The notes below the pieces were generated by a model that did no database searches, was not told where the DNA came from, and saw nothing but the letters and a program-made list of their open reading frames with translations. A stretch of 64,000 nucleotides of DNA. Source: Sediminicoccus sp. KRV36. GTDB taxonomy: Bacteria; Pseudomonadota; Alphaproteobacteria; Acetobacterales; Acetobacteraceae. Positions 1 through 64,000 of the stretch are shown piece after piece (within the stretch, counting starts at the first letter, position 1; the number at the start of each line of letters is the position of its first letter). The position numbers and the translations under genes are program-made. Location of the stretch: positions 2,232,001 through 2,296,000 of the forward strand of contig NZ_CP085081.1 in the NCBI RefSeq assembly GCF_023243115.1, given 5' to 3'.

Positions 1-572
1 CGCTCCGGCTCCAGCGCCAGGGCCGAGTCCAGATCCTCGATGGATTCCCGATAGCGCTGCATGGCCGCCAGCACGACCGAGCGATCCACCAGCAATTCGA
101 CATCCTGGGGTGCCAGGGTAAGGGCGATGGTGGCGGCGGCGAAGGCGCGGTTGGGATCACCCGCCATCATCCACGCCTGGGAGGCCTGGCCAAACACGGC
201 CGCCCGCGCCACGCCGCCCGCGCGCGTGCTGTTGCCCAGCCGCTCCAGCCGGTCCGCCGCGCGGTCAGGCTCGCCCAGGCCCAGCATGGCGAGTGCGATG
301 CAGTGCCGCGCGCCATCCCCGCCGCCCGTCGCGTCCCAGGCCTGGGCGAAGCGCATCGCCTCATCCGGGTCGTCGCGCAGCAGGGAGAGGCAGCGGTCAT
401 ATTCCGGGCCATCGGCGATGCGCGGCAATTCGGGCGGGAGGGGGAGGTTGTCCAGCGTGGGAATGCTGGTGGCGCGCTGGGTTTCCGGCGCGGGTGCGCG
501 CTGGAACCAGACCGCACCGCCCGCCGCCGCCGCCAGGGCCAGCCCCACAAAGATCAGCAATGATTTCCGCAC
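1..572 (-). CDS. Membrane-anchored TPR protein, C-terminus beyond window
   Basis: The gene runs off the left edge; about 190 N-terminal residues are present. The start used is GTG at 572 (VRKSLLIFVG); an in-frame TTG at 581 is possible and neither has a strong Shine-Dalgarno. Residues 4-20 form one hydrophobic segment, so the protein is a signal-anchored or lipid-free periplasmic protein. The rest is an Ala/Leu-rich helical repeat typical of tetratricopeptide units (blocks around residues 65-90, 100-125 and 145-190, the last containing RYRESIEDLDSALALEPE). It resembles the TPR half of CcmI/CycH-like proteins, but the specific role cannot be told. It lies 84 bp downstream of the epimerase gene on the same strand and may be cotranscribed with it. 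Confidence 0.6.
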   Translation of the reverse strand, partial: MRKSLLIFVGLALAAAAGGAVWFQRAPAPETQRATSIPTLDNLPLPPELPRIADGPEYDRCLSLLRDDPDEAMRFAQAWDATGGGDGARHCIALAMLGLGEPDRAADRLERLGNSTRAGGVARAAVFGQASQAWMMAGDPNRAFAAATIALTLAPQDVELLVDRSVVLAAMQRYRESIEDLDSALALEPE

Positions 573-656
573 GGCGGGCAACCTATAGCAAAGGGCGGGC
601 TGGGGGAATCTCCCATGCCGCCGAAATGATCCATGCGAACAGGCTGATAGCGCGCA

Positions 657-1631
657 TCACCCGAAATAGCCCCGCCACCATTGCACGAAATGGCCGAGGC
701 CGCTGCGCAGCTCCGTGCTGGGCTGCCAGTTGAAATCGCGCCGCATGGCCGAGGTATCGGCAAAGGTATTTGGCACATCGCCCGGCTGGTTCGGGACCAA
801 TTCGCGGATCGCCTTGCGGCCGAGGAGTTCTTCCAGGATATCCAGGAAATCCAGCAGTTTTTCCGGCCGGCTATTGCCGATATTGTAGAGCCGGTGCCCG
901 CCATCCGCCGCCGGATGATCCAGTGCGGCCATCACGCCCGAGACGATATCCGCCACATAGGTGAAGTCCCGCAGCATGCGCCCCTCATTGAACAGTCGCA
1001 CCGGCTGGCCCTTCAGGATGGCGTCGGTGAAGAGCCAATAGGCCATGTCCGGCCGGCCCCAGGGGCCATAGACGGTAAAGAAGCGCAGCCCCGTCAGCGG
1101 AATGCCGTAGAGATCGGCATAGGCGCTGCTCATCGCCTCATCGGCGATCTTGGTCGCGGCGTAGAGCGAGGCGGGGCGGTCCACGCGATCCGTCTCGCGG
1201 AAGGGGCCATCCATCCGGCTGCCATAGACGGAGCTGGTGGAGGCATAGACCATGTGCCGCAGCCCCGGCGCATGGCGGCGCGCCGCTTCCAGCACGGCCA
1301 GATGCCCGGTCACATTGGCCGCCGTATAGGCGAAGGGCGCCTCCAGCGACCAGCGCACGCCGGCCTGGGCGCCCAGATGCGCGATATGGGTGATGTCCGG
1401 CCGCGATTGCACAAGCTCCGCCACGGCGTCGTGGTCCGCCAGGTCCATCCGGTGGAAGCTGAAGCCGGGTGCCGTGCCGATCAGCGCATCGAGCCGCGCC
1501 TGCTTCAGCGCCGGGTCGTAATAGGGATTGAGGTTATCGAGGCCGATGACGGTATCGCCCCGCGCCAGAAGCGCCGCTGAAAGATGCGCGCCAATGAAGC
1601 CCGCCGCACCCGTGACCAAGATAACCGCCAT
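657..1631 (-). CDS. NAD-dependent nucleotide-sugar 4-epimerase (UDP-glucuronate 4-epimerase-like)
   Basis: A 324-residue extended SDR enzyme. The Rossmann glycine motif VTGAAGFIG lies at residues 5-13, a Ser/Thr-rich catalytic stretch (YASTSSVYG) near 115-125 and the YxxxK pair in YAATK. The early [13 protein letters not shown] segment and [14 protein letters not shown] are characteristic of UDP-glucuronate/galacturonate 4-epimerases, so the likely role is supply of galacturonate-type sugars for cell-surface polysaccharide. Length is normal for the family. The start at 1631 puts the Rossmann strand at the N-terminus. A second in-frame ATG at 1667 arose from a 36-bp duplication of the start region and would add 12 residues. 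The gene is divergent from trpD. Confidence 0.85.
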
Positions 1632-1733
1632 GCGCCCCCTATGGCCTGTTTTTGGCGGAACCGCCATGCGCCCTATAGTGGGGGGCCAAACACGCGCCCC
1701 ACGGCAGGACTCAGAAAGGTCAAACAACCCCAG

Positions 1734-2756
1734 ATGAACGGCCTAAAGCCCATATTGGCCCGCCTCGCCGCGGGGGAACGCCTGGCCGAAAGCGAGGCCG
1801 AGGCCGCCTTCGGCATCATCATGGCGGGTGAGGCGACCCCTGCGCAGATCGCCGGCATGCTGATGGCCATGCGGGTGCGCGGTGAAACCGTGGCGGAAAT
1901 GACCGGCGCCGTGCGCGCCATGCGTGCCCGGATGATCGCGGTCGAGGTTCCGGCGGACGCGATGGACGTGGTGGGCACGGGCGGCGATGCCTCGGGCAGC
2001 CTGAACATCTCCACCACCGCGGCGATGGTGGTGGCCGGTGCCGGCGTGCCGGTCGCCAAGCACGGCAACCGGGCGCTTTCCTCGAAATCGGGGGCGGCGG
2101 ATGCGCTGGCCGCACTCGGCATCAACCTCGATGTGCCGCTGGAGCGCCTGCCGGATGTGATTCGCGAGGCCGGGATGGTGTTCCTGCTGGCCCCCCGCCA
2201 CCATTCGGCCTTGCGCCATGCGGGTGGTGCGCGGGTGGAGCTGGGAACGCGCACCATCTTCAACCTGCTGGGGCCCCTGGCCAATCCGGGCCGGGTGAAG
2301 CGGCAGATGACCGGCGCCTTCTCGGCCGAATGGCTGCAACCCATGGCCGAGGCGCTGGGCCGCCTGGGCACCGAGGCCGCCTGGGTGGTGCATGGGCAGG
2401 GCATGGATGAACTGGCGATTTCCGGCCCCTCCGAGGTGGTGGAGCTGGCCCATGGCAAGACCCGCCGCTTCACCGTCTCGCCCGAGGAGGCGGGGCTGCC
2501 AAGCTGGCCGATCGAGGCCATTCGCGGCGGCGAACCGGCCGAAAATGCGGCGGCCCTGGTGGCGCTGCTGGAAGGCCAGAAGGGCGCCTACCGGGACATG
2601 GTGCTGCTGAACGCCGCCGCCGCGCTGGTGGTGGCCGGCCGCGCCGCCGATCTGCGCGCCGGTGCGGGGCTTGCGGCCAGCAGCATTGACAGCGGCCGCG
2701 CTCTGGATGTTCTCATCCGCCTCCGCCGTGCGACCACCGAGGCAACTCCTGCATGA
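1734..2756 (+). CDS. trpD: Anthranilate phosphoribosyltransferase
   Basis: A 340-residue enzyme that transfers phosphoribose from PRPP to anthranilate, the second committed step of tryptophan synthesis in the cytoplasm. The diagnostic PRPP-binding motif GTGGD is at residues 81-85, followed by NIST, the [12 protein letters not shown] loop (109-120) and [17 protein letters not shown], all intact. ATG 1734 is chosen because the family fold begins here; the purine-rich AGAAAGG lies somewhat far upstream. The stop overlaps the trpC start (ATGA), so the two are translationally coupled. No trpG or trpE lies next to it in this window. Confidence 0.96.
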
Positions 2757-3574
2757 ACGCTGAAGTCATTTCCGATACGGGCCTTTCCGACACCTTGGCC
2801 CGCATCCTGCGGGACAAGGCGGAGGAGGTGGCTGCCGCCATCGCCGCCACCCCCCTGGCCGAGATGGAGAAGCGCGCCCTCGACCAGCCCACCCCGCGCG
2901 ATGTCACGGGTGCCCTGTGTGCGAAGATCGGCGAGGGCCGCACCGGGCTGATCGCCGAGATCAAGCGCGCCTCGCCCTCCGGCGGCCTGATCCGTGACCC
3001 GTTCGAGCCGGCAGCCCTGGCCCGTGCCTATGAAAGCGCGGGTGCGGCCTGCCTCTCCGTGCTGACCGACGGGAAATGGTTCCAGGGCCAGCCGGCCGAC
3101 CTGATCGCCGCCCGCGGTGCCTGCGCCCTGCCGGTGCTGCGCAAGGATTTCATGATCCATCCCTTCCAGATCTTCGAGGCCCGCGCGATGGGTGCCGATG
3201 CCATCCTGCTGATCATGGCGGCGCTGAGCGATGACCAGGCGAATGAGCTGGAGGATGTGGCCCGCAGCCTGGATATGGCCGTGCTGGCCGAAGTGCATGA
3301 CGCGCGCGAGATGGAGCGGGCGCTCGGTCTGCAGACGCGGCTGATCGGCGTGAACAACCGTAATCTCAAGACCTTGGTGACCGATCTTGCCACCAGCGAA
3401 CAGCTCATCCCCATGGTCCCGGCGGACCGCATTCCGGTCGCGGAGAGCGGCCTGCGCACGCCCGCCGATCTGCGCCGCATGGCCGAGGCCGGCGCCTATT
3501 GCGTGCTGGTGGGCGAGCATCTGATGCGCCAGCCCGATGTGGCCGAGGCGACGCGGGCATTGCTCGGCACGTGA
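2753..3574 (+). CDS. trpC: Indole-3-glycerol phosphate synthase
   Basis: A 273-residue (beta/alpha)8-barrel enzyme that closes the indole ring of CdRP with loss of CO2 and water. Visible family motifs are [12 protein letters not shown] (residues 68-78, catalytic Lys), [12 protein letters not shown] near 125 (catalytic Lys), GVNNRNLKT near 200 and AESGLR near 225 for phosphate binding. The start overlaps the trpD stop by 4 bp and the gene's own stop overlaps the moaC start (GTGA). It is monofunctional, with no TrpF fusion. Confidence 0.96.
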
Positions 3575-4044
3575 CGCTCACGCATTTCGACGAGGCCGGC
3601 CGCGCCGCCATGGTGGATGTGGCCGGCAAGCCCGAGACAGAGCGCCTGGCCATCGCGCGCGGCCGCGTGGTCATGGCGCCCGCGACGCTCGCCCTCATCA
3701 GCGAGGGCCGCGCGGGCAAGGGCGATGTGCTGGGTGTTGCGCGGCTGGCCGGCATCATGGCCGCCAAGAAGACGAGCGACCTTATTCCGCTGTGCCACCC
3801 GCTGATGCTCACCAAGGTGCGCGTGGACCTCACCATCGCCGAACCCGATACGGTCGAGATCGAGGCGCAGGTCAGCGTCACCGGCCGCACCGGCGTCGAG
3901 ATGGAGGCGCTGACCGCCGTCAGCGTCGCCGCCCTGACCGTCTATGACATGGTCAAGGCGGTGGATCGCGGCATGCGGATCGAGGGGCTGCACCTGGCCC
4001 TGAAGGAGGGCGGCAAGTCGGGCCGCTTCGAGGCCGCGCCATGA
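3571..4044 (+). CDS. moaC: Cyclic pyranopterin monophosphate synthase
   Basis: A 157-residue enzyme that converts the 3',8-cyclo-GTP product of MoaA into cyclic pyranopterin monophosphate for molybdenum cofactor. Conserved motifs are [14 protein letters not shown] at the N-terminus, DLIPLCHPL near residue 71 with the conserved His, [14 protein letters not shown] and [11 protein letters not shown] (catalytic Asp/Lys). The start is GTG 3571, overlapping the trpC TGA; it gives family-typical length and places the MVDV motif correctly. Fusion of trp and moa genes into one operon is a common alphaproteobacterial arrangement. Confidence 0.95.
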
Positions 4045-4054
4045 CCGCCCCTAC

Positions 4055-5275
4055 ATGATTTCGCTGGAGGAGGCACGCGGCCGCATCCTGGGCGGGCTGC
4101 ACCCCACCGGGCCGGAGACGGTGGCGCTCGCCGCCGGCTGGAACCGCGTGCTGGCGCGGGACGTGGTGGCGCGGCTGACGCAGCCACCGGCCGATGTCTC
4201 GGCCATGGATGGCTATGCCGTGCGGGCGGCCGATGCCGTCACCGGCGCCAGCCTGCGGATGACCGGCGCGGCCCCGGCCGGGCGGCCCTTCGCGGGCGCC
4301 GTGGGGCCGGGCGAGGCGGTGCGCATCTTCACGGGCGGCTTCGTGCCCGAAGGGGCGGATGCCATCCTCATCCAGGAAAATGCCCGGCAGCAGGCAGGCG
4401 CCGGCGACGCGGCGGCCGTGCTGCACGTCACGGAAGGCGTCGCCGCCGGGCGCTGGATTCGCCGGCGCGGGCTGGATTTCGCCGAAGGCAACACGCTTCT
4501 GCCGGCCGGCCGGCGCCTGACGGCGCGGGATATCGGCCTCGCCGCCGCCGCGAACCACCCCTGGCTTGTCGTGCATCGCCGCCCGCGCATCGGCATCCTG
4601 GCCACGGGCGATGAGATCGCGTTGCCGGGCGAGCCCCTGCCGGCGGGCGGCATTGTCAGCTCCAACGCCCATGCGCTGGCGGCTCTGGTCACCTCCGCCG
4701 GGGGCGAGGCGATCATCCTGCCGATCGCGCCCGATGACGCGCAGCGGATCGCGGAGCTGGCGGGCTCGGGCGGGTATGACCTGCTGGTGACGACCGGCGG
4801 CGCCAGCGTGGGCGAGCATGACCTGGTGCAGAAGGCCCTGGGCCAGGATGGTTTCGTGCTGGATTTCTGGAAGATCGCCATGCGGCCGGGCAAGCCGTTG
4901 ATCTGGGGGCGGCTTGGCGCCATGCCGGTGCTGGGGCTGCCGGGCAACCCCGTCTCGGCCATGGTCTGCGGCGTGGTGTTCCTGCTGCCCGCCCTGGCGC
5001 GCATGCAGGGCCTGCCCGATGGCGGCCCGCGCACCATTCATGCCGTCAGCGGGGCGGATCTGCCGGAGAACGACATCCGCGCCGACCACCTGCGCGCCAT
5101 GCTGACACCCGGCCCCGATGGCACGCCCATCGCCACACCGGCCGGCCGCCAGGACAGCTCCATGCTGGCGGTCCTGGCGGCGGCGGATGGCCTGATCCTG
5201 CGCGCGCCCTTTGCCCCCGCCTTGCCGAAGGGCGGGGTGGTGGAGGTGGTGCCGCTCGGCGCGCTGGGGGTGTGA
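4055..5275 (+). CDS. moeA: Molybdopterin molybdenumtransferase
   Basis: A 406-residue enzyme that inserts molybdate into adenylylated molybdopterin. It opens with the MoeA N-terminal domain (VSAMDGYAVRAAD near residues 48-60, the highly conserved MDGYA), then RIFTGGFVPEGADAIL near 91-106, the MoCF-binding GILATGDE and VTTGGASVGEHD blocks, and GLPGNPVSAMV near 295. It starts 10 bp after moaC and ends the trp/moa operon. In several alphaproteobacteria lexA follows moeA; here two perfect hairpins follow instead. Confidence 0.95.
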   Translation: MISLEEARGRILGGLHPTGPETVALAAGWNRVLARDVVARLTQPPADVSAMDGYAVRAADAVTGASLRMTGAAPAGRPFAGAVGPGEAVRIFTGGFVPEGADAILIQENARQQAGAGDAAAVLHVTEGVAAGRWIRRRGLDFAEGNTLLPAGRRLTARDIGLAAAANHPWLVVHRRPRIGILATGDEIALPGEPLPAGGIVSSNAHALAALVTSAGGEAIILPIAPDDAQRIAELAGSGGYDLLVTTGGASVGEHDLVQKALGQDGFVLDFWKIAMRPGKPLIWGRLGAMPVLGLPGNPVSAMVCGVVFLLPALARMQGLPDGGPRTIHAVSGADLPENDIRADHLRAMLTPGPDGTPIATPAGRQDSSMLAVLAAADGLILRAPFAPALPKGGVVEVVPLGALGV

Positions 5276-5278
5276 AGG

Positions 5279-5327
5279 GCGAGGGGCCAGCCCCTCGCGC
5301 TCCCTGGCAGGAACCTTAGGTTCCTGC
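5279..5327 (+). terminator. Two back-to-back perfect hairpins after moeA
   Basis: The first inverted repeat spans 5279-5298 (arms GCGAGGGGC and GCCCCTCGC, 2-nt gap). The second spans 5307-5327 (arms GCAGGAACC and GGTTCCTGC, 3-nt loop). They start 3 bp after the moeA stop. No T-tract follows, so they would act as a Rho-assisted terminator, an mRNA 3'-end stabiliser or a dispersed palindromic repeat. The fold is seen directly; function is inferred. Confidence 0.55.
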
Positions 5328-5377
5328 ACCTCCCTTCGCTTAGGCTGCTGCTGGATCGGACCAGTTGGGAGGGGAAG

Positions 5378-5857
5378 ATGTTCAGGGTTTTCCTGGGGGG
5401 GCTTCTGCTGGCGGGGCCTGCCTTGGCGGAGCCCGGCGCATTCCTGGCGCAGGGCAATGCCTGGCGCGCGCTGGATGAATTCGGCGCGGCACTTGCCGCC
5501 TATGATGCCGGCCTGCGCGAGGCGCCCGGCCGCGCCGATCTGCTGGCCGAACGCGCGCTGACGCTGCATCGCCTGGGCGAATTGGCCGCGGCCGAAGCCA
5601 TGCTGGCCGCCGCCATCGCCGCCGCCGGCCCGGCGGACAGCGTGCCCCATACCGCCCGCGCCGGCCTCGCCCTGCTGGCCCGGCAGGATGCGGCGGCAGC
5701 GGCGGACCTGGCGGAGGCGCTGCGCCGCGCACCTCAGGATTCGCGCGCGCTGGCCCTGCTTGGCCTGCTGCAGGCCCGGCGCGGCACGGGCCCGGCCCCC
5801 GATGCGCGCGTGATGGACGGGTTGCGCCACGCCTTCGGGCCCTGGCTGAACGAATAG
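5378..5857 (+). CDS. Small exported TPR protein
   Basis: A 159-residue protein with a cleavable signal peptide (MFRVFLGGLLLAGPALA, predicted cut after ALA at about 17). Three Ala-rich helix-turn-helix pairs of TPR type follow (for example ALDEFGAALAAYDAGLREAP). A strong Shine-Dalgarno (GGGAGGGGA) precedes ATG 5378. It is presumably a periplasmic scaffold; the partner is unknown. It lies between the moeA hairpins and a DUF4345-type membrane protein. Confidence 0.6.
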   Translation: MFRVFLGGLLLAGPALAEPGAFLAQGNAWRALDEFGAALAAYDAGLREAPGRADLLAERALTLHRLGELAAAEAMLAAAIAAAGPADSVPHTARAGLALLARQDAAAAADLAEALRRAPQDSRALALLGLLQARRGTGPAPDARVMDGLRHAFGPWLNE

Positions 5858-5897
5858 GCCGTTGCATCCGGCGGCCCCCGCCGCGCGTAGTACCGGC

Positions 5898-6260
5898 ATG
5901 CTGACCCTTGCCATCCGCCTTGCCTGCTGCGTCCCCATCCTGGCCGGGGGGGCTGGGCTCCTGCTGGGCGTGGCCGCGCTGGGCGAGGCATCCGGCCCCG
6001 CCACCGGCAGCCATCTGCGCTATCTCTCGGGGTTGCTGCTGGGGATGGGGCTGGCCGCCTTCTGGTGCGCGGGCGATCTGCGGCGGCGGGGTGGGGTGTT
6101 CGCGCTGCTCTGCGGCATCTTTGTGCTGGGTGGTCTTGGGCGCGGGCTCGGGCTGCTGCTGGAAGGGCTCCCCCCCTGGCCGCATCTGCTGGCCCTGGGG
6201 ATGGAGTTGGGCGTGGTGCCGGCGCTGTGGCTCTGGGCGCGCCTCAGCCGGGCGGCTTGA
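5898..6260 (+). CDS. DUF4345-like four-helix inner-membrane protein
   Basis: A 120-residue, very hydrophobic protein with about four membrane segments (residues 5-27, 40-60, 67-90 and 95-115). Length, helix spacing and the GxxxRxxG-type motif ([13 protein letters not shown]) fit the DUF4345 family, whose function is unknown. The start is ATG 5898; no good ribosome-binding site is visible. The 3' end overlaps the end of the convergent DUF533 gene by 17 bp. Confidence 0.5.
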
Positions 6261-6981
6261 CCAGGGCCGCGCGGATTTCGGCATCGAGCTTCGCGCGCAG
6301 GCCATCGGGCAGCTCCAGTGCGCCGGCCAGGGCCTCCAGATAGGCGCGCTCGGCGGCACCGGCGGCGCCGATGATGAGCGCCGAGGCCGTGTAGAGTTCC
6401 GCCTTCTGGGCGTCGGTGATGGCCAGCCGCGCAATCGCCACGGGGTCGGCCGGCGTGTCCAGGATGCGGAACAATTCGGCCTTCTCGCCGGGGTCGAGCT
6501 GCAGGCGCTCGGCCTCGGTGAAGATGCGTTCGCGCTCGGTCGGATCGAGGGTGCCATCGGCATGCGCGGCCGCCACCATGGCGCGGACCAGGACCAGGCC
6601 GAAGGGCTCGTCATCGGCCCCCTTGGCCGCATCCTGGGCGAATTCCGCTGGCGCAGGTGTTGCAGGCTGGCCGGGCTGCTGCGCTTTCCAGGCTTCAAAG
6701 GCGCGATGGGCCAGCACGCCGATCACCGCCATGCCGCCGATCCGCAGCAATCCCCCGCCGCCCCGCCCGCCCGTGAGGGAGCCCAGCAAGCCGCCAGCCG
6801 CGGCGGCGCCGACCGTGGGCCCCATCGGCGATTTCAGCCGGCCCAGCATTTCGGTCAGGGAGCCGCCATTGGCGCCGCCCAATCCGGCGAGCAGGCCGTC
6901 GAGCCCGCCCGCGCCCCCGCTCGTGCCTCCGCCCTGGGTGGTGCGACCGAGCAACTCTGCGATGATCCGCTGGAAATCCAT
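6244..6981 (-). CDS. DUF533 family (TerB-like) protein
   Basis: A 245-residue protein. A Gly-rich N-terminal half (residues 15-75, [13 protein letters not shown]) contains a short hydrophobic stretch. A C-terminal TerB-like all-helical domain spans about 115-240 and holds the acidic [13 protein letters not shown] motif common to TerB and DnaJ-associated domains. This architecture is typical of DUF533 (YebE-like) inner-membrane proteins of unknown role. The start at 6981 ([12 protein letters not shown]) matches the family N-terminus. It is convergent with the preceding gene and divergent from thiE. Confidence 0.7.
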
Positions 6982-7137
6982 GCCGCGTCTTCTCCCTGCC
7001 TGGCGCGAGATCCGCGCCCCTGCGGGTTTGAACGTCGGATGGCGCGGCGGGCTGCCCTGCCGCCTGGAAATTCGCCGGGCCCTGAGCCCGATGCCTGGCC
7101 GCCTTCCCAAAGCCGCGCTCCCGCGCGAAACAGGGAC

Positions 7138-7773
7138 ATGGACGAGACCTGCCGCCTTTATCTGATCACGCCGCCCGCCCTCCCGCCGGGCTTTGAGGAT
7201 CACCTCGCCGCCGCGCTCGATGCGGGCGATGTCGCCTGCCTGCAATTGCGCCTGAAGGATGCGCCGCGTGACGAGGTGAAGCGCGCCATATCCCGCCTGA
7301 TGCCCATCGCGCAGCAGCGCGACGTGGCCTTCATCCTGAATGATGACGCGCCACTCGCGGCCGAGATGGGCTGCGATGGCGCGCATCTGGGCCAGTCGGA
7401 TGGGGATCATGCGGGGGCGCGCATGCTGCTCTCGGGGAAGATCCTCGGCATCACCTGCCATGCCTCCCGCCACCTTGCGATGACGGCGGGCGAGATGGGG
7501 GCCGACTATGTGGCCTTCGGCGCCTTCTTCCCGACGGCCACGAAGGAAACCCAGCATGTGGCGGATGCCGAATTGCTGGCCTGGTGGAGCGAGATGATGG
7601 AGGTGCCCAGTGTTGCGATCGGCGGCATCACCGCGGAAAATTGCGCGCCGCTGGTCCGCGCCGGGGCGGATTTCCTGGCCGTGGTGGGGGCGGTGTGGAA
7701 CCACCCCGAAGGCTCGGCCGCCGGTGTGCGCGGCATGAATGCGGCGATCCGGCAGGCGCGGGGCGGGGCGTGA
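7138..7773 (+). CDS. thiE: Thiamine-phosphate synthase family protein
   Basis: A 211-residue TIM barrel that joins HMP-pyrophosphate and thiazole phosphate to thiamine phosphate. Supporting motifs are LQLRLKDA near residue 35, [22 protein letters not shown] with the conserved NDD and HLGQ (about 62-84), GITCHAS near 103, [11 protein letters not shown] with the phosphate-contacting FGxFFPT, and VAIGGIT near 160. The ATG at 7138 is chosen for family length. No other thi genes lie nearby and no TPP riboswitch is visible upstream, so an independent role as a TenI-like protein cannot be excluded. Confidence 0.85.
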
Positions 7774-7776
7774 CGC

Positions 7777-7893
7777 TCAGGCGCCACTGGGATTGCCATA
7801 GGTCGGCGGGGACATGCTCGGGCTGACGACGCAGCCGGTGAGGGCGAAGCCCAGCGCCCCCAACAGGATCAGCCGGCGAATCAACCTGGTCAT
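7777..7893 (-). CDS. Very small lipoprotein
   Basis: A 38-residue open frame: positively charged MTRLIRR, a hydrophobic core and a clear lipobox LTGC with Cys at about residue 21, then a short Pro/Ser-rich tail. The mature peptide would be only about 18 residues, like the tiny entericidin-type or NlpE-less lipoproteins seen in proteobacteria. It is divergent from the phzF-like gene and its stop lies 4 bp from the thiE stop. Function unknown. Confidence 0.55.
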   Translation of the reverse strand: MTRLIRRLILLGALGFALTGCVVSPSMSPPTYGNPSGA

Positions 7894-7977
7894 TGGCCGC
7901 TTCCCCAAGACTTTCTGGCGCAAAGCATAGATACTCCATGCTGCGCATCTCAAGAAAATCATAAGGGCACCGCGACG

Positions 7978-8865
7978 ATGGAGTTGGAATTCGAGACCTG
8001 CGACGTCTTCACCACCACCCGTTTCGGCGGCAACCCCCTGGCGCTCGTCTTTGGCGCGGATGGGCTGGAGACCGAGGCGCTGCAGGCCATCGCGCGTGAA
8101 TTCAACCTCAGTGAGACGGTGTTCATCCTGCCGCCCGAGCGCGAGCCGGCCGATGTTCGCCTGCGCATCTTCACGCCCGGGCTGGAACTGCCCTTCGCCG
8201 GCCACCCCAATGTGGGGGCGGCGGTGATGATCGCGCGCCGGATCGGCCATGAGGGCGATGTGCTGGTGCTCGAACAGCCGGCCGGGCATGTGACGGCCTG
8301 GCTGACGCGGGCGCCGGGCGGGCAGCCCGTGGCGGCCGAGATCGAAGCGCCGCGCCCGCTGACTATCGGCGCCACGCTGGACCGCGCCGCCATCGCCGAT
8401 TGCGCGGCGCTCCCGGTCAGCGCCATTCATGTGAATGCGCATCCGCCGCTGCTGGCCGGCTGCGGCGTGCCCTTCGCCATCGCCGAGGTGGAGGATGTCG
8501 AGCAGCTTTCGGCCGCCACACCCGATATCCTGGCCATGCGCAAATGCTTCGGCCCGCTGCCAAGCCCGCCGGTGGGGCTGCTGCTGCACACGCCGCTGGG
8601 TGTTGGCCGCAGGCGCGCGCGCATGTTCGCACCCTTGAATGGCGTGGTGGAGGACCCGGCGACGGGTGGCGCCAATGTCGGCCTGGCCGGGTTGCTGCTG
8701 CATCTGGCGGGGGGTTCCGCCCTCGCGCTGGAGGTGGAGCAGGGGGCCGAGATCGGCCGGCCGAGCCAATTGATCCTGGCCGCGCGGCGCGACCCTGACG
8801 GCACCATCCGGGTGCGCGTCGGCGGTGGCGTGGTGCCGGTCTCGCGCGGGGTGATCAGCATCTGA
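7978..8865 (+). CDS. PhzF family isomerase/epimerase
   Basis: A 295-residue protein with the two-lobed diaminopimelate-epimerase fold of PhzF proteins. The N-terminal DVFTTTRFGGNPLALVF, the catalytic Glu context NLSETVF (about residues 43-49), LPFAGHPNVGAA near 75-85 and the C-terminal VEDPATGGANVGLAG are all classic for the family. The substrate is unknown; no phenazine genes are present, so this is a housekeeping PhzF-like enzyme. Its TGA overlaps the ATG of the next gene, implying coupling. Confidence 0.9.
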   Translation: MELEFETCDVFTTTRFGGNPLALVFGADGLETEALQAIAREFNLSETVFILPPEREPADVRLRIFTPGLELPFAGHPNVGAAVMIARRIGHEGDVLVLEQPAGHVTAWLTRAPGGQPVAAEIEAPRPLTIGATLDRAAIADCAALPVSAIHVNAHPPLLAGCGVPFAIAEVEDVEQLSAATPDILAMRKCFGPLPSPPVGLLLHTPLGVGRRRARMFAPLNGVVEDPATGGANVGLAGLLLHLAGGSALALEVEQGAEIGRPSQLILAARRDPDGTIRVRVGGGVVPVSRGVISI

Positions 8866-9602
8866 TGGAAGAACTCGAATTTCACCGCGCGCTGCATCGG
8901 CCGGGCACCTTGCTGGATATCGGCGCGCATGACGGGCTGCTGACCATTCCCCTGGCGCGGCTGCCCGGCAGCCGCGTGCATGGCTTCGAGCCCTTGCCCA
9001 CCGCGATGGCGCGGCTGCGTGCGGCGCTGATCGCCGCCTTCGGCGAGGTGCCCGCCCATGTGACCCTGCACCCCGAGGCGCTGGGCGCCGCGCCAGGTGA
9101 GGCGATGCTGACGCTGCCCGTGCTGGGCGGCGTGGCGCAGGAGCAGTGGGCCAGCATCAGCAAGGATTACGCCGAGCACCGCAGTGTGACGACGCAGGCC
9201 TTTCGCGTGCCCGTCATCACGCTGGACAGCTTGGCGCTGCAAGATGTCACCGCCATCAAGCTGGATGCCGAAGGTGCCGAGCAAGAGGTGCTGCAAGGTG
9301 CCTGCGCCACATTGACGCGCTGCCGCCCGGTGCTCTCGGTCGAGATCGAGGAGCGGCACCGGCAGGGCAGCACACGGGACGTGCCGGCGCTGCTGGCTTC
9401 GCTCGGCTATGAAGGGTGGTACTGGCATGCGGGCGGGCTGCAGCCGCTCTCCCGCTTCGATGCCGCCACCATGCAGGTGGCAAGCCCCGACCCCGCGATT
9501 TTCGCGGCGTCAGACCCTTATATCTTCAGCTTTTTCTTCCTGCCGGTCGAGCTGGCAGCTGGGATGCTCACGTCGGATCGCCTCAACGCCACTTTGCGTT
9601 GA
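8865..9602 (+). CDS. FkbM family SAM-dependent methyltransferase
   Basis: A 245-residue protein. The SAM-binding motif LLDIGAHDGLLTIPL lies near residues 16-30, VHGFEPLP follows (acidic loop), and VITLDSLALQDVTAIKLDAEGAEQEVLQGA is the FkbM hallmark (TLD....ikiDvEG.E..vL.G). It probably O-methylates a sugar or small molecule. The start overlaps the PhzF stop (TGATG). The last ten codons and the stop lie inside the first copy of a 58-bp hairpin repeat, so the C-terminal tail is repeat-derived. Confidence 0.85.
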   Translation: MEELEFHRALHRPGTLLDIGAHDGLLTIPLARLPGSRVHGFEPLPTAMARLRAALIAAFGEVPAHVTLHPEALGAAPGEAMLTLPVLGGVAQEQWASISKDYAEHRSVTTQAFRVPVITLDSLALQDVTAIKLDAEGAEQEVLQGACATLTRCRPVLSVEIEERHRQGSTRDVPALLASLGYEGWYWHAGGLQPLSRFDAATMQVASPDPAIFAASDPYIFSFFFLPVELAAGMLTSDRLNATLR

Positions 9603-9851
9603 GGCGTGAATCCGCCGGGGAATTCGCACGTCGGATCGCCTCAACGCCGCTTTGCGTTGAGGCGTGAATCCGCCGTGGTTTGCCTACGTCGGACCGCCTC
9701 AACGCCGCTTTGCGTTGAGGCGTGAATCCGCCGTGGTTTGCCTACGTCGGATCGCCTCAACGTCGCTTTGCGTTGAGGCGTGAATCCGCCGGGGAATTCC
9801 CGCTTCGGATCGCCTCAACGCTGCTTTGCGCTGAGGCGTGAATCCGCCGGG
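9571..9851 (+). repeat. Tandem hairpin array, five 58-bp units (element R1)
   Basis: Five head-to-tail units with a constant 58-bp period start at 9571, 9629, 9687, 9745 and about 9803. Each has GGATC, a 10-bp inverted repeat (GCCTCAACGC / GCGTTGAGGC) with a 6-nt loop (CGCTTT in most copies), then GTGAATCCGCC. Copy 1 has loop CACTTT, copy 4 a G-U pair and copy 5 one mismatch. The array begins inside the FkbM coding end and stops exactly at the stop codon of the convergent cytochrome gene. This is an mRNA 3'-end or palindromic repeat, not a CRISPR. Confidence 0.9.
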
Positions 9852-10313
9852 TCAGCGTGCCCGGAAGGGGCGGTGGCAATCGCCGCAGGCGGCGCCCGTC
9901 GCCTGCACGGCGGCCTGGAAATTCGCGACATTGCCCGAGGCCGCGGCCTCGCGCAGGGCGACGAGGCGCGGGCCCAGGGCGGTCAGCGCGGCATCGAAGC
10001 CGGCGCGGTCCGTCCAGATCGCGGGCAGGGCGCGGGTGTCGAGGCCGGGGGCGCCTTGCTGCGTGCCAGTCGGGAAGCGCGTGCCCATGGTGGCGAACCA
10101 GGCCTGGATGGCCGTGATGCGCTGCACCGTCTCGCGCGGGTCCCCGCCTGCACGGGCGACGGCGGCGACGGCGGTCATGTTCTCGCCCGCGGCCTTGAGG
10201 CCTTCGCGCCGCTCGGTCACCACGGCGCCGAGGTTGGTCTGCGCCACCGCGTCCAGCAGGGGGGCTGCCCCCATCATCGCCACCAGTCCCAGGCCTGCGA
10301 ACCAAAACTTCAT
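9852..10313 (-). CDS. Cytochrome c class II (cytochrome c')
   Basis: A 153-residue periplasmic cytochrome. The signal peptide MKFWFAGLGLVAMMGAAPLLDAVAQ is followed by a four-helix-bundle sequence with DPRETVQRITAIQAWFATMG, a stretch diagnostic of class II cytochromes. The C-terminal haem site is CGDCH (CxxCH) near residues 144-148, where cytochrome c' binds haem. Family length matches. Roles proposed for the family are NO binding or electron carriage. The stop abuts the R1 repeat array. Confidence 0.9.
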   Translation of the reverse strand: MKFWFAGLGLVAMMGAAPLLDAVAQTNLGAVVTERREGLKAAGENMTAVAAVARAGGDPRETVQRITAIQAWFATMGTRFPTGTQQGAPGLDTRALPAIWTDRAGFDAALTALGPRLVALREAAASGNVANFQAAVQATGAACGDCHRPFRAR

Positions 10314-10421
10314 GCGATCTCTCCTGTCGGGCGCCGGCGGTCATCCTTCCGGCGGTGGCATTCTTCCACGCTCCGGCTTGCCGAGGAAGTGCTGGGCGGC
10401 TAAGACCCCTCCAGCAGGCGT

Positions 10422-10498
10422 CGGAGTGTAGCTCAGCCTGGTAGAGCACCGTGTTCGGGACGCGGGGGCCGGAGGTTCGAATCCTCTCACTCCGACCA
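10422..10498 (+). tRNA. tRNA-Pro (anticodon CGG)
   Basis: A 77-nt cloverleaf with encoded CCA. The acceptor arms are CGGAGTG and CACTCCG, the D-arm GCTC/GAGC, and the anticodon stem CCGTG/CGCGG with loop TTCGGGA, giving anticodon CGG for codon CCG. The variable loop GGGCC is followed by the T-arm GGAGG-TTCGAAT-CCTCT. The first pair C1-G72 with A73 is typical of bacterial tRNA-Pro. Confidence 0.95.
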
Positions 10499-10535
10499 TT
10501 TCCTTCCTTCGCAGCGGGCCGTGGGCCCTCTCTCC

Positions 10536-12020
10536 TCAGACCATCTCGGCGGGCAGTTCGAACCAGAACAGGCTGCCTTGTCCCGGCTGGCCATCGGCGC
10601 CGATCACGCCGCCCAACAACTCCGTCACATGCCGGCAAATCGCAAGCCCGAGGCCGGAGCCGCCAAAGCGCCGCGTGCTGGAGCTTTGCGCCTGGGTGAA
10701 GCGCAGGAACAGGCGCGGCCGCAACTCCGGGGGAATGCCGATTCCGGTATCGCGAAGCTCCACCCGCAGGAAACCGCCGGTGGCGCTGCGCGGCCGCCAG
10801 GTGACGCTGACCGTGACCCCACCCGCATCGGTGAACTTCACCGCGTTTTCCGCAAGATGCCCCAGCAGCTGCGTGATCCGCGCGGGGTCGGTGCGCAGGT
10901 TCGGCGGCAGATCGGGCGCGAGGTCGAGGCTCCAGCCCAGGCCCTTGCGGCGTGCGGCCGCGGCCGCCGGGGCCAGCGCCGGCGCGAACAGGCCGCGGGT
11001 GGGAACCAGCACCAGATGCAGCGGCGTGCCGCCCGTCTCGAACAGCGACAATTCCAGCACATCATTGATCAGCCGCAGCAATTGCTGGCCCGAATCGAGG
11101 ATGGCGCCGATCGCCTCGCGGTCCTCGGCGCTGCGGCCGGGGTGGTCGAGCACCTGGGCCATGCCGAGAATCCCGTTGAGGGGGGTGCGCAGTTCATGGC
11201 TCATATTGGCCAGGAACTCGCTTTTCGCGCGCGTCGCGATCTCGGCCTTGTCGCGCGCGTCGCGCAGATCAAGCTCGCGCAGGCGGGCGTTTTCCAGCAG
11301 CACGGCCTGGGCCGCCTCGCTCGCCATCAGGGCGCGCAGGCGCTGGCGCATGGCGGCGGCCATCTGCGCGAAAGCGAGCGTCAGCCGCGCCACCTCGTCA
11401 TGGCCTTGGGCGTCGAGCGTCACGTCGTAATCGCCGTCACGGATGCGCTCGGCCGCCGCTTCCAGCCGCCGCATCGGCAGGAACAGCATGCGGTTGCCGA
11501 TTTCCACCAGCGGCACCAGCAGGGCGAGGCAAGCCAGCCCGACGATGAGCGCGCCGCGCAGCAGCGCCAGATGCGCCGCCTGCAGCGGCTCTCGCGAGAG
11601 GCCGAAATGCAGCATGCCCAGCCGCTGCCCCGCGAGGGCGATGGGGATGCTGTAGAGCTGCCGCTCCTCGCCATCGGCCATGGTGAAGCGCCCGGGCTGG
11701 GGCATGCCATCGCCAAAGGACCAGCCCTCGCTTGCGATCAGCTGCCCGCGCGCGTCCAGCAGCACCATATGCGCGAAGCTGCCCGCGGCCACGCCCTCCC
11801 GCAGGACGGCCTGGACGGTCGCGTAGTCGCGCTCGGCCATGGGGGTGGCGAGTGCGGTCTCCAGGATGGGGCGGACGGCGACGGCGCGGGCCTGCAACTC
11901 GGCCTCCAGCGCGCGGAGCACCAGGCGGTCCTGCATGAAGGTCAGCACGCCGGCCAGGGTCAGCAGTGCTAAGGCCGCAAGGCAGAACAGCTTCAGCCGA
12001 AGGGAGAGCCGGGCGAGCAT
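10536..12020 (-). CDS. HAMP-containing sensor histidine kinase
   Basis: A 494-residue membrane kinase. TM1 spans about residues 10-30, a periplasmic sensor about 31-155 and TM2 about 158-180. HAMP follows at about 182-235 (LPMRRLEAAAERIRDGDYD), then a short coiled coil and the dimerisation/phosphoacceptor domain with the H-box SHELRTPLNGILG (His near 284). The ATPase domain carries the N-box (HLAENAVKF), G1 (DTGIGIP), F-box and G2 (GGSGLGLAI). There is no receiver domain and no neighbouring response regulator. It lies 14 bp downstream of a PhnD-like binding protein, which probably presents a ligand to the sensor domain. Confidence 0.9.
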   Translation of the reverse strand: MLARLSLRLKLFCLAALALLTLAGVLTFMQDRLVLRALEAELQARAVAVRPILETALATPMAERDYATVQAVLREGVAAGSFAHMVLLDARGQLIASEGWSFGDGMPQPGRFTMADGEERQLYSIPIALAGQRLGMLHFGLSREPLQAAHLALLRGALIVGLACLALLVPLVEIGNRMLFLPMRRLEAAAERIRDGDYDVTLDAQGHDEVARLTLAFAQMAAAMRQRLRALMASEAAQAVLLENARLRELDLRDARDKAEIATRAKSEFLANMSHELRTPLNGILGMAQVLDHPGRSAEDREAIGAILDSGQQLLRLINDVLELSLFETGGTPLHLVLVPTRGLFAPALAPAAAAARRKGLGWSLDLAPDLPPNLRTDPARITQLLGHLAENAVKFTDAGGVTVSVTWRPRSATGGFLRVELRDTGIGIPPELRPRLFLRFTQAQSSSTRRFGGSGLGLAICRHVTELLGGVIGADGQPGQGSLFWFELPAEMV

Positions 12021-12034
12021 CGCGGGGCGGGCGG

Positions 12035-12898
12035 TCAGGGCGCGCGCAGGAAGGCGCGCGTTTCATCCACCACGTCATCGAGCTCCGCGAGATCGGCCGG
12101 TGTGACGGGGCGGATGGCGTTGAAGCCGGTGGCGGCGAAAAACGCGCGGCCCGCCTCACTCTCCGGCAGGCGGCCGATGGCGGCGGTGACGCGCGCCGAT
12201 TCCGCCTGGTCCAGGCGCGGCCCGAGCAGCACCAGGAAGCCCGGCACGCGGGTGAATTCCTGCCAGATGACCAGATTCTCGCGGATGTCGGCGCGGATCG
12301 CGTTGAACTCACCCCGGCTCATCACCGCGGCGCGGGTTTCGGGCGTGTTGAGCAGCTGGGCGAGGCTGTCCTCGTTGCGCGCATGGGTGGCCGAGGCGTC
12401 GCGGCCGATTTCCATGCCCTGGGCGCGCAGCCAATGGATGAATTTCAGCGCCACCAGCGATTGCGGATTGGTCATGGCGACGGTCAGGCCGCGCAGCTCC
12501 GCCGCTGAGGCCAGGGGCCGGCTGCGCAGGGTGACGATCAGGCCGGGGATGCGCGGCTCATAGATGGCGATGGGCCGCAGCCCGGCATCCAGCTGGGCCA
12601 CGCGGCCAAGATTGGCGGCGGTGACGACCAGCCCGTAGGCGCCGGCCACGCTGCGCTCATGGAAGGCTTGCAGCCCCGGCGCGGTCACCACCTCGACCGC
12701 GCGGCCGAGTTCCTGTTCGAGGAAGCCACGGAAGGGTTGGTACTGGCCGAGCAGGATGCGCGTGCTGACATTGGGCATGACGCCGAATTGCAGCGGCGCG
12801 GGCTGCGCCGAGGCTGGCGGCAGCCCAACCAGAAGGGCGCCGCCCGGGAGGGCGTGGCGGAGCAGGCTGCGGCGGGTGGGTGCAAGCATCACGGCCAT
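12035..12898 (-). CDS. PhnD-type periplasmic substrate-binding protein
   Basis: A 287-residue protein with a twin-Arg-like signal (PTRRSLLRHALPGGALLVG, cut near ASAQ at about 32) and a periplasmic binding domain. The pattern FGVMPNVSTRILLGQYQPF...FLEQELGRAVEVVTAPG is characteristic of phosphate/phosphonate-family (PF12974) binding proteins. No ABC permease or ATPase is adjacent; the next gene is a histidine kinase 14 bp away. The protein is therefore likely a periplasmic co-sensor, an arrangement known for other PhnD-like/kinase pairs. ATG 12898 is used; an in-frame ATG three codons later is equally possible. Confidence 0.8.
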   Translation of the reverse strand: MAVMLAPTRRSLLRHALPGGALLVGLPPASAQPAPLQFGVMPNVSTRILLGQYQPFRGFLEQELGRAVEVVTAPGLQAFHERSVAGAYGLVVTAANLGRVAQLDAGLRPIAIYEPRIPGLIVTLRSRPLASAAELRGLTVAMTNPQSLVALKFIHWLRAQGMEIGRDASATHARNEDSLAQLLNTPETRAAVMSRGEFNAIRADIRENLVIWQEFTRVPGFLVLLGPRLDQAESARVTAAIGRLPESEAGRAFFAATGFNAIRPVTPADLAELDDVVDETRAFLRAP

Positions 12899-13014
12899 AC
12901 TTTCGTCATCGCGCCCGGACCCGCATTCCAGGCTGCAACCTCGGGAATAGCGGCAGATGCGGCCAAAGCCAAACGCTATCCGGCTAAATCCGTGGCGGCG
13001 GCCGCGCGAAAGAT

Positions 13015-13195
13015 GATCATGCGCGGATGTGGCGCGAATGATTCACGCCCCTGGCGAAGCGGCCAGGGCCGATCATGCGCGGATGTGGCGCGAATGATTC
13101 ACGCCCCTGGCGAAGCGGCCAGGGCCGATCATGCGCGGATGTGGCGCGAATGATTCACGTCCCTGGCCAAGCGGCCAGAGCCGATCATGCGCGGA
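13015..13195 (-). repeat. Tandem hairpin array, three 56-bp units plus a partial (element R2)
   Basis: Units repeat every 56 bp (GATCATGCGCGG at 13015, 13071, 13127 and 13183). Read on the minus strand each has TGATCGG, a stem CCTGGC/GCCAGG with loop CGCTTC, then GCGTGAATCATT. The copy nearest the gtrA gene carries paired-arm changes (CCCTGGC to TCCCTGGCC...GGCCAGAG). The gtrA stop codon lies in the first partial unit. Architecture matches R1 although the stem sequence differs. Apart from this array, 12899-13184 holds nothing recognisable. Confidence 0.85.
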
Positions 13196-13580
13196 AGACA
13201 TACCGCCGCGAGAGAAAGAAGTTGATGAACATGCCCGCGACCGAGCCCGCCGCGACCCCCAGCACCGGATGGGCGGCCACCAGCGGCGTGGTGGCGATCA
13301 GCGCGGCATAGGTGCCGTAATTGGCCGCGAAGCCGACCAGGTTCAGCGCCACGAAGCGCCCCCATTGGGTGGCCACGGGCGCATCGCGATTGGCCGTGCG
13401 GAAGGTCCAGGCGCGGTTCAGCGCGAAGGTGGTGCTGGCCGCCGCGAGGTAGGAGAGGACGCGCCCGCCATAAGGGCCCAGCCCCAGCGCCAGCATGCCC
13501 AGCAGCACGGCCGAATCCACCAGGAAGCCCACCGTGCCCACCACGCCGAAGCGGAGGAACTGCTCGATCATCTTGCGCAT
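13185..13580 (-). CDS. GtrA-like flippase family membrane protein
   Basis: A 131-residue inner-membrane protein with four predicted helices (about residues 8-30, 38-56, 75-97 and 103-125). The GtrA-family signatures FLRFGVVGTVGFLVD, YLAAASTTFALNRAWTFR and FINFFLSRRYVF are all clear. GtrA-type proteins are thought to move lipid-linked sugars across the membrane for surface-polysaccharide modification. The gene is divergent from the dehydrogenase at 13653, and its stop lies in the R2 repeat. Confidence 0.9.
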   Translation of the reverse strand: MRKMIEQFLRFGVVGTVGFLVDSAVLLGMLALGLGPYGGRVLSYLAAASTTFALNRAWTFRTANRDAPVATQWGRFVALNLVGFAANYGTYAALIATTPLVAAHPVLGVAAGSVAGMFINFFLSRRYVFRA

Positions 13581-13652
13581 GGTCCCGGTTTTCGGCGGCT
13601 GGCATGGCGCAATTGCGGCGGCGGCCTATGCTGCCGTTTTCGTGAGGTGGCG

Positions 13653-14495
13653 ATGATCGGGGTTGTCGGGCTCGGGCAGATGGGGGGTGCGATGCTGCGC
13701 CGGCTGCGCGCCGAGGGGCAGTTGGTGCTGGGCTTCGACCTGGACCCTGGTCTGCGTGAGGCGGCGCGCCAGGCCGGCGCCGTCGCCTGCGCCTCGCCCA
13801 TCGGGGTTGCGGCACCGCTGGTCGTGTTCTCGCTGCCGCATGCCGCCGCGGTGCAGGCGGTGCTGGCCGCGCTGCTGCCCCATCTGCCGCCCGGCGCGGT
13901 GATCGCCGATACCTCCACCATCGAGCCCGCGCAGGCGCGGCTCTTTGCCGACCAGGCCGATGCGGCGGGGGTGGCCTATCTGGATGCGCCCGTCTCGGGC
14001 GGGCCGGCGGGTGCGGCCTCGGGCCAATTGGCGATGATGGTGGGGGGCTCGGCCCGCGCACTGGAGCGTGTGCGCCCCGCCTTGCTGCTGCTGGCCGCGC
14101 GCATCATGCATGTGGGCGAGAGCGGGGCAGGGCAGGTGGCCAAGCTGGCGAACAACCTGCTGGTGGCGACCCATCTGGCGGCTGCGGCCGAGGCGCTGCG
14201 CGTGGCGGCGCGGGCCGGCGTGCCGCCCGAGGCCATCCTGCCTGTGATCAACGCCGCCTCCGGCCGATCGGCCGCGACGGAGGTGAACTGGCCGCGCTGG
14301 ATTTCCAGCGGGAGCTTCGATTCCGGCTTCACGGCGGGGCTGATGCGCAAGGATGTGCGCCTTGCGCTGGCGCTGGCGGCGGAAGTGGGGGCGGAGCTTT
14401 CGGTGTGTGGGGCGGCGGCTGCCGTGTGGGCGGAGTCGCCGGTGGCGGATGGCGAGGAGTTCAATCGGGTGGCGGCGGGGATCTTCGGGGGGTGA
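13653..14495 (+). CDS. NAD(P)-dependent beta-hydroxyacid dehydrogenase (HIBADH/GLYR family)
   Basis: A 280-residue enzyme. The N-terminal Rossmann motif is VVGLGQMGGAMLRRL (residues 4-18), substrate-binding signature DAPVSGGPAGAASGQLAMMVGG lies near 112-133, and the catalytic Lys sits in GQVAKLANNLL near 165. This is the 3-hydroxyisobutyrate/tartronate semialdehyde/glyoxylate reductase family; the exact substrate cannot be read. A GAGGTGG ribosome-binding site precedes ATG 13653. The gene stands alone and is followed by a 7-bp-stem hairpin at 14504. Confidence 0.88.
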   Translation: MIGVVGLGQMGGAMLRRLRAEGQLVLGFDLDPGLREAARQAGAVACASPIGVAAPLVVFSLPHAAAVQAVLAALLPHLPPGAVIADTSTIEPAQARLFADQADAAGVAYLDAPVSGGPAGAASGQLAMMVGGSARALERVRPALLLLAARIMHVGESGAGQVAKLANNLLVATHLAAAAEALRVAARAGVPPEAILPVINAASGRSAATEVNWPRWISSGSFDSGFTAGLMRKDVRLALALAAEVGAELSVCGAAAAVWAESPVADGEEFNRVAAGIFGG

Positions 14496-14503
14496 GAGGC
14501 CAA

Positions 14504-14523
14504 GCGGGAAACGCCGTTCCCGC
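14504..14523 (+). terminator. Hairpin after the dehydrogenase gene
   Basis: An inverted repeat GCGGGAA / TTCCCGC with a 6-nt loop sits 8 bp after the stop at 14495. It has no T-run and is followed by an AT-rich promoter-like stretch. It is a possible weak terminator separating the dehydrogenase from the next gene. Confidence 0.4.
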
Positions 14524-14545
14524 GCGGTGGATTGTCGCGATTCCC

Positions 14546-14573
14546 TTGACTTTTTCGCCATTTACGGCATATT
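14546..14573 (+). promoter_or_regulatory. Sigma70-like promoter, probably giving a near-leaderless mRNA
   Basis: TTGACT at 14546-14551 and CATATT at about 14568-14573 are separated by 16 bp, in the most AT-rich stretch of this neighbourhood. The expected start site (about 14580) lies at or within a few bases of ATG 14582. No Shine-Dalgarno fits between them, so translation would be leaderless or nearly so. Confidence 0.5.
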
Positions 14574-14581
14574 TTCCTAGG

Positions 14582-15130
14582 ATGACCCAGCGCATCCCCT
14601 TCACCGCCCTCACCGACCGCCAGTGGGACGCCCTGCGTCCGCATCTGGCCCGCGCCGCCCCGCAGGGCCGCCCGCTGGCCGATCTCCGCCAGCGCATGAA
14701 CGGCATGTTTCACCTGATCGCGACCGACGCCCCCTGGCGGGAGGTCCGGCCGGAATACGGGCCCGCCGGTACTGTCGCCCGGCATTTCCGCCGCCTGACG
14801 CAAGCCGGGTTGTGGGAGCGCTTGTTGCAGGCCCTGGCCGATCTCGGGCCCCGCCACCCGTTGCAGCAGTTGCGGCGGATGATCTTCCGCGCCGCCCGGC
14901 GGGCTTACCGGATGCGCGGTTTGGGCATCATCGTCCTCGCCAGGCGCCTGGGCTTTCTTGGCGCCCTGCCCGATCCGGATTTTTCCAAAAGGCTGGTGGC
15001 GCTGCAAATGCGCCATCGTGAAAATTTCGGACCGTTCGTGCAGCGATGGGGGAGAGCCTTGCGGAATTTGATGGGGATGGTGGGTGGGCGGGCGCATATC
15101 CCGCGCTGCTTGCGGATTTGCATGGCATGA
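14582..15130 (+). CDS. Stand-alone IS5-type transposase N-terminal (DUF4096-like) domain protein
   Basis: 182 residues. Residues 7-95 match the N-terminal helix-turn-helix domain of IS5-family transposases: FTALTDRQWDALRPHL, GRPLADLRQRMNGMFHLI, DAPWREVRPEYGP, TVARHFRRLTQAGLWERLLQ. There is no DDE nuclease domain, no OrfB frame downstream and no terminal inverted repeats. The C-terminal half is an unrelated Arg-rich segment. Either it is a degraded transposase or an exapted DNA-binding protein. Its stop overlaps an in-frame ATG of the aldehyde dehydrogenase gene (ATGA at 15127), which favours integration into that operon. Confidence 0.65.
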   Translation: MTQRIPFTALTDRQWDALRPHLARAAPQGRPLADLRQRMNGMFHLIATDAPWREVRPEYGPAGTVARHFRRLTQAGLWERLLQALADLGPRHPLQQLRRMIFRAARRAYRMRGLGIIVLARRLGFLGALPDPDFSKRLVALQMRHRENFGPFVQRWGRALRNLMGMVGGRAHIPRCLRICMA

Positions 15131-16620
15131 GCCGCGCCTGCGGCGTGCTCCAGGCCAGGCTGGACCAGTGGTTCGGCGGGGCGATCCCGGGCGCGGTGAT
15201 CGCGGGCCAGGCGCATCCGGGGGGCGGAGCCGCCATGCCCCTGGCCGATCCGGTCACGGGCACGCCGCTCACGGAATATCGGCTGGCGGGTGCCGCTCTC
15301 GCGCGTGAAGCGGCACGCCCCGCGCCCGAATGGGCGGCCCTGCCGGCCGCCGAGCGCGGCCGCCGGCTCTGGGCGCTGGGGGCCGCCATCCGTGCCGAGG
15401 CGGAGGCCCTGGCCCTGGCCGAATGCGCCAATACCGGCAAACCGATCCGCGATGCGCGGGCCGAAATCGCCCGCGTGGCGGAGATGGCGGAGTATTACGC
15501 CGGCTGGGCCGACAAGATCGAAGGCCGCACCATCCCGGTCCCCAGCGGCCAGCTGGTCTATCTGCGGCCTGAGCCCTTTGGCGTGGTGCTGGCCATCACG
15601 CCCTGGAACGCGCCGCTCTTCACGGCGGGTTGGAACGCTTTTCCAGCCCTGGCGGCGGGCAATGCGGTGGTGCTGAAACCCTCCGAATACACGCCGGTCA
15701 CCTCCCTGCGCCTCGCGCAGCTCGCGCAGGGTGCGGGGCTGCCGCTGCATGTCGTGGCCGGCGGTGCGGCGGAGGCGGAAGCGCTGATCGCGGCCGAGGC
15801 CGTGCAAAAACTCTGCTTCGTCGGTGGCCCAGCGACGGGCGCGCGGGTCGCGGCCCTCTGCGCCGCGCGCGCCCTGCCGCATGTGCTGGAGCTGGGCGGC
15901 AAGAGCGCCAATATCGTCTTTGCCGATGCGGATCTCGCAGCCGCCGTGCAAGGCGCGCAGCAGGCGATTTTCGCGGGGGCCGGGCAATCCTGCGTGGCAG
16001 GCTCGCGCCTGCTGGTCGAGGCCGGCATCGCTGATCGCTTCGTGGCGGCCCTGGCCGCGGCGATGCGGCGCATCCGCATGGGGGACCCGCTGGATGAAGC
16101 GACCGAGCTCGGCCCCATCACCCATGCGCGGCAATGCGCCCATGTGCGCGGCATGGTGGCGGGGGCGGCGGCCGAGGGCGCGCAGGTGATCACGGGCGGC
16201 ACAGCGCTGGCGGGCTGCTTCGTGGCGCCCACCATCCTCGACGGGCTGGGCAGCACGGCGGCCGCTGTCAGCGAGGAAATCTTCGGCCCCGTCGTCGTCG
16301 TGCAGCGCTTCACGGATGAGGCCGAGGCGCTCCGCCTCGCCAATGCCACGCGCTTTGGCCTGGCCGGTGCGGTCTGGACGCGGGATGGCGCGCGGGCGCA
16401 TCGGGTGGCGGCGGGGCTGCGCGCGGGCACGGTCTGGATCAATGGCTACCGCAGCATCCATGTCTCGGTGCCGTTTGGCGGTTTCGGCGCTTCGGGGCAT
16501 GGCCGCTCCTCCGGCGCGGAAGCGCTGACGGAATACGTGCAAATGAAGGCCGTGTGGGTCGAAACGCGGCCCGAACCCGTGCTAGGCTTCGGGCACAGAC
16601 CTTCGGGAGACCAGATATGA
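15127..16620 (+). CDS. Aldehyde dehydrogenase family protein
   Basis: About 497 residues, cytoplasmic NAD(P)-dependent oxidation of an aldehyde to acid. Motifs are AITPWNAPLF (oxyanion Asn), the cofactor segment VVLKPSEYTPVT, the catalytic Glu in LELGGKSANIVF and the catalytic Cys in GAGQSCVAGS, then EEIFGPVV. The start at 15127 overlaps the previous stop (ATGA) and keeps the ALDH N-terminal strand (AVIAGQAHPGGG). ATG 15235, with a GGGGCGGAG site, and ATG 15046 are alternatives. The stop overlaps the start of the next gene (ATGA), so it probably acts on the solute that gene binds. Confidence 0.85.
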   Translation: MSRACGVLQARLDQWFGGAIPGAVIAGQAHPGGGAAMPLADPVTGTPLTEYRLAGAALAREAARPAPEWAALPAAERGRRLWALGAAIRAEAEALALAECANTGKPIRDARAEIARVAEMAEYYAGWADKIEGRTIPVPSGQLVYLRPEPFGVVLAITPWNAPLFTAGWNAFPALAAGNAVVLKPSEYTPVTSLRLAQLAQGAGLPLHVVAGGAAEAEALIAAEAVQKLCFVGGPATGARVAALCAARALPHVLELGGKSANIVFADADLAAAVQGAQQAIFAGAGQSCVAGSRLLVEAGIADRFVAALAAAMRRIRMGDPLDEATELGPITHARQCAHVRGMVAGAAAEGAQVITGGTALAGCFVAPTILDGLGSTAAAVSEEIFGPVVVVQRFTDEAEALRLANATRFGLAGAVWTRDGARAHRVAAGLRAGTVWINGYRSIHVSVPFGGFGASGHGRSSGAEALTEYVQMKAVWVETRPEPVLGFGHRPSGDQI

Positions 16621-18227
16621 TCCAAAGACGCCAGATCCTTGCCGGGGCGGCAGCCCTGCCGGCCGCCAGCCTTGCGGCGCCCGCCATGGCGCAGCCGGCC
16701 CAGGCGCGCACGCTGCGCTATGTGCCGCATGCCAACCTGCCGAATATCGACCCTTTCACCAACACCTCCTTCGTGGCGCGGGACCATGCCTTCCTGGTCT
16801 ATGACCAGCTCTACGGCATGGATGAGCAGTTCCGCCCGCAGCCGCAGATGGCCGAGGGCCATGTGGTGGAAAATGACGGCCTGCTCTGGCGCTTCACCCT
16901 GCGCGAGAACCTGAAATTCCATGACGGCACGCCGGTGCGTGGGCGGGACTGCATCGCCTCCATCAAGCGCTGGGGCCGGCGCGACGCCTTCGGCCAGGTG
17001 CTGCTGAGCCGCGTGGCCGACATGACGGAAGTGAGCGACCGCGTCTTCACGATCCGGCTGAACACGCCCTTCCCGAAGATGCTGGATTGCTTCGCCAAGG
17101 TGACCACAAGCTGCCTGTTCATCATGCCCGAGCGGCTGGGCAATGTGGACCCCTTCACCAACATCACCGAAGCCGTGGGCAGCGGCCCGTATCGCTTCAT
17201 CGCCAATGAATGGGTGCCGGGCTCGCGCCTCGCCTATGCGCGCAACGCCGATTACGTGCCGCGCCAGGGTGAGGCCTCGATGACGGCGGGCGGCAAGGTC
17301 ACGCATTTCGACCGCGTGGAATGGCTGATCATGCCGGATGCCGCCACGGCCTCGGCCGCGCTGCAATCGGGCGAGATCGACTGGTGGGAACAGCCCACGG
17401 CCGATCTCTTTCCGCTGTTCCTGCGTGGGGCCGCCGCGCGCAACATCCGCGTGGACATCATCAACGGCACCGGGCTGATCGGCATCTTCCGCCCGAACCA
17501 CACGGCCGCCCCCTTCAACAACCCGGCCGTGCGCCGCGCCGTGCTGACCGCCATCAACCAGATGGATTTCATGACCGCCGTGATCGGCGATGCTGGGGTG
17601 GAGGGCCGCCCCAATCTGCGGCGCGAGGGGATCGGCTTCTTCGCGCCTGAAAGCCCCTCGGCCAGCACGGTCGGGCTGGACCGGCTGCGCAAGAGCGTGG
17701 ATGCGGCGCGCGCCGAGATCCAGGCGGCGGGGGCCATGGGCCAGCGCCTCGTGCTGCTGAACGCGACGGATCTTTCCTCGATCAACGCGGCGACGCTGGT
17801 CGGCGCGGATCTGTTCCGCCGCATGGGCTTCAATGTGGACCTGGTCAGCACCGACTGGGGCACGCTGGTGGCCCGCCGTGGCAGCCGCAACCCGTTGGAC
17901 CAGGGCGGCTGGAGCGGCTTCTTCACCTTCTGGTCGGGCGTGGATCACTGGAATCCGGCGAGCCATGCCTCGATCCGTGGCCATGGCGAGAATGCCTGGC
18001 CGGGCTGGCCCACCATCCCCGCGATGGAAGCCCAGCGCGATGCCTGGTTCAGCGCGCCCAATGCGGCGGCCGAACTGGCGGCCACGACCGAGATGCAGCG
18101 CATCGCCTTCGAGGAAGTGCCCTATGTGCCGACCGGCATGTATTACCAGCCCACGGCGATCCGGCGGAACCTGACCGGCTTGCTCAAGGGCCAGCCGCCG
18201 CTGTTCTGGAATATCCGGCGCAGCTGA
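16617..18227 (+). CDS. Peptide/opine-type ABC transporter substrate-binding protein (SBP family 5)
   Basis: 536 residues, with a signal MIQRRQILAGAAALPAASLAAPAMA containing twin Arg, cleaved near residue 25. The SBP_bac_5 landmarks are FTNTSFVARDHAFLVYDQLY, LKFHDGTPVRGRDC (very typical), PYRFIANEWVPGSRL and the late FNNPAVRRAVLTAINQ. It binds oligopeptides, nickel or related solutes. No permease or ATPase genes adjoin it; only the aldehyde dehydrogenase is coupled upstream, so the transporter partner is encoded elsewhere. Confidence 0.88.
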   Translation: MIQRRQILAGAAALPAASLAAPAMAQPAQARTLRYVPHANLPNIDPFTNTSFVARDHAFLVYDQLYGMDEQFRPQPQMAEGHVVENDGLLWRFTLRENLKFHDGTPVRGRDCIASIKRWGRRDAFGQVLLSRVADMTEVSDRVFTIRLNTPFPKMLDCFAKVTTSCLFIMPERLGNVDPFTNITEAVGSGPYRFIANEWVPGSRLAYARNADYVPRQGEASMTAGGKVTHFDRVEWLIMPDAATASAALQSGEIDWWEQPTADLFPLFLRGAAARNIRVDIINGTGLIGIFRPNHTAAPFNNPAVRRAVLTAINQMDFMTAVIGDAGVEGRPNLRREGIGFFAPESPSASTVGLDRLRKSVDAARAEIQAAGAMGQRLVLLNATDLSSINAATLVGADLFRRMGFNVDLVSTDWGTLVARRGSRNPLDQGGWSGFFTFWSGVDHWNPASHASIRGHGENAWPGWPTIPAMEAQRDAWFSAPNAAAELAATTEMQRIAFEEVPYVPTGMYYQPTAIRRNLTGLLKGQPPLFWNIRRS

Positions 18228-18236
18228 GGCCAGTGG

Positions 18237-18263
18237 GAAGGACGGCCCCGCGTGGCCGCCTTC
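18237..18263. terminator. Bidirectional terminator-like hairpin
   Basis: The arms GAAGG(A)CGGCC and GGCCGCCTTC form a 10-bp stem with one bulged A and a 6-nt loop, between the convergent genes ending at 18227 and 18262. No T-tract is present. It is probably the shared 3'-end structure of both transcripts. Confidence 0.45.
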
Positions 18264-18522
18264 AATCGAAGCAGGTGACGTGCACCACCGCGACATTCGC
18301 GGTGGTGCCGACCGTGATACGGGCCTGCTGCGCGAGTGGGGCGCCGCGCGTCTGCGGGGCGCCGTTCGATGTGACGCAGAAGAGCGTTGCGGTCTGTCCG
18401 CGCGCCACGCCGTAGCTTTGCCCTTGCAGCACCTGCTGGCCCTGGGCGAAGGCGAAGCCCCCCGCCAGGATGGCGCCCACCGCCGCACCGGCGACGAAGG
18501 CGCTGAAACGCCATTTTTCCAT
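18262..18522 (-). CDS. Small exported protein of unknown function
   Basis: 86 residues with a signal peptide or anchor (FVAGAAVGAILAGGFAFA, cut near residue 26). A mature beta-rich domain of about 60 residues follows with two Cys, near residue 50 and third from the end, that could form a disulphide. A GGAGGG site precedes ATG 18522; a GTG one codon earlier is possible. I recognise no family. Confidence 0.5.
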   Translation of the reverse strand: MEKWRFSAFVAGAAVGAILAGGFAFAQGQQVLQGQSYGVARGQTATLFCVTSNGAPQTRGAPLAQQARITVGTTANVAVVHVTCFD

Positions 18523-18626
18523 CACATCTCAACCCTCCGCGTGTGATGGCGTGAGGATAGCGAACCCACGCACCCGGGCGCGATGGAAATGCGCCGATGC
18601 CACCCATCGGCGGCTCCGATGGCCGT

Positions 18627-19484
18627 TCAGTCGAGGAAGCGCCGCATGGCGTCGCTGTAGGGCGCTTCGCGCGTCCAGCGCGCCATGGCGCCCTTCTCCG
18701 GCAGGCCAGTGAGGCTGCCGGGCGAAGCCCCGTCCCGCAGGGCCTTCAACGTCGCGTGAATGGCCTGGGCCGCCGCCTGGGAGGGCGCGTGGCCCTGCAA
18801 TGCGATGCGCACGCCGCGGCTGGCGAGATAGGCGCGGTCGGTGATCTCGGCGCTGAGCGTCCCCAGGATGAGGGGCTGCTTCGCCACCTCGGCCGCCGCG
18901 TCCAGTTCGGCCCGGGTGGTGACGCCGGTGAGGAAGATGCCATCCGTGCCGCAGTCATTATAGGCGCGGATGCGGGCCAGGCAGTCATCGCGGCTGGTCA
19001 TGCTCATCGCACCGGTGCGGGCAAAGATGCAGAGGCTCGCATCCACCCGCGCCGCCACGGCTGCGCGCATCTTGCCCACTCCTTCCGCGATGGAAATCAG
19101 GCGCGGCTTCGCGGCGCCGAAGGGGCGCGGCAGGTCGGTATCCTCGATGGACATGGCGGCGATGCCGGCCACCTCCAGCTCCTCCACCGTGCGCTGCACA
19201 TTGAGCGCATTGCCGTAGCCGTGATCGGCATCCACAACGAGCGGCAGGGTGCCGGCGCGGGTGATGCGCCGGGCCTGGGTGGCGAATTCGGTCAGCGTGA
19301 TCAGGATGTGATCCGGCGCGCCCAGGATGGCGAGGGAGGCGGTGGAGCCGGCGAACATCCCCAGCTCGAACCCCAATTCCTCGGCGATGCGGGCCGAGAG
19401 CGGATCATGCACCGAGGCGGGGTGGATGCAGGCCGCCCCCTCAAGCACGGCGCGGGCGCGGTGGCGGCGTTCGGTGGCGTTCAT
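18627..19484 (-). CDS. ICL/PEP-mutase superfamily enzyme, oxaloacetate decarboxylase-like
   Basis: A 285-residue (beta/alpha)8 enzyme. Signatures are HPASVHDPLSARIAEELGF, the metal/substrate block VVDADHGYGNALNVQRTV (residues about 82-99) and AMSIEDTDLPRPFG. The GYGNALN loop and lack of the isocitrate-lyase catalytic Cys motif fit the Pseudomonas PA4872 type, which decarboxylates oxaloacetate, rather than PEP mutase or methylisocitrate lyase. It is divergent from an alpha-hydroxyacid dehydrogenase with about 118 bp between starts. Confidence 0.8.
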   Translation of the reverse strand: MNATERRHRARAVLEGAACIHPASVHDPLSARIAEELGFELGMFAGSTASLAILGAPDHILITLTEFATQARRITRAGTLPLVVDADHGYGNALNVQRTVEELEVAGIAAMSIEDTDLPRPFGAAKPRLISIAEGVGKMRAAVAARVDASLCIFARTGAMSMTSRDDCLARIRAYNDCGTDGIFLTGVTTRAELDAAAEVAKQPLILGTLSAEITDRAYLASRGVRIALQGHAPSQAAAQAIHATLKALRDGASPGSLTGLPEKGAMARWTREAPYSDAMRRFLD

Positions 19485-19602
19485 CAGGCTCTCCCCCAGG
19501 GTTGGGGGGATTGTCGCGCTTGTGCGCCGGAACCGCGAGAGGGGGGGCTTCCGAATTCATCCGCACAAGATAGCTTTGCCCAGAACGATGCGGAGAAACG
19601 CC

Positions 19603-20685
19603 ATGCGCAATTTTGAAGAACGCTTCCAGGTCCTGCACGAATTCGTGAAGGCCGCGAAGGTGAAACTGAACGCCAATGTCTGGGACTACCTGGTGGGTGC
19701 GACCGAGACGGAAACGACGCTCGCCCGCAACCGGATGGCGATTGACACCGTGGCGCTGCGCCCGCGCGTGCTGAATGATGTCTCCAAGGTGGATGCCAGC
19801 GTGGATTTCTTCGGCCACCGGATCCGCCTGCCGGTGTTCTGCGCGCCGGTGGGCTCGCTGGAGAGCTTCGAGCCGGGCGGCGGTGTCAGTGTCGCCAAGG
19901 GCTCGGGCGCCTTCGGCATCCCCTTCATGCTGAGCAGCGTGAGCCAGCCCGGGCTTGAGGCCTGCGCCAAGGCGGCAACCGGCCCCAAGGTGTTCCAGCT
20001 CTATGTGCGCGGCGATGACGCCTTCGTGGATGACTATGCGGAACGGGTGATCGCCGCCGGCTATGACGCCTTCTGCATGACGGTGGACACGGCGCATTAC
20101 TCACGCCGCGAGCGGGATATCGCCAAGCGCTTCGTGAAGACCTGGCGGGCGGCCAATACCGGCATGGACCACCAGGCCGCACTCTCCTGGCGGGAAGTCG
20201 CGCGCTTCAAGCAGAAGCACAAGATCCCGCTGATCCTGAAGGGCATCGGCACGGGCGAGGATGCGGCTATCGCCTGCGAGCATGGGGTGGATGTGATCTA
20301 CGTCTCCAACCATGGCGGGCGCCAGCTGGATGGTGGCCGCGGCTCGCTCGATGTGCTGCCCGAGGTGGTGGAGGCTGTCGCCGGCCGCGCCAAGATCATG
20401 GTGGATGGCAGCTTCAGCCGCGGGACCGACATCGTGAAGGCGGTGGCACTTGGGGCGGATTGGGTGGGTCTTGGACGCCTCTACCTCTATGGCCTCGCGG
20501 CCGAGGGTGCGGAGGGGATCGAGCGGCTGCTGGAAATCCTGGAGGATGAGGTGATCAAGGCGCTGGGGCTGACGGGGGTGAACAGCTTCGGCCAGCTCAA
20601 CCGTGGCCATGTGCATCTGGGCGCGCCGCCCGTGGTGTTCCCCTCCGTCCACAGCGCATTTCCGCTGCTGAAGGAGGGGTATTAA
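19603..20685 (+). CDS. FMN-dependent alpha-hydroxyacid dehydrogenase (lactate dehydrogenase family)
   Basis: A 360-residue TIM-barrel flavoenzyme oxidising L-lactate, mandelate, glycolate or a similar 2-hydroxyacid. Family features are PVFCAPVG near 69, the FMN-contacting QLYVRGDD, TVDTAHYSRRERDI, the catalytic His in YVSNHGGRQLDGGRG (about 240-255) and IMVDGSFSRGTDIVKA. A GGAG site lies 8 bp before ATG 19603; an in-frame ATG at 19588 is less well placed. It has no membrane-binding insertion, so it is soluble. An R4-type hairpin follows its stop. Confidence 0.88.
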   Translation: MRNFEERFQVLHEFVKAAKVKLNANVWDYLVGATETETTLARNRMAIDTVALRPRVLNDVSKVDASVDFFGHRIRLPVFCAPVGSLESFEPGGGVSVAKGSGAFGIPFMLSSVSQPGLEACAKAATGPKVFQLYVRGDDAFVDDYAERVIAAGYDAFCMTVDTAHYSRRERDIAKRFVKTWRAANTGMDHQAALSWREVARFKQKHKIPLILKGIGTGEDAAIACEHGVDVIYVSNHGGRQLDGGRGSLDVLPEVVEAVAGRAKIMVDGSFSRGTDIVKAVALGADWVGLGRLYLYGLAAEGAEGIERLLEILEDEVIKALGLTGVNSFGQLNRGHVHLGAPPVVFPSVHSAFPLLKEGY

Positions 20686-20702
20686 GCGCAGGGCCCGTCT
20701 GG

Positions 20703-20750
20703 CAGATCGGCTTTGCGTGTTGCTGCAAAGCCGATCCGCCGGTGAATGCC
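20703..20750 (+). repeat. Single palindromic 3'-end element (R4)
   Basis: Perfect 12-bp arms GATCGGCTTTGC (20705-20716) and GCAAAGCCGATC (20725-20736) with an 8-nt loop are followed by CGCCGGTGAAT. It begins 17 bp after the lldD-like stop and runs into the stop of the convergent gene. The GATC start, GGCTTTGC core and GTGAAT flank relate it to R1-R3. Confidence 0.7.
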
Positions 20751-21089
20751 TCAGCGCGCTTCCATGCCGCTGCGCGTGGCGACGATTTCGCTCGTCACGC
20801 AGATATCAATGCGCATCAGCTCGGCCGTCTGGCCGTTGGCCCAGACGATCTTGAAGTCATTGGCGCCGGCGTTGCGCGCGCGGAAGCGCATGGTGGCGCC
20901 GTTGACGAGCACATTGGTGCCGAGCTGATCGGTGCCCCAGCTGCGCTGCGCGCTCGAGCCGAAGTAGAATTCCTGCACCGTGGCGCCGGAGCGGTTCACC
21001 AGGGTGAAGCTGGTATCGCACTGGGCGCTGGCAGCGCCGGCGATGCCGGTCGTCATCAGGGCGGCGAGGAGGAGGCGGCGCAATTTCAT
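20751..21089 (-). CDS. Small exported beta-rich protein of unknown function
   Basis: 112 residues: signal peptide MKLRRLLLAALMTTGIAGAASA (cut near 22), then a compact domain beginning QCDTSFTLVNRSGATVQEFYFG with a second Cys near the C-terminus (RIDICVTSE), suggesting one disulphide. The NRSG...VxEFYxS and FKIVWANGQTAELMRIDIC patterns look like a small beta-sandwich. The start at 21089 places the charged signal N-region correctly. I cannot assign a function. Confidence 0.6.
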   Translation of the reverse strand: MKLRRLLLAALMTTGIAGAASAQCDTSFTLVNRSGATVQEFYFGSSAQRSWGTDQLGTNVLVNGATMRFRARNAGANDFKIVWANGQTAELMRIDICVTSEIVATRSGMEAR

Positions 21090-21194
21090 GGTTCTATCCG
21101 TTCGCGTGTGGCTCAAAACACGCGAAACCTCCAGCGTTTCGGGAAAAGCGTCAATAAATGCTTCGGCATGGGCGCGGGTAACCGGTCCGTGTGG

Positions 21195-21827
21195 TCAGGT
21201 CAGCCTGCCATAGCCGTCGAACTGCGCGGTGACGGCCACCATTTCACCGGGCGTCAGCAGCACCGGCGCCAGCCCCGCGCCCAGCAGATCGAGATATTCG
21301 GCCGCGAGGTTTTCCACCTCCCGCGCCAGCGTTTCGGCGGCGGCGAGCGTGGTGCCGAGTGCTACGACGCCGTGATTGGCCAAGAGGCAGGCGCGGCGGC
21401 CGGCCAGCGCCACGACGGCGGCCTCGGCCAGCGCCTGGGTGCCGAAGGTGGCATAGGCCGAGCAGCGGATGTCATCGCCACCGGCCAGCGCGATCATGTA
21501 GTGAAACGGCGGCAATCCGCGCCGCGCACAGGAGAGGGCCGTGGCGCGCGGGCTGTGGGTATGCACGATGGCCTGCACCTCGGGCCGGGCGGCGTAGATC
21601 TCCGCATGCAGGCGCCATTCGGAGGAGGGGCGGCGCTCGCCCGCGAGGACCGTGCCATCCAGCGCCACATCCACCAGCGCGTCCCCGGTCAGTGCCGCAT
21701 AGGGCAGGCCCGAGGGCGTAATGCGAAACCCGCCCCCCAGCCGCTGCGAGACATTGCCCGATTTGCTCGGCATGAAGCCCAGCGCATCGAGGCGCCGGGC
21801 CGTCTCGATCAGGGCGTCAGGCTGCAT
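21195..21827 (-). CDS. Class II aldolase/adducin family protein
   Basis: 210 residues. The zinc site HTHSPRA (about residues 89-95) and the later His in LLANHGVVALG are intact, as is the acidic residue in SEWRLHAEIY that serves as catalytic acid. The family includes fuculose-1-phosphate aldolase and methylthioribulose-1-phosphate dehydratase. The N-terminal GFMPSKSGNVSQRL (usually SGNxSxR) binds substrate phosphate. The start overlaps the upstream GST gene by 11 bp, so they are cotranscribed. Confidence 0.85.
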   Translation of the reverse strand: MQPDALIETARRLDALGFMPSKSGNVSQRLGGGFRITPSGLPYAALTGDALVDVALDGTVLAGERRPSSEWRLHAEIYAARPEVQAIVHTHSPRATALSCARRGLPPFHYMIALAGGDDIRCSAYATFGTQALAEAAVVALAGRRACLLANHGVVALGTTLAAAETLAREVENLAAEYLDLLGAGLAPVLLTPGEMVAVTAQFDGYGRLT

Positions 21828-22428
21828 CGCGCAGCGCGCGGGCGGCCAGCGCCGCGGGGCGGTTGAAGCAGCGATCGAGCCAGGCCTTCACCTTCGCGTG
21901 GCCGCCGAAATCGAAGTTGTTGGACCAGGCGCCAAAGAGCACGCCAGCCAGGTTGCAATCGGCGATGGTGAAGTCATTGCCGAGCAGATAGGGATTGGCG
22001 CCCAACTGGCCCTCCAGCACATCGAGCCGCGCCGAGAGGCCGGCCGCACCCGCTGCCGCCTGGCCGGCATCGCGCTCGGCCGGGGGGCGGAGATAGGTGT
22101 TGTAGGCCCATTGCATCGCGGCGGGCTCGGCCTCGGTCGCGGCCCAGAGTGTCCATTGCATCGCGCGGCTATGGTCATCGCCACCGGGGTTGAGCGGCGC
22201 GCCGGCCCGGGCCGCGATGTGCAGGTTGATGGCGAGGCTTTCGAACAGCACCAGCGCGCCATCCTCCATCGCGGGGATCTTGCCGTTGGGGTTCACCTTG
22301 AGATGGGCGGCGGATTTCATGCCGGGGCCAAAGCCCACCGGGATCACCTCATAGGGCAGGCCCGCTTCCTCGGCCGCCCAGATGCAGCGGAAGGCGCGGG
22401 ATTTGGCGACGCCGTGGATGCGGATCAT
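21817..22428 (-). CDS. Glutathione S-transferase family protein
   Basis: 203 residues: thioredoxin-fold N-domain (MIRIHGVAKSRAFRCIWAAEEAG, NPNGKIPAMEDG with cis-Pro, and the glutathione-contacting LFESLAI near 62) plus an all-helical C-domain with NDFTIADCNLAG (N-capping Asp). The conserved FESLAI stretch indicates glutathione binding. The start overlaps the stop of a small membrane-protein gene (ATGA), so the order is membrane protein, GST, aldolase in one operon. Confidence 0.88.
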   Translation of the reverse strand: MIRIHGVAKSRAFRCIWAAEEAGLPYEVIPVGFGPGMKSAAHLKVNPNGKIPAMEDGALVLFESLAINLHIAARAGAPLNPGGDDHSRAMQWTLWAATEAEPAAMQWAYNTYLRPPAERDAGQAAAGAAGLSARLDVLEGQLGANPYLLGNDFTIADCNLAGVLFGAWSNNFDFGGHAKVKAWLDRCFNRPAALAARALRDAA

Positions 22429-22625
22429 GGTTTGGTTCCCTGGAGTTTGGCGATGGATTTGGCGTGCTCGACGGTGCTGCGCTGGAAGCGCACGAGCAGC
22501 GCCGCCCAGATGATGAGCAGCAGCAGCGCCCAGAAAAACCCGACATAGGTCAGCGCCATGGCTGCGCAGACCACCCAGCCCAGGGAGAGCACCATGCCCT
22601 GGCGCAAAAGGGCGATGAGCGGCAT
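22425..22625 (-). CDS. Small two-helix membrane protein
   Basis: 66 residues with two hydrophobic segments (about 12-30 and 32-50) and a basic tail (RFQRSTVEHAKSIAKLQG). The start is ATG 22625 and the stop overlaps the GST start by 4 bp. No family recognised; the coupling suggests a shared role with the GST and class II aldolase. Confidence 0.55.
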   Translation of the reverse strand: MPLIALLRQGMVLSLGWVVCAAMALTYVGFFWALLLLIIWAALLVRFQRSTVEHAKSIAKLQGTKP

Positions 22626-22791
22626 GGCTGGCCTCAGCCGCGCAGGCGCTGGGGGCAGGGCGGAGCGGTCATCCGGCACTGCCTCGCGCGGGGGGGATGG
22701 TGATCGGCACGCAGCTGCATGGGGCTTGGTTTGTGGCAGATATCGCGCCCTGGCAAGCGGGCAAGTCACGTCACCCCGGCCGGATTTCGCA

Positions 22792-23766
22792 TCATCCGCC
22801 GGGGCGCAGGCCCAATTCGCGCACGGTCTCGATCTCCTGCTGGTTCACCGCGATGGCGTCATTCGCATAGGCCTCGCTGTCCAGGTAGCGCACCGGCATG
22901 TCGAAGCGGGCCAGCACGGCCAGATGCTGCGGGTCATGCACGGCGCGCTTGAAGGCGTCATGGATGATGTTCACCGTCGCGGGCGGCGTGCCGCGCGGTG
23001 CGGCGATGCCATAGGCGCTCTCGGCCACCACATCATGGCCGAGTTCGCGGAAGGTCGGCACATCCGGGAAGCGGACGGCGCGCTGGGACATCCACAGCCC
23101 AAGCGGACGGACCCGGCCCTCCAGCGCCATGTCGGCCCAGGCCGAGGTCTCGGCCGAGAAGTGAATCTGCCCGCCCAGCAGGTTCTGCAGATTGGGCGCG
23201 GCCCCGCGAAACGCCACGGCCGTCCATTCGATGCCGAGCAGCCGGGCGAGGCGCGTCATCGCCACATCGGTCGTATTGGCGCCGGGGGTGCCGTAGAACA
23301 GCGTGCCGGGGTTGGCGCGGGCGTGGTCGAGCAATTCGCGCAGGCTGCGCCAGGGGGCATCGGGGCGCACCACCACGCCGCCCATATAGCCCACCATGCG
23401 GATCACCCAGGTGAAATCCTGCAGGGGGTCGAAGGGCGGCGGCATGTTCTGCGCGCGCATCATCGCCGGCATGCGGAACACGCCATTGGGCATCTGGCTG
23501 AGCGTGTAGCCATCCGGCCGTGCCTCCCGCGCCAGGGCCTGCGCGCCGAGCGTGCCCGAGGCGCCGGGCTTGTTCTCGACGATGATGGCCTGGCCCAGAT
23601 GGCGCGACGCGATCTCGCACACCATGCGCATCTGGATGTCGGTGGCGCCGCCCGGTGTCCAGGGGACGTAGACGCGCAAGGGCTTGTCGGGGAAGCGGCT
23701 CTGGGCGAGCGCCAGGCTGGGCGCAAAAAGCCCCGCGGCCAGGGTTGCGCGGCGTGTGATCGGCAT
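22792..23766 (-). CDS. TctC/Bug family tripartite tricarboxylate receptor
   Basis: 324 residues: signal peptide (MPITRRATLAAGLFAPSLALA) then the Bug fold. Family markers are FPDKPLRVYVPWTPGGATD, IIVENKPGASGTLGAQALAR, a variable middle, and FPDVPTFRELG near 240. Such periplasmic receptors bind carboxylates for TctAB-type transporters, but no tctA or tctB is nearby. A GAGGA site precedes ATG 23766. It lies 90 bp downstream of the alpha/beta-hydrolase gene on the same strand. Confidence 0.9.
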   Translation of the reverse strand: MPITRRATLAAGLFAPSLALAQSRFPDKPLRVYVPWTPGGATDIQMRMVCEIASRHLGQAIIVENKPGASGTLGAQALAREARPDGYTLSQMPNGVFRMPAMMRAQNMPPPFDPLQDFTWVIRMVGYMGGVVVRPDAPWRSLRELLDHARANPGTLFYGTPGANTTDVAMTRLARLLGIEWTAVAFRGAAPNLQNLLGGQIHFSAETSAWADMALEGRVRPLGLWMSQRAVRFPDVPTFRELGHDVVAESAYGIAAPRGTPPATVNIIHDAFKRAVHDPQHLAVLARFDMPVRYLDSEAYANDAIAVNQQEIETVRELGLRPGG

Positions 23767-23856
23767 TCGGGGGCTTCCTCGCTTTTCGACGAGCCTGCGT
23801 GGTTTGCCGGGCGCGACGCAACAGGGCGCTTCGCGGCTGCGAGATGCGCTGCGGCG

Positions 23857-24762
23857 TCAGGCCAGATCCAGCAGAGCGCGGGCGAAGGCGGCGGGCGCTT
23901 CCTGCGGCGGGTTGTGGCCCACGCCTGGCAGGAGGCGACGCTCGAAGCGGCCGGTGAAGCGGGGCGAGGGCTGTGCGGGGGGCGGGTTCACGCCATCCGC
24001 CGCGCCATGCAGATCGAGCGTGGGGACGGTGATGGGGGGCAGCTGGGCCAATGCGGCCTCGATGCCGTCATGCGCGGGATCGCCGGGGACCAGGCCGAAT
24101 CGGTGGCGGTAGGAGTGCAGCACCACCTCGACGAAATCCGGATTGTCGAAATGCGCGGCGCTGGCGGCGAAATCCACCTCGGTGAAGCGCCATGCGGGCG
24201 ACCAGAGGGACCAGAGCAGGCGGCAGAATGCGGCGCGGTTCTGTGCCAGGCCGCGCGCCCCGCGCTCCCCATGCAGGTAGAATTGATACCAGTGCCGCAT
24301 CTCGCGTTCGGGCGGCTGCGGTTCATTGGCGCGGGCGATGTCCTGGATGTTGTAGCCGGTGCAGCTGAGCAGGCCGGCGCAGCGCGCGGGGTGCAAGGCT
24401 GCCACCACGCAGGCGGCGCGGCCGCCCCAATCATAGCCGGCGAGGATGGCGGAAGGGATGGCCAGCGCATCCATCAACGCCAGGAGATCAGCGCCGAGCG
24501 CGCCCTGCGCGCCGGAGCGTGGCATGCCCGGCTTCAGCCGCGTCTGCCCATAGCCACGCAGATGCGGCACGAGGAGGCGGTGCCCCGCCAGATGCGGCAG
24601 CAGGCCGTCATAGCAGCGGGCCGAATAGGGAAAGCCGTGGAGCAGGATCATCGGCAGCCCCGTTTCGGGGCCGTGCTCCTCCACGGCGATACTCAGTTGC
24701 GGCGTTTCGACCAACCGCAGCCGCATGGCCTCAGCCACGGACATGGTGGGCGGCGGGGCCAT
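23857..24762 (-). CDS. Alpha/beta hydrolase (epoxide hydrolase/dehalogenase-like)
   Basis: 301 residues. HGFPYSARCYDGLLPHLAGH gives the HGxP oxyanion motif; the nucleophile elbow is GYDWGGRAA, with Asp rather than Ser, as in epoxide hydrolases and haloacid/haloalkane dehalogenases. The acid is in LHGAADG and the catalytic His in GVGHNPPQEAP. The substrate is unknown. It follows yajC by 30 bp, the position usually held by secD in alphaproteobacteria. Alternative starts are at residues 7 and 13. Confidence 0.85.
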   Translation of the reverse strand: MAPPPTMSVAEAMRLRLVETPQLSIAVEEHGPETGLPMILLHGFPYSARCYDGLLPHLAGHRLLVPHLRGYGQTRLKPGMPRSGAQGALGADLLALMDALAIPSAILAGYDWGGRAACVVAALHPARCAGLLSCTGYNIQDIARANEPQPPEREMRHWYQFYLHGERGARGLAQNRAAFCRLLWSLWSPAWRFTEVDFAASAAHFDNPDFVEVVLHSYRHRFGLVPGDPAHDGIEAALAQLPPITVPTLDLHGAADGVNPPPAQPSPRFTGRFERRLLPGVGHNPPQEAPAAFARALLDLA

Positions 24763-24792
24763 GGTCAGACCGGCCGCCGCGCCACATCCCGC

Positions 24793-25125
24793 TCAGCCCT
24801 TGGCGTCGTTGGCGGCTTCGGGCCGGATCACGCTGCCGATGGTGCCGCGCACCACGGTGACGCGCACATTGGTCGCGATTTCGATCTCGACCTCGTCCGA
24901 ACCATCCTTGACCGACTTGATCTCACCGAGGATGCCGCCGGCCGTGATCACGCGGTCACCGCGCTTCAGGCTGGTCAGCATGGCCTTGTGCTCCTTCATC
25001 TTCTTCTGCTGCGGGCGGATCAGCAGGAAATAGAAGACGACGAAGATCAGCAGCAGCGGCAAAAGCTGCATGACGATCGCGCCGGCACCGGCGGCGTCCT
25101 GGGCATAGGCGGGGGAGATGAGCAT
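24793..25125 (-). CDS. yajC: Preprotein translocase subunit YajC
   Basis: 110 residues: one membrane helix (about residues 18-38) ending in the signature FYFLLIRPQQKKMKEHKAML, then the basic domain LKRGDRVITAGGILGEI. YajC accompanies SecDF at the Sec translocon. The start at 25125, preceded by GCGAGG, is chosen; the longer frame to 25185 adds non-family residues. secD and secF do not follow as they commonly do. It is divergent from the DUF815 ATPase, a conserved neighbour pair. Confidence 0.93.
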   Translation of the reverse strand: MLISPAYAQDAAGAGAIVMQLLPLLLIFVVFYFLLIRPQQKKMKEHKAMLTSLKRGDRVITAGGILGEIKSVKDGSDEVEIEIATNVRVTVVRGTIGSVIRPEAANDAKG

Positions 25126-25211
25126 CGGGCCTCGCAATGGGGAAAGGGATGCAGGGCAGATGAACCGCCCGAAGGCTTGCGTCAACCGTTCAGCAGCGCT
25201 TCAAGCGGGGC

Positions 25212-26054
25212 ATGGACACTGAACTCCTCGCCCGCATCGCCGCCGCCCTGGAGCGGATCGCCCCACCGCCGGCCCCGCCGCCCCGCCTGGAAGGTGCCGA
25301 TGCCTTCGTCTGGCACCCCGCCCAGCAGCGCCTGGCGCCGGTGGCCAAGGTCAGCCGGGTGGACCTCGTTCTGCTACAGGGTGTGGCGCGGCAGAAGGAC
25401 ATCATCCTGGAGAATACGCTGCGCTTCGCGCGGGGTTTTCCGGCCAACAACGCCATGCTCTGGGGCGCCCGCGGGATGGGCAAATCCTCCCTGGTGAAGG
25501 CCGCCCATGCCGAGGCGAACCGGCTGCATCCGGGCTCGCTCGCGCTGATCGAAATCCACCGCGAGGATATCCGCACCCTGCCGGAGCTGCTGGGCCATCT
25601 GCGCGTGCAGGAGCGCCGCGCCCTGGTGTTCTGCGACGATCTCTCCTTCGAGAAGGAGGATGCCGACTACAAGGCGCTGAAATCCGTGTTGGATGGCGGG
25701 ATCGAGGGGCGGCCGGCCAATGTGCTGTTCTACGCCACCTCCAACCGCCGCCACCTGATGCCGCGCGACATGATCGAGAATGAGCGTGGCAGCGCCATCA
25801 ACCCGAGCGAGGCAGTGGAGGAGAAGGTCTCGCTCAGTGACCGCTTTGGTCTTTGGGTCGGCTTCCACAATTGCGACCAGGACACGTTCTTCGCGATGAT
25901 CGAGGGCTATGCCGGGGCGATGGACCTGCCGGTGAGCCAGGAGGAATTGCGGGCCGCTGCCGTCGAATGGTCCGTGACACGCGGCGGGCGCTCGGGGCGC
26001 GTGGCCTGGCAATTCATCCAGGAAATGGCCGGGCGGTTGGGGGTGAAGGGGTGA
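25212..26054 (+). CDS. DUF815 family AAA-type ATP-binding protein
   Basis: 280 residues. Walker A is GARGMGKSSLVKA (about residues 84-96), Walker B LVFCDDLSFE near 138-147, sensor Asn in FYATSNRRHL near 175, and the SLSDRFGLWVGF arginine-finger-like stretch. The YajC-adjacent DUF815 family is conserved across alphaproteobacteria but its function is unknown. Its stop overlaps the GTG start of the next gene. Confidence 0.88.
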   Translation: MDTELLARIAAALERIAPPPAPPPRLEGADAFVWHPAQQRLAPVAKVSRVDLVLLQGVARQKDIILENTLRFARGFPANNAMLWGARGMGKSSLVKAAHAEANRLHPGSLALIEIHREDIRTLPELLGHLRVQERRALVFCDDLSFEKEDADYKALKSVLDGGIEGRPANVLFYATSNRRHLMPRDMIENERGSAINPSEAVEEKVSLSDRFGLWVGFHNCDQDTFFAMIEGYAGAMDLPVSQEELRAAAVEWSVTRGGRSGRVAWQFIQEMAGRLGVKG

Positions 26055-26656
26055 AGTTCCTCGCCACGCTGGAAGAACTGCACGCGCTCTACGGCGCGCC
26101 GGGCGCGGCCTCCGTGCAGAAAGAGGCGCCGCGCGTGACGCCGGAATACCGCCGCATCATCGAGGCGGCGCCCTTCATGGCGCTGGCCACCAGCGGTCCC
26201 GAGGGGCTGGATTGCTCGCCGCGTGGCGATGCGCCGGGGCAGTTGGTGCGCATCCTGGATGAGGTCACGCTCGCCCTGCCGGACCGGCGCGGCAATGACC
26301 GGATCGACAGCCTGCGCAACATCATCCGCGACCCGCGCGTGGCGCTGATGTTCCTGATCCCCGGCCACGGCAATGCGTTGCGGATCAACGGCACTGCGCA
26401 ACTCACTGCCGATGCGGCGCTGTGCCAATCCTTCGCGATGGACGGCAAGCTGCCGCGCAGCATCGCCATCATCCGCATCGAGACGATCTATTTCCAATGC
26501 GCCCGCGCGCTGATCCGCGCGAAGCTGTGGGAGCCGCATGCGGTGCCAGAGCTGCCGACGCCAGGTCAGATCCTGGCGGCGCTGACGGCGGGGGAGGTGG
26601 GCGGTGCCCGCTATGATTCCGAATGGCCGGAGCGCGCCGCCAAGACGATGTGGTGA
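26051..26656 (+). CDS. Pyridoxamine 5'-phosphate oxidase-like FMN-binding protein (MSMEG_1061-type)
   Basis: 201 residues with a split-barrel flavin fold. The block PFMALATSGPEGLDCSPRGDAPG, then ALPDRRGNDRIDSLRNI and VALMFLIPGHGNALRINGTA, is characteristic of the MSMEG_1061-type FMN-dependent PPOX family. It starts at GTG 26051, overlapping the DUF815 stop (GTGA). It is a probable flavin- or F420-dependent reductase of unknown substrate. Confidence 0.8.
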   Translation: MKFLATLEELHALYGAPGAASVQKEAPRVTPEYRRIIEAAPFMALATSGPEGLDCSPRGDAPGQLVRILDEVTLALPDRRGNDRIDSLRNIIRDPRVALMFLIPGHGNALRINGTAQLTADAALCQSFAMDGKLPRSIAIIRIETIYFQCARALIRAKLWEPHAVPELPTPGQILAALTAGEVGGARYDSEWPERAAKTMW

Positions 26657-26659
26657 GCC

Positions 26660-27754
26660 TCAGACGTTGAAGCGGAACAGCATCACATCGCCATCGCGCA
26701 CGATGTAGGTCTTGCCCTCGACGCTCATCTTGCCGGCTTCCTTGGCACCTTTTTCGCCGCCCAGCGCGATGTAGTCGTCATAGCCGATGGTCTCGGCCGC
26801 GATGAATCCGCGCTCGAAATCGCCATGGATCACGCCCGCCGCCTGCGGCGCCGTCATGCCGCGGATGATGGTCCAGGCGCGGGTTTCCTTGGGGCCGACG
26901 GTGAAATAGGTGATCAGGCCCAGCAGGTCATGCCCCGCGCGGATCACACGATCGAGGCCACTGTCGGAGAGGCCCAGCGTTTCCAGGAACTCGCCGCGGT
27001 CGGCCTCGGCCATCTGGGCGATCTCGGCCTCGATGGCGGCGGAGACGACGACGGCGCTGGCCTTCGCGGCTGCGGCGAATTCCATCACCCGCTGGCTATG
27101 GGCATTGCCCGTCGCGGCTGCTGCCTCATCCACGTTGCAGACATAGAGCACGGGCTTGGTGGTCATCAGGCCGAGGCGCTTGGCGGCCTCCTCCTCACCC
27201 TTGGGGATGGCGGTGCGGGCCGCGCGGCCGGCTTGCAGGGCGGGCAAGAGAGCTTCCACGAGGGCGAGCTGCGCGGCTGCTTCCTTGTCATTGCCGCGCG
27301 CCTTCTTCTGGAGGGCGGGCAGGCGCTTTTCCAGGCTGTCGAGGTCGGCCAGCATCAGCTCGGTCTCGATGGTCTCCATGTCGCGCAGCGGGTCCACGCT
27401 GCCATCCACATGCGTCACATCACCATCCTCGAAGCAGCGCAGCACATGCACGATGGCATCCACCTCCCGGATATTGCCGAGGAACTGGTTGCCCAGCCCT
27501 TCGCCCTTGGAGGCGCCGCGCACCAGGCCCGCGATATCCACGAATTCGAGGCTGGTGGGGATGATCTTCTGGCTTTTCCCGATGGCCGCCAGCTTTTCCA
27601 GGCGTGGGTCCGGTACGGCAACACGCCCGATATTCGGCTCGATGGTGCAGAAGGGGTAATTCGCGGCTTGCGCGGCCACGGTCTGCGTCAGCGCATTGAA
27701 CAGGGTGGACTTGCCGACATTGGGCAGGCCCACGATTCCACAATTGAAGCCCAT
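26660..27754 (-). CDS. ychF: Ribosome-associated ATPase YchF/OLA1
   Basis: 364 residues. The G1 motif is [14 protein letters not shown] (residues 8-21). G4 is the NVDE form (CNVDEAA near 205) that gives ATP over GTP preference, and the C-terminal TGS domain includes [21 protein letters not shown]. The ending is VMLFRFNV. It is a conserved regulator of translation and stress. It lies downstream of rplY-pth in the usual alphaproteobacterial order, with one extra gene between. Confidence 0.96.
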
Positions 27755-27778
27755 CGGGTCAGTTCCGTTCGAAGCTGG

Positions 27779-28225
27779 TTAGGAGGCGAGGCGGTGGGCC
27801 AGTTCCTGCACGCGGATCGAGGCCGCGATGCGGGCGGAGGCATCATCCGTCGGCAGGGATAGGGCGGCGGCGCGCAGCATGGGGACCAGTACGCCAGGCG
27901 CCAGGCCCGCGCGCTTGGTGGCATTGCCGAGGGCCGTGGCGATGGTATCGGCCGTGCCGCCGGGCGCCAGCAGATCGGCTGCTTCCAGCAGCAGGGCGGC
28001 GCGGCTGGCGGCTTCCGCGGCGGCGAAAGCGACGGCCTTGGCGCGGCGGATATCGCTGATCGGGCCCGGATCCCCGCCGGCGGGCAGGCAGGCGCGCAGG
28101 CCGGCAGCCGCCTGCGCCTCGGTGGCCGCGAATTGGCGCAGCGCCTGGGCGATGGCGGCGGCGGCGTTCAGCAAATCCTCGGGGCCGGGGCCGCCGTAGA
28201 AATCTTCCGTGCCCATGGTTTCCAT
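27779..28225 (-). CDS. Hypothetical helical protein between pth and ychF
   Basis: 148 residues, Ala-rich and predicted all-helical, without signal or membrane segments. The start at 28225 overlaps the pth stop (TGATG), so it is translationally coupled to pth. It begins [22 protein letters not shown]. No family recognised; placement with pth and ychF suggests a translation-linked or merely hitch-hiking role. Confidence 0.6.
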   Translation of the reverse strand: METMGTEDFYGGPGPEDLLNAAAAIAQALRQFAATEAQAAAGLRACLPAGGDPGPISDIRRAKAVAFAAAEAASRAALLLEAADLLAPGGTADTIATALGNATKRAGLAPGVLVPMLRAAALSLPTDDASARIAASIRVQELAHRLAS

Positions 28226-28800
28226 CAGCGAACCTCCTGCGTCAGCAGTGCGACGCGCGTCATGAATTCGGCGTCCTTGCCTTCGGCGAGCAAAGGGGCC
28301 GCATCGGCCAGGGCATCGAGCAGGGGGGGAACCCAAAGCTCATCCTTGGCGAAGTTGCCCAGCACATGGCCGCTGACGCGGTCCTTGTGGCCGGGATGGC
28401 CGATGCCCAGCCGCACCCGGCCGAACTCCGCGGTGCCAAGCGCGCGCTGCATGTCGCGCAGGCCATTATGCCCGGCCGTGCCGCCGCCCTGCTTCACGCG
28501 GAGCTTGCCGGGGGCGAGGTCCAGCTCGTCATGCCAGGCGGTGATGTCACCCGGCGCGATCTTGTGGAAGGCGCTGGCGGGCTTCACCGCCTCACCGCTG
28601 AGATTCATGTAGGTTTGCGGTTTCAGCAGGAGGATCTTGCGGCCGGCCAATTGGCCCTCGGCCAGCTCCGCCTTGAATTTGGACCGCCACGGGCTGAACC
28701 CGTGGCGGCGTTGAATGGCGTCAAGCGCCATGAAGCCGATATTGTGGCGCTGCTTCGCGTGTTCCGGGCCAGGATTGCCCAGGCCCACCCAAAGCAGCAT
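28225..28800 (-). CDS. pth: Peptidyl-tRNA hydrolase
   Basis: 191 residues. It recycles tRNA from peptidyl-tRNA released by stalled ribosomes. Motifs are [20 protein letters not shown] with the catalytic His in RHNIGF (about 19), [13 protein letters not shown] with Asn, [17 protein letters not shown] with Asp, and AGHNGLRDM. It starts 6 bp after rplY and ends overlapping the next gene, forming an rplY-pth-hypothetical operon that leads to ychF. Confidence 0.96.
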
Positions 28801-28806
28801 GGCTTC

Positions 28807-29496
28807 TTACTTCTTTTTGGCGGGCGCCTTGGCCGGGCCGCCCGAGGGGGCAGCGGCCTTGCCGGGGGGCAGCTTCTGCTTGGTCGCCTGGACCTCGGCG
28901 GGGGCTGCGGCCACGATATCCTCGACCACGGTCGGGGCGGCGACGGTCGCCACCACGAAATCGCGGCCGGTGATGACGGGCTTGGCGCCGGCCATGTCCT
29001 TCACGGCGGACCAGCGCAGGCTGTCACCGATCTTGGCTTCGGCCAGGTCGATCTCGAAGCGCTCGGGCACCGAATCCACATCGGCCAGCACTTCGATTTC
29101 GCGGCGAACGACGTTGAGCACGCCGCCGGTCTTGATGCCGGGGCAGGTATCCTCGTTCAGGAAGGCCACGGCCACCTTCACGCGGATGCGGGCACCGGGC
29201 GCCAGACGCTGGAAATCAATGTGCAGCGGGCGGTCCGTCACGGGGTCGAACTGAATGTCGCGCATCAGCGCGCGTTCCGTCGGGCCATCCTTGACCGCCA
29301 CTTCGTACAAATGCGACTGCCAGCCGCCCTTGTGCATTTCCTTCATGATGTCGCGGGGATCGAAAGCGACCAGCGTCGCCTCCTGCTTCGCCCCATAGAC
29401 AACACCGGGGACAAGCCCCTCTCGCCGGGTCGCGCGCGCCGCCCCCTTACCGGCACGCCCGCGCGCCGCGGCTTCGATCCTGATGGTTTGGACCAT
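28807..29496 (-). CDS. rplY: Ribosomal protein L25 (CTC form)
   Basis: 229 residues: N-terminal 5S-rRNA-binding L25 domain (RGRAGKGAARATRREGLVPGVVYG) and the C-terminal TL5/CTC beta domain up to about residue 190. A low-complexity Ala/Pro/Lys tail (APAKKK) ends it. This long CTC architecture is usual in alphaproteobacteria. An AAGGAG site lies 8 bp before ATG 29496. It heads the rplY-pth operon. Confidence 0.95.
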   Translation of the reverse strand: MVQTIRIEAAARGRAGKGAARATRREGLVPGVVYGAKQEATLVAFDPRDIMKEMHKGGWQSHLYEVAVKDGPTERALMRDIQFDPVTDRPLHIDFQRLAPGARIRVKVAVAFLNEDTCPGIKTGGVLNVVRREIEVLADVDSVPERFEIDLAEAKIGDSLRWSAVKDMAGAKPVITGRDFVVATVAAPTVVEDIVAAAPAEVQATKQKLPPGKAAAPSGGPAKAPAKKK

Positions 29497-29795
29497 GCCA
29501 ACTGCTCCTTAACGGGTGTGATTCTACGGCACACGATGGGCGTGCGCCGAGAGGCGGCCTCCAGGGGTGCCACCGTGCGGGGGTGTCTAGGGGATCGGGG
29601 CGGGAATGGGAAGGGGTGGGCGCGCTATCCCACCAGGGCGCGGAACTCGGTTGATTCGTGGCGGTTCGCGTTGGTGATGGCCGTCATCAGGCAGGCCAAG
29701 TGATAGCCCTCGGGCTGCAATGGTCCGCAAGCATGGCAACCCAAGCTCCAGCAAGCGAGCAACCAGATGGGTGCTTCCGGGAGAGCAAAGTCGCC
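29497..29795. other. Intergenic stretch without a recognised gene
   Basis: About 299 bp lie between the rplY start and the HMG-CoA lyase stop. No RNA gene, hairpin array or IS end is evident. On the minus strand a 56-codon stop-to-stop frame (29625-29795) continues in the same frame as the lyase past its TGA; it ends TNANRHESTEFRALVG and has no start codon of its own near the beginning. The rplY promoter probably lies near 29500-29560. Confidence 0.5.
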
Positions 29796-30689
29796 TCAGG
29801 CCGCCTTTCGCGCCCCCGGGACGCCGCGCACCCGCCCGCCCGGCATGGCGCCCGGAATCCCCGCCGCCAGATCCGCCGCCGCCAGCAGGCGCTGCCAGTC
29901 CACCCCGGTCTGCACCCCCATGCGCGTGAACATCCACACGGCGTCTTCCATCGCCGTATTCCCCGTGGCCCCGGGCGCGTAGGGGCAGCCGCCAATCCCG
30001 CCCGAGCCAGCGTCGAACACGCGGCACCCGGCCTCCCAGGCGGCCGCCATATTGGCCAGGCCCATGCCGTAGGTGTCATGCCCGTGATAGGCGAAGCGGT
30101 CGCCGAAGCTCGCGATGGCCTGGCGCATCATCCGCCCCACCTGGTTGGGGGCGGCATTGCCCGTGGTGTCACACAGGGAGATTTCCATCTCTGTGTTCAG
30201 CGCCGCCACCCGTTCCACCCAGGACAGCGCCTCGGCCTCATCCACCACGCCCTCGAAGGGGCAATGGAAGGTGCAGGAGAGGTTGAAGCGGATTTTCACG
30301 CCGCGCGGCGCATCGCGCACGATGGCCGAAAGATCATCGAAACTCGCCTGGCGGGAGCGATTGAGGTTCGCCTGATTGTGGCCCTCCGTCAGGGACATGA
30401 ACAAGCCCAGCCGATCGGCACCGGCTGCCACCGCCGCATCGAAGCCACGCCGGTTGGGCACCAGCACGGTGCATTCCAGCCCATCCAGCTGCTTGGCCAC
30501 CTGCAGCACATCCGCCGTATCGGCCATTTGCGGGATGGCGCGCGGGCTGACGAAGCTGCCCACCTCCATGCGCGTAATGCCGGCCGCATGCAGCGCGCGC
30601 ACCAGGGCGATCTTCGTCTCGGTCGGCACGAAAGCGGCGATGGGCTGCAAGCCGTCGCGCGGGGAAACCTCGGAAAGGGTGACGTTCAT
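29796..30689 (-). CDS. Hydroxymethylglutaryl-CoA lyase family protein
   Basis: A 297-residue TIM-barrel aldolase. SPRDGLQ near residue 8 (catalytic Arg and metal Asp), VGSFVSPRAIPQMADT, the metal His pair in HGHDTYGMG, and the signature GGIGGCPYAPGATGN with the flexible-loop Cys near 257-271 are all intact. The likely reaction is cleavage of HMG-CoA to acetyl-CoA and acetoacetate, or of a related citramalyl-type CoA ester. The start overlaps the stop of a CoA-transferase gene (ATGA), so the pair probably activates and then cleaves the same acid. Confidence 0.9.
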   Translation of the reverse strand: MNVTLSEVSPRDGLQPIAAFVPTETKIALVRALHAAGITRMEVGSFVSPRAIPQMADTADVLQVAKQLDGLECTVLVPNRRGFDAAVAAGADRLGLFMSLTEGHNQANLNRSRQASFDDLSAIVRDAPRGVKIRFNLSCTFHCPFEGVVDEAEALSWVERVAALNTEMEISLCDTTGNAAPNQVGRMMRQAIASFGDRFAYHGHDTYGMGLANMAAAWEAGCRVFDAGSGGIGGCPYAPGATGNTAMEDAVWMFTRMGVQTGVDWQRLLAAADLAAGIPGAMPGGRVRGVPGARKAA

Positions 30690-31861
30690 CGGGCTTCTCC
30701 CAGCAAGTCATGGAACACATGGTCATTATCGGCCCCGGCCGCGCGCCCCGTCCAGCGCACCATCTCAGCCGGGGTGACGCCATCGAGGCGGAAGGGGGGC
30801 GCCGGGTGCAGCACCTCGCCCAGCAGGGGGTCCTGGACGGGCAGAACCGTGCCGCGCGCGCGGAAATGCGGATCGGCCGCGCAATCGGCGATATCATAGA
30901 GGCGCGAGCACGGGACTTCGGCCTGCTCCAGCAACGCCTCGGCCTCACGCGCCGGCAGGGTGCGCGTCCAGGCGGCGATGGCGGCATCCAGCTCGGCCGC
31001 GTATTCGCAGCGGCCGCCATTGGTCGCCATGCGCGGGTCGGCCGAGAGGTCCTCGCGCCCGATCAGCGCCATCAGGCGGCGGAAGATCAGGTCGGAGTTG
31101 CCGGCCACGCAGAGCCATTTGCCATCGGCGCAAGGGTAGGTGTTGGTGGGGGCCGCGGTCGGGATGGCCGCACCTGCTGGCTGGCGGATGGCGCCGGTCA
31201 GCCCGTATTCCGGCAGCATGCCCTCCATCAGCGAAAACACGCTGCTGACCAGGTCCAGATCAATCACGCGGCCGGCGGGCTGAGTGCTGCCCACGCGGTC
31301 CCGCCCCCAGCAGGCGGAAACCAGCGTCAGCGCGGCATACATCCCCGCCAGGTCATCGCTGATGGAGACCCCGCAGCGCGGCGGCGGGTAATCGCTCTGG
31401 CCGGGATTGGCGGTGAGGTGGCGCAAGCCGCCCATCGCCTCGCCAATCGCGCCGAAGGCGGGCTTGTCGCGATAAGGGCCGTCCTGGCCGTAGCCGCTGA
31501 TGCGCGCGATGACCAGGCGCGGATTATCGCCGTGCAGCACGGCGGGGCCGAGGCCGATGCGCTCCAGGTAGCCGGGCCGAAAATTCTCCACCATGCCATC
31601 GGCGCGCGCGCATAGGGCGCGCACGCGGCGCTGTCCCTCGGGGCTTTTCAGATCGAGTGTCACGGAGAGCTTGTTGCGGCCATGCACGCTGAACCACACC
31701 GAATGCCCGTCCTTCTTGGAGCCCCAGCCACGGAACGGGTCGCCCTCGGGCGGCTCCACCTTGATCACCTCCGCGCCGAGATCGGCCAGCAGGCGGGTGC
31801 AGAAGGGGGCGGCGATGTAGTGCCCCAGCTCGACGATCTTCAGGCCTTGCAAGGGCAGCAT
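30686..31861 (-). CDS. Family III CoA-transferase (CaiB/BaiF)
   Basis: 391 residues. LQGLKIVELGHYIAAPFCTRLLADLGAEVIKVEPPEGD is the classic N-terminus (first 38 residues after ML). NKLSVTLDLKSPEGQ and VENFRPGYLERIG follow, and the catalytic Asp is expected in the SISDDLAGM block near residue 168. It moves CoA between a thioester and a free acid. It is first gene of a two-gene unit with the HMG-CoA lyase, and divergent from the amidase operon. Confidence 0.9.
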   Translation of the reverse strand: MLPLQGLKIVELGHYIAAPFCTRLLADLGAEVIKVEPPEGDPFRGWGSKKDGHSVWFSVHGRNKLSVTLDLKSPEGQRRVRALCARADGMVENFRPGYLERIGLGPAVLHGDNPRLVIARISGYGQDGPYRDKPAFGAIGEAMGGLRHLTANPGQSDYPPPRCGVSISDDLAGMYAALTLVSACWGRDRVGSTQPAGRVIDLDLVSSVFSLMEGMLPEYGLTGAIRQPAGAAIPTAAPTNTYPCADGKWLCVAGNSDLIFRRLMALIGREDLSADPRMATNGGRCEYAAELDAAIAAWTRTLPAREAEALLEQAEVPCSRLYDIADCAADPHFRARGTVLPVQDPLLGEVLHPAPPFRLDGVTPAEMVRWTGRAAGADNDHVFHDLLGEAR

Positions 31862-32054
31862 GCGTTTTCCCCGATTATGCGACGCCCCGGGTGTAGCGCG
31901 GCGCGGGGCCGGGGCGAAATCCCGGCTTGAGCATCCTCATCGCCCCCCCCCGGCACAGCCTGCCACGGCACTCGCCGCATTTATTCCGGCCACCGCTTCC
32001 GGGGCGCGGGCAGTTGGGTCACTCTGCCGCGCATCACCCCGGAGAGACCCCAGC

Positions 32055-32231
32055 ATGGATGACGCCACCATCGCCCTCGCCAAGGCCGCCGGCCTCGAAG
32101 CCACGGCCGCGCGCTTCCCCGATGATGTGCGTGAGGCGCTGGCGACGCTGGCGAAGCACAAGGCGGCACTGCCCCGCACCAGCGATCCGCGGCTGGAGCC
32201 CACGTCCTCCCACACGGCGCCGCGCGCATGA
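32055..32231 (+). CDS. Small amidase partner, possibly AtzG/GatC-like
   Basis: 58 residues, helical, beginning MDDATIALAKAAGLEATAARFPDDVREAL and ending in a flexible Pro/Ser tail. GGAGAG lies about 8 bp before ATG 32055. Its stop overlaps the amidase start (ATGA). Size, helical content and position match small subunits such as AtzG that brace amidase-signature enzymes, but sequence alone does not prove homology. Confidence 0.5.
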   Translation: MDDATIALAKAAGLEATAARFPDDVREALATLAKHKAALPRTSDPRLEPTSSHTAPRA

Positions 32232-33592
32232 CCGCCCCGCATGAACTGACGCTGGCCGAAGCCGCCGGCCTGATCGCGGCGAAGCATCTCTCGCCCGTGG
32301 AACTGTTGGCCGATTGCGCGGCGCGCATCGCGGCGGTCGAACCCCGGCTCAACGCCTTCATCCGCCTGACGCTGCCCGAGGCCGAAGCCGCCGCGCGGGA
32401 TGCGGAGGCCGAGATCACGCGCAATGGCCCGCGCTCGCCGCTGCATGGCATTCCCATCGGCCTGAAGGATATCATTGACCTCGCCGGCCACCCGACCACC
32501 TGCCATTCGCGCCTGCGGCTGGATCACTTGGCGGATCAGGATGCCGCCGTGGTGACGCTGCTGCGCGCGGCGGGGGCGGTGTTTCCGGGCAAGCTCGCCA
32601 CCCATGAATTTGCGATTGGCGGGCCTGCCTTCGACCTGCCGTTTCCGCCGGCGCGCAACCCCTGGAACACGGCGCATCATCCGGGCGGGTCCTCCTCCGG
32701 CTCGGGGGCGGCGGTGGCGGCGCGGATGCTGCCGGCGGCCCTGGGCACCGATACCGGCGGCAGCGTGCGGCACCCCGCCTCGCATTGCGGGATTGTCGGG
32801 CTGAAGCCCACCTATGGCCTGGTCCCGCGCGAGGGCGTGTTTCCGCTCGCCTTCTCGCTCGATCATGTCGGGCCGATGACGCGCACGGTGCGCGATGCGG
32901 CGCTGATGCTGAATGTGATGTCGGCCGGCCGCGAGGATTACACGCGCAGTCTGGGCCTCGGCTTGCGCGGCCTGCGCATCGGCTTCGTCCGCCACTTCCA
33001 CGAAACCGACATGCCCGCCTCGCCCGAGATGGCCGCGGCCCTGGAGGAGGCGGCCCGGCTGCTCGCGGCGGAGGGGGCGGTGGTCAGCAATGTCACGCTG
33101 CCCAACCTCGCGGAATTCGCCGCCGTGAACCGCACCGTGCTCTATGCCGAAAGCTCCGTCGTGCATCAGGAATGGCTGACCACGCGCGCCGATGAATACG
33201 CCAATGTCACCCGCCGCCGCCTGCTGCCCGGGCTGTTCCTGCCGGCGGTGGACTACATGCACGCCTCACGCCGCCGCACCCAGCTCATCGCCGCGATCGA
33301 GGCCGCCTTCGCGGACGTCGATGTGCTGCTGACCGCCAGCAGCATGGACCCCGCCTGCCGCATTGACGACACGGAAGCGGTGGAGCGCACCTATCCCCGC
33401 CAGGCGCGCACGCCCTTCAACGTGAGCGGCCATCCGGCGATCACGCTGATGTCCGGCCTCTCCTCCGGTGGGCTGCCGCTCTCGCTGCAATTCGTCACCC
33501 CCTCCTTCACCGAGGCGCTGCTGTTCAGGGTGGCGCATGGCTTTGAGCGCGCCGCCCCCTGGAAGGATCGCGCGCCGCCGCTCGATGCTTGA
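32228..33592 (+). CDS. Amidase signature family enzyme
   Basis: 454 residues. The Ser-cisSer-Lys triad is visible: Lys in [13 protein letters not shown] (about 82), cis-Ser in the [13 protein letters not shown] loop (about 158-170) and the nucleophile Ser in [13 protein letters not shown] (about 176-187). [14 protein letters not shown] follows. It hydrolyses an amide, biuret-like or carbamoyl substrate; identity unknown. It is coupled upstream to a 58-residue protein and overlaps the next gene by 8 bp. Confidence 0.92.
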
Positions 33593-34220
33593 GGCGATGT
33601 TTCCACCCGGCTGCGTCGTTGCCGTCGGGTTGCGGAGTGAGGCGGCGCTGCTGCCGCCGGGCCTGTGCGTGGTGGTATCCGGCGGTGATCCCGCGCGGCT
33701 TGCGGCGCTCTGGCCGGCTGACGCGACGGCCGTGCTCTCCTTCGGCATCGCCGGCGGCCTGGCGCCCGGGATGCAGGCGGGCGCGCTGCTGCTGGCCTCC
33801 GCCATCTGGGAGGAGGGGGAGGTGCTGGCGGTGGATGTGCCCTGGCAGGCGGCGCTGGCCGGGCGGATTCCGGCGCGGCTCGGCCTGCTGGCGGCCAGCG
33901 GGAGCCTGCTGGCCGATGCCGCCGCCAAGGCCGCGCTGCATGGCCGTTCCGGCGCGCTGGCGGTGGATATGGAAAGCGGCGCCGCCGCACGTTTTGCGGC
34001 CGCGCGCGGCATTCCCTTCGCCGCCTTGCGGGCCGTGGCGGATGGGCCGGACCAGGCCCTGCCGCGCGCGGCGGCGGTCGGGCTGAACCCGGATGGCTCG
34101 CCCGCGCCGCTGCGCGTGCTGGGCGCATTGTTGCGGCACCCTTTGGAGTTGCCGGGCCTGCTGCGCCTGGCGCGGGACAGCGCGCGGGCGCATGCGGCGC
34201 TGCGCCAGGCCCTGGCCTGA
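33585..34220 (+). CDS. Nucleoside phosphorylase-like protein, hopanoid-associated (HpnG-like)
   Basis: 211 residues with the compact phosphorylase-superfamily fold. VLSFGIAGGLAPGMQAGALLLAS near 50-72 is the purine-site loop, and AVDMESGAAARFAAARGIPFAALRAVADGP (about 126-155) carries the ribose-binding Met-Glu and catalytic Asp. In hopanoid clusters HpnG removes adenine from adenosylhopane. No hpnH or shc gene is near, so the assignment rests on resemblance. ATG 33585 overlaps the amidase stop; ATG 33597 is an alternative. Confidence 0.65.
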   Translation: MLEAMFPPGCVVAVGLRSEAALLPPGLCVVVSGGDPARLAALWPADATAVLSFGIAGGLAPGMQAGALLLASAIWEEGEVLAVDVPWQAALAGRIPARLGLLAASGSLLADAAAKAALHGRSGALAVDMESGAAARFAAARGIPFAALRAVADGPDQALPRAAAVGLNPDGSPAPLRVLGALLRHPLELPGLLRLARDSARAHAALRQALA

Positions 34221-34276
34221 GGGCGCTTGCCTGAGCGCCTTCGCATCGCTAACTGCGGCGCAAACGGAGGAACATC

Positions 34277-35242
34277 ATGCTGCTGCGCCGCTCCCTGCTC
34301 ACCGCCGCCGCCATCGGCTCGGCAATTCCCGCCTTGGCCCAGGAATGGCCCAGCGCGCCGGTCCGGGCCGTCGTGCCTTTCGCGGCCGGCAGCGCCACGG
34401 ACATCGTGGCGCGCCTCTTTGCCGACCGCATGCGTGAAACGCTGGGCCAGCCCGTGGTGGTCGAGAACCGCGCCGGCGCCTCGGGGCTGATCGGCGCCGA
34501 ATTCGTGGCGCGCGCGGCACCGGACGGCAATACTTTGCTGTTCGGCACCAATTCGACCAATGCGGCGGCGAATGCGCTGTTCCGCCGCGTGCCCTTCGAC
34601 ATGGAGCGCGATTTCGTTCCCGCCTCGATGCTCGCTTCGGTGCCGCTGCTGGTGGCGGTGCCCGCCAACAGCCCGCACCGCACGCTGACCGACCTGCTGG
34701 CCGCCGCCCGCGCGCGGCCGGAGGGGGTCTCCTTCGCCTCCGCCTCCTCCTCGCAGCGTGTCGCGGCCGAAATGCTGGCCTCGATGGCGGGTGTGCGGAT
34801 GCTGCATGTGCCTTACCGTGCCTCGCCCGCCGCCGTGCAGGATCTGATCGCGGGCCGGGTGGATCTTTTCATCGCCGACCAGGCGGTGATCCTGCCGCCG
34901 AGCCAGTCGGGGCAGCTGCGTGTGCTGGGCGTCACCACCCGCGCCCGCTCGCCGCAATTGCCCGATGTGCCGACCGTGGCGGAGGCCGGCAACCTGCCGA
35001 ACTACGAGCTTTTCGCGTGGTTCGTGCTCGCGGCACCCGCCGGCACGCCGCCGGCCCATCTCGCGCGGCTCAACGCCGCCGTGCGGCAGGCCAGCGCCAA
35101 CCCCGAATTGCGCCAGCGGCTGGAGCAGGTGCTCGGCATGACCGTGACGCCCTCCACGCAGGAGGAGGCGGTGGCCTTCATGCGCAGCGAGACGGTGAAA
35201 TGGACCAACGCGATCCGCGCGGCGGGCATCGAGCCGGAGTGA
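34277..35242 (+). CDS. TctC/Bug family tripartite tricarboxylate receptor
   Basis: 321 residues with signal peptide (MLLRRSLLTAAAIGSAIPALA). The core motifs are EWPSAPVRAVVPFAAGSATDIVAR, VVVENRAGASGLIGAEFVA, MLHVPYRASPAAVQDLIAGRVD and QLPDVPTVAEAG. GGAGG lies 6 bp before the ATG. It ends the amidase/HpnG-like operon, 56 bp after the previous stop, and may deliver the amidase substrate. No TctAB partner is adjacent. Confidence 0.92.
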   Translation: MLLRRSLLTAAAIGSAIPALAQEWPSAPVRAVVPFAAGSATDIVARLFADRMRETLGQPVVVENRAGASGLIGAEFVARAAPDGNTLLFGTNSTNAAANALFRRVPFDMERDFVPASMLASVPLLVAVPANSPHRTLTDLLAAARARPEGVSFASASSSQRVAAEMLASMAGVRMLHVPYRASPAAVQDLIAGRVDLFIADQAVILPPSQSGQLRVLGVTTRARSPQLPDVPTVAEAGNLPNYELFAWFVLAAPAGTPPAHLARLNAAVRQASANPELRQRLEQVLGMTVTPSTQEEAVAFMRSETVKWTNAIRAAGIEPE

Positions 35243-35331
35243 GGCACCCGATTTCGCCCACCAAGGGCTGGCCACCCGGGCGCTGATGCCCTCAACTGCG
35301 CGGTGCAGCTGCCGATCCGGAGGGCAAGAAC

Positions 35332-35676
35332 ATGCTTCCTGTCACGCAATTCCCGCGGCTTGGCCCGTGGCTGGTCCTGGGGGGCCTGATCTTCGTGCAG
35401 GCGGCGGCGGCGCAAACGCCCCTGCGCGAGCGCGAACCGAACCCGGCGGCGACGGGCGCGCAGGAACGCGCGGCCGGCATCGCCCCCACACCAGGGGCCG
35501 CTCGCCGCGAGGCGCAGGCCGAGGACCAGATCTATCGGCAGCTCCTGGGCCAGAACCCCAACGCGCCCAGTGCCGCGACCCCGCCACCGCCGATGAACAC
35601 GCCAGGCCAGGATGCGCGGGCCACGGATCAAATTCTCCGCGAGCTGACGGCACCCAGCCCGGGTGCCACACGCTGA
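35332..35676 (+). CDS. Small exported Pro/Ala-rich protein
   Basis: 114 residues. A hydrophobic N-segment (LVLGGLIFVQAAAA, cut near residue 28) is followed by a disordered, Pro/Ala/Arg-rich chain. Two related short helices, AEDQIYRQLLGQNP and ATDQILRELTAPSP, suggest an internal duplication. Function unknown. It is convergent with the TPR lipoprotein gene. Confidence 0.55.
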   Translation: MLPVTQFPRLGPWLVLGGLIFVQAAAAQTPLREREPNPAATGAQERAAGIAPTPGAARREAQAEDQIYRQLLGQNPNAPSAATPPPPMNTPGQDARATDQILRELTAPSPGATR

Positions 35677-35693
35677 ACGGGGTCAAGCGCGCT

Positions 35694-36563
35694 TCAGCCG
35701 GGGGGCAGCGCCGCCAGCTCCCGCCCGATGGCCGCGCGCATCGCTGAATCCGCGGCCACATTGCGGGCACGCGTGAGAAGGCGGCGCGCCGCCGCCTGGT
35801 CGCCGCGGGCGCTCGCACCCTGCGCCGCGCGCCAGGCGAAATCCGCCTCCCGATCGGGCTCGCCGGCCAGCCGCGCCGCATCGGCGGCGACCTCCAGCGC
35901 GCGGCCCAGCCCCCGGTAATCCAGTGCATCGCGCCGCAGCGTGGCGGCTTCCTCGGCGCGGGAGATCGCCAGCGCGGCATCGCGTCCCAGGAGGGCGATG
36001 CGCGCGTCAAGCTCGGCCGCATCGGCGCGGAAGTTGAAGGCTTGCGGCGTGCCCTGGCGTGCGCGCGCGGCACGCAGCGCCGGCCCGTCCTGGCGGGCAT
36101 CGGCGATCAGCCCCTCGACGAAGGCGGCGCGCAAGGCTGCATCGTGATCGGCGGATTCGCGCAGCGTGATGAGCAGCGGCAGCGCGCCATCCGGATCACC
36201 CAGCCGGTAGCGCGCCGTGGCCTCTGCCAGGGTGAGGGGGGCGGGCGGGGCCACGCCGCGTCGGCGCAAATCCAGCAGCACGGCCGCGGCCTGGTCCCGT
36301 GCCGCCAGCGCATTGCCCTGGCCCAGCAGGGCGGCCGCGCGTCCCGTCGCGGCATCGGCGATATCGGCGGGCGCATCGCGCTCACGCGCGCGTCGCAGCG
36401 CATCGCCATATTGCCGGACGGCCTCCTCGAAGCGCCCGGCATCCAGCGCGAGCCGCCCCGCGCGCAACGTGCGGGAGAGCGCCTCGTCCGGTTGCGGCGC
36501 GGGCGTTGTGGGTGCGCGCGCGCCGCACGCCGCCAGCAGCAGGATGAGCAGCAGCGCCCTCAT
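35694..36563 (-). CDS. TPR lipoprotein of the Mla-like operon
   Basis: 289 residues. The signal peptide MRALLLILLLAACG has a lipobox (LAAC, Cys at about 13). The mature part is a series of TPR helices (RLALDAGRFEEAVRQYGDALRRA and later blocks). The start overlaps the mlaD-like stop by 4 bp. This is the last gene of the operon. A periplasmic, membrane-tethered TPR protein here probably scaffolds the MlaD ring or an outer-membrane partner. Confidence 0.75.
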   Translation of the reverse strand: MRALLLILLLAACGARAPTTPAPQPDEALSRTLRAGRLALDAGRFEEAVRQYGDALRRARERDAPADIADAATGRAAALLGQGNALAARDQAAAVLLDLRRRGVAPPAPLTLAEATARYRLGDPDGALPLLITLRESADHDAALRAAFVEGLIADARQDGPALRAARARQGTPQAFNFRADAAELDARIALLGRDAALAISRAEEAATLRRDALDYRGLGRALEVAADAARLAGEPDREADFAWRAAQGASARGDQAAARRLLTRARNVAADSAMRAAIGRELAALPPG

Positions 36564-37621
36564 GGCCGGATGCGCTCGGCCGGCACGCGGTCCCGCTCCG
36601 GCAGCGGGCCACCGCCGCCCAGCAGCCAGAGTGCGCGCAGCTGCGCGATCATCGCCTCCAGCTCGCGCGTGGTGGCCTGCGCCTGGAGCAGCAGCGCCGG
36701 CAGGTTGGCCACGCTCTCCTCCACGCCACGCGCGATATTGGAGACGCGCGGCGAGGCCCGCGCCAGGTCCCGCGTGACCCTTTGCAGATCGGTCATGGCG
36801 GCATCCGCGCGGCGCAGCAGCACGGGGATGCCTTGCGGGCCGGAGAGCGAGCCCGTGATGCGCGCGCCATCCGCCGCCACCGTCTCCACGCTGGCGACGA
36901 TGCGGCGGAAGGCTTCCATCACCGCCCGTGCCTCAGTCACCACCGCCTCCAATTGCCCGCCCATCGTGTCATCGCTGAGCAGGCGGCCGATCAACCCCTC
37001 GCCGCGCTCGATGCGTCCGGTGGCCAGCGCCAGGCTATGCGCGGCCCGGCCGAGATCCTCCATGATGGGGAGGATGCGGCCGCGCACATCGTCAATGATG
37101 GCGCCCACGGTTTCCGTGGGCGCGCGCTCGGAATTCGCCTCGATCACGGCGTAGTTCCAGTCGAGCGGCGCGCCGGTGCCGCGCGCCACATCGAGGAAGG
37201 CCGCCCCCGCCACGCCGAAGCGCTTGCGGATGGTTGCCACCGAATCGCGGCGGATGAAGGGCTTGGCCTGCTCATCCAGCTGCACCTCGGCATAGAGGCG
37301 GGAGGCGGGGTTGATGACGATGCGCCGGACAGTGCCGGCCCGCGTGCCCAGCACCTCCAGCTCGGCCCCCACGGCGAGGCCGCTGATCCCCTCATCCGGC
37401 AGCAGGACGCGCAGCCGGGCCGAGGGCTGCAGCCATTCGCGCAGCACGCCGGCCTGCAGCACGGCGCCGAGGAACAGCACCAGCGCGATCAGCACAATGA
37501 GGCCGACCCATTCATCGCCGGCGAGGCGGCTGCGCCAGGAGATGCGGCCCCCAAGCGCGCGCTCCACGGGCGGCAATGCCTCCGCTGGCGGGGGCAGGGG
37601 GGATGGCGGCCGGTCGCTCAT
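36560..37621 (-). CDS. MlaD/MCE-domain lipid-transport protein
   Basis: 353 residues. One N-terminal membrane helix spans about 40-60, and the MCE domain about 64-145 with ISGLAVGAELEVLGTRAGTVRRI (residues 79-101, the typical GLxxGxxVxxxGxxVGxV pattern). A long helical region (about 165-335) forms the needle-like C-terminal assembly seen in MCE rings. It binds phospholipid or a hydrophobic solute in the periplasm. It is coupled by ATGA overlaps to the ABC-like gene upstream and the TPR lipoprotein gene downstream. Confidence 0.85.
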   Translation of the reverse strand: MSDRPPSPLPPPAEALPPVERALGGRISWRSRLAGDEWVGLIVLIALVLFLGAVLQAGVLREWLQPSARLRVLLPDEGISGLAVGAELEVLGTRAGTVRRIVINPASRLYAEVQLDEQAKPFIRRDSVATIRKRFGVAGAAFLDVARGTGAPLDWNYAVIEANSERAPTETVGAIIDDVRGRILPIMEDLGRAAHSLALATGRIERGEGLIGRLLSDDTMGGQLEAVVTEARAVMEAFRRIVASVETVAADGARITGSLSGPQGIPVLLRRADAAMTDLQRVTRDLARASPRVSNIARGVEESVANLPALLLQAQATTRELEAMIAQLRALWLLGGGGPLPERDRVPAERIRP

Positions 37622-38301
37622 GCCGCCACCCGGCGGATGGCATCAAGCCCGCCCGCCCCCAGCCGGTGGCGTTGCGTCGCCGGGATGGCCCGATCCGTCC
37701 AGACCGAGAGGCTGGTGGTCAGCCAGAGGCAGGCGGCGGGCTGGGCGGTGGCCAGCGCCTCCAGCAGCGGCAGGCGGAGTTCCGGCACGGTATTGCCTTG
37801 CAAGGGACTCTCCAGGATGAGCAGGCCGGGGCGGTTCAAGAAGGCGCGGGCGCAGGCGGCGCGGGCCAGCTCGGGCTGGCTGAGCTGGCCCGGGCGTTCG
37901 AGGGGCAGGCCGGGCAGGCCAAAGCGGCGGCAGAGTTCGGCCGCACGCTCCCGCAGCGCCGCGGCCGAGCCCAGCCGATGCTGCAACCCGGCCAGGATCA
38001 CGCTTTCCGCGACACTCAGATGCGGCGCCCAGCCGCCCTGCAGGCTGACCAGGCCGATGCGGCCGCGCAAGCTGCGCGCCGCATCGGGCGTCAGTTCGGC
38101 CCAATCCAGGCCGAGGGCGCTGACCACCCCGGCGCTGGGCGGGATCAGCCCCAGGCACAGCTCCGTGAAGCCGGTCAGCATCGCCGGGTCATCGGCCTGG
38201 ATCAGCGCCAATTCCCCGGGCAGCACCCGCAGGGCATAGCGCCCGCCCCGCGCATCGCGCAGGCCGTCCAGCTCCAGCGCCGGGATCTCGCTCGCGTTCA
38301 T
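37618..38301 (-). CDS. Degenerate ABC ATPase-like protein (MlaF position, all catalytic motifs lost)
   Basis: 227 residues with the outline of an ABC nucleotide-binding domain. GELALI...GLIPPSAG surrounds the place of Walker A, but GPxGxGKST is replaced by QADDPAMLT. The Q-loop region keeps SLQGGWAPHLSVAESV. LSGGQ is LSQPE (then LARAACARAFLNRP), Walker B LLLLDEP is LLILESP, and the H-loop reads TTSLS. The frame is open and coupled on both sides by ATGA overlaps, so this is a maintained pseudo-ATPase rather than a wrecked gene. Its partners are MlaE-like and MlaD-like proteins. Confidence 0.8.
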   Translation of the reverse strand: MNASEIPALELDGLRDARGGRYALRVLPGELALIQADDPAMLTGFTELCLGLIPPSAGVVSALGLDWAELTPDAARSLRGRIGLVSLQGGWAPHLSVAESVILAGLQHRLGSAAALRERAAELCRRFGLPGLPLERPGQLSQPELARAACARAFLNRPGLLILESPLQGNTVPELRLPLLEALATAQPAACLWLTTSLSVWTDRAIPATQRHRLGAGGLDAIRRVAA

Positions 38302-39071
38302 GCGGCCAGGCTCATCAGCACCGAGGCGATCAGGATGGAGAGCACGGCGCGCACGAAGCACACCGGCAGCAATTCCGCCGTGCTGGCGCCGGCGGGGGCG
38401 GTGAGGGCGGTATGCGCCGCCACCACGCCCACCAGCCCGCCCGCCACCAGCAGCTTGATGGGGAAGATCACCGTATCGGCCGGCTGCATGGCCCGCAGCA
38501 CGCCATCCAGCGAATCCAGCAGGGCCACCGACTGGTCCCCCAATGCCAGCGCCAGCGCGCCACCCGAGATCAATGCCACGGCGACGAAGAACACGCCCAG
38601 CGTGAAGGCGGCCAGCGCGAAGGCGAGCGATGCCGGCGCACCATAAAGCCGCAGCAGATCCACCCCCTGCAAGGTCAGGACGCGCGCGGCACCGCTGCCG
38701 CGCAGCGCGCCAAGCTCGGCCACCATGACCATGCCGGAGCGGCCGAGAATCAGCAGTGCCACCAGCACCGGTGCCAGTTCGCGCACCAGCACCGTGACCA
38801 GCACATTGGCCAGCAGCCCGCGTTGACCGACCACGCCGGACCAGCTGATGCCCTGGAACACCAGCCCCGCCCCGATCAGCAGCCCCAGCACCAGCGCCGC
38901 GAGCACACCCCCCAGCAGGGATTGCCGCAGCCGGCGGAACAGCTCCTGCCGCTCCGGGCCGCGCCAGCCTAGGGGACGCACCGCCCAGGCCATGAATTGC
39001 GCACTCAGGCCGAGGAGTTGCAGCACCAGCTGCACACCCCGGCGGAACGGGCTGCCCAGCGCCGCGAGCAT
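38298..39071 (-). CDS. MlaE-type ABC permease
   Basis: 257 residues with five to six membrane helices. Family landmarks are LVFQGISWSGVVGQRGLLANVLVTVLVRELAPVL (family: Q...G...va..v....reLaPvl), RSGMVMVAELGALRGSGAARVL (the coupling-helix EIGTM-like segment, here AELGALR) and FIIxLKLL-like IFPIKLLVAGGLVGVVAAH. MlaE permeases carry phospholipid between the inner membrane and MCE proteins. It overlaps the cyclase-like gene (TGATG) and the pseudo-ATPase gene (ATGA). Confidence 0.88.
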   Translation of the reverse strand: MLAALGSPFRRGVQLVLQLLGLSAQFMAWAVRPLGWRGPERQELFRRLRQSLLGGVLAALVLGLLIGAGLVFQGISWSGVVGQRGLLANVLVTVLVRELAPVLVALLILGRSGMVMVAELGALRGSGAARVLTLQGVDLLRLYGAPASLAFALAAFTLGVFFVAVALISGGALALALGDQSVALLDSLDGVLRAMQPADTVIFPIKLLVAGGLVGVVAAHTALTAPAGASTAELLPVCFVRAVLSILIASVLMSLAA

Positions 39072-41380
39072 CACAATGCCGCAGCCAGGATGTAGCAATT
39101 GCGCGGGCCATGCAGCGGTACATGAAAGGCGCCGCGCGGGCGGAACAGATATTGCCCGGCCAGCGCGGCATAGACCGCCTCGGTCGCCTGGATGCCGCCC
39201 AGCGGTGCCGATTGCGCCATCTGGTCGGCAAGGCGCGCGGCATCGCCCCAGAGGTTGAGAAACCCCTCGCCCGAGCCGACGCGGCTGCCGATGGCCACGC
39301 CCATATCCAGCCCGATGCGAAAGCCGGGCTCGGCCTCGGCCTCCTCGAAGAGGGCGGCGCAGCAGCTTCGCGCGGCCAGGGCGAAGGCGGCGATGCGGCG
39401 TGCCGCCGGGCGGCCTGCCTCCTCGGGCGTCAGGCCTGCGGCCGCCACGACCTCATCGCCGAGGAGCTTGAGGTAGGGGATGCCCGCCTCCTGCGCCGCG
39501 CGCTCCAGCGCATGGGCGATGCGGCCGACCAGCGCGCCTTGCAGGGCGGCGGCGCGGCGGCCCGCCAGTGCCAGCGGATCGGTGAAGCGCACCACCATCA
39601 CCGCGACCTGCGGATAGACATCGGCCGCGACCTCGGCCGAGAGGCTGGCGCTGAGGGCGGAATCGGCGAAGCCGGCACTGGCCGCGGCGGGCTCGGGCTC
39701 CAGCGCGTGCACGGCGGCCGCCCGGGCCGCGAGGCGTGCCTGGCCGCCCGCCATGCGCACCGCCAGCAGCTTCGCCAGGGCCTCCAGGAAGCCCTGGGTA
39801 TCGCCCGCCGTCTCCTGCGGGTCCTCCAGCCAGACCACGCCGAAGCTGCGCGCGCCATGCCGGATCGGGATGGCATGCAGCGCCGTCGTGCCGAGCGGGT
39901 TGAGCCAGATGCGATGCAGCTCCGCCGTGCTGCGCTCGCGCGCCGCATCGGCGGCGATGATCGGCTCGCCCGAGGCGAGGCGGGCGAAGAAGGCGGGCAT
40001 TTCCTCGCGCAGCAGCATCGCCTCGCTGGTGTGGCCGCCGCGTTCGGCGTCGTAGCCATCTTCCAGCGTCAGGCCGCGGCCATCGGGGGTCAGCCGCCAG
40101 ATGCAGGCGCGGGTGGCCTGGGCCACGCTGGCCAGGCGCTCGGTCAGGTCGGGCGGGAGGTCCGAGGCCGGGTCGAACAACGCGGCCGAGCCGGCCAGCT
40201 CCGCGAAGGCGGCGGATTGGGAGGCGATGCTCTGCTTCTCATCCAGCAGCCGGCGCGCCGCCACATCGGCCCGCAAGCCCTGGCGCACCAAGAGCAGCGC
40301 GAGGCCCAGCGCCACCAGCACGACGGCGAGGGACATGACCAGTGCGCGGCGGTTGTTCACCGCGACGAAGCCGGTGAAATCATCCTCCGGCACGGTGATG
40401 ACCAGCCGCCAGCCGGAGGTCGCTTCGGCGCCAAGCCTGCTGGAGATGATGATGTGCCGCGCGCCGTTCACATCCTCGGCCGCATGCACGTTGCCTTGCA
40501 GGCGGATCAGGTCGAAGGCGCGGGCGAGGACGGGATCGCCGATTTCATCCAGCCGGTTGGGGATCGGGCCTTCGGGGCCGGTGCGCATCGCGCGGTCGGC
40601 CTGCGGATGGGCGATGATGCGGCCCTGCGCATCCACGATCACCGCCTGGCCGTGACGGCCGATCTGCAGGCTCGCCAGGAAGTCCGACAAGGCGCGCAGC
40701 GAGACATCCAGCGCGATCACGCCGAAGGGTGCCGCCTCATCGAGCCGCCGGACGGCGGTGGCGACGGTCAGCCCCATCACGCGGTCGGTGAAGAAGAGAT
40801 AGAGATCGGTCCAGGCCTCGTCCGGGTCACTGATGGCGGCGCGGAACCAGGGGCGGGTGCGCGGGTCGAATTCATGTTCGGCCTGCGGCTCCTCCCTGAT
40901 CAGGCGTTCCTGCCGGTCATAGGTCTTGAGGACCAGGCTGCGCGGCCCGGGTTCGTTGCGAATGACAAAGGAGGAATAGCCCCCCTCGGCCACGCGCCGG
41001 ACGGCGATGTAGTTGCCCGCCTGGTCCGCCGCCATGAACAGCGAGATATGCGACAATTGATCCAGCACGGCGCGGCCGAAATTCTCCAGCGTCTCGCGTT
41101 GCCCGCCGCGCACGGCAGGGGCGTTGAACACCTCCCGCGCGTAGCGCGCGGCGCGCTCGCCACTGGCGAAGAAGCCGCCGATTTCCTGCGCGACGCGCGC
41201 CTCCAGGCTGCCTAGCATTTCCTCGCTCAGCGCCAGCGCGCCCTGGCGATTGGCCTGGTAGCTGTGCAGCGCGATGGTCAGCACCGCGCCGATGATGAGC
41301 GCGACACCCGCCAGCGGCAGGATGATGCGCAAGGCCGCCTGGCGGCGCCGCGCGCCGGAAAGAAGGGCCGCTCCACTCAT
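39071..41380 (-). CDS. Membrane sensor: Cache - GAF - degenerate class III cyclase domain
   Basis: 769 residues: TM1 about 18-38, a periplasmic dCache-like domain about 40-335 (DPRTRPWFRAAI, VMGLTVATAVRR), TM2 about 343-365, a GAF domain about 405-545, and a nucleotidyl-cyclase homology domain about 590-760. In the last, the metal-binding DIxGFT is replaced by VVRFTDPL and the GDxVNLAxR transition-state motif by GDAARLADQ; only LLGDEVVAA keeps its Asp. It therefore probably senses rather than makes cAMP or cGMP. It is coupled to DUF6285 upstream and mlaE downstream. Confidence 0.8.
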   Translation of the reverse strand: MSGAALLSGARRRQAALRIILPLAGVALIIGAVLTIALHSYQANRQGALALSEEMLGSLEARVAQEIGGFFASGERAARYAREVFNAPAVRGGQRETLENFGRAVLDQLSHISLFMAADQAGNYIAVRRVAEGGYSSFVIRNEPGPRSLVLKTYDRQERLIREEPQAEHEFDPRTRPWFRAAISDPDEAWTDLYLFFTDRVMGLTVATAVRRLDEAAPFGVIALDVSLRALSDFLASLQIGRHGQAVIVDAQGRIIAHPQADRAMRTGPEGPIPNRLDEIGDPVLARAFDLIRLQGNVHAAEDVNGARHIIISSRLGAEATSGWRLVITVPEDDFTGFVAVNNRRALVMSLAVVLVALGLALLLVRQGLRADVAARRLLDEKQSIASQSAAFAELAGSAALFDPASDLPPDLTERLASVAQATRACIWRLTPDGRGLTLEDGYDAERGGHTSEAMLLREEMPAFFARLASGEPIIAADAARERSTAELHRIWLNPLGTTALHAIPIRHGARSFGVVWLEDPQETAGDTQGFLEALAKLLAVRMAGGQARLAARAAAVHALEPEPAAASAGFADSALSASLSAEVAADVYPQVAVMVVRFTDPLALAGRRAAALQGALVGRIAHALERAAQEAGIPYLKLLGDEVVAAAGLTPEEAGRPAARRIAAFALAARSCCAALFEEAEAEPGFRIGLDMGVAIGSRVGSGEGFLNLWGDAARLADQMAQSAPLGGIQATEAVYAALAGQYLFRPRGAFHVPLHGPRNCYILAAAL

Positions 41381-41706
41381 CCGAGCGCGCGCGGGGCAGT
41401 GACCGCGCAGCGCAATTCCACCATCTCCCGCAGCAGGGCGGCAGCGCCGGCATGGGCGGGCGTTCCGGGCTGATAGGCGCCGGCGCGGATGCGGGCCGCG
41501 AATTGCGCCGGGCCTTCCGCGAAATTGGCAAGGCGCTCCTGCAGGTGCCCGGGGTCCACCGTGCTGGCGCGGGCGGCGATGGCCATGGCATTGGCGATCA
41601 TCCGCGCCTCATAATGCAGATGCGCGGGCAGGGCAGGCAGCAGCTTGCCCAGCAGCGCCTCGCGCGCCGTGGCCAGCAGATCCGCCGCGTCAGGCTGTTC
41701 CAGCAT
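41377..41706 (-). CDS. DUF6285 protein, LvaB-like partner of the APH-fold kinase
   Basis: 109 residues, all-helical, with the family pattern LLATAREALLGKLLPALPAHLHYEARMIANAMAIAAR and a C-terminal LLREMVELRCAV. In levulinate-degrading Pseudomonas the small protein LvaB, of similar size, is required with the kinase LvaA. The location here, overlapping the kinase gene by 17 bp, fits the same role. No catalytic residues are obvious. The stop overlaps the sensor gene start (ATGA). Confidence 0.75.
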   Translation of the reverse strand: MLEQPDAADLLATAREALLGKLLPALPAHLHYEARMIANAMAIAARASTVDPGHLQERLANFAEGPAQFAARIRAGAYQPGTPAHAGAAALLREMVELRCAVTAPRALG

Positions 41707-42664
41707 CGAGCGCCTCCACCTGCCGCAGGATGTCCATTTCCAGCTCGGGGATGATCTGCGCCGTCAAGGCGAGTTCCAGGCTGCGCTCCACGCCCGAGAG
41801 GTGGCGCGCCCCCTGGTCGGCGGCGATCACCGCCCAGCGGATGGTGGCGGCGAGTTCCCAGAAGGGCAGGCGTGACGCATCGGCGCCGGCGCCATAGCCA
41901 TCGAGGAAGGCCGCGCGCGACCCCAAGCCACCCGCCTCCAGCCCAGAATTGCCGAAGCGCCAGCAGGGCGCACAGAACCAGCCGAGATCGGCATGCGGGT
42001 CCCCCCAGGCGGCGAATTCCCAGTCGAGCACGGCGGTCACGGCATGGCCCTCCACCATCAGATTCCCGGTGCGGAAATCATTGTGGCACAGCACGGGCGG
42101 CAGCGGTGGCGGCAGGTTGCGGGCCAGGGCGGCCAGGCCCCATTCCACCGCCGGGCGTGGCGTGCCTGCCGCATCAAGCCGCGCCTGCATGGCGGTGATG
42201 AAGCCGGCCCCCGCATCGGCCGGCGGCTCGCCCAGGAAGGCGAGGTCAGCGCGCGGGGGGCGGATGCGATGAATGCGCGCAAGCTCGGCACCCAATGCGC
42301 GCACCAGCGCATCATCCCCGCCCTGGGCGGCGGCGGCCTTGGCAAGGCGAAAGCCCGTGGCCGTGCCGGCGACCCGGCGCATCACGAAAAACGGCGCGCC
42401 GATGACGGAGGCGTCCTCGCAGCAGGAGAGCGGCTCGGGCACGGTCACACCTTCGGCATGGGCGGCGCGCAGCAGCGCGTATTCGGCCGTTCGCGGCAAT
42501 GAGACGGCGAGGGTGGCGGCGTTGTCCGTCCGCAACACCCATTCCTGGCCATCGGCCAGCGTCAGCGCCCAATTCTGCTGGATGGCGCCGCCCGAGAGCA
42601 GGCTGGCGCCCGTGATCTCGACGCCGAGCCAGGCATTCAGCGCCGCGCGCCGGGCTTCGTTCAT
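41690..42664 (-). CDS. APH-family kinase, ACAD10/11- and LvaA-like
   Basis: 324 residues with the aminoglycoside-phosphotransferase fold. LSGGAIQQNWAL is the nucleotide loop, WVLRTD holds the ATP-contacting position, the Brenner motif is LCHNDFRTGNLM (HxDxxxxN near residue 216), and the metal Asp is in VLDWEFAAWGDPHADLGWF. Adjacent to an ACAD10/11-type dehydrogenase, it most likely phosphorylates the 4-hydroxyl of a 4-hydroxyacyl-CoA. ATG 42664 overlaps the dehydrogenase stop (ATGA). Confidence 0.85.
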   Translation of the reverse strand: MNEARRAALNAWLGVEITGASLLSGGAIQQNWALTLADGQEWVLRTDNAATLAVSLPRTAEYALLRAAHAEGVTVPEPLSCCEDASVIGAPFFVMRRVAGTATGFRLAKAAAAQGGDDALVRALGAELARIHRIRPPRADLAFLGEPPADAGAGFITAMQARLDAAGTPRPAVEWGLAALARNLPPPLPPVLCHNDFRTGNLMVEGHAVTAVLDWEFAAWGDPHADLGWFCAPCWRFGNSGLEAGGLGSRAAFLDGYGAGADASRLPFWELAATIRWAVIAADQGARHLSGVERSLELALTAQIIPELEMDILRQVEALDAGTA

Positions 42665-43860
42665 GGCCCCCAGGCGAAGAAATCGCCGCCCTCGCGCCGC
42701 AGGAAATTCGCGATGACCATGCGATGCACCTCGGAGGCGCCATCCACCAGCCGCGCCTGCCGGGCATAGCGATACATCCACTCGACGGGCGTGTCCTTCG
42801 AGTAGCCGCGGGCGCCCAGCAGCTGGATCGCGGTATCGGCGGCACGGTGCAGCGCATCAGCGGCGACGATCTTGGCGATGCTGACTTCCTTGCGGGCGAA
42901 ATCCCCCTGGTCGAGCTTCCAGGCGGCGCGCATCGTCAGCAGGCGCGCGATGTCGAGCTGCATCGCGGCCTCACCCACCATCATCTGCACGCTTTCCTTG
43001 TCGGCCAGCTTCTGGCCGAAGGCGTGGCGTTCCTCGATGCGGGCCATGGCGATTTCGAGGGCACGGCGGCCCATGCCGGTCCAGCGCATGCAATGGGTGA
43101 GGCGCGCGGGGCCGAGGCGGATCTGCGTCATCTTCAGGCCATCGCCCACACCCATCAGGATGTTCTCGTCGGCGACTTCCAGGCCATCGAAGGTGATCTC
43201 GCAATGGCCGCCATGTTCCTCGGGGCCCATGATCGGGATGCGACGCTCGATCTTCCAGCCGGGCTGGTCGGCGTGGAACAGGAAGGCCGTCAGTCCCTTG
43301 CGCGGATCATCGCTGGTGCGGGCCATGACGATGAAATGCCTGCTCTCGCCGGCACCGGTGATGAACCACTTGCGGCCGTGAATCCGCCAGCGATCATTGC
43401 CCGCGCGCTCGGCATAGGTTTTCGTCATGCCGGGGTCGCTGCCGGCGCCCTCGGGCTCGGTCATGGCGAAGCTGGACTGCACCTCGCCGCGCACCACCGG
43501 CATCATCCACCATTTTTTCTGCGCGGGTGTGCCGACCTTGTTCAGCACCATCATGTTGCCGTCATCGGGGGCGGCCGAGTTGAAGCAGACGGGGCCGAAG
43601 ATGGAGCGGTTCATCTCCTCGTAGCAGGCGGCCATGCCGGTGAAGGGCAGGCCCTGGCCGCCGATATCCTCGGGCAATTGCAGGCACCAGAGGCCCGCTG
43701 CCTTCACCTCGGCGCGCAGCGTCTTCAGCAGGCCAGGGGCGATGTTCTCATGCGCGTCATAGCTGGCGCGGTCGGCCTCCAGCGGGATCAGCCGGTCATT
43801 GACGAAGGCGCGAACGGCCTGGCGCTTGGCTTCGCTTCGGGCGTCGAGGGTGAAGTCCAT
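42661..43860 (-). CDS. Acyl-CoA dehydrogenase family enzyme, ACAD10/11- and LvaC-like
   Basis: A 399-residue FAD enzyme. The N-domain carries FNSAAPDDGNMMVLNKVGT, the APDxGNM signature of the ACAD10/ACAD11 group, then FAMTEPEGAGSDP (FAD/CoA contacts) and WFITGAG. The C-domain has ERHAFGQKLADKESVQ, QLLGARGYSKDTPVEWMYRYARQARLVDG. In that group the enzyme eliminates phosphate from a 4-phosphoacyl-CoA and rehydrates to the 3-hydroxy ester. It is followed with overlap by the kinase gene. Confidence 0.9.
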   Translation of the reverse strand: MDFTLDARSEAKRQAVRAFVNDRLIPLEADRASYDAHENIAPGLLKTLRAEVKAAGLWCLQLPEDIGGQGLPFTGMAACYEEMNRSIFGPVCFNSAAPDDGNMMVLNKVGTPAQKKWWMMPVVRGEVQSSFAMTEPEGAGSDPGMTKTYAERAGNDRWRIHGRKWFITGAGESRHFIVMARTSDDPRKGLTAFLFHADQPGWKIERRIPIMGPEEHGGHCEITFDGLEVADENILMGVGDGLKMTQIRLGPARLTHCMRWTGMGRRALEIAMARIEERHAFGQKLADKESVQMMVGEAAMQLDIARLLTMRAAWKLDQGDFARKEVSIAKIVAADALHRAADTAIQLLGARGYSKDTPVEWMYRYARQARLVDGASEVHRMVIANFLRREGGDFFAWGP

Positions 43861-43885
43861 CTGCGTGGTCTTTCAGAGAGGATTG

Positions 43886-44623
43886 TCAGAGGGCATTGAT
43901 ACTGTGGCCGCCATCCACGGTGATGACGCTGCCTGTCATATGCGCGCCGGCCCTGGATGCCAGCAGCAGCAGCGGACCATCCAGATCCTCGGGCGTGCCC
44001 AGGCGGCGCTGCGGAATGCGCTTGATCATCGCCTGCCCGCCCTCGGAGGCGAAGAATGCGGCGTTGATGTCGGAGGCGATGTAACCTGGTGCGATGGCAT
44101 TCACCCGTATGTCGTGCCGCGCGAGTTCAACGGCCATCTGCCGCGTGAGTTGCAACAGCCCGGCCTTGGCGGCGGTATATCCCGCGACACCGGGGATGAT
44201 GCGGCTGCCCAGCACCGATGCGATGTTGATGATGGAGCCGCCCGATTTGCGCGCCACCATGCAGCGGGCCGCCGCCTGGCCCACCAGGAAGGCGCCGCGC
44301 AGATTGATGGAGAGCACCTGGTCGAACTCGGCGGCGGTGTGATCGAGGAACGGCCTGGTCGCGGCAATGCCGGCATTATTCACCAGGATGTCGCAATCGG
44401 GTGCCGCTTCGAAGGCGGCGGCGATGCTGGCTTCATCCTGCACATCCAGGCGGATGGCCTGCGCTTCCTTGCCGAGTTCAGCCGCCAGTTGCGCGCAGGC
44501 CTCCACACGCCGGGCCGCGAGCACGACCTCGGCGCCGGCCGAATGCAACAGGCGGGCGAAATGCGCGCCAAGCAGGCCCGAAGCCCCGGTGATGAGGGCC
44601 TTGCGCCCCCGCAGCGAAAACAT
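43886..44623 (-). CDS. SDR family oxidoreductase, LvaD-like position
   Basis: 245 residues. TGASGLLGAHFARL (residues 12-25) binds NAD(P); NNAG is near 88, the catalytic Ser in INIASVLGS, and Tyr/Lys in GYTAAKAGLLQ. The ending TGSVITVDGGHSINAL is typical of classical SDRs. Placed first among the CoA enzymes, it may interconvert a 4-keto- and 4-hydroxyacyl-CoA, as LvaD does. It lies 25 bp before the dehydrogenase gene and 55 bp after the TctC gene. Confidence 0.85.
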   Translation of the reverse strand: MFSLRGRKALITGASGLLGAHFARLLHSAGAEVVLAARRVEACAQLAAELGKEAQAIRLDVQDEASIAAAFEAAPDCDILVNNAGIAATRPFLDHTAAEFDQVLSINLRGAFLVGQAAARCMVARKSGGSIINIASVLGSRIIPGVAGYTAAKAGLLQLTRQMAVELARHDIRVNAIAPGYIASDINAAFFASEGGQAMIKRIPQRRLGTPEDLDGPLLLLASRAGAHMTGSVITVDGGHSINAL

Positions 44624-44678
44624 GTCCTGGCGCCTCCCGTGTTCTTCCCGGCGAAGATCAGCGGTGGCACCCCGATGG

Positions 44679-45641
44679 TCAACCCGGCGTGATGCGGGCC
44701 ACGATGGGGGCCCAGCGCGCCACCTCGGCCGCGATGTGGCGCGCGGCGGCTTCCGCACTCGGATCGGCCCAGGTCTCGACATTGGCGGTGAGCAGCCGGG
44801 CCTTCACGGCGGGGTCGGCCACGGCGGCCAAGGCCGCGGCGCTGATGGCACGGCGGGCTTCCTCCGGCCCGCCCGGGCGCGTGAACAGCACCTGCCAGGC
44901 GGTCAGGTCATAGCCGGGCAGGGCGGAGGCGATGGGCGGCAATCCGGGGGCAAGGGCCGAAGCCTCGGCACTGGTCACGGCGATGGGCTTCAGCTTGCCG
45001 TCGCGGATCAGCGGCATCATCAGCGTCGGGCTGTCGATCGAGAAATTCATGCGTCCCGCCAGCAGGTCCTGCACGGCGGCGGCGGCGGTGCGGTAGGGCA
45101 CGATGGTGAATTGCGTGCCGGAGAGCTGCTTGAACAACTCGCCCGCCAGGTGATTGGTGGCGCCGGGATTGGCCGAGCCGAAATTCGCTCGGTCACCTTG
45201 CGCGCGCAGCCAGGCGAGCAGCGCGGGCAGGTCATTCGCGGGCACATCGGGGTGCACCGCCAGCACGAAGGGCTGCCGGCCGATACCGGCGATGGGCACG
45301 AAATCCGTCACCGGATCATGCGGGAAATTCGGATAGACGGCGCGCATCACCGGATGGTTGTTGGTACCGATGAACATCGTGCCACCGTCATTGGCCGCGC
45401 GGTGGAAGGCGGCCGCCCCCACCGTGCTGCCGGCGCCCACGACATTCTCCGGGATGATGGGCTGGCCGATCTGCGCCTGCATGCCCTCGGCCAGGATGCG
45501 GCCCACCACATCGGTCACGCCGGCGACACCGACCGGGATGATCATGCGCAGGGGCCGGGTGAATTGCGCCCGCGCCACGATGGGTTGCACCGCGAAGGGC
45601 AGGAGGGTTGCGGTGGCAAGGAGTTGGCGGCGTTGCGGCAT
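44679..45641 (-). CDS. TctC/Bug family tripartite tricarboxylate receptor, operon-leading
   Basis: 320 residues with signal peptide (MPQRRQLLATATLLPFAVQPIVARA). The core reads RPLRMIIPVGVAGVTDVVGRI, PIIPENVVGAGSTVGAAAF, FTIVPYRTAAAAVQDLLAGRMNFSID. An AGAGAGG site precedes ATG 45641. Bug receptors bind short carboxylates, so this one may present the acid degraded by the following SDR/ACAD/kinase genes. It is divergent from the NMT1-like gene. Confidence 0.9.
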   Translation of the reverse strand: MPQRRQLLATATLLPFAVQPIVARAQFTRPLRMIIPVGVAGVTDVVGRILAEGMQAQIGQPIIPENVVGAGSTVGAAAFHRAANDGGTMFIGTNNHPVMRAVYPNFPHDPVTDFVPIAGIGRQPFVLAVHPDVPANDLPALLAWLRAQGDRANFGSANPGATNHLAGELFKQLSGTQFTIVPYRTAAAAVQDLLAGRMNFSIDSPTLMMPLIRDGKLKPIAVTSAEASALAPGLPPIASALPGYDLTAWQVLFTRPGGPEEARRAISAAALAAVADPAVKARLLTANVETWADPSAEAAARHIAAEVARWAPIVARITPG

Positions 45642-45720
45642 GGAATGGCCTCTCTTGGCGGTCGGTGTGGTGTGGCGCACGATGCAGGCTTTAGGAATGC
45701 TCGCTCTCGGGATGCAAGCC

Positions 45721-46635
45721 ATGCGCCAGATCACCCTGCAGGAGCCCTTCCGGGCCGTCTTCTATGCGCCTTTCTATGCCGCACTCGCGCGCAATGCCTA
45801 TGCGGCGCAGGGGCTGGGCGTCACCGTGCTGGCGGGAACGCAGCCTTCGCTCGCCAAGGACTCCGTTTTGAGCGGCGTGGCGCATCTCGCCTGGGGCGGG
45901 CCCATGCGCATCCTGCTCGCGCATGATGCGGATGCAGCCTCGCCACTGCGCAATTTCGGGGCGGCGATCCTGGGCGATCCCTTCTTCCTCATCGGCCGCG
46001 CGCCACGTCCGCATTTCCACCTCGCGGAGCTGGCCGGCATGACGCTCGGCACCGTGAGCGAGGTGCCGACACCCTGGTGGACCTTGCAGGATGACATCCG
46101 CCGCGCCGGGCTTGATCCCGCCAGCATCACGCGCGTGACGGACCAGCCCATGGCGGCCAATGCGGCGGCGGTGGCGGAGGGGCGCCTGGATGTGGCGCAG
46201 CTCTTTGAGCCCTTCGCCAGCCAGATGGCGCGGGACGGCACCGGCCATGTCTGGCATGCGGCCGCTTCGCGTGGGCCCACCAGCTACACGACCTTCTATT
46301 CCACCGCTGCGAATATCGCGGAATACGCGCCCGAATTTCGCGCCATGATCCGCGGCCTCGCCGCCACGCAAAGCTGGTTCATGGCGGCCCCGCCGGAGGC
46401 GATCGCCGCCACCATCGCGGGCTACTTCCCGGCGATGGAGCCCAAGCTGCTGGCCGCCTGCATCGCGCGCTACCGGGCCTTGGGCATCTGGACGGTTGAT
46501 CCGCATTTCCCGGCCGAGAGCTTCAACCGGCTGGAGGCCGCCATGCTCAGCGCGGGCGCCATCCGCCGCGCGCCGGGCTATGCGAATTGCGTGGATGACG
46601 CCATCGTGACGATGGCGCTCGCCGAGAAGAAGTGA
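45721..46635 (+). CDS. NMT1/THI5-like substrate-binding domain protein without a signal peptide
   Basis: 304 residues from ATG 45721, which starts exactly at the domain (ITLQEPFRAVFYAPFYAALARNAYAAQGL, the ABC-type NMT1 opening). Later blocks are VAHLAWGGPMRIL, LAELAGMTLGTVSEVPTPWW and AEGRLDVAQLFEPFA. Further in-frame ATGs at 45712, 45697 and 45682 add no convincing signal peptide, so the protein seems cytoplasmic. It lies 19 bp before leuC and is probably cotranscribed with leuCDB, an odd partner. Start uncertain. Confidence 0.7.
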   Translation: MRQITLQEPFRAVFYAPFYAALARNAYAAQGLGVTVLAGTQPSLAKDSVLSGVAHLAWGGPMRILLAHDADAASPLRNFGAAILGDPFFLIGRAPRPHFHLAELAGMTLGTVSEVPTPWWTLQDDIRRAGLDPASITRVTDQPMAANAAAVAEGRLDVAQLFEPFASQMARDGTGHVWHAAASRGPTSYTTFYSTAANIAEYAPEFRAMIRGLAATQSWFMAAPPEAIAATIAGYFPAMEPKLLAACIARYRALGIWTVDPHFPAESFNRLEAAMLSAGAIRRAPGYANCVDDAIVTMALAEKK

Positions 46636-46654
46636 GCGGCCGCAGGAGGACGCC

Positions 46655-48052
46655 ATGCCCAGCACGATGTTCGACAAGATCTGGGACCGGCACGTCATCG
46701 CCGATCTCGGCGAGGGCTGGTCGCTGCTCTATCTGGACCGCATCCTGGTGCATGATCTGAGTGGCGGGCGTGCCATGGCGGAGCTGGCCGAAGCAGGGCG
46801 CCACGTGGCCGAGCCGCGCAAGGTGTTTGCCACGCCGGACCATGCCGTCTCCACCCTGCCGGGCCGCACCGCCGCCACCTACCCGAAGGGCGAGCGGCTG
46901 CTGAAATCCCTGCGGGAGCGCTGCGCGGCCGAGGGTGTGCGCATGTTCGACCTCAACCAGCCCGGCAATGGCATCGTGCATGTCATCGCACCCGAACTGG
47001 CCATCGTGCTGCCGGGCCTGACGCTGGCCTGTGGAGACAGCCACACCTGCACCAATGGCGGCGTGGGGGCGATGGCCTTCGGCATCGGCGCCAGCGAATT
47101 GGGCCATGCGCTCGCCACGCAGACCCTGCCGCAGCGACGCCCGGGCACCTTCCGCATCCGCTTCGAAGGCACGCGCCCTTTGGGTGTCACGGCCAAGGAC
47201 ATGATCCTCGCCGCCATCGGCCGTTTTGGTGCGGCGGCGGGGACCGGCATGGCGATGGAATATGCCGGCAGCGCCGTCCAGGCGCTGTCGATGGAGGAGC
47301 GGCTGACGCTGTGTAACCTCTCCATCGAGATGGGTGCCAAGGTCGGCATGGTGGCCCCGGATGAGACCACCTTCGCCTACCTGGCCGGCCGCGAATTCGC
47401 GCCCAAGGGTGCCGCCTGGGACGCTGCGCTGCGCGATTGGCGCGCCCTGCCGAGTGACCCCGGCGCGCGCTTCACGCGTGATGAGGTGATCGCGATGGAG
47501 GACATCGCGCCCCAGATCACCTGGGGCACGAGCCCCGAGCAGGTGGCCGCCGTCACCGGCCATGTGCCGAACCTCTCGGAAGCGCCCAATGAGGGCAAGC
47601 GCGCCGCCTGGGAGGCCGCACTGGACTATATGGGCCTGCAACCCGGCCAGAAGCTGGAGGGCACGCGGGTGGACTGGGTGTTCATCGGCTCCTGCACAAA
47701 TTCGCGCCTGTCCGATCTGCGCGCCGCCGCCGATGTGCTGAAGGGCCGCCACAAGGCCGATCACGTCACCGCCTGGGTGGTGCCAGGCAGCGAGACGGTG
47801 AAGGCCGAGGCCGAGGCCGAGGGCCTGCATCTGCGCTTCCAGGAAGCGGGCTTTGAATGGCGCGAGCCCGGCTGCGCGCTGTGCGTCGCCGCCAATGGCG
47901 AGGCGGTGCCCGACGGGGCGCGCTGCGTCTCCACCTCCAACCGCAATTTCGTGGGGCGGCAGGGGACGGGGGCGCGCACGCATCTGGCCTCCCCCGCCAT
48001 GGCGGCGGCCGCGGCGCTGGCGGGCGCCATCGTGGATGTGAGGAGCTTCTGA
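46655..48052 (+). CDS. leuC: 3-isopropylmalate dehydratase large subunit
   Basis: A 465-residue aconitase-family protein. HVIADLGEGWSLLYLDRILVHDL opens it; CGDSHTCTNGGVGAMAFGIGASE (about residues 128-150), FIGSCTNSRLSDL near 345 and GCALCVAANGE near 408 give the three 4Fe-4S cysteines. It isomerises 2- to 3-isopropylmalate in leucine synthesis with LeuD. leuD follows after 1 bp. AGGAGG lies just ahead of the start. Confidence 0.94.
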   Translation: MPSTMFDKIWDRHVIADLGEGWSLLYLDRILVHDLSGGRAMAELAEAGRHVAEPRKVFATPDHAVSTLPGRTAATYPKGERLLKSLRERCAAEGVRMFDLNQPGNGIVHVIAPELAIVLPGLTLACGDSHTCTNGGVGAMAFGIGASELGHALATQTLPQRRPGTFRIRFEGTRPLGVTAKDMILAAIGRFGAAAGTGMAMEYAGSAVQALSMEERLTLCNLSIEMGAKVGMVAPDETTFAYLAGREFAPKGAAWDAALRDWRALPSDPGARFTRDEVIAMEDIAPQITWGTSPEQVAAVTGHVPNLSEAPNEGKRAAWEAALDYMGLQPGQKLEGTRVDWVFIGSCTNSRLSDLRAAADVLKGRHKADHVTAWVVPGSETVKAEAEAEGLHLRFQEAGFEWREPGCALCVAANGEAVPDGARCVSTSNRNFVGRQGTGARTHLASPAMAAAAALAGAIVDVRSF

Positions 48053-48053
48053 C

Positions 48054-48677
48054 ATGCAGGATTTTCAGAGCGTCACCGGCTGCGCCATCCCGCTGATGGA
48101 AGCCAATGTGGATACGGATGTGATCATCCCCATCCAGCGCCTGGTCGGCACTGGCCGCGAGGGGCTGGGCGTGCATGCCTTCGAACGCCGCCGCTATGTG
48201 AGCGAGGGCGTGGACAATCCGGATTTCATCCCCAACCAGGCGCCATATCGCAACAGCCCCATCCTGCTGGCCGCCGAGAATTTCGGCTGCGGCTCCTCGC
48301 GCGAGGGGGCGGTCTGGGCGCTGATGGGCATGGGCGTGCGCTGCGTCATCGCCCCCAGCTTCGGCGACATCTTCTTCTCCAACTGCTTCCAGAACGGGCT
48401 GCTGCCCGTGCAACTCCCCATCGAGGTGGTGCGCCGCATCGCCGAGGAAACCGCGGCGAGCCCCGGCAATGCGCGCACCACGGTGGATCTGGAGCGCCAG
48501 GTGGTCATCACCCCCTCGGGCGAGGCGATCCCCTTCAGCGTGGACCAGCGCAAGCGCGAGGCCATGCTGCACGGGCTGGATGACATCGCGCTGACGATGC
48601 AGCAGGCCGATGCCATCGCCGCCTGGAAAGCCCGCGACAGCGCCGAGCGCGGCTGGGCCTGGGAGAGCGTGGCATGA
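48054..48677 (+). CDS. leuD: 3-isopropylmalate dehydratase small subunit
   Basis: 207 residues, swivel domain of the isopropylmalate isomerase. The family pattern GCAIPLMEANVDTDVIIPIQRL is at the N-terminus. ILLAAENFGCGSSREGAVWALMGMGVRCVIAPSFGDIFFSNCFQNGLLPV (positions about 65-115) contains the GCGSSREHA-like substrate loop, here REGAV. The stop overlaps the leuB start (ATGA). Confidence 0.95.
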   Translation: MQDFQSVTGCAIPLMEANVDTDVIIPIQRLVGTGREGLGVHAFERRRYVSEGVDNPDFIPNQAPYRNSPILLAAENFGCGSSREGAVWALMGMGVRCVIAPSFGDIFFSNCFQNGLLPVQLPIEVVRRIAEETAASPGNARTTVDLERQVVITPSGEAIPFSVDQRKREAMLHGLDDIALTMQQADAIAAWKARDSAERGWAWESVA

Positions 48678-49765
48678 AGGTCCTGGTGCTGCCCGGCGAT
48701 GGCGTGGGCCCCGAGGTCACGGCCGAGGCGGTGCGCGTGCTGCGCTGGTTCGCGGAATATCGCGGCCTCGATCTCACGCTGGTGGAGCGCGATTTCGGCA
48801 TCGTGAACTGGCACAAGCACGGCACGCTGATGCCGGATGAAACCTGGGCGCAGATCGAAGCCACCGATGCCATCCTGTTCGGCGCCACAGGCTCGATTGA
48901 TCAGCAGGGCCTGGTCCCGCCGGAGGAGCGCCGCAAGGGTTCGCTGCTGCGCATGCGCAAGGCGCTGGATCTCTTTGCCAATATGCGCCCCGTGCGGATG
49001 CAGCCCGCGCTGACGGAGGCCAGCCCCTACAAGCCGCGCATTACGGCGGGGGTGGATCTGTGCTTCGTGCGCGAACTCACGGCGGGGATGTATTTCGGCA
49101 CGCCGCGCGGCGTCGAGACGCTGGCCGATGGCACGCGGCGCGGAGTGAACACCCACACCTACACCGAGGCCGAGATTGCCCGCGCGGCGCGCTTCGCCTT
49201 CACCCTGGCCCGCACGCGCCGCAACCATGTGACCAGCGTGGACAAGGCCAATGTGATGGAGGCGGGCGCCTTGTGGCGCGAGATGGTGGGGAAGATCCAC
49301 GCCAGCGAATTTCCCGATGTCGGCTTCGAGAACATGCTGGCGGATAATTGCGCCATCCAGCTGGCGCGCGCGCCGAGGCGCTTCGATGTGGTGGTGACGG
49401 ACAACCTGTTCGGCGATCTGCTGAGCGATGCGGCCGGTGCGATCGTCGGCTCGCTCGGCATGCTGCCCTCGGCCTCGTTGTCGGAGCCGGATGCCGCCGG
49501 CCGACGGCGCGCCCTGTATGAGCCGATCCATGGCTCGGCGCCGGATATCGCGGGGCAGGGGATCGCCAATCCCCTGGGTGCGATCCTCTCGGTGGCGATG
49601 CTGCTGCGCTGGAGTGCGGGCCGCCCGCAGGATGCCGATGCGCTGGAAGCGGCGGTGGAGGCCGCCCTGGCCGGTGGTGCGCGCACCGCCGATATCGCCG
49701 CCCCCGGCGAGGCGGTGATGGGCACGCGCGCCATGGGCGATGCGGTGATCGCCGCCCTCGGATAA
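48674..49765 (+). CDS. leuB: 3-isopropylmalate dehydrogenase
   Basis: A 363-residue beta-decarboxylating dehydrogenase. LPGDGVGPEV at the start, LLRMRKALDLFANMRPV (substrate Arg residues), VRELTAGMYFGTPRG, the catalytic Lys/Asp in VTSVDKANVMEAGALWR and TDNLFGDLLSDAAGAIVGSLGMLPSAS, and YEPIHGSAPDIAGQGIANPLG binding NAD. It oxidises 3-isopropylmalate to the leucine 2-oxo precursor. Related homoisocitrate or tartrate-type enzymes share these motifs; the leuCD context supports LeuB. Confidence 0.92.
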   Translation: MKVLVLPGDGVGPEVTAEAVRVLRWFAEYRGLDLTLVERDFGIVNWHKHGTLMPDETWAQIEATDAILFGATGSIDQQGLVPPEERRKGSLLRMRKALDLFANMRPVRMQPALTEASPYKPRITAGVDLCFVRELTAGMYFGTPRGVETLADGTRRGVNTHTYTEAEIARAARFAFTLARTRRNHVTSVDKANVMEAGALWREMVGKIHASEFPDVGFENMLADNCAIQLARAPRRFDVVVTDNLFGDLLSDAAGAIVGSLGMLPSASLSEPDAAGRRRALYEPIHGSAPDIAGQGIANPLGAILSVAMLLRWSAGRPQDADALEAAVEAALAGGARTADIAAPGEAVMGTRAMGDAVIAALG

Positions 49766-49869
49766 ATAAATGCTGGGCGCGTATCCGTTTCACGCCCTGC
49801 CACGTATCGCCTTCAGTCACATCACGGCGGGCCATCACGGCACGCCAGGTGACCGAAGGAGAGACTGCC

Positions 49870-50151
49870 ATGTTCCGCAAGATTCTTGTTGCCGGCTTCC
49901 TCGCCACCGCCGCCATTTTCAGCGCGCAGGCCGCGACAGGCCCGATGGTGGTGGATGAAGCGCAAAGCCGCTCGGTGATTTACGACATGCCTTCGGCGAA
50001 TATCGTCGGCAGCGCCAATGCGACGGTCAGCGGCAATGCACAGGATCACGACTACATGACGCAGCGCGTGATCACGACGCAGCGCCCGGCGAACATGTAC
50101 GGCTTCGGGCGCGATCAGAACTGGAGCATTCGCGTCGAGAACAACAGCTGA
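49870..50151 (+). CDS. Small exported protein of unknown function
   Basis: 93 residues with a clear signal peptide (MFRKILVAGFLATAAIFSAQA, cut near 21) and an excellent AAGGAGAG site before ATG 49870. The mature part is Asn/Ser/Asp-rich with no Cys; it contains SANIVGSANATVSGNAQDHDYM and MYGFGRDQNW. No family recognised. Two R3 hairpin units follow the stop. Confidence 0.6.
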   Translation: MFRKILVAGFLATAAIFSAQAATGPMVVDEAQSRSVIYDMPSANIVGSANATVSGNAQDHDYMTQRVITTQRPANMYGFGRDQNWSIRVENNS

Positions 50152-50157
50152 CGCACA

Positions 50158-50253
50158 GAGCATGATCCGTGAAGGCGGCTTCGCCGAAGCGGTGAATCAT
50201 TCTCCTCGCCGGGCATGATCCGCGCAGGCGGCTTCGCCGAAGCGGTGCGTCAC
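50158..50253 (+). repeat. Two-unit hairpin element (R3)
   Basis: Two copies 53 bp apart (50161 and 50214) read GCATGATCCG, then GCGGCTTCGCCGAAGCGGTG with a GCTTC-GCC-GAAGC stem. Copy 1 continues GGTGAATCATT; copy 2 diverges to GGTGCGTCACT where the convergent asparaginase stop begins. The flanks match R2 read on its minus strand (CATGATC...GTGAATCATT). Confidence 0.75.
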
Positions 50254-51191
50254 TCGCGCGGCGAGTTCTGCTCCTGATGGATCGCGGTGTGTGGCGTGGC
50301 GCCCGCCCGCCACCACCCGCGATACATCCCCTCCGTGCCGAAGGGCAGCGCCACCTCGCCCTCGGCGTCCACGGCGATCAAGCCGCCGCGCCCGCCCGCT
50401 TCAGGCACGCGGATCAGCGCCACTTCGGCGGTAGCCTCGGCCAGGGATTTGCCGGCCAGGCGCATCAGTGCCGCGATTTCATGCGCGGCGGCGCAGCGCA
50501 TGAAGGCCTCACCCGTCCCGGTGCAGGAAACGGCCACATGCGAATCGGCCCAGGTGCCGGCTCCCAGGATCGGCGTATCGCCCACGCGCCCGGCGCGCTT
50601 GTTGGTCATGCCGCCGGTCGAGGTCGCGGCGGCCAGCATGCCGTTGCGGTCGCGCGCGACGGCGCCGATCGTGCCCATCTTCGCGGGCAGGTCATGATCG
50701 AGTGAGACCGTCTGCGCCGCCTGCGCGGCCAGGAGTTGCTGGCGGCGATGCTCCGTCTCGAAATAGGCCGGTGCTTCGAGAGCAAGCCCCTGGCTTGCCG
50801 CGAAATCATCCGCCGCCTGGCCCGCCAGCAGCAGATGAGGTGTGGCGCGCATCACCGCCTGCGCGGCCAGGATGGGGTTGCGGATGCGCGTGGCGCCCGT
50901 CACGGCGCCGGCCCGGGCGGTGCTGGTCATCAGCGCCGCATCCATCTCGATGCTGCCCGCCGCCGTGAAGGTGCTGCCATGCCCGGCGTTGAAGAGGGGG
51001 CAATCCTCCAGGCTCATCGCGGCGGCGATTACGGCGGCCTCGGCGCTGCCGCCCGCATCGAGGATGGCGCCACCCGCCTGCAGGGCGGCGTGCAGAGCCG
51101 CGCGGAAGGCGGCCTCCTTGTCCGGGGTGAGTTCATCGCGCCGGATGGTGCCGGCGCCGCCATGGATGGCGATGGTCCAGGTGTCTCGCAT
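50250..51191 (-). CDS. Isoaspartyl peptidase/plant-type L-asparaginase
   Basis: 313 residues, Ntn-hydrolase made as a precursor. The N-terminal IHGGAGTIRRDELTP, the FNAGHGSTF block near 70, and the autocleavage/nucleophile Thr in KMGTIGAVARDRNGMLAAATSTGGMTNKRAGRVGD (nucleophile near residue 180, GTIGAVA motif) are intact. The later GTGEAFMR binds substrate. It cleaves beta-aspartyl peptides and asparagine. It is convergent with the preceding gene. Confidence 0.93.
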   Translation of the reverse strand: MRDTWTIAIHGGAGTIRRDELTPDKEAAFRAALHAALQAGGAILDAGGSAEAAVIAAAMSLEDCPLFNAGHGSTFTAAGSIEMDAALMTSTARAGAVTGATRIRNPILAAQAVMRATPHLLLAGQAADDFAASQGLALEAPAYFETEHRRQQLLAAQAAQTVSLDHDLPAKMGTIGAVARDRNGMLAAATSTGGMTNKRAGRVGDTPILGAGTWADSHVAVSCTGTGEAFMRCAAAHEIAALMRLAGKSLAEATAEVALIRVPEAGGRGGLIAVDAEGEVALPFGTEGMYRGWWRAGATPHTAIHQEQNSPRE

Positions 51192-51228
51192 GGGCGAAGG
51201 TTAGCGGGGTTTTGCGCGGTTGCGCAGA

Positions 51229-51963
51229 TCAGTCCCGCACGGCGCCGATGAGGAATTCGCGATTGCCCTCGGGGCCCAGCAACGGGCTTGGCTCCACGCC
51301 CAGGACGCGCCAGTCGGGCAGGGCGGCCCACCATTCGGCCATCTCGGCGCAGACGCGTTCATGCACCGCCGCATCGCGCACCACGCCGCCCTTGGCGATG
51401 GCCGGGCCAACCTCGAATTGCGGCTTGATGAGCGCGATGGCCCAGGCGCCCGGCTTGCACAGCGCGAGGCAGGCGGGCAGCACGACGCGCAGGCCGATAA
51501 AGCTCGCGTCACAGACCAGCACATCGAGGGGAGGGACGTCGCCCGGCTTGATGTGGCGGGCATTCACGCGCTCCATCACCGTCACGCGCGGATCATGCCG
51601 CAGCTTCCAGGCGAGCTGCCCATGCCCCACATCCACGGCATGCACATGCGCGGCACCGTGATGCAGCAGCACATCCGTGAAGCCGCCCGTGGAAGCGCCG
51701 AGATCCAGGCATACCCGCCCCTCGGGCGAGAGGCCGAAATGCGCAATGCCATGCGCGAGCTTCACGCCCCCGCGCGAGACCCAGGGGTGATCCTGCCCGC
51801 GCAGTTCCAGCGCCCGGCCCTCGGCGATGATCTCGCCGGGCTTGTTGATCCGCGTTTCGCCCGAATAGACCAGGCCCGCCATGATGTAGGCCTGGGCGCG
51901 GGTGCGGGATTCCGCCAGCCCGCGCTCGACCAGTGCGAGGTCGGCGCGCAGCTTGCCGGTCAT
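51229..51963 (-). CDS. tlyA: TlyA family rRNA 2'-O-methyltransferase
   Basis: 244 residues: S4 RNA-binding domain (RADLALVERGLAESRTRAQAYIMAGLVY) followed by an FtsJ-type methyltransferase with VCLDLGASTGGFTDVLLHHGA (SAM site), VCDASFIGLRVVLP and ALIKPQFEVG (catalytic Lys region). TlyA methylates 16S/23S rRNA cytidines; the old hemolysin label is misleading. It lies 7 bp downstream of dxs in the conserved xseB-ispA-dxs-tlyA order. Confidence 0.93.
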   Translation of the reverse strand: MTGKLRADLALVERGLAESRTRAQAYIMAGLVYSGETRINKPGEIIAEGRALELRGQDHPWVSRGGVKLAHGIAHFGLSPEGRVCLDLGASTGGFTDVLLHHGAAHVHAVDVGHGQLAWKLRHDPRVTVMERVNARHIKPGDVPPLDVLVCDASFIGLRVVLPACLALCKPGAWAIALIKPQFEVGPAIAKGGVVRDAAVHERVCAEMAEWWAALPDWRVLGVEPSPLLGPEGNREFLIGAVRD

Positions 51964-51970
51964 GGCCGGC

Positions 51971-53896
51971 TCAGGCGCGCGCCGGCTCCGCCAGCGCGTC
52001 CTTGCCCAGTGCCGCCAGCGCCATCGCGGTGATCTGCGGCGCGTTCAGCCCGGCCTGGTCGTATTGCTTCCTGGGATTTTCGTGATCGATCCAGATATCG
52101 GGCAGCGTCATCGGGCGGAATTTCAGCCCGTGATCCAGCAGGCCGCGCAGCGCCAGATGGTGCATCACCAGGCCGCCAAAGCCGTTCAGGCTGCCTTCCT
52201 CGATGGTGATCAGCACCTCATGGTGCCGTGCCAGCTGCTCGACCAGCGCGGTGTCCAGCGGCTTGGCGAAGCGCGCATCGGCCACGGTGGTGGAAAGGCC
52301 GAAACTGGCCAGCTCATCCGCCGCCTTCAGGCATTCCTGCAAGCGCGCGCCATAGCTGAGGATGGCGATCTTGCTGCCCTCACGCAGGATGCGTCCGCGG
52401 CCGATCGCCAGTGGCGTGCCGCGCGCGGGCAGGGGCTCGAGCGCGAAGCCCTCGCCGCGCGGATAGCGGACGCCCGAGGGGCCGTCCTCGATCTGCGCCA
52501 TGGTGGCGATCATGTGGGCCAGCTCCACCTCGCAGCTGGCCGCCATCAGCGTGAAGCCGGGCAGGCAACCGAGATAGGCGATATCGAAGCTGCCCGCATG
52601 CGTGGCGCCATCGGCACCCACAAGGCCGGCGCGGTCCATGGCGAAGCGCACGGGCAGGCCCTGCAAGGCCACGTCATGCACCACCTGATCGTAGCCGCGC
52701 TGCAGGAAGGTTGAATAGATGGCGCAGAAGGGCTTCATCCCCTCGGTCGCCATGCCGGCGGCGAAGGTGACGGCGTGCTGCTCGGCGATGCCGACATCGA
52801 AGCAGCGATCCGGGAAGCGCTTGGCGAACATGTCGAGGCTGGTGCCGGAGGGCATGGCCGCATTCACGGCCACGATGCGCTCATCCACCTCGGCCTCGGC
52901 GATCAGGGCCTGGGCGAAGACCTTCTGATAGACGGGCGGGCCGGGCGGCGCCTTTTGCTGCTCGCCGGTGATGACGTTGAACTTCTGCACGCCGTGATAC
53001 TTGTCGCCGCTGGTTTCGGCGGGGGCATAGCCCTTGCCCTTCTGCGTGACGGCATGGACTAGGAAGGGGCCCTTGTGCTCGGTGTCGCGCAGGTTGCGCA
53101 GCACGGGCAGCAGGTGGTCCATGTTGTGGCCGTCAATCGGGCCGACGTAGTAGAAGCCCATCTCCTCAAAGAGGGTGCCGCCGGTCAGCAGGCCGCGCGC
53201 ATATTCATCGGCGCGCTTGGCCGCACGCTCGATCGGGCCCGGGAAATTCTTCGCGAGCTTGGCGACGAAATCTCGCACCGACAGGAAGGGCCGTGAGGAA
53301 ATCGTGCGGCTGAGATAGGCGGACATCGCGCCCACGGGGGGTGCGATGGACATGTCATTGTCGTTCAGGATGACGATGAGGTTGGCCTTCTCGGCCCCCG
53401 CATTGTTCATCGCCTCATAGGCCATGCCGGCCGACATGGAGCCATCGCCGATCACCGCGATGACGTTGCGCGGCGTGCCCTGCAGCGCGCTCGCCACTGC
53501 CATGCCGAGGCCGGCCGAAATGCTGGTGCTGGAATGGGCGGCACCGAAGGGGTCGTATTCGCTCTCGCTGCGCTTGGTGAAGCCCGAAAGCCCGCCGCCC
53601 TGGCGCAGCGTGCGGATCCGGTCCCGCCGCGCGGTCAGGATCTTATGCGGATAGCACTGATGCCCCACATCCCAGATCAGCCGGTCATGCGGCGTGTCGA
53701 AGATGGCGTGAATCGCCACGGTGAGTTCAACCACGCCGAGCGAGGAGCCCAGATGCCCGCCGGTCACGGAGACGGCGCTGATGGTTTCGGCCCGCAATTC
53801 GTCGGCCAGCTGGCGCAGCTGGTCGGCGGAGAGATTGCGCATATCCGCGGGGACGCGCACCCGGTCCAGCAGCGGGGTTGCAGGGCGGTCTTGCAT
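51971..53896 (-). CDS. dxs: 1-deoxy-D-xylulose-5-phosphate synthase
   Basis: A 641-residue TPP enzyme that starts the MEP isoprenoid pathway from pyruvate and glyceraldehyde 3-phosphate. Motifs are [35 protein letters not shown], the TPP-binding [18 protein letters not shown]...LIVILNDN, and the catalytic Glu in [18 protein letters not shown]. Full length. ispA ends 1 bp before its start region, so the isoprenoid genes are one transcription unit feeding hopanoid and quinone synthesis. Confidence 0.97.
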
Positions 53897-54817
53897 CTAG
53901 TTTCTCCGCTCAATCACGTAATCGGCCATGGCGCGCAACAAATCCGCGCGGTCGCCAAACATTTCCACATGGTCCCGCGCCTGCGCCACCAGGCGCTCGG
54001 CCTGCATGCGGGAACGCTCGATGCCGAGCAGCCCCACCAGCGTGGCCTTGCCCGCCTCGGCATCCTTGGCGGTCGCCTTGCCCATGGTCTCCGTGCTGGC
54101 GGTCGCGTCCAGCAGGTCATCGGCGATCTGGAAGGCGGCCCCCAGATCGCGCCCATAGGCCGCCAGCGCATGGCGCTGCGAGGATGCGGCCTTGCCCAGC
54201 ACGGCACCCGCCTCGGCCGAGAATTCGATCAGCTTGCCGGTCTTGAGCAATTGCAGCCGGCCAATGGCGGGCTCTTCCAGGGGCGTCGTCGCCTGCTCGG
54301 CCATGATGTCCAGCATCTGGCCGCCGCACATGCCGCGCGGGCCGGCGGCGCGGGCCAGCATGCGCACCAGCTCGATCCGCACGGCGGGGTCCGGATGGGT
54401 CGCGTCATCGGCCAGCACGGTGAAGGCGTGGCATTGCAAGGCATCGCCGGCGAGGATGGCCGTCGCTTCGTCGAATTGCTTGTGGCTGGTGGGCTTGCCG
54501 CGCCGAAGGTCGTCATTGTCCATGGCCGGCAGATCGTCATGGATCAGGCTATAGGCGTGCATCATCTCGATCGCGCAGGCGACGCGAAGTGCCGCACTGC
54601 GCGAGACGCCGAACTGCCTCGCCCCTTCCAGCACCAGGAAGCCGCGCATGCGCTTGCCCCCGCCGATGGTCGAATAGCGCATGGCATCGAATAGCCGCGC
54701 CTCATCGCCCTCGACCATCGGGAGAAGCTGATCCAGCGCCGAATCAATATCCTGGGCGGCCTCGGTCAAGGCGGCCGCGAGTGAGGCGGCGGAAGCCCCG
54801 CCGGTGACCATATCCAT
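53897..54817 (-). CDS. ispA: Farnesyl/geranyl diphosphate synthase
   Basis: A 306-residue all-helical prenyltransferase. Motifs are GGGKRMRGFLVLEGAR, first Asp-rich motif LIHDDLPAMDNDDLRRG (near residues 92-108), GDALQCHAF, KTGKLIEFSAEAG and second Asp-rich motif QIADDLLDATAS near 225. It condenses DMAPP and IPP. ATG 54817 or 54811 are the plausible starts, 14 bp after the xseB stop. Confidence 0.94.
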   Translation of the reverse strand: MDMVTGGASAASLAAALTEAAQDIDSALDQLLPMVEGDEARLFDAMRYSTIGGGKRMRGFLVLEGARQFGVSRSAALRVACAIEMMHAYSLIHDDLPAMDNDDLRRGKPTSHKQFDEATAILAGDALQCHAFTVLADDATHPDPAVRIELVRMLARAAGPRGMCGGQMLDIMAEQATTPLEEPAIGRLQLLKTGKLIEFSAEAGAVLGKAASSQRHALAAYGRDLGAAFQIADDLLDATASTETMGKATAKDAEAGKATLVGLLGIERSRMQAERLVAQARDHVEMFGDRADLLRAMADYVIERRN

Positions 54818-54831
54818 TCGGCTCCGTAATC

Positions 54832-55095
54832 CTATTCCACATCCTTCAGGGTCAGGCCCAGCCCGCCTTCGACGACGGCCTGCACCTTTGCCTCGGCTTC
54901 CGCAAGCTTCGTCTCGCAATAGCGGCGCAGCGCGGTGCCTCGTTCATACTCCGAAATCGCCTGGGCCAATGTGCTGCGCCCACCTTCCAGCGACTTTACG
55001 ATTCCCTCAAGCTGGCTCAGCGCCTCCTCGAAGGACAAATCCAGCACCTCGCCGCCCATGTGCTCCGCGGGCTTCGATGCATGGTGAACTGACAT
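54832..55095 (-). CDS. xseB: Exodeoxyribonuclease VII small subunit
   Basis: 87 residues. The XseB core LSFEEALSQLEGIVKSLEGGRSTLAQAISEYERGTALRRYCETKLAEAEAKV is complete (about residues 20-72) with a short N- and C-terminal extension. It forms the helical arms that regulate the XseA nuclease. It heads the xseB-ispA-dxs-tlyA unit. Confidence 0.96.
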   Translation of the reverse strand: MSVHHASKPAEHMGGEVLDLSFEEALSQLEGIVKSLEGGRSTLAQAISEYERGTALRRYCETKLAEAEAKVQAVVEGGLGLTLKDVE

Positions 55096-55246
55096 TGCTC
55101 GCTCCCTTAATGATGCCCGACCTTGGTAACCTGTGGCCCCTGTTTCCCAGGGCCCTCATTGTTGGGGACGCCGGTTTTGATCCGCCCGCCCCGACAGATG
55201 CGCAGCAAACCGAAGTTTTCGAGGTAACACAACCGTCGCATTCCGC

Positions 55247-56176
55247 TCAACTTCGCATTAGGGCGCGAACATGCGCGGCGGAGGAGCTTGCCAGCGCCTG
55301 CAAATCATAGCCCCCCTCCAGCAGACTGACCACCCGGCCCGCGCAAACGCGGTCGGCCAGGGCGCACAACTCCATGGAAAGCCAGCTGAAATCCGCCTCC
55401 GTCAGGCGCAGCTGGGCCAGCGGATCCCGTGCATGGGCGTCAAAACCGGCCGAGATGACGATGAGATCAGGGGCGAAGGCCTCGATCGCTGGAAGCAGGG
55501 CCTCTGCCCAGGCCGCGCGAAACTCCATGCCGGAGGCACCAGGCGGCAGGGGCGCATTGTGGATATTGCCGACCCCCGTCTCGGAAGCGGCACCCGTGCC
55601 GGGGTAAAGCGGCATCTGGTGGCTGGAGGCAAAGAGGATGGTGGGGTCCGCCTCGGTGCAGTCCTGGCTGCCATTGCCGTGATGCACGTCAAAATCGCAG
55701 ATGGCCACGCGGGCCAGGCCATGGGCGGCCTGGGCGTGGCGGGCCGCGATCACGGCATTGGCGAAGAGGCAGAATCCCATCGGGCGGCGCCGCTCGGCGT
55801 GGTGGCCGGGCGGGCGGGTGGCGCAGAAGGCGCGGCGTACCTTGCCCTCGCAGACCTCATCCACCGCGCGCACCGCCGCCCCGGCCGCCAGCAGCGCGGC
55901 CCGGGCGCTGCCCGCGCACATGATGGTATCGGCATCCAGGGCCATGTATTCGCCCGGCGCCGGGCGCACGCCCAGGATGGCGGCCACATAATCGGCCGGA
56001 TGGGCGCGCGTCAGCTGCTCCTCCGTGGCTTCTTCCGGCTGGTCGCGGATCAGCTCGGCGAATTCCTCGCTGTCCAGCGCCTGGAGCACGGCGCGCAGCC
56101 GGTCCGGGGATTCCGGATGGCCCTCACCCATCTCATGCGCCAGGCAATCGCGGTGGGTGAGCAGCAGCACGCTCAT
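55247..56176 (-). CDS. Histone deacetylase family (acetylpolyamine/acetyl-lysine amidohydrolase)
   Basis: A 309-residue zinc hydrolase with the arginase-like fold. RPPGHHAERRRPMGFCLFAN carries the catalytic His pair, VAICDFDVHHGNGSQD the zinc Asp-x-His, and FDAHARDPLAQLRLTE the third zinc Asp. The Tyr/His near the C-terminus is in LLEGGYDLQAL. Class II type by sequence. The start overlaps the tusA stop (ATGA). The substrate could be acetylated proteins or polyamines. Confidence 0.93.
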   Translation of the reverse strand: MSVLLLTHRDCLAHEMGEGHPESPDRLRAVLQALDSEEFAELIRDQPEEATEEQLTRAHPADYVAAILGVRPAPGEYMALDADTIMCAGSARAALLAAGAAVRAVDEVCEGKVRRAFCATRPPGHHAERRRPMGFCLFANAVIAARHAQAAHGLARVAICDFDVHHGNGSQDCTEADPTILFASSHQMPLYPGTGAASETGVGNIHNAPLPPGASGMEFRAAWAEALLPAIEAFAPDLIVISAGFDAHARDPLAQLRLTEADFSWLSMELCALADRVCAGRVVSLLEGGYDLQALASSSAAHVRALMRS

Positions 56177-56409
56177 GCCTCGGCCCGCCGGCGCAGGATG
56201 AAGCGGAAGGCGTCATCTTCCTCGGCCCAGGCCAGGAGTTCATGGCCGGTTTCCTGCGCATAGGCATGGAAATCCTTCACGGCGGCGGGGTCGGTGGCCA
56301 GCACGGCGAGCGTGGCGCCGGGCGCCATGGCGCGCAGCGCCTTATTGGCCTTGAGCACAGGCAGCGGGCAGGTCATGCCGCGAACATCGAGTGTGGTGGT
56401 GTCTCCCAT
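56173..56409 (-). CDS. TusA-family sulfur carrier protein
   Basis: 78 residues: LDVRGMTCPLPVLKANKALRAM contains the single sulfur-accepting Cys in CPLPVLK at about residue 13, followed by ATLAVLATDPAAVKDFHAYAQETGHEL. Family length and fold are standard. It accepts sulfane sulfur from a cysteine desulfurase for tRNA thiolation or other sulfur transfer. Coupled by a 4-bp overlap to the deacetylase gene; divergent from the ROK kinase. Confidence 0.92.
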   Translation of the reverse strand: MGDTTTLDVRGMTCPLPVLKANKALRAMAPGATLAVLATDPAAVKDFHAYAQETGHELLAWAEEDDAFRFILRRRAEA

Positions 56410-56471
56410 ACCGCCAATGCAGCACCACAGGGGGCTTGCCCGCAAGCCTGCCGCGCAGCAGCCTCCGGCGC

Positions 56472-57353
56472 ATGCGTATCGGGATTGATCTGGGCGGCAC
56501 GAAGATCGAGGTGGTGGCCCTGGGCGCCGCGGGGCAGGTGCTGCTGCGCCGCCGCGTGCCCACCCCCGCGGATTATGCGGGCGTGATCGCCGCCATCCTG
56601 GCCCTGGTCACCGGGGCCGAGGCCGAGCTTGGCGCGCGCGGCACGGTGGGGGTGGGCATTCCCGGCAGCCTCTCGCCCCGCACCGGCCTGATCCGTGGCG
56701 CCAATTCCATGTGGCTGAATGGCGGCCGGCTCGACGCGGATCTCGCGGCGGCGCTGGGGCGGGAGGTGCGGCTGGCCAATGATGCGAATTGCCTGGCCCT
56801 TTCGGAGGCGGCGGATGGCGCGGGGGCAGGAGCGGCGAGCGTCTTCGCGGTGATCCTGGGCACCGGGGTCGGCGGCGGCCTGGTCATCGGCGGAACCCTG
56901 ATCGAGGGCGTGAACCGCATCGGCGGCGAATGGGGCCACAACCCGCTGCCCTGGATGACGCAGGCGGAGTTCCCCGGCGCGCCATGCTGGTGCGGCAAGC
57001 GCGGCTGCATCGAGACCTATCTCTGTGGCCCGGCCCTGGCCGCCGATGCGGACGGCCCTGGCGCGCGCGATGCCAGCGGCCTGCCCGCCCGCCACGACCC
57101 GGCGGCGCGCCAGGCCTTGGCGCGCCACACGGACCGGCTGGCACGGGCGCTGGCCATGGTGGTGAATCTGCTGGACCCGGAGGTGATCGTGCTGGGCGGC
57201 GGCTTGTCCAACATGGCGCATCTCTACGCGGAGTTGCCGGTCCAAATGCCCAGGCATGTCTTTTCCGATGTGGTGCGCACGCGAATCCTGCGCGCCGCCC
57301 ATGGCGACAGCTCCGGCGTGCTGGGGGCGGCCCGGTTGTGGGACCCGCCCTGA
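56472..57353 (+). CDS. ROK family sugar kinase (fructokinase-like)
   Basis: 293 residues. The ATP-binding opening is GIDLGGTKIEVVALG (residues 4-18), catalytic Asp in VRLANDANCLALSEA near 100, ILGTGVGGGLVIGG (phosphate), GGEWGHNPLPWM and the ROK zinc motif in CWCGKRGCIETYLCG (about residues 175-190). The CxCGxxGCxE motif is typical of bacterial fructo- and glucokinases. It stands alone, divergent from tusA. Confidence 0.9.
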   Translation: MRIGIDLGGTKIEVVALGAAGQVLLRRRVPTPADYAGVIAAILALVTGAEAELGARGTVGVGIPGSLSPRTGLIRGANSMWLNGGRLDADLAAALGREVRLANDANCLALSEAADGAGAGAASVFAVILGTGVGGGLVIGGTLIEGVNRIGGEWGHNPLPWMTQAEFPGAPCWCGKRGCIETYLCGPALAADADGPGARDASGLPARHDPAARQALARHTDRLARALAMVVNLLDPEVIVLGGGLSNMAHLYAELPVQMPRHVFSDVVRTRILRAAHGDSSGVLGAARLWDPP

Positions 57354-57426
57354 ATTTTCGCCGAAGATTCATTCGCAAATCCCGGGGCAGGCCCCATTCT
57401 CCCGCGTGACAACCCAGGTGGATCCC

Positions 57427-59328
57427 ATGGACTTCGACGCCGAAAACACCCCCAGCAATCCCGATCCGCGCGAAACCATCAGCGAGATCATCGAGCGCCG
57501 CTTCTCCCGCCGCGGCGCCTTGCTGGGCGGGCTGAGCACGGCCCTGGCCGGCGTGGCCGAGGCGGCGCCCATGCATGGCGGGCCCTCCACGCTGACCTTC
57601 GCCGAACTGCCCCACCAACTGGCGCAGACCGATGCGGTGGCCGCCGGCCATCAAAGCCGGGTGCTGATCCGCTGGGGCGACCCCGTGCTGCCCGAGGCGC
57701 CGCCCTTTGACCCGCGCCGCGTCACGGCCGCCGCCCAGGCCATGCAATTCGGTTACAATAATGACTACCTGGCGGTGCTGCCGATGCAGCGCGGTGGCGC
57801 CATCGGTGATCGCGCCCTGCTTTGGGCCAATCACGAATACACCAATACCAACCTGATGTTCCCCGGCATGGGCACGTCGAGCCAGGCGCGCGCCCGCGTC
57901 TCGGCCGAGCAGGCCGAGGTGGAGCTGATGGCGCATGGCGGCAGCCTGGTGGAGATCGAGCGCGAGGGCGGCTCCTGGAAGCTGGCGCGGGCGGGGCAGC
58001 TGAACCGGCGCATCACGGCAACCACGCCGATGCGGATCAGCGGCCCCGCAGCGGGCCATCCCTGGATGCGGACCAACGCCGATCCCTCAGGCCTGAGGGT
58101 TCTTGGCATGTTGAATAATTGTGCCGGTGGAACAACGCCATGGGGAACGATCCTCACCTGCGAGGAGAACTTCAACTTCCTCTTTGGCGGTGAGTTGACC
58201 GAGCCGGCGCTGGCGGAATCGCATCGCCGCTACGGCATTGTCGCCAATCCGCCCTATGGCTGGCACCGGCATATCGCGCGCTTTAATCGCACCCAGGAAC
58301 CCAATGAAGCCAATCGCTTCGGGTGGGTTGTTGAGATTGATCCTTATGATCCGCAAAGCATGCCGGTGAAGCGCACCGCCCTGGGCCGCTTCAAGCATGA
58401 GGGCGCCACCTACGCCATGGCACCGGATGGCCGCGTCGTCTTCTACATGGGCGATGACCAGCGTTTTGATTACGTCTATCGCTTCGTCACCGCCCGCCCG
58501 CACAACCCGGCCAACCCGGACCGCAATCTGCTGGATGAGGGCACGCTCTCCGTCGCGCGGTATGAGGCCGACGGCACCATGCGCTGGCTGCCGCTGGTGC
58601 ATGGCACCGGCCCGCTGACCGAGGCGAATGGCTTCCGCAGCCAGGGCGATGTGGTGCTGGAAGCCCGCCGCGCGGCCGATCTGCTCCAGGCCACGCCGAT
58701 GGACCGGCCGGAGGATGTGGAGGCCAATCCGATCAATGGCCGCGTCTATGTCATGCTCACCAACAACGCCAACCGCTCGGCCGAGCAGGTGAATGCCGCC
58801 AATCCCCGCCCGGCCAATGCGCATGGCCATGTGCTGGAGATGATCCCGCCCGGCGCGCCCGACCGCCCGGACCATGCCGCCGAGACGATGCGCTGGGGCC
58901 TGTTCCTCCGCGCGGGCAAGCCGGGCCTTGATGCCGGCGCGCAATATCACCGTGCCACGAGCGAGCATGGCTGGCTCTCCTGCCCGGATAACTGCGCCTT
59001 CGACAGCAAGGGCCGCATCTGGATCGCGACCGATGGCGCCGGCAGCGCCGCGGGTGTCGCCGATGGCGTCTATGTGGCGGATACGGAAGGGCGCGGCCGG
59101 GCGCTGACGCGGCTGTTCTACCAGGCGCCGACCGGGGCCGAGGTCTGCGGCCCCTTGCTGCTGCCCGATGACAGCGCGCTGTTCCTGGCCATCCAGCACC
59201 CCGGCGAGGACCCCGGCAGCACCTTTGAAAACCCCTCGACCCGCTGGCCGGATTTCGTGGAGGGCGCGCCGCCCCGGCCTTCGGTGATCGTCATCACGCG
59301 GGAAGCGGGCGGGCCTGTCGGCAGCTAG
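57427..59328 (+). CDS. PhoX family alkaline phosphatase (DUF839), Tat-exported
   Basis: A 633-residue periplasmic phosphatase. The Tat signal RFSRRGALLGGLSTALAGVAEA ends near residue 45. PhoX landmarks are RWGDPV near 78, FGYNNDYLAV, LLWANHEYTNTNLMFPG (acidic metal ligands, conserved NHEYT), NNCAGGTTPWGTILTCEENFN (Arg/Cys/Glu metal site CEEN), EIDPYDPQ and GDDQRFDYVYRFV. PhoX enzymes use Ca and Fe. There is no phosphate-transport gene nearby. A 97-bp dispersed repeat begins 3 bp after the stop. Confidence 0.93.
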   Translation: MDFDAENTPSNPDPRETISEIIERRFSRRGALLGGLSTALAGVAEAAPMHGGPSTLTFAELPHQLAQTDAVAAGHQSRVLIRWGDPVLPEAPPFDPRRVTAAAQAMQFGYNNDYLAVLPMQRGGAIGDRALLWANHEYTNTNLMFPGMGTSSQARARVSAEQAEVELMAHGGSLVEIEREGGSWKLARAGQLNRRITATTPMRISGPAAGHPWMRTNADPSGLRVLGMLNNCAGGTTPWGTILTCEENFNFLFGGELTEPALAESHRRYGIVANPPYGWHRHIARFNRTQEPNEANRFGWVVEIDPYDPQSMPVKRTALGRFKHEGATYAMAPDGRVVFYMGDDQRFDYVYRFVTARPHNPANPDRNLLDEGTLSVARYEADGTMRWLPLVHGTGPLTEANGFRSQGDVVLEARRAADLLQATPMDRPEDVEANPINGRVYVMLTNNANRSAEQVNAANPRPANAHGHVLEMIPPGAPDRPDHAAETMRWGLFLRAGKPGLDAGAQYHRATSEHGWLSCPDNCAFDSKGRIWIATDGAGSAAGVADGVYVADTEGRGRALTRLFYQAPTGAEVCGPLLLPDDSALFLAIQHPGEDPGSTFENPSTRWPDFVEGAPPRPSVIVITREAGGPVGS

Positions 59329-59330
59329 AG

Positions 59331-59427
59331 CTTGTTCCGTTCGCGAGGGCTCACGATACAACCTCCAGCCCATTGATTTTCGAGCATCTTTATCCATCCA
59401 AGCGATCCCGTTTGGCCGGATGATGCT
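59331..59427 (-). repeat. 97-bp dispersed repeat, copy A
   Basis: Read on the minus strand this stretch aligns without gaps to 61735-61831. Identity is about 35 of 41 over the GGGCTGGAG...CGGAAC end (59331-59371) and roughly two thirds over the rest. It sits just after the phoX stop, before dinB. Both copies touch a stop codon. No long coding frame runs through it. Confidence 0.75.
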
Positions 59428-59472
59428 CCAAGCCGCTGGACGGGGAGGGCGGCCGGGGCCCATCCTGACGGG

Positions 59473-60741
59473 ATGCCGGGCCTCTGCCGAGACTGCCTGA
59501 GCGCCGATCCGGGCGCCGGACCCGCCTGCCGGCATTGTGGCGGGCGGCGGGTGCTGCGCCATCCCGAGCTCTTCGCCCTCACCATCGCCCATGTGGATTG
59601 CGACGCCTTCTATGCCAGCGTCGAGAAGCGCGATCGGCCGGAACTGGCGAGCAAGCCCGTGCTGGTCGGTGGCGGGCGGCGCGGCGTGGTGGCGGCCTGC
59701 TGCTACATCGCGCGCGGCTATGGCATCCGCAGCGCGATGCCGATGTTCAAGGCGCTGGCCGCCTGCCCGGATGCGGTGGTGCTGAAGCCCGATATCGCCA
59801 AATACGCGGCCGAGGGCGCGCGCATCCGCGCCATGATGGAGGCGCTGACCCCCCTGGTGCAGCCGCTCTCCATTGATGAGGCGGTGCTGGATCTCTCGGG
59901 CACCGAGGCGTTGCATAAGGCACCTCCTGCCGTGACTCTGGCGCGGCTGGCCCGCGATGTGGAGCGGGAGGTGGGGGTGACCATCTCCATCGGCCTGGCC
60001 GCCAATCGGCTGATGGCCAAGCTCGCGGCCGGGCGGGACAAGCCGCGCGGCTTCGCCGTGATTGGCGGGGATGAGGCGGCGGCCTGGCTGGCGCCGCAGC
60101 GCGTGGGCTTCCTGCCCGGCATCGGGCCTGCCGCGGTGCGCCGGCTGGAATCGGCCGGGATCACCCGGCTCGGGCAATTGGCGGCGCTTGACCCCAAATC
60201 CGCCATGGCGCGGCTGGGCGCCGAAGGGCCCGCCCTGGCCGCCCGCGCGCGCGGCGAAGATGACCGGCCCGTCAATCCCGAGCGCGAGACCAAGAGCGTC
60301 AGCGCCGAGACGACCTTCGAGGAGGACCTGGCCGATCTTCCGGCGCTGGAGGGCGTGCTCTGGCGGATTTGCGAAAAGCTCTCGGCGCGGCTGGCCGGGA
60401 AGGGGCTTTCGGCCGGCGGCGTCGTGCTCAAGCTGAAAACCGGTGGCTTCGAGACGCTGACGCGCAGCGCGCGCCTGGCCGGCCCCACCTTGCTGCCGGA
60501 AACGCTGTTCGACGCCGCCCGGCCCTTGCTTGCCCGCGCGGCGGATGGCACGCGCTACCGGCTGCTGGGCCTGGGGGCGGCGCCGCTGTGCCTGGCGGCG
60601 GATGCGGATCAGGGTGACCTGGCGGACCCCTCGGCGCCGCGCCGCGCGGCGAAATGGCGCGCCATCGAGGCGCTGCGGGAGCGGTTTGGCGCGGCGAGCG
60701 TCGTGGCCGGCCGTTCGCTCACGGGTAAAGACAAAAGATAA
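59473..60741 (+). CDS. dinB: DNA polymerase IV with N-terminal zinc ribbon
   Basis: A 422-residue Y-family translesion polymerase. An N-terminal extension holds CRDCLSADPGAGPACRHCGG (CxxC...CxxC, residues 5-24), common in alphaproteobacterial DinB. The palm has AHVDCDAFYASVEKRDRPEL and PLSIDEAVLDLSG (catalytic Asp and Asp-Glu), then ISIGLAANRLMAKLAAGRDKP and the helix-hairpin-helix LPGIGPAAVRRLESAGI. No beta-clamp-binding QxxLxLF motif is obvious at the C-terminus. No lexA box was found upstream. Confidence 0.94.
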   Translation: MPGLCRDCLSADPGAGPACRHCGGRRVLRHPELFALTIAHVDCDAFYASVEKRDRPELASKPVLVGGGRRGVVAACCYIARGYGIRSAMPMFKALAACPDAVVLKPDIAKYAAEGARIRAMMEALTPLVQPLSIDEAVLDLSGTEALHKAPPAVTLARLARDVEREVGVTISIGLAANRLMAKLAAGRDKPRGFAVIGGDEAAAWLAPQRVGFLPGIGPAAVRRLESAGITRLGQLAALDPKSAMARLGAEGPALAARARGEDDRPVNPERETKSVSAETTFEEDLADLPALEGVLWRICEKLSARLAGKGLSAGGVVLKLKTGGFETLTRSARLAGPTLLPETLFDAARPLLARAADGTRYRLLGLGAAPLCLAADADQGDLADPSAPRRAAKWRAIEALRERFGAASVVAGRSLTGKDKR

Positions 60742-60813
60742 CCGGCACCGAAACCAATCGACGTTCCCTGGGTTATTTTCCTGGATTCAAACAGGAATAC
60801 AGAGGGAATGACG

Positions 60814-61734
60814 ATGAATACTCACGCTCTTTTTCATGGAAAATCGATCGGATATTCCATGGCTTCATGTTTATTCAGTATATGTATTTCGAGCATTCCA
60901 GAGGCCGCGGCGCAGGGCAGCGGGGCTGAATTCGCAGTCCCGACGCATGGCCTCTATATCGGTGCCGGCGGCAGTCTCAACGTCACGAATTTCGGGACGC
61001 AGAATGTCTATGCGCTGGGCTTGTCGGATGTTTATCAGAACGGCGTCCGGGTCTCGAGCGGATCGGCCGCGGGGCCGGCGCGGGTGCCGATGGGGAGTGA
61101 GGTCGGCTTCGCGCCTTCGGCCCAGATCGGCTACTATCAGAACTTCGCGGAAAGCCGTTGGCTTTGGGGTGTGAAGGCCGGCTACAGCTATCTCGGTACC
61201 ACCGCCACCACGCCCAATGCGCTGCTGCCGCAAGCCGGCGCCTATACCTATACCCAAAGCGGGCTGACGGTCCCCTTCCTGGGCAATGGCGTGGTGCGCT
61301 CCTATCAGACGCGGTCCGAGCATCAGGTGGCGCTGACGCCATTCCTGGGCCGTTCCTATGAGCGGGGCTTTCTCTATCTGGGTGCCGGGCCGACGCTGAC
61401 GCGGCTCAACACCCAGTTGAATGGCCTGATCGGCTTTGCCGACATCAACGGGAACCGCAGCGATATCTCGGGCGCACCGCAGAATTTCTCCAGTTCCGGC
61501 TGGGTCTGGGGGGCCATGCTGGTGGTGGGCGCCACGTATTTCGTGACCCCCTCCTGGTTTCTGGACTTCACCTACACCGCCTCGGCCACGCAACGTCAGG
61601 CGGGGAATTACTACAGCACCTTCAGCAACCCCAACGGTCCTGCGGGCGCGATCACCACGGGCGCGCTGATCGGCAATTCCTCCGGCGGGCTGGTCACGCA
61701 GGGGGCCACGCTGACGCTGAACCGGCGCTTCTGA
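60814..61734 (+). CDS. Outer-membrane beta-barrel protein
   Basis: 306 residues: signal peptide (GYSMASCLFSICISSIPEAAAQ, cut near 36) and a mature barrel of alternating strands (GLYIGAGGSLNVTNF, FAPSAQIGYYQNFAESRWLWGVKAGYSYLG, HQVALTPFLGRSYERGFLYLGAGPTLT, VGATYFVTPSWFLDFTYTASA) ending in GATLTLNRRF with terminal Phe, the BAM signal. GAGGGA lies 6 bp before ATG 60814. The first 90 bp are far more AT-rich than anything nearby, suggesting transfer or a different codon history. Confidence 0.8.
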   Translation: MNTHALFHGKSIGYSMASCLFSICISSIPEAAAQGSGAEFAVPTHGLYIGAGGSLNVTNFGTQNVYALGLSDVYQNGVRVSSGSAAGPARVPMGSEVGFAPSAQIGYYQNFAESRWLWGVKAGYSYLGTTATTPNALLPQAGAYTYTQSGLTVPFLGNGVVRSYQTRSEHQVALTPFLGRSYERGFLYLGAGPTLTRLNTQLNGLIGFADINGNRSDISGAPQNFSSSGWVWGAMLVVGATYFVTPSWFLDFTYTASATQRQAGNYYSTFSNPNGPAGAITTGALIGNSSGGLVTQGATLTLNRRF

Positions 61735-61831
61735 AGCGTCATCCGTTCAAGCGATTTCGTTGGGGCGGATCAGGTTGCTTGGATAGCAGGGGGCTGGAGA
61801 TTGTACCGTGCGCCCTTGCGAGCGGAACCAG
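61735..61831 (+). repeat. 97-bp dispersed repeat, copy B
   Basis: This is the inverted partner of copy A at 59331-59427, aligning without gaps. It starts at the first base after the barrel-protein stop. Together the copies flank dinB and the barrel gene as a roughly 2.4-kb inverted pair. Confidence 0.75.
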
Positions 61832-61885
61832 CGCCAGCCACCACGGCAGCGCCCGCAAGATGCGCCGCCATAGCAATGCGCGATG

Positions 61886-61919
61886 CCATGCACGGCGGGT
61901 TTTCGCGCGCCGTGCATGG
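61886..61919. terminator. Long perfect hairpin between convergent genes
   Basis: Arms CCATGCACGGCG (61886-61897) and CGCCGTGCATGG (61908-61919) give 12 perfect pairs around a 10-nt loop (GGTTTTCGCG). It lies between the barrel gene (+) and the TctC gene (-), so it may end both transcripts, although no T-run follows. I see no gene in the rest of 61832-62017. Confidence 0.5.
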
Positions 61920-62017
61920 GCGCATGACCCGCCTTGGGATCATGCCGACCGTGCATTTTCAACCGCTACGGCTGTGTACGGCCAGAACTTTGGGTGCCAG
62001 CGCCGCAAGCCCCCGCC

Positions 62018-62983
62018 TCACTCCCGCCAGGGCCGCCGCTGCCACAGGGCGCGCAGCTGGCCCTCCGTGCGCTGGGCCATGGCGCGGTATTCGCCGCCTG
62101 AGAGGGGATTGAGCGGCATGAATTGCCGCTGCGCCTCGCGCAGGAAATCGCCATCGCGCATCGCCACCGCGAAGGCCTGGGTCAGGCGCTCCGTGATCGG
62201 GGCCGGCAGGCCGGGCGGGCCGACGATGCCGCGCGCTGCGCCATGCAGGATATCCAGCCCCAGCTCGCGAAAGGTCGGCACATCGGCGGCCTCGCTCCAG
62301 CGCGTGGCACTGGCCTGCGCCAGGATGCGCAGGCGCCCCTCCCGCTTGAGCTGCAACGCATCGCCCACATTGATCGCCGCCACATCCACATGGCCGCCCA
62401 GCAGTTGCGGGATCAGCGGTGCGGCCCCCGCGAAGGGCACATGGATCAGCGGCGGGATATTCGCCACCTGCTCGAAGGCCAGCATAAAGAGGTGATCATC
62501 CGAGCCGACGCCGGTGGTGGCATAGGTCATCTGCCGGGGCCGGGCGCGGGCGGCGGCGATCAGATCGGCCAGGGTGGTGATGGGGCTGTCGGCGCGCAGA
62601 TAGAAGCAGTTCGCATCCTCGACGATATTGGCGAGGAAGGTGAAATCCATCGCGCGGAAGCGCGTGGGCCGCTCCATCGGGATGGCGTTGTGGGCGGGCA
62701 GGGTGGTGGCGCCCAGGGTGTAGCCATCCGGGGCGGCGTTGAAGGTGGCTTCCAGCCCGATCTGCCCCGCGGCCCCGCTGCGATTGGTGACGATATGGCG
62801 CAGCCCCGGGATCTGCGCGGCCACGATGGGCATGATCAGCCGCGTCATCACATCCACCCCACCGCCGGCGGGGAAGGGGACGATGACCTCGACGGGGCGT
62901 TCGGCGGGCCAGGCCGCCTGGGCCAGGCTGGGACGGGCCAGCATTGCTGCGCCCCCCGCGAGCCATGCGCGACGTTGGATCAT
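62018..62983 (-). CDS. TctC/Bug family tripartite tricarboxylate receptor
   Basis: 321 residues: signal peptide MIQRRAWLAGGAAMLARPSLAQA, then ERPVEVIVPFPAGGGVDVMTRL, IVTNRSGAAGQIGLEATFNAAPDGYTLGA, IHVPFAGAAPLIPQLLGGHVDVAAI and ADVPTFRELGLDILHGAARGI. It ends LRALWQRRPWRE, like the next gene upstream, with which it forms a tandem duplicate pair. Its ribosome-binding site is buried in a perfect 8-bp hairpin directly upstream. Confidence 0.92.
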   Translation of the reverse strand: MIQRRAWLAGGAAMLARPSLAQAAWPAERPVEVIVPFPAGGGVDVMTRLIMPIVAAQIPGLRHIVTNRSGAAGQIGLEATFNAAPDGYTLGATTLPAHNAIPMERPTRFRAMDFTFLANIVEDANCFYLRADSPITTLADLIAAARARPRQMTYATTGVGSDDHLFMLAFEQVANIPPLIHVPFAGAAPLIPQLLGGHVDVAAINVGDALQLKREGRLRILAQASATRWSEAADVPTFRELGLDILHGAARGIVGPPGLPAPITERLTQAFAVAMRDGDFLREAQRQFMPLNPLSGGEYRAMAQRTEGQLRALWQRRPWRE

Positions 62984-62988
62984 GATGT

Positions 62989-63009
62989 CCTCCCTGTTTT
63001 GCAGGGAGG
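62989..63009 (-). promoter_or_regulatory. Hairpin sequestering the Shine-Dalgarno of the TctC gene
   Basis: On the minus strand CCTCCCTG - CAAAA - CAGGGAGG forms a perfect 8-bp stem. The 3' arm contains AGGGAGG, followed by ACATC and the ATG at 62983, so the only Shine-Dalgarno is fully paired. Translation should depend on opening this stem by ribosome coupling, protein, sRNA or temperature. Confidence 0.65.
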
Positions 63010-63143
63010 GTGCGACGGCGGGGAGCACGGAAGCAAGCGCCGTCTTTACCGGCCAAGCGTGCTGCGAAAGAACCCCCGGGGCGAAGCCATTCCCTGGCGA
63101 GCGTCAGCCCGCCAACACCCAAAGAGCGGGCGCTGCGGCAGAC

Positions 63144-64000
63144 CTATTCCCGCCAGGGCCGCCGCTCCCACAGCCCCCGCAGCCCCGCGTAATCCGCCGC
63201 CATCATCTGCCGATAGGCGCGGCCGACCAGCGGGCGCATCGGGAAGCCCTGGGTCGCCGCGTCGCGCAGGAAATCGGCATCGGCCAGCATGGCCGTGAAG
63301 GCCAGCTCATATTGCAGGGTGATTTCCGGATGCAGGCCGGGTGGGCCCGCGATCCCGCGTGAGGAGCCGCCCAGCACGTCCAGCCCCGCCTCGCGAAAGG
63401 TCGGCACGGAGCCGAGCGGCGCCCAGCGTTCGGGCCCACCCTGCGCCAGGCCCCGGATGCGCCCATCGCGCAGCAGGTTCAGCGCCTCGCTGCCATTGAA
63501 GGCGCCGATGGGCAGCGTGCCGACCAGGAGATCACGCTGGATCGGCGCGGTGCCCGCATAGGGCACATGCAGCAGATTCACGCCGGCCGCGGCCTCGAAG
63601 GCCAGCAGCAGCATATGGTCATCCGAGCCGATGCCCGCCGTCCCCACGCCGATCTCGCCCGGGCGGCCGCGCGCGGCCTGGCGCAGATCCTCCAGCGTGC
63701 GCCAGGGGCTTCGGGCGGTGACCCAGAAGGCGCCGGGATCATCCACCACATTGGCCAGCAGGGTGAATTCATCCGGCCGGTAGCGCGGGCGCCGCTCGAT
63801 CGCGATGGCGTGCATGGCGGTGTTGGTGGCGGCACCGATGGTGAAGCCATCCGGGGCCGCGTTGAACAGCACCTCGAAGCCGATCTGCCCGCCGGCACCG
63901 GGGCGGTTGATGACGGCGGTGCGCGCGCCGGGCAGATGGCGCGGCAGGTGGTGCGCGACGAGGCGCCCCATCTGGTCCACGCCGCCGCCGGGCGGGAAGG
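63144..64000 (-). CDS. TctC/Bug family receptor, N-terminus beyond window
   Basis: At least 285 C-terminal residues are present; the signal peptide and first strand lie past the right edge. FPPGGGVDQMGRL, AVINRPGAGGQIGFEVLFNAAPDGFTIGAATNTA, LLHVPYAGTAPIQRDLLVGTLPIGAF and GSVPTFREAGLDVLGGSSRGIAGPPG parallel the adjacent gene block by block, and both end RRPWRE. The two are tandem paralogues separated by 160 bp. Confidence 0.88.
   Translation of the reverse strand, partial: FPPGGGVDQMGRLVAHHLPRHLPGARTAVINRPGAGGQIGFEVLFNAAPDGFTIGAATNTAMHAIAIERRPRYRPDEFTLLANVVDDPGAFWVTARSPWRTLEDLRQAARGRPGEIGVGTAGIGSDDHMLLLAFEAAAGVNLLHVPYAGTAPIQRDLLVGTLPIGAFNGSEALNLLRDGRIRGLAQGGPERWAPLGSVPTFREAGLDVLGGSSRGIAGPPGLHPEITLQYELAFTAMLADADFLRDAATQGFPMRPLVGRAYRQMMAADYAGLRGLWERRPWRE

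Follow-up and report, generated by a model that had tools for sequence, protein, structure and literature searches.

A self-contained five-gene MCE module with a degenerate ABC-fold subunit and a cyclase-like sensor adjoins a CoA operon in Sediminicoccus

ATP use by MCE systems as well as the direction of their lipid flow are debated. In Brucella abortus, the chimeric Mla-Pqi system Mpc is encoded by four genes for MlaE, MlaF, a long MlaD and a lipoprotein; according to the available text of the source, its ATPase MpcF is well conserved, MpcE carries a STAS domain, the lipoprotein is PqiC-like and MpcD is a predicted needle, which would reach an outer-membrane lipoprotein (PMC12436622). In the system of Veillonella parvula, an elongated MlaD is proposed to bridge the envelope, while MlaF closely resembles the model MlaFs and neither a sensor nor a TPR gene is mentioned in the available part of the source (PMC10665443). 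Mycobacterial Mce1 is reported to rely on an active ATPase, MceG, and the membrane protein Mce1N, which has two transmembrane helices, competes with this nucleotide-binding domain (NBD) for the permease, as far as the available text goes (PMC10517005).

The window analysed here, a stretch of 64,000 nucleotides from Sediminicoccus sp. KRV36, carries a minus-strand run of ten genes at 35694-45641 (Table 1), for all of which an ATG was chosen as start codon. The original prediction had named these ten genes, from TctC to the TPR lipoprotein, and an overlap at every junction from the acyl-CoA dehydrogenase (ACAD) gene onward. Both points were confirmed: Pfam backs all families except TPR, for which the match stays below the cut-off (TPR_16, 18.4 bits vs. 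32.7), and the overlaps from ACAD/APH to MlaD/TPR amount to 4, 17, 4, 1, 4, 4 and 4 nt. Before these, TctC and SDR lie 55 nt apart, and SDR and ACAD 25 nt. A sequence scan of the run yielded no sigma-70-type promoter-like site and three terminator-like sites compared to 2.6 expected, each of them within a gene. Transcription of the ten genes as one unit is plausible.

Table 1 Genes of the minus-strand run, with positions in the window and the basis of each assignment
Gene product	Position	Strand	Basis
TctC solute receptor	44679..45641	-	Pfam PF03401
SDR oxidoreductase	43886..44623	-	Pfam and NCBIfam
Acyl-CoA dehydrogenase, ACAD11-like	42661..43860	-	Pfam; best PDB match 2wbi (ACAD11)
APH-type kinase (ACAD11-kinase-like)	41690..42664	-	PF01636; PDB 8v3u/8v3v (ACAD11) among five matches
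DUF6285 protein, last CoA-operon gene	41377..41706	-	PF19802, 44 bits; after APH in genus relatives
Sensor, membrane protein, 769 aa	39071..41380	-	Pfam dCache_1, GAF, Guanylate_cyc
MlaE-like permease, 257 aa	38298..39071	-	PF02405, E 2.9e-23
ABC-like pseudo-ATPase, 227 aa	37618..38301	-	ABC_tran, 31 bits, partial
Long MlaD	36560..37621	-	PF02470
TPR-type lipoprotein, N-terminus MRALLLILLLAACG	35694..36563	-	Sequence

The distribution of these genes separates the run into two units. Outside the genus, the last five genes (sensor, MlaE, ABC-like protein, MlaD and TPR lipoprotein) occur complete and in order at 74 of 81 loci (L111, L120 and L150, in which genes are split, are included), and none of the 81 has a CoA-gene match in its flanks of up to 6 kb. 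This five-gene module is kept together in many bacteria of the acetic-acid type as well as in a few that are distant from them. Within the genus, it is absent from 13 of the 17 genomes having the CoA operon; a sensor match was found nowhere in these 13, several of which are incomplete drafts, nor were module genes present in the stretch read. The junction itself is retained in three of four module-bearing genus genomes, namely that of the window, G150 (67% sensor identity) and G160 (51-59%); in G160, tblastn at 1e-8 missed the DUF6285 gene, which was recognised by eye alone, and the module is spread over two contigs. Since 13/17 genomes with the CoA operon are module-free and 3/4 with the module retain the junction, the latter is old in the genus but dissociable. 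The original prediction had named missing conservation of the junction as a refuting outcome; this is what is seen outside the genus, but not inside it. Chance neighbourhood alone was rejected for the genus, where the modules form one clade (support 1.0) and mostly keep the junction.

These counts bear on the original prediction, which took all ten genes as one pathway: the MCE part or TctC imports a hydroxylated acyl substrate and the Lva-like genes degrade it, with the sensor placed between both halves. In such a pathway the sensor would control both. As the main reading this was rejected, because outside loci lack CoA genes in their flanks and most CoA operons of the genus lack the module. 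The adjacency in three genus genomes speaks for such a joint function, as do the position of the module in G166, the fourth module-bearing genus genome, behind a different CoA operon, a CoA-transferase/ACAD/enoyl-CoA-hydratase run, and an AMP-binding enzyme upstream of the sensor in L169, a locus outside the genus. AMP-binding enzymes are the family of acyl-CoA synthetases. Against it, the other upstream genes outside the genus that were identified by Pfam come from unrelated families: L163 has an aldehyde dehydrogenase, L166 an FAD oxidoreductase (1.4 kb away) and L173, on the other strand, a phosphate acetyl/butyryl transferase. No common upstream function was seen among these four loci, and a joint pathway is considered quite improbable. 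A conserved sixth gene was rejected as well: when neighbouring ORFs were clustered, none of the 28 loci classed as deep appeared in any of the 25 largest clusters. The best explanation is that the window holds two units, a CoA operon of the genus and a self-contained five-gene MCE module, which share a transcript in the genus. The sensor belongs to the transporter module, because the five genes travel together outside the genus without CoA genes nearby; MlaE adjoins the sensor in 20/20 relatives, while L179 and L184 carry MlaE-ABC-MlaD without a Cache-GAF-cyclase sensor.

For the CoA operon, the PDB matches to ACAD11 obtained with both kinase and dehydrogenase support genes of the ACAD11 type and, at family level, fit an Lva-like hydroxyacyl-CoA reading; to this extent, the original prediction is supported, while its extension to all ten genes is not. 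The operon (SDR, ACAD11-like dehydrogenase, APH kinase and DUF6285) probably serves hydroxyacyl-CoA breakdown via a phosphorylated intermediate. Of the 13 further genus genomes with a contig extending past ACAD, 12 carry the SDR gene, and TctC accompanies only part of the genus operons (it is absent before SDR in G150, G153, G155 and G151). DUF6285 gave no PDB match, and a literature search of mainly freely accessible papers returned no paper on it.

The ABC-like protein of the module has an intact NBD fold. It lacks Walker A, the SGG signature and the H-loop His, and the Walker B Asp is replaced by Glu, two paralogues from the same genome serving as motif control. Among 215 distinct sequences, Walker A, SGG in the signature region and the Walker B Asp were each found in none, Glu is invariant at the Walker B position and His is retained in the H-loop column of only two (L051 and L183). 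Judged by its sequence, this ABC-fold subunit has lost the motifs for ATP binding and hydrolysis. Recent decay of the gene was rejected on the basis of dN/dS and wide conservation, and likewise a frame or start error; the gene begins at 38301, and a 541-aa ORF at 39243-37618 is an upstream extension of its frame. Because the ATPase is degenerate, uptake through an ATP-driven Mla-like importer appears unlikely. The protein may bind nucleotides in an unusual mode; that it uses ATP via an unorthodox site, as the invariant Glu and the intact fold could suggest, is very improbable in view of the missing Walker A and signature motifs and the near-complete loss of the H-loop His. No MCE system whose ATPase has degenerated naturally, and no paper joining MlaE, adenylate cyclase and a Cache domain, turned up in a literature search of mainly freely accessible papers. 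Relatives are labelled ATP-binding proteins in the sources and, with MlaF assigned by synteny in one survey according to its available text (PMC10665443), such modules may be tallied as working ATPases.

A second enzyme-like domain resides in the sensor, which combines dCache, GAF and a class III cyclase-like domain (matching cyclase profile PF00211 and, by profile, PDB cyclases). Among 84 distinct sensors of 600 to 1100 aa, counted without nine repeats and the receiver-cyclase of L181, the catalytic Asn is found in one, the Arg in four and both together in none, whereas an Asp near strand 1 is kept in 70. The sensor of the window lacks both catalytic residues but retains the column of the Lys and that of the second metal Asp. 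Judged by sequence, the cyclase domain has lost residues required for cyclic nucleotide synthesis. The original prediction had overlooked this loss, as well as the missing ATPase motifs and the wide occurrence of the last five genes as a unit. The receiver-cyclase case stems from a single MAG.

The MlaE domain scores 83 bits (PF02405, cut-off 22.5) and is the only Pfam match of the permease; STAS was matched neither there nor among the other scanned window proteins. MlaD comprises a transmembrane helix, an MCE domain (31.7 bits, cut-off 25.1), a helical C-terminal part of about 190 residues and a C-terminal Pro found in 83/88 distinct proteins; its AF2 model shows helix 29-56 and the MCE strands, the MCE part being confident and the C-terminal helices of low confidence. 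In the lipoproteins, the Cys column is conserved in 77/78 distinct relatives and the lipobox pattern in 71/78; TPR domains are clear in L167. These counts cover MlaD proteins of at least 250 aa and TPR proteins of at least 230 aa.

Taken together, the module is read, at close to an even chance, as an ATP-independent lipid conduit gated by the sensor via the pseudo-ATPase, beside a separate CoA operon. By family, MlaE would be the inner-membrane gate and the long MlaD a needle in the periplasm, probably anchored at its far end by the TPR lipoprotein. Reading of a periplasmic ligand by the Cache domain would change the pseudo-cyclase dimer and, in turn, the pseudo-ATPase dimer, by which MlaE would be opened or closed. 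Lipid as cargo is suggested by MlaE/MlaD homology. More tentatively, this could represent a distinct class of MCE machine in which two pseudoenzymes act as mechanical relay: Cache sensor, pseudo-cyclase and pseudo-ATPase would gate passive flow across an MlaE-MlaD-lipoprotein bridge, in which the TPR lipoprotein may dock on the conserved C-terminal Pro-COOH tail of MlaD. Alternatively, the module may share the ATPase of the cell's canonical Mla system, with canonical MlaF binding the module MlaE and the pseudo-ATPase acting as competing regulator or placeholder, similar to Mce1N versus MceG. The window's own genome has two further MlaE genes with canonical MlaF neighbours, and PF02405 matches occur in 200/200 genomes of the order; module bearers mostly have three of them, the remaining genomes two or one. 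By eye, every bearer has at least two and so at least one other MlaE. Moreover, Acinetobacter MlaF rendered ATPase-dead by engineering has a dominant-negative effect, as described in the available part of the source (PMC6365058), so that a passive conduit that works does not necessarily follow from a dead NBD. On the other hand, the pseudo-subunit retains a full NBD fold and an adjoining permease gene of its own, and the two other MlaE proteins share only 28-41% identity with that of the module, in alignments covering partial stretches. A mixed NBD dimer would contain no complete ATP site, because one half lacks signature and Walker A. A borrowed motor is rated as rather unlikely. Improbable, too, is a signalling device without transport, in which MlaE, MlaD and lipoprotein report the lipid state of the envelope to the sensor. 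Two seemingly inactive enzyme-like subunits, and sensor-MlaE-ABC without the remaining module genes in L163 and L171, would fit this; however, with its cyclase inactive the sensor would have no evident output, and MlaD keeps both its MCE domain and its long helical part. A conserved MCE permease with an ATPase dead by sequence amounts to a natural experiment on the NBD scaffold without ATP, and the module offers a defined sensor input for testing in genetically workable acetic acid bacteria.

Compared with known systems, the CoA operon resembles the Lva pathway of Pseudomonas putida (PMC6692424, available part) in its grouped genes for kinase, putative small partner, dehydrogenase and SDR, while the run analysed here has no CoA ligase. 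With MlaFEDB, the module shares the MlaE permease, the MCE domain of MlaD and an NBD-fold subunit; it differs in lacking functional ATPase motifs, in a run without MlaB gene and in its long MlaD. MlaE, NBD and elongated MlaD also recur in V. parvula. Pqi and Let, as far as the available text describes them, are likewise MCE needles without ATPase, Pqi also with a lipoprotein anchor, whereas the module has MlaE instead of PqiA/LetA as permease and retains a pseudo-ATPase (PMC12436622). Mce1 has in common the YrbE/MlaE-type permease and the notion that a protein other than an ATPase takes the NBD site. Mpc shows the same four-gene arrangement; unlike Mpc as described in the available text, the module combines a degenerate ATPase, an MlaE without Pfam STAS domain and a lipoprotein with weak TPR-type matches with an added Cache-GAF-pseudo-cyclase sensor.

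The ten minus-strand genes are two units, not one, and the object of interest is the last five (sensor to TPR lipoprotein, here called the module), an MCE module with two predicted pseudoenzymes. Gene coordinates bear out the run itself: TctC, SDR, ACAD, APH and DUF6285 (the CoA operon) and then the sensor, MlaE, an ABC-like pseudo-ATPase, MlaD and the TPR lipoprotein are separated by gaps of 55 and 25 nt, followed by overlaps of 4, 17, 4, 1, 4, 4 and 4 nt, in a genome assembled as a single contig of 4.91 Mb. A motif scan of 35200-45900 found no sigma-70-type promoter-like site and three terminator-like sites where 2.6 were expected, which is no excess over chance. Further features of the neighbourhood and of relatives are collected in the table.

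Table. Features in the window and at loci of relatives
Feature	Location	Strand	Remark
Ten-gene run	window 45641-35694	-	
MlaD C-terminus	window 36560-36568		
Aconitase-like large and small subunits, isocitrate/isopropylmalate-dehydrogenase-like gene	window 46655-49765	+	divergent from CoA operon
Second TctC receptor	window 34277-35242	+	near module's downstream end
CoA-transferase family III gene	window 30686-31861	-	near module's downstream end
Compositional step	window 36001-40000		AT skew 0.161, GC 0.735; highest among 4-kb steps of window
AMP-binding (acyl-CoA-synthetase-family) gene	L169:740-2452		Desulfobacterales MAG; about 200 bases upstream of sensor
CoA-transferase, acyl-CoA dehydrogenase, enoyl-CoA hydratase run	L082:4185-6743		module of G166 lies behind it
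Response-regulator-receiver + cyclase gene	L181:4035-5084		Desulfuromonadales MAG; overlaps mlaE

The sensor, MlaE, ABC-like and MlaD genes are clustered in 20/20 same-family relatives, and the TPR gene was detected in 15, two of the five misses (L033, L051) lying at or near contig ends. None of the 20 has a TctC, ACAD, APH or DUF6285 match near the module; generic SDR matches (29-42% identity) occur in three. In a second set of 81 loci (80 named plus L105), partly the same as the first 20, the five module genes stand in order in 74, a count which takes in L181, with a sensor of another type, and the split-gene loci L111, L120 and L150. Three of the seven exceptions are on short contigs (L129, L158, L174); L179 lacks the sensor and its contig stops after MlaD, L184 showed neither sensor nor TPR gene, and two MAGs labelled Rhodopila (L163, L171) keep sensor-MlaE-ABC-like, with no adjoining MlaD or TPR gene detected downstream of about position 6650. 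The set includes Asaia, Gluconacetobacter, Komagataeibacter and Acetobacter as well as MAGs labelled Desulfobacterales, Deltaproteobacteria, Gammaproteobacteria, Sedimentisphaerales and Limisphaerales (labels as given), and of the 71 loci included in the tree, none groups within the clade of the genus.

Within the genus, APH is found in 17 of 21 genomes and the sensor in four, the window's own genome counted. SDR adjoins ACAD in 12 of the 13 other genomes whose contig extends past ACAD, and a divergent aconitase/isocitrate-dehydrogenase-like set lies beyond SDR in the same 12; neither was found in the 12 kb examined of G160. In 13 of the 17 APH-bearing genomes the stretch examined past DUF6285 contains none of the module genes, and these genomes also gave no sensor match genome-wide. 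Among the five closest relatives, whose APH is 88-92% identical, the first match beyond DUF6285 is related to a window gene that Pfam assigns to CoA-transferase III. The module directly follows DUF6285 in the window and G150. The order in G160 is ACAD-APH-small ORF-sensor, the small ORF resembling DUF6285 by inspection and the remaining module genes being on a second contig; G166 carries its module elsewhere (table). In the tree the modules of the window, G150, G160 and G166 group as a single clade (support 1.0), with Neoroseomonas soli and Plastoroseomonas hellenica as sister (0.975). Since the modules are one clade, the junction recurs and module-less CoA operons exist, the junction is of long standing in the genus, yet each half occurs without the other. 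The run described in the original prediction is real but wrongly cut. The junction is conserved in the window, G150 and G160 but not beyond the genus, where none of the 81 loci gave a tblastn match to the five CoA-side proteins at 1e-5 (flank examined up to 6 kb).

The Lva-like mapping of the CoA genes is supported at family level: the five PDB matches of APH include ACAD11 chains, which also top the list of ACAD, and this sequence comparison favours an ACAD11/Lva-type assignment, with LvaABCD roles as in PMC6692424. DUF6285 would be a putative counterpart of LvaB. The module itself may be loosely linked to acyl-CoA metabolism, as an AMP-binding gene precedes the sensor in L169.

The pseudo-ATPase is common in the family (Acetobacteraceae, judged from named loci) and patchy elsewhere. 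It was found in 121 of 200 genomes of an order draw, all those listed belonging to one family, at E 1e-40 or better, separated by a gap from ordinary ABC proteins, which only reach about 1e-25; an earlier family draw gave 45/150 at 1e-27 or better plus one partial. By comparison, 5/337 genomes of the class carry it, one outside the family, and 6/398 of the phylum, the outsider being the same genome.

Read against PDB cyclase 7yz9, the cyclase domain of 84 distinct sensors appears to be a pseudo-cyclase. The adenine-specifying Asp of the WG motif is Asn in 83, the catalytic Asn is present in one (L170) and the catalytic Arg in four, never together; the second metal Asp is kept in nine, including the window's, and an Asp near strand 1 in 70. 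In L181, a receiver-cyclase protein behind a hybrid histidine kinase replaces the Cache-GAF-cyclase sensor, retaining metal Asp and Lys motifs with Gln in place of Asn and Arg (by inspection). In this single case the input domain is swapped and a cyclase-like output still sits beside MlaE.

We tentatively read the module as an ATP-independent lipid conduit, hypothetically gated by the sensor, and rate the chances of this as close to even. An engineered ATPase-dead MlaF of Acinetobacter is dominant-negative (PMC6365058), which fits equally well a pseudo-ATPase acting as regulator or placeholder, with the motor borrowed from canonical MlaF; it slightly lowers the conduit reading and slightly raises this alternative, which still seems unlikely. 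A canonical ATPase may be shared, because besides the module the window's genome has another two matches to MlaE and another three to MlaD, and every module bearer among the 200 order-draw genomes has at least two MlaE matches (by inspection).

As regards the conduit, the MlaD model (mean pLDDT 73.5, pTM 0.44) places a TM helix at 29-56 and, with confidence, the MCE domain at about 68-164; the C-terminal half is modelled as helices at low confidence. Of 88 distinct relatives of MlaD, 83 end in Pro, and L081, among the other five, is cut by a contig end. The Pro-ending tail may be where the TPR lipoprotein docks, the Cys column of which is kept in 77/78 relatives. A long MlaD is described as periplasmic bridge in Veillonella (PMC10665443) and, with a PqiC-like lipoprotein, in Brucella Mpc (PMC12436622), and PqiA and LetA have no ATPase domain (PMC12436622). 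By analogy with these systems the module would form an ATP-free bridge.
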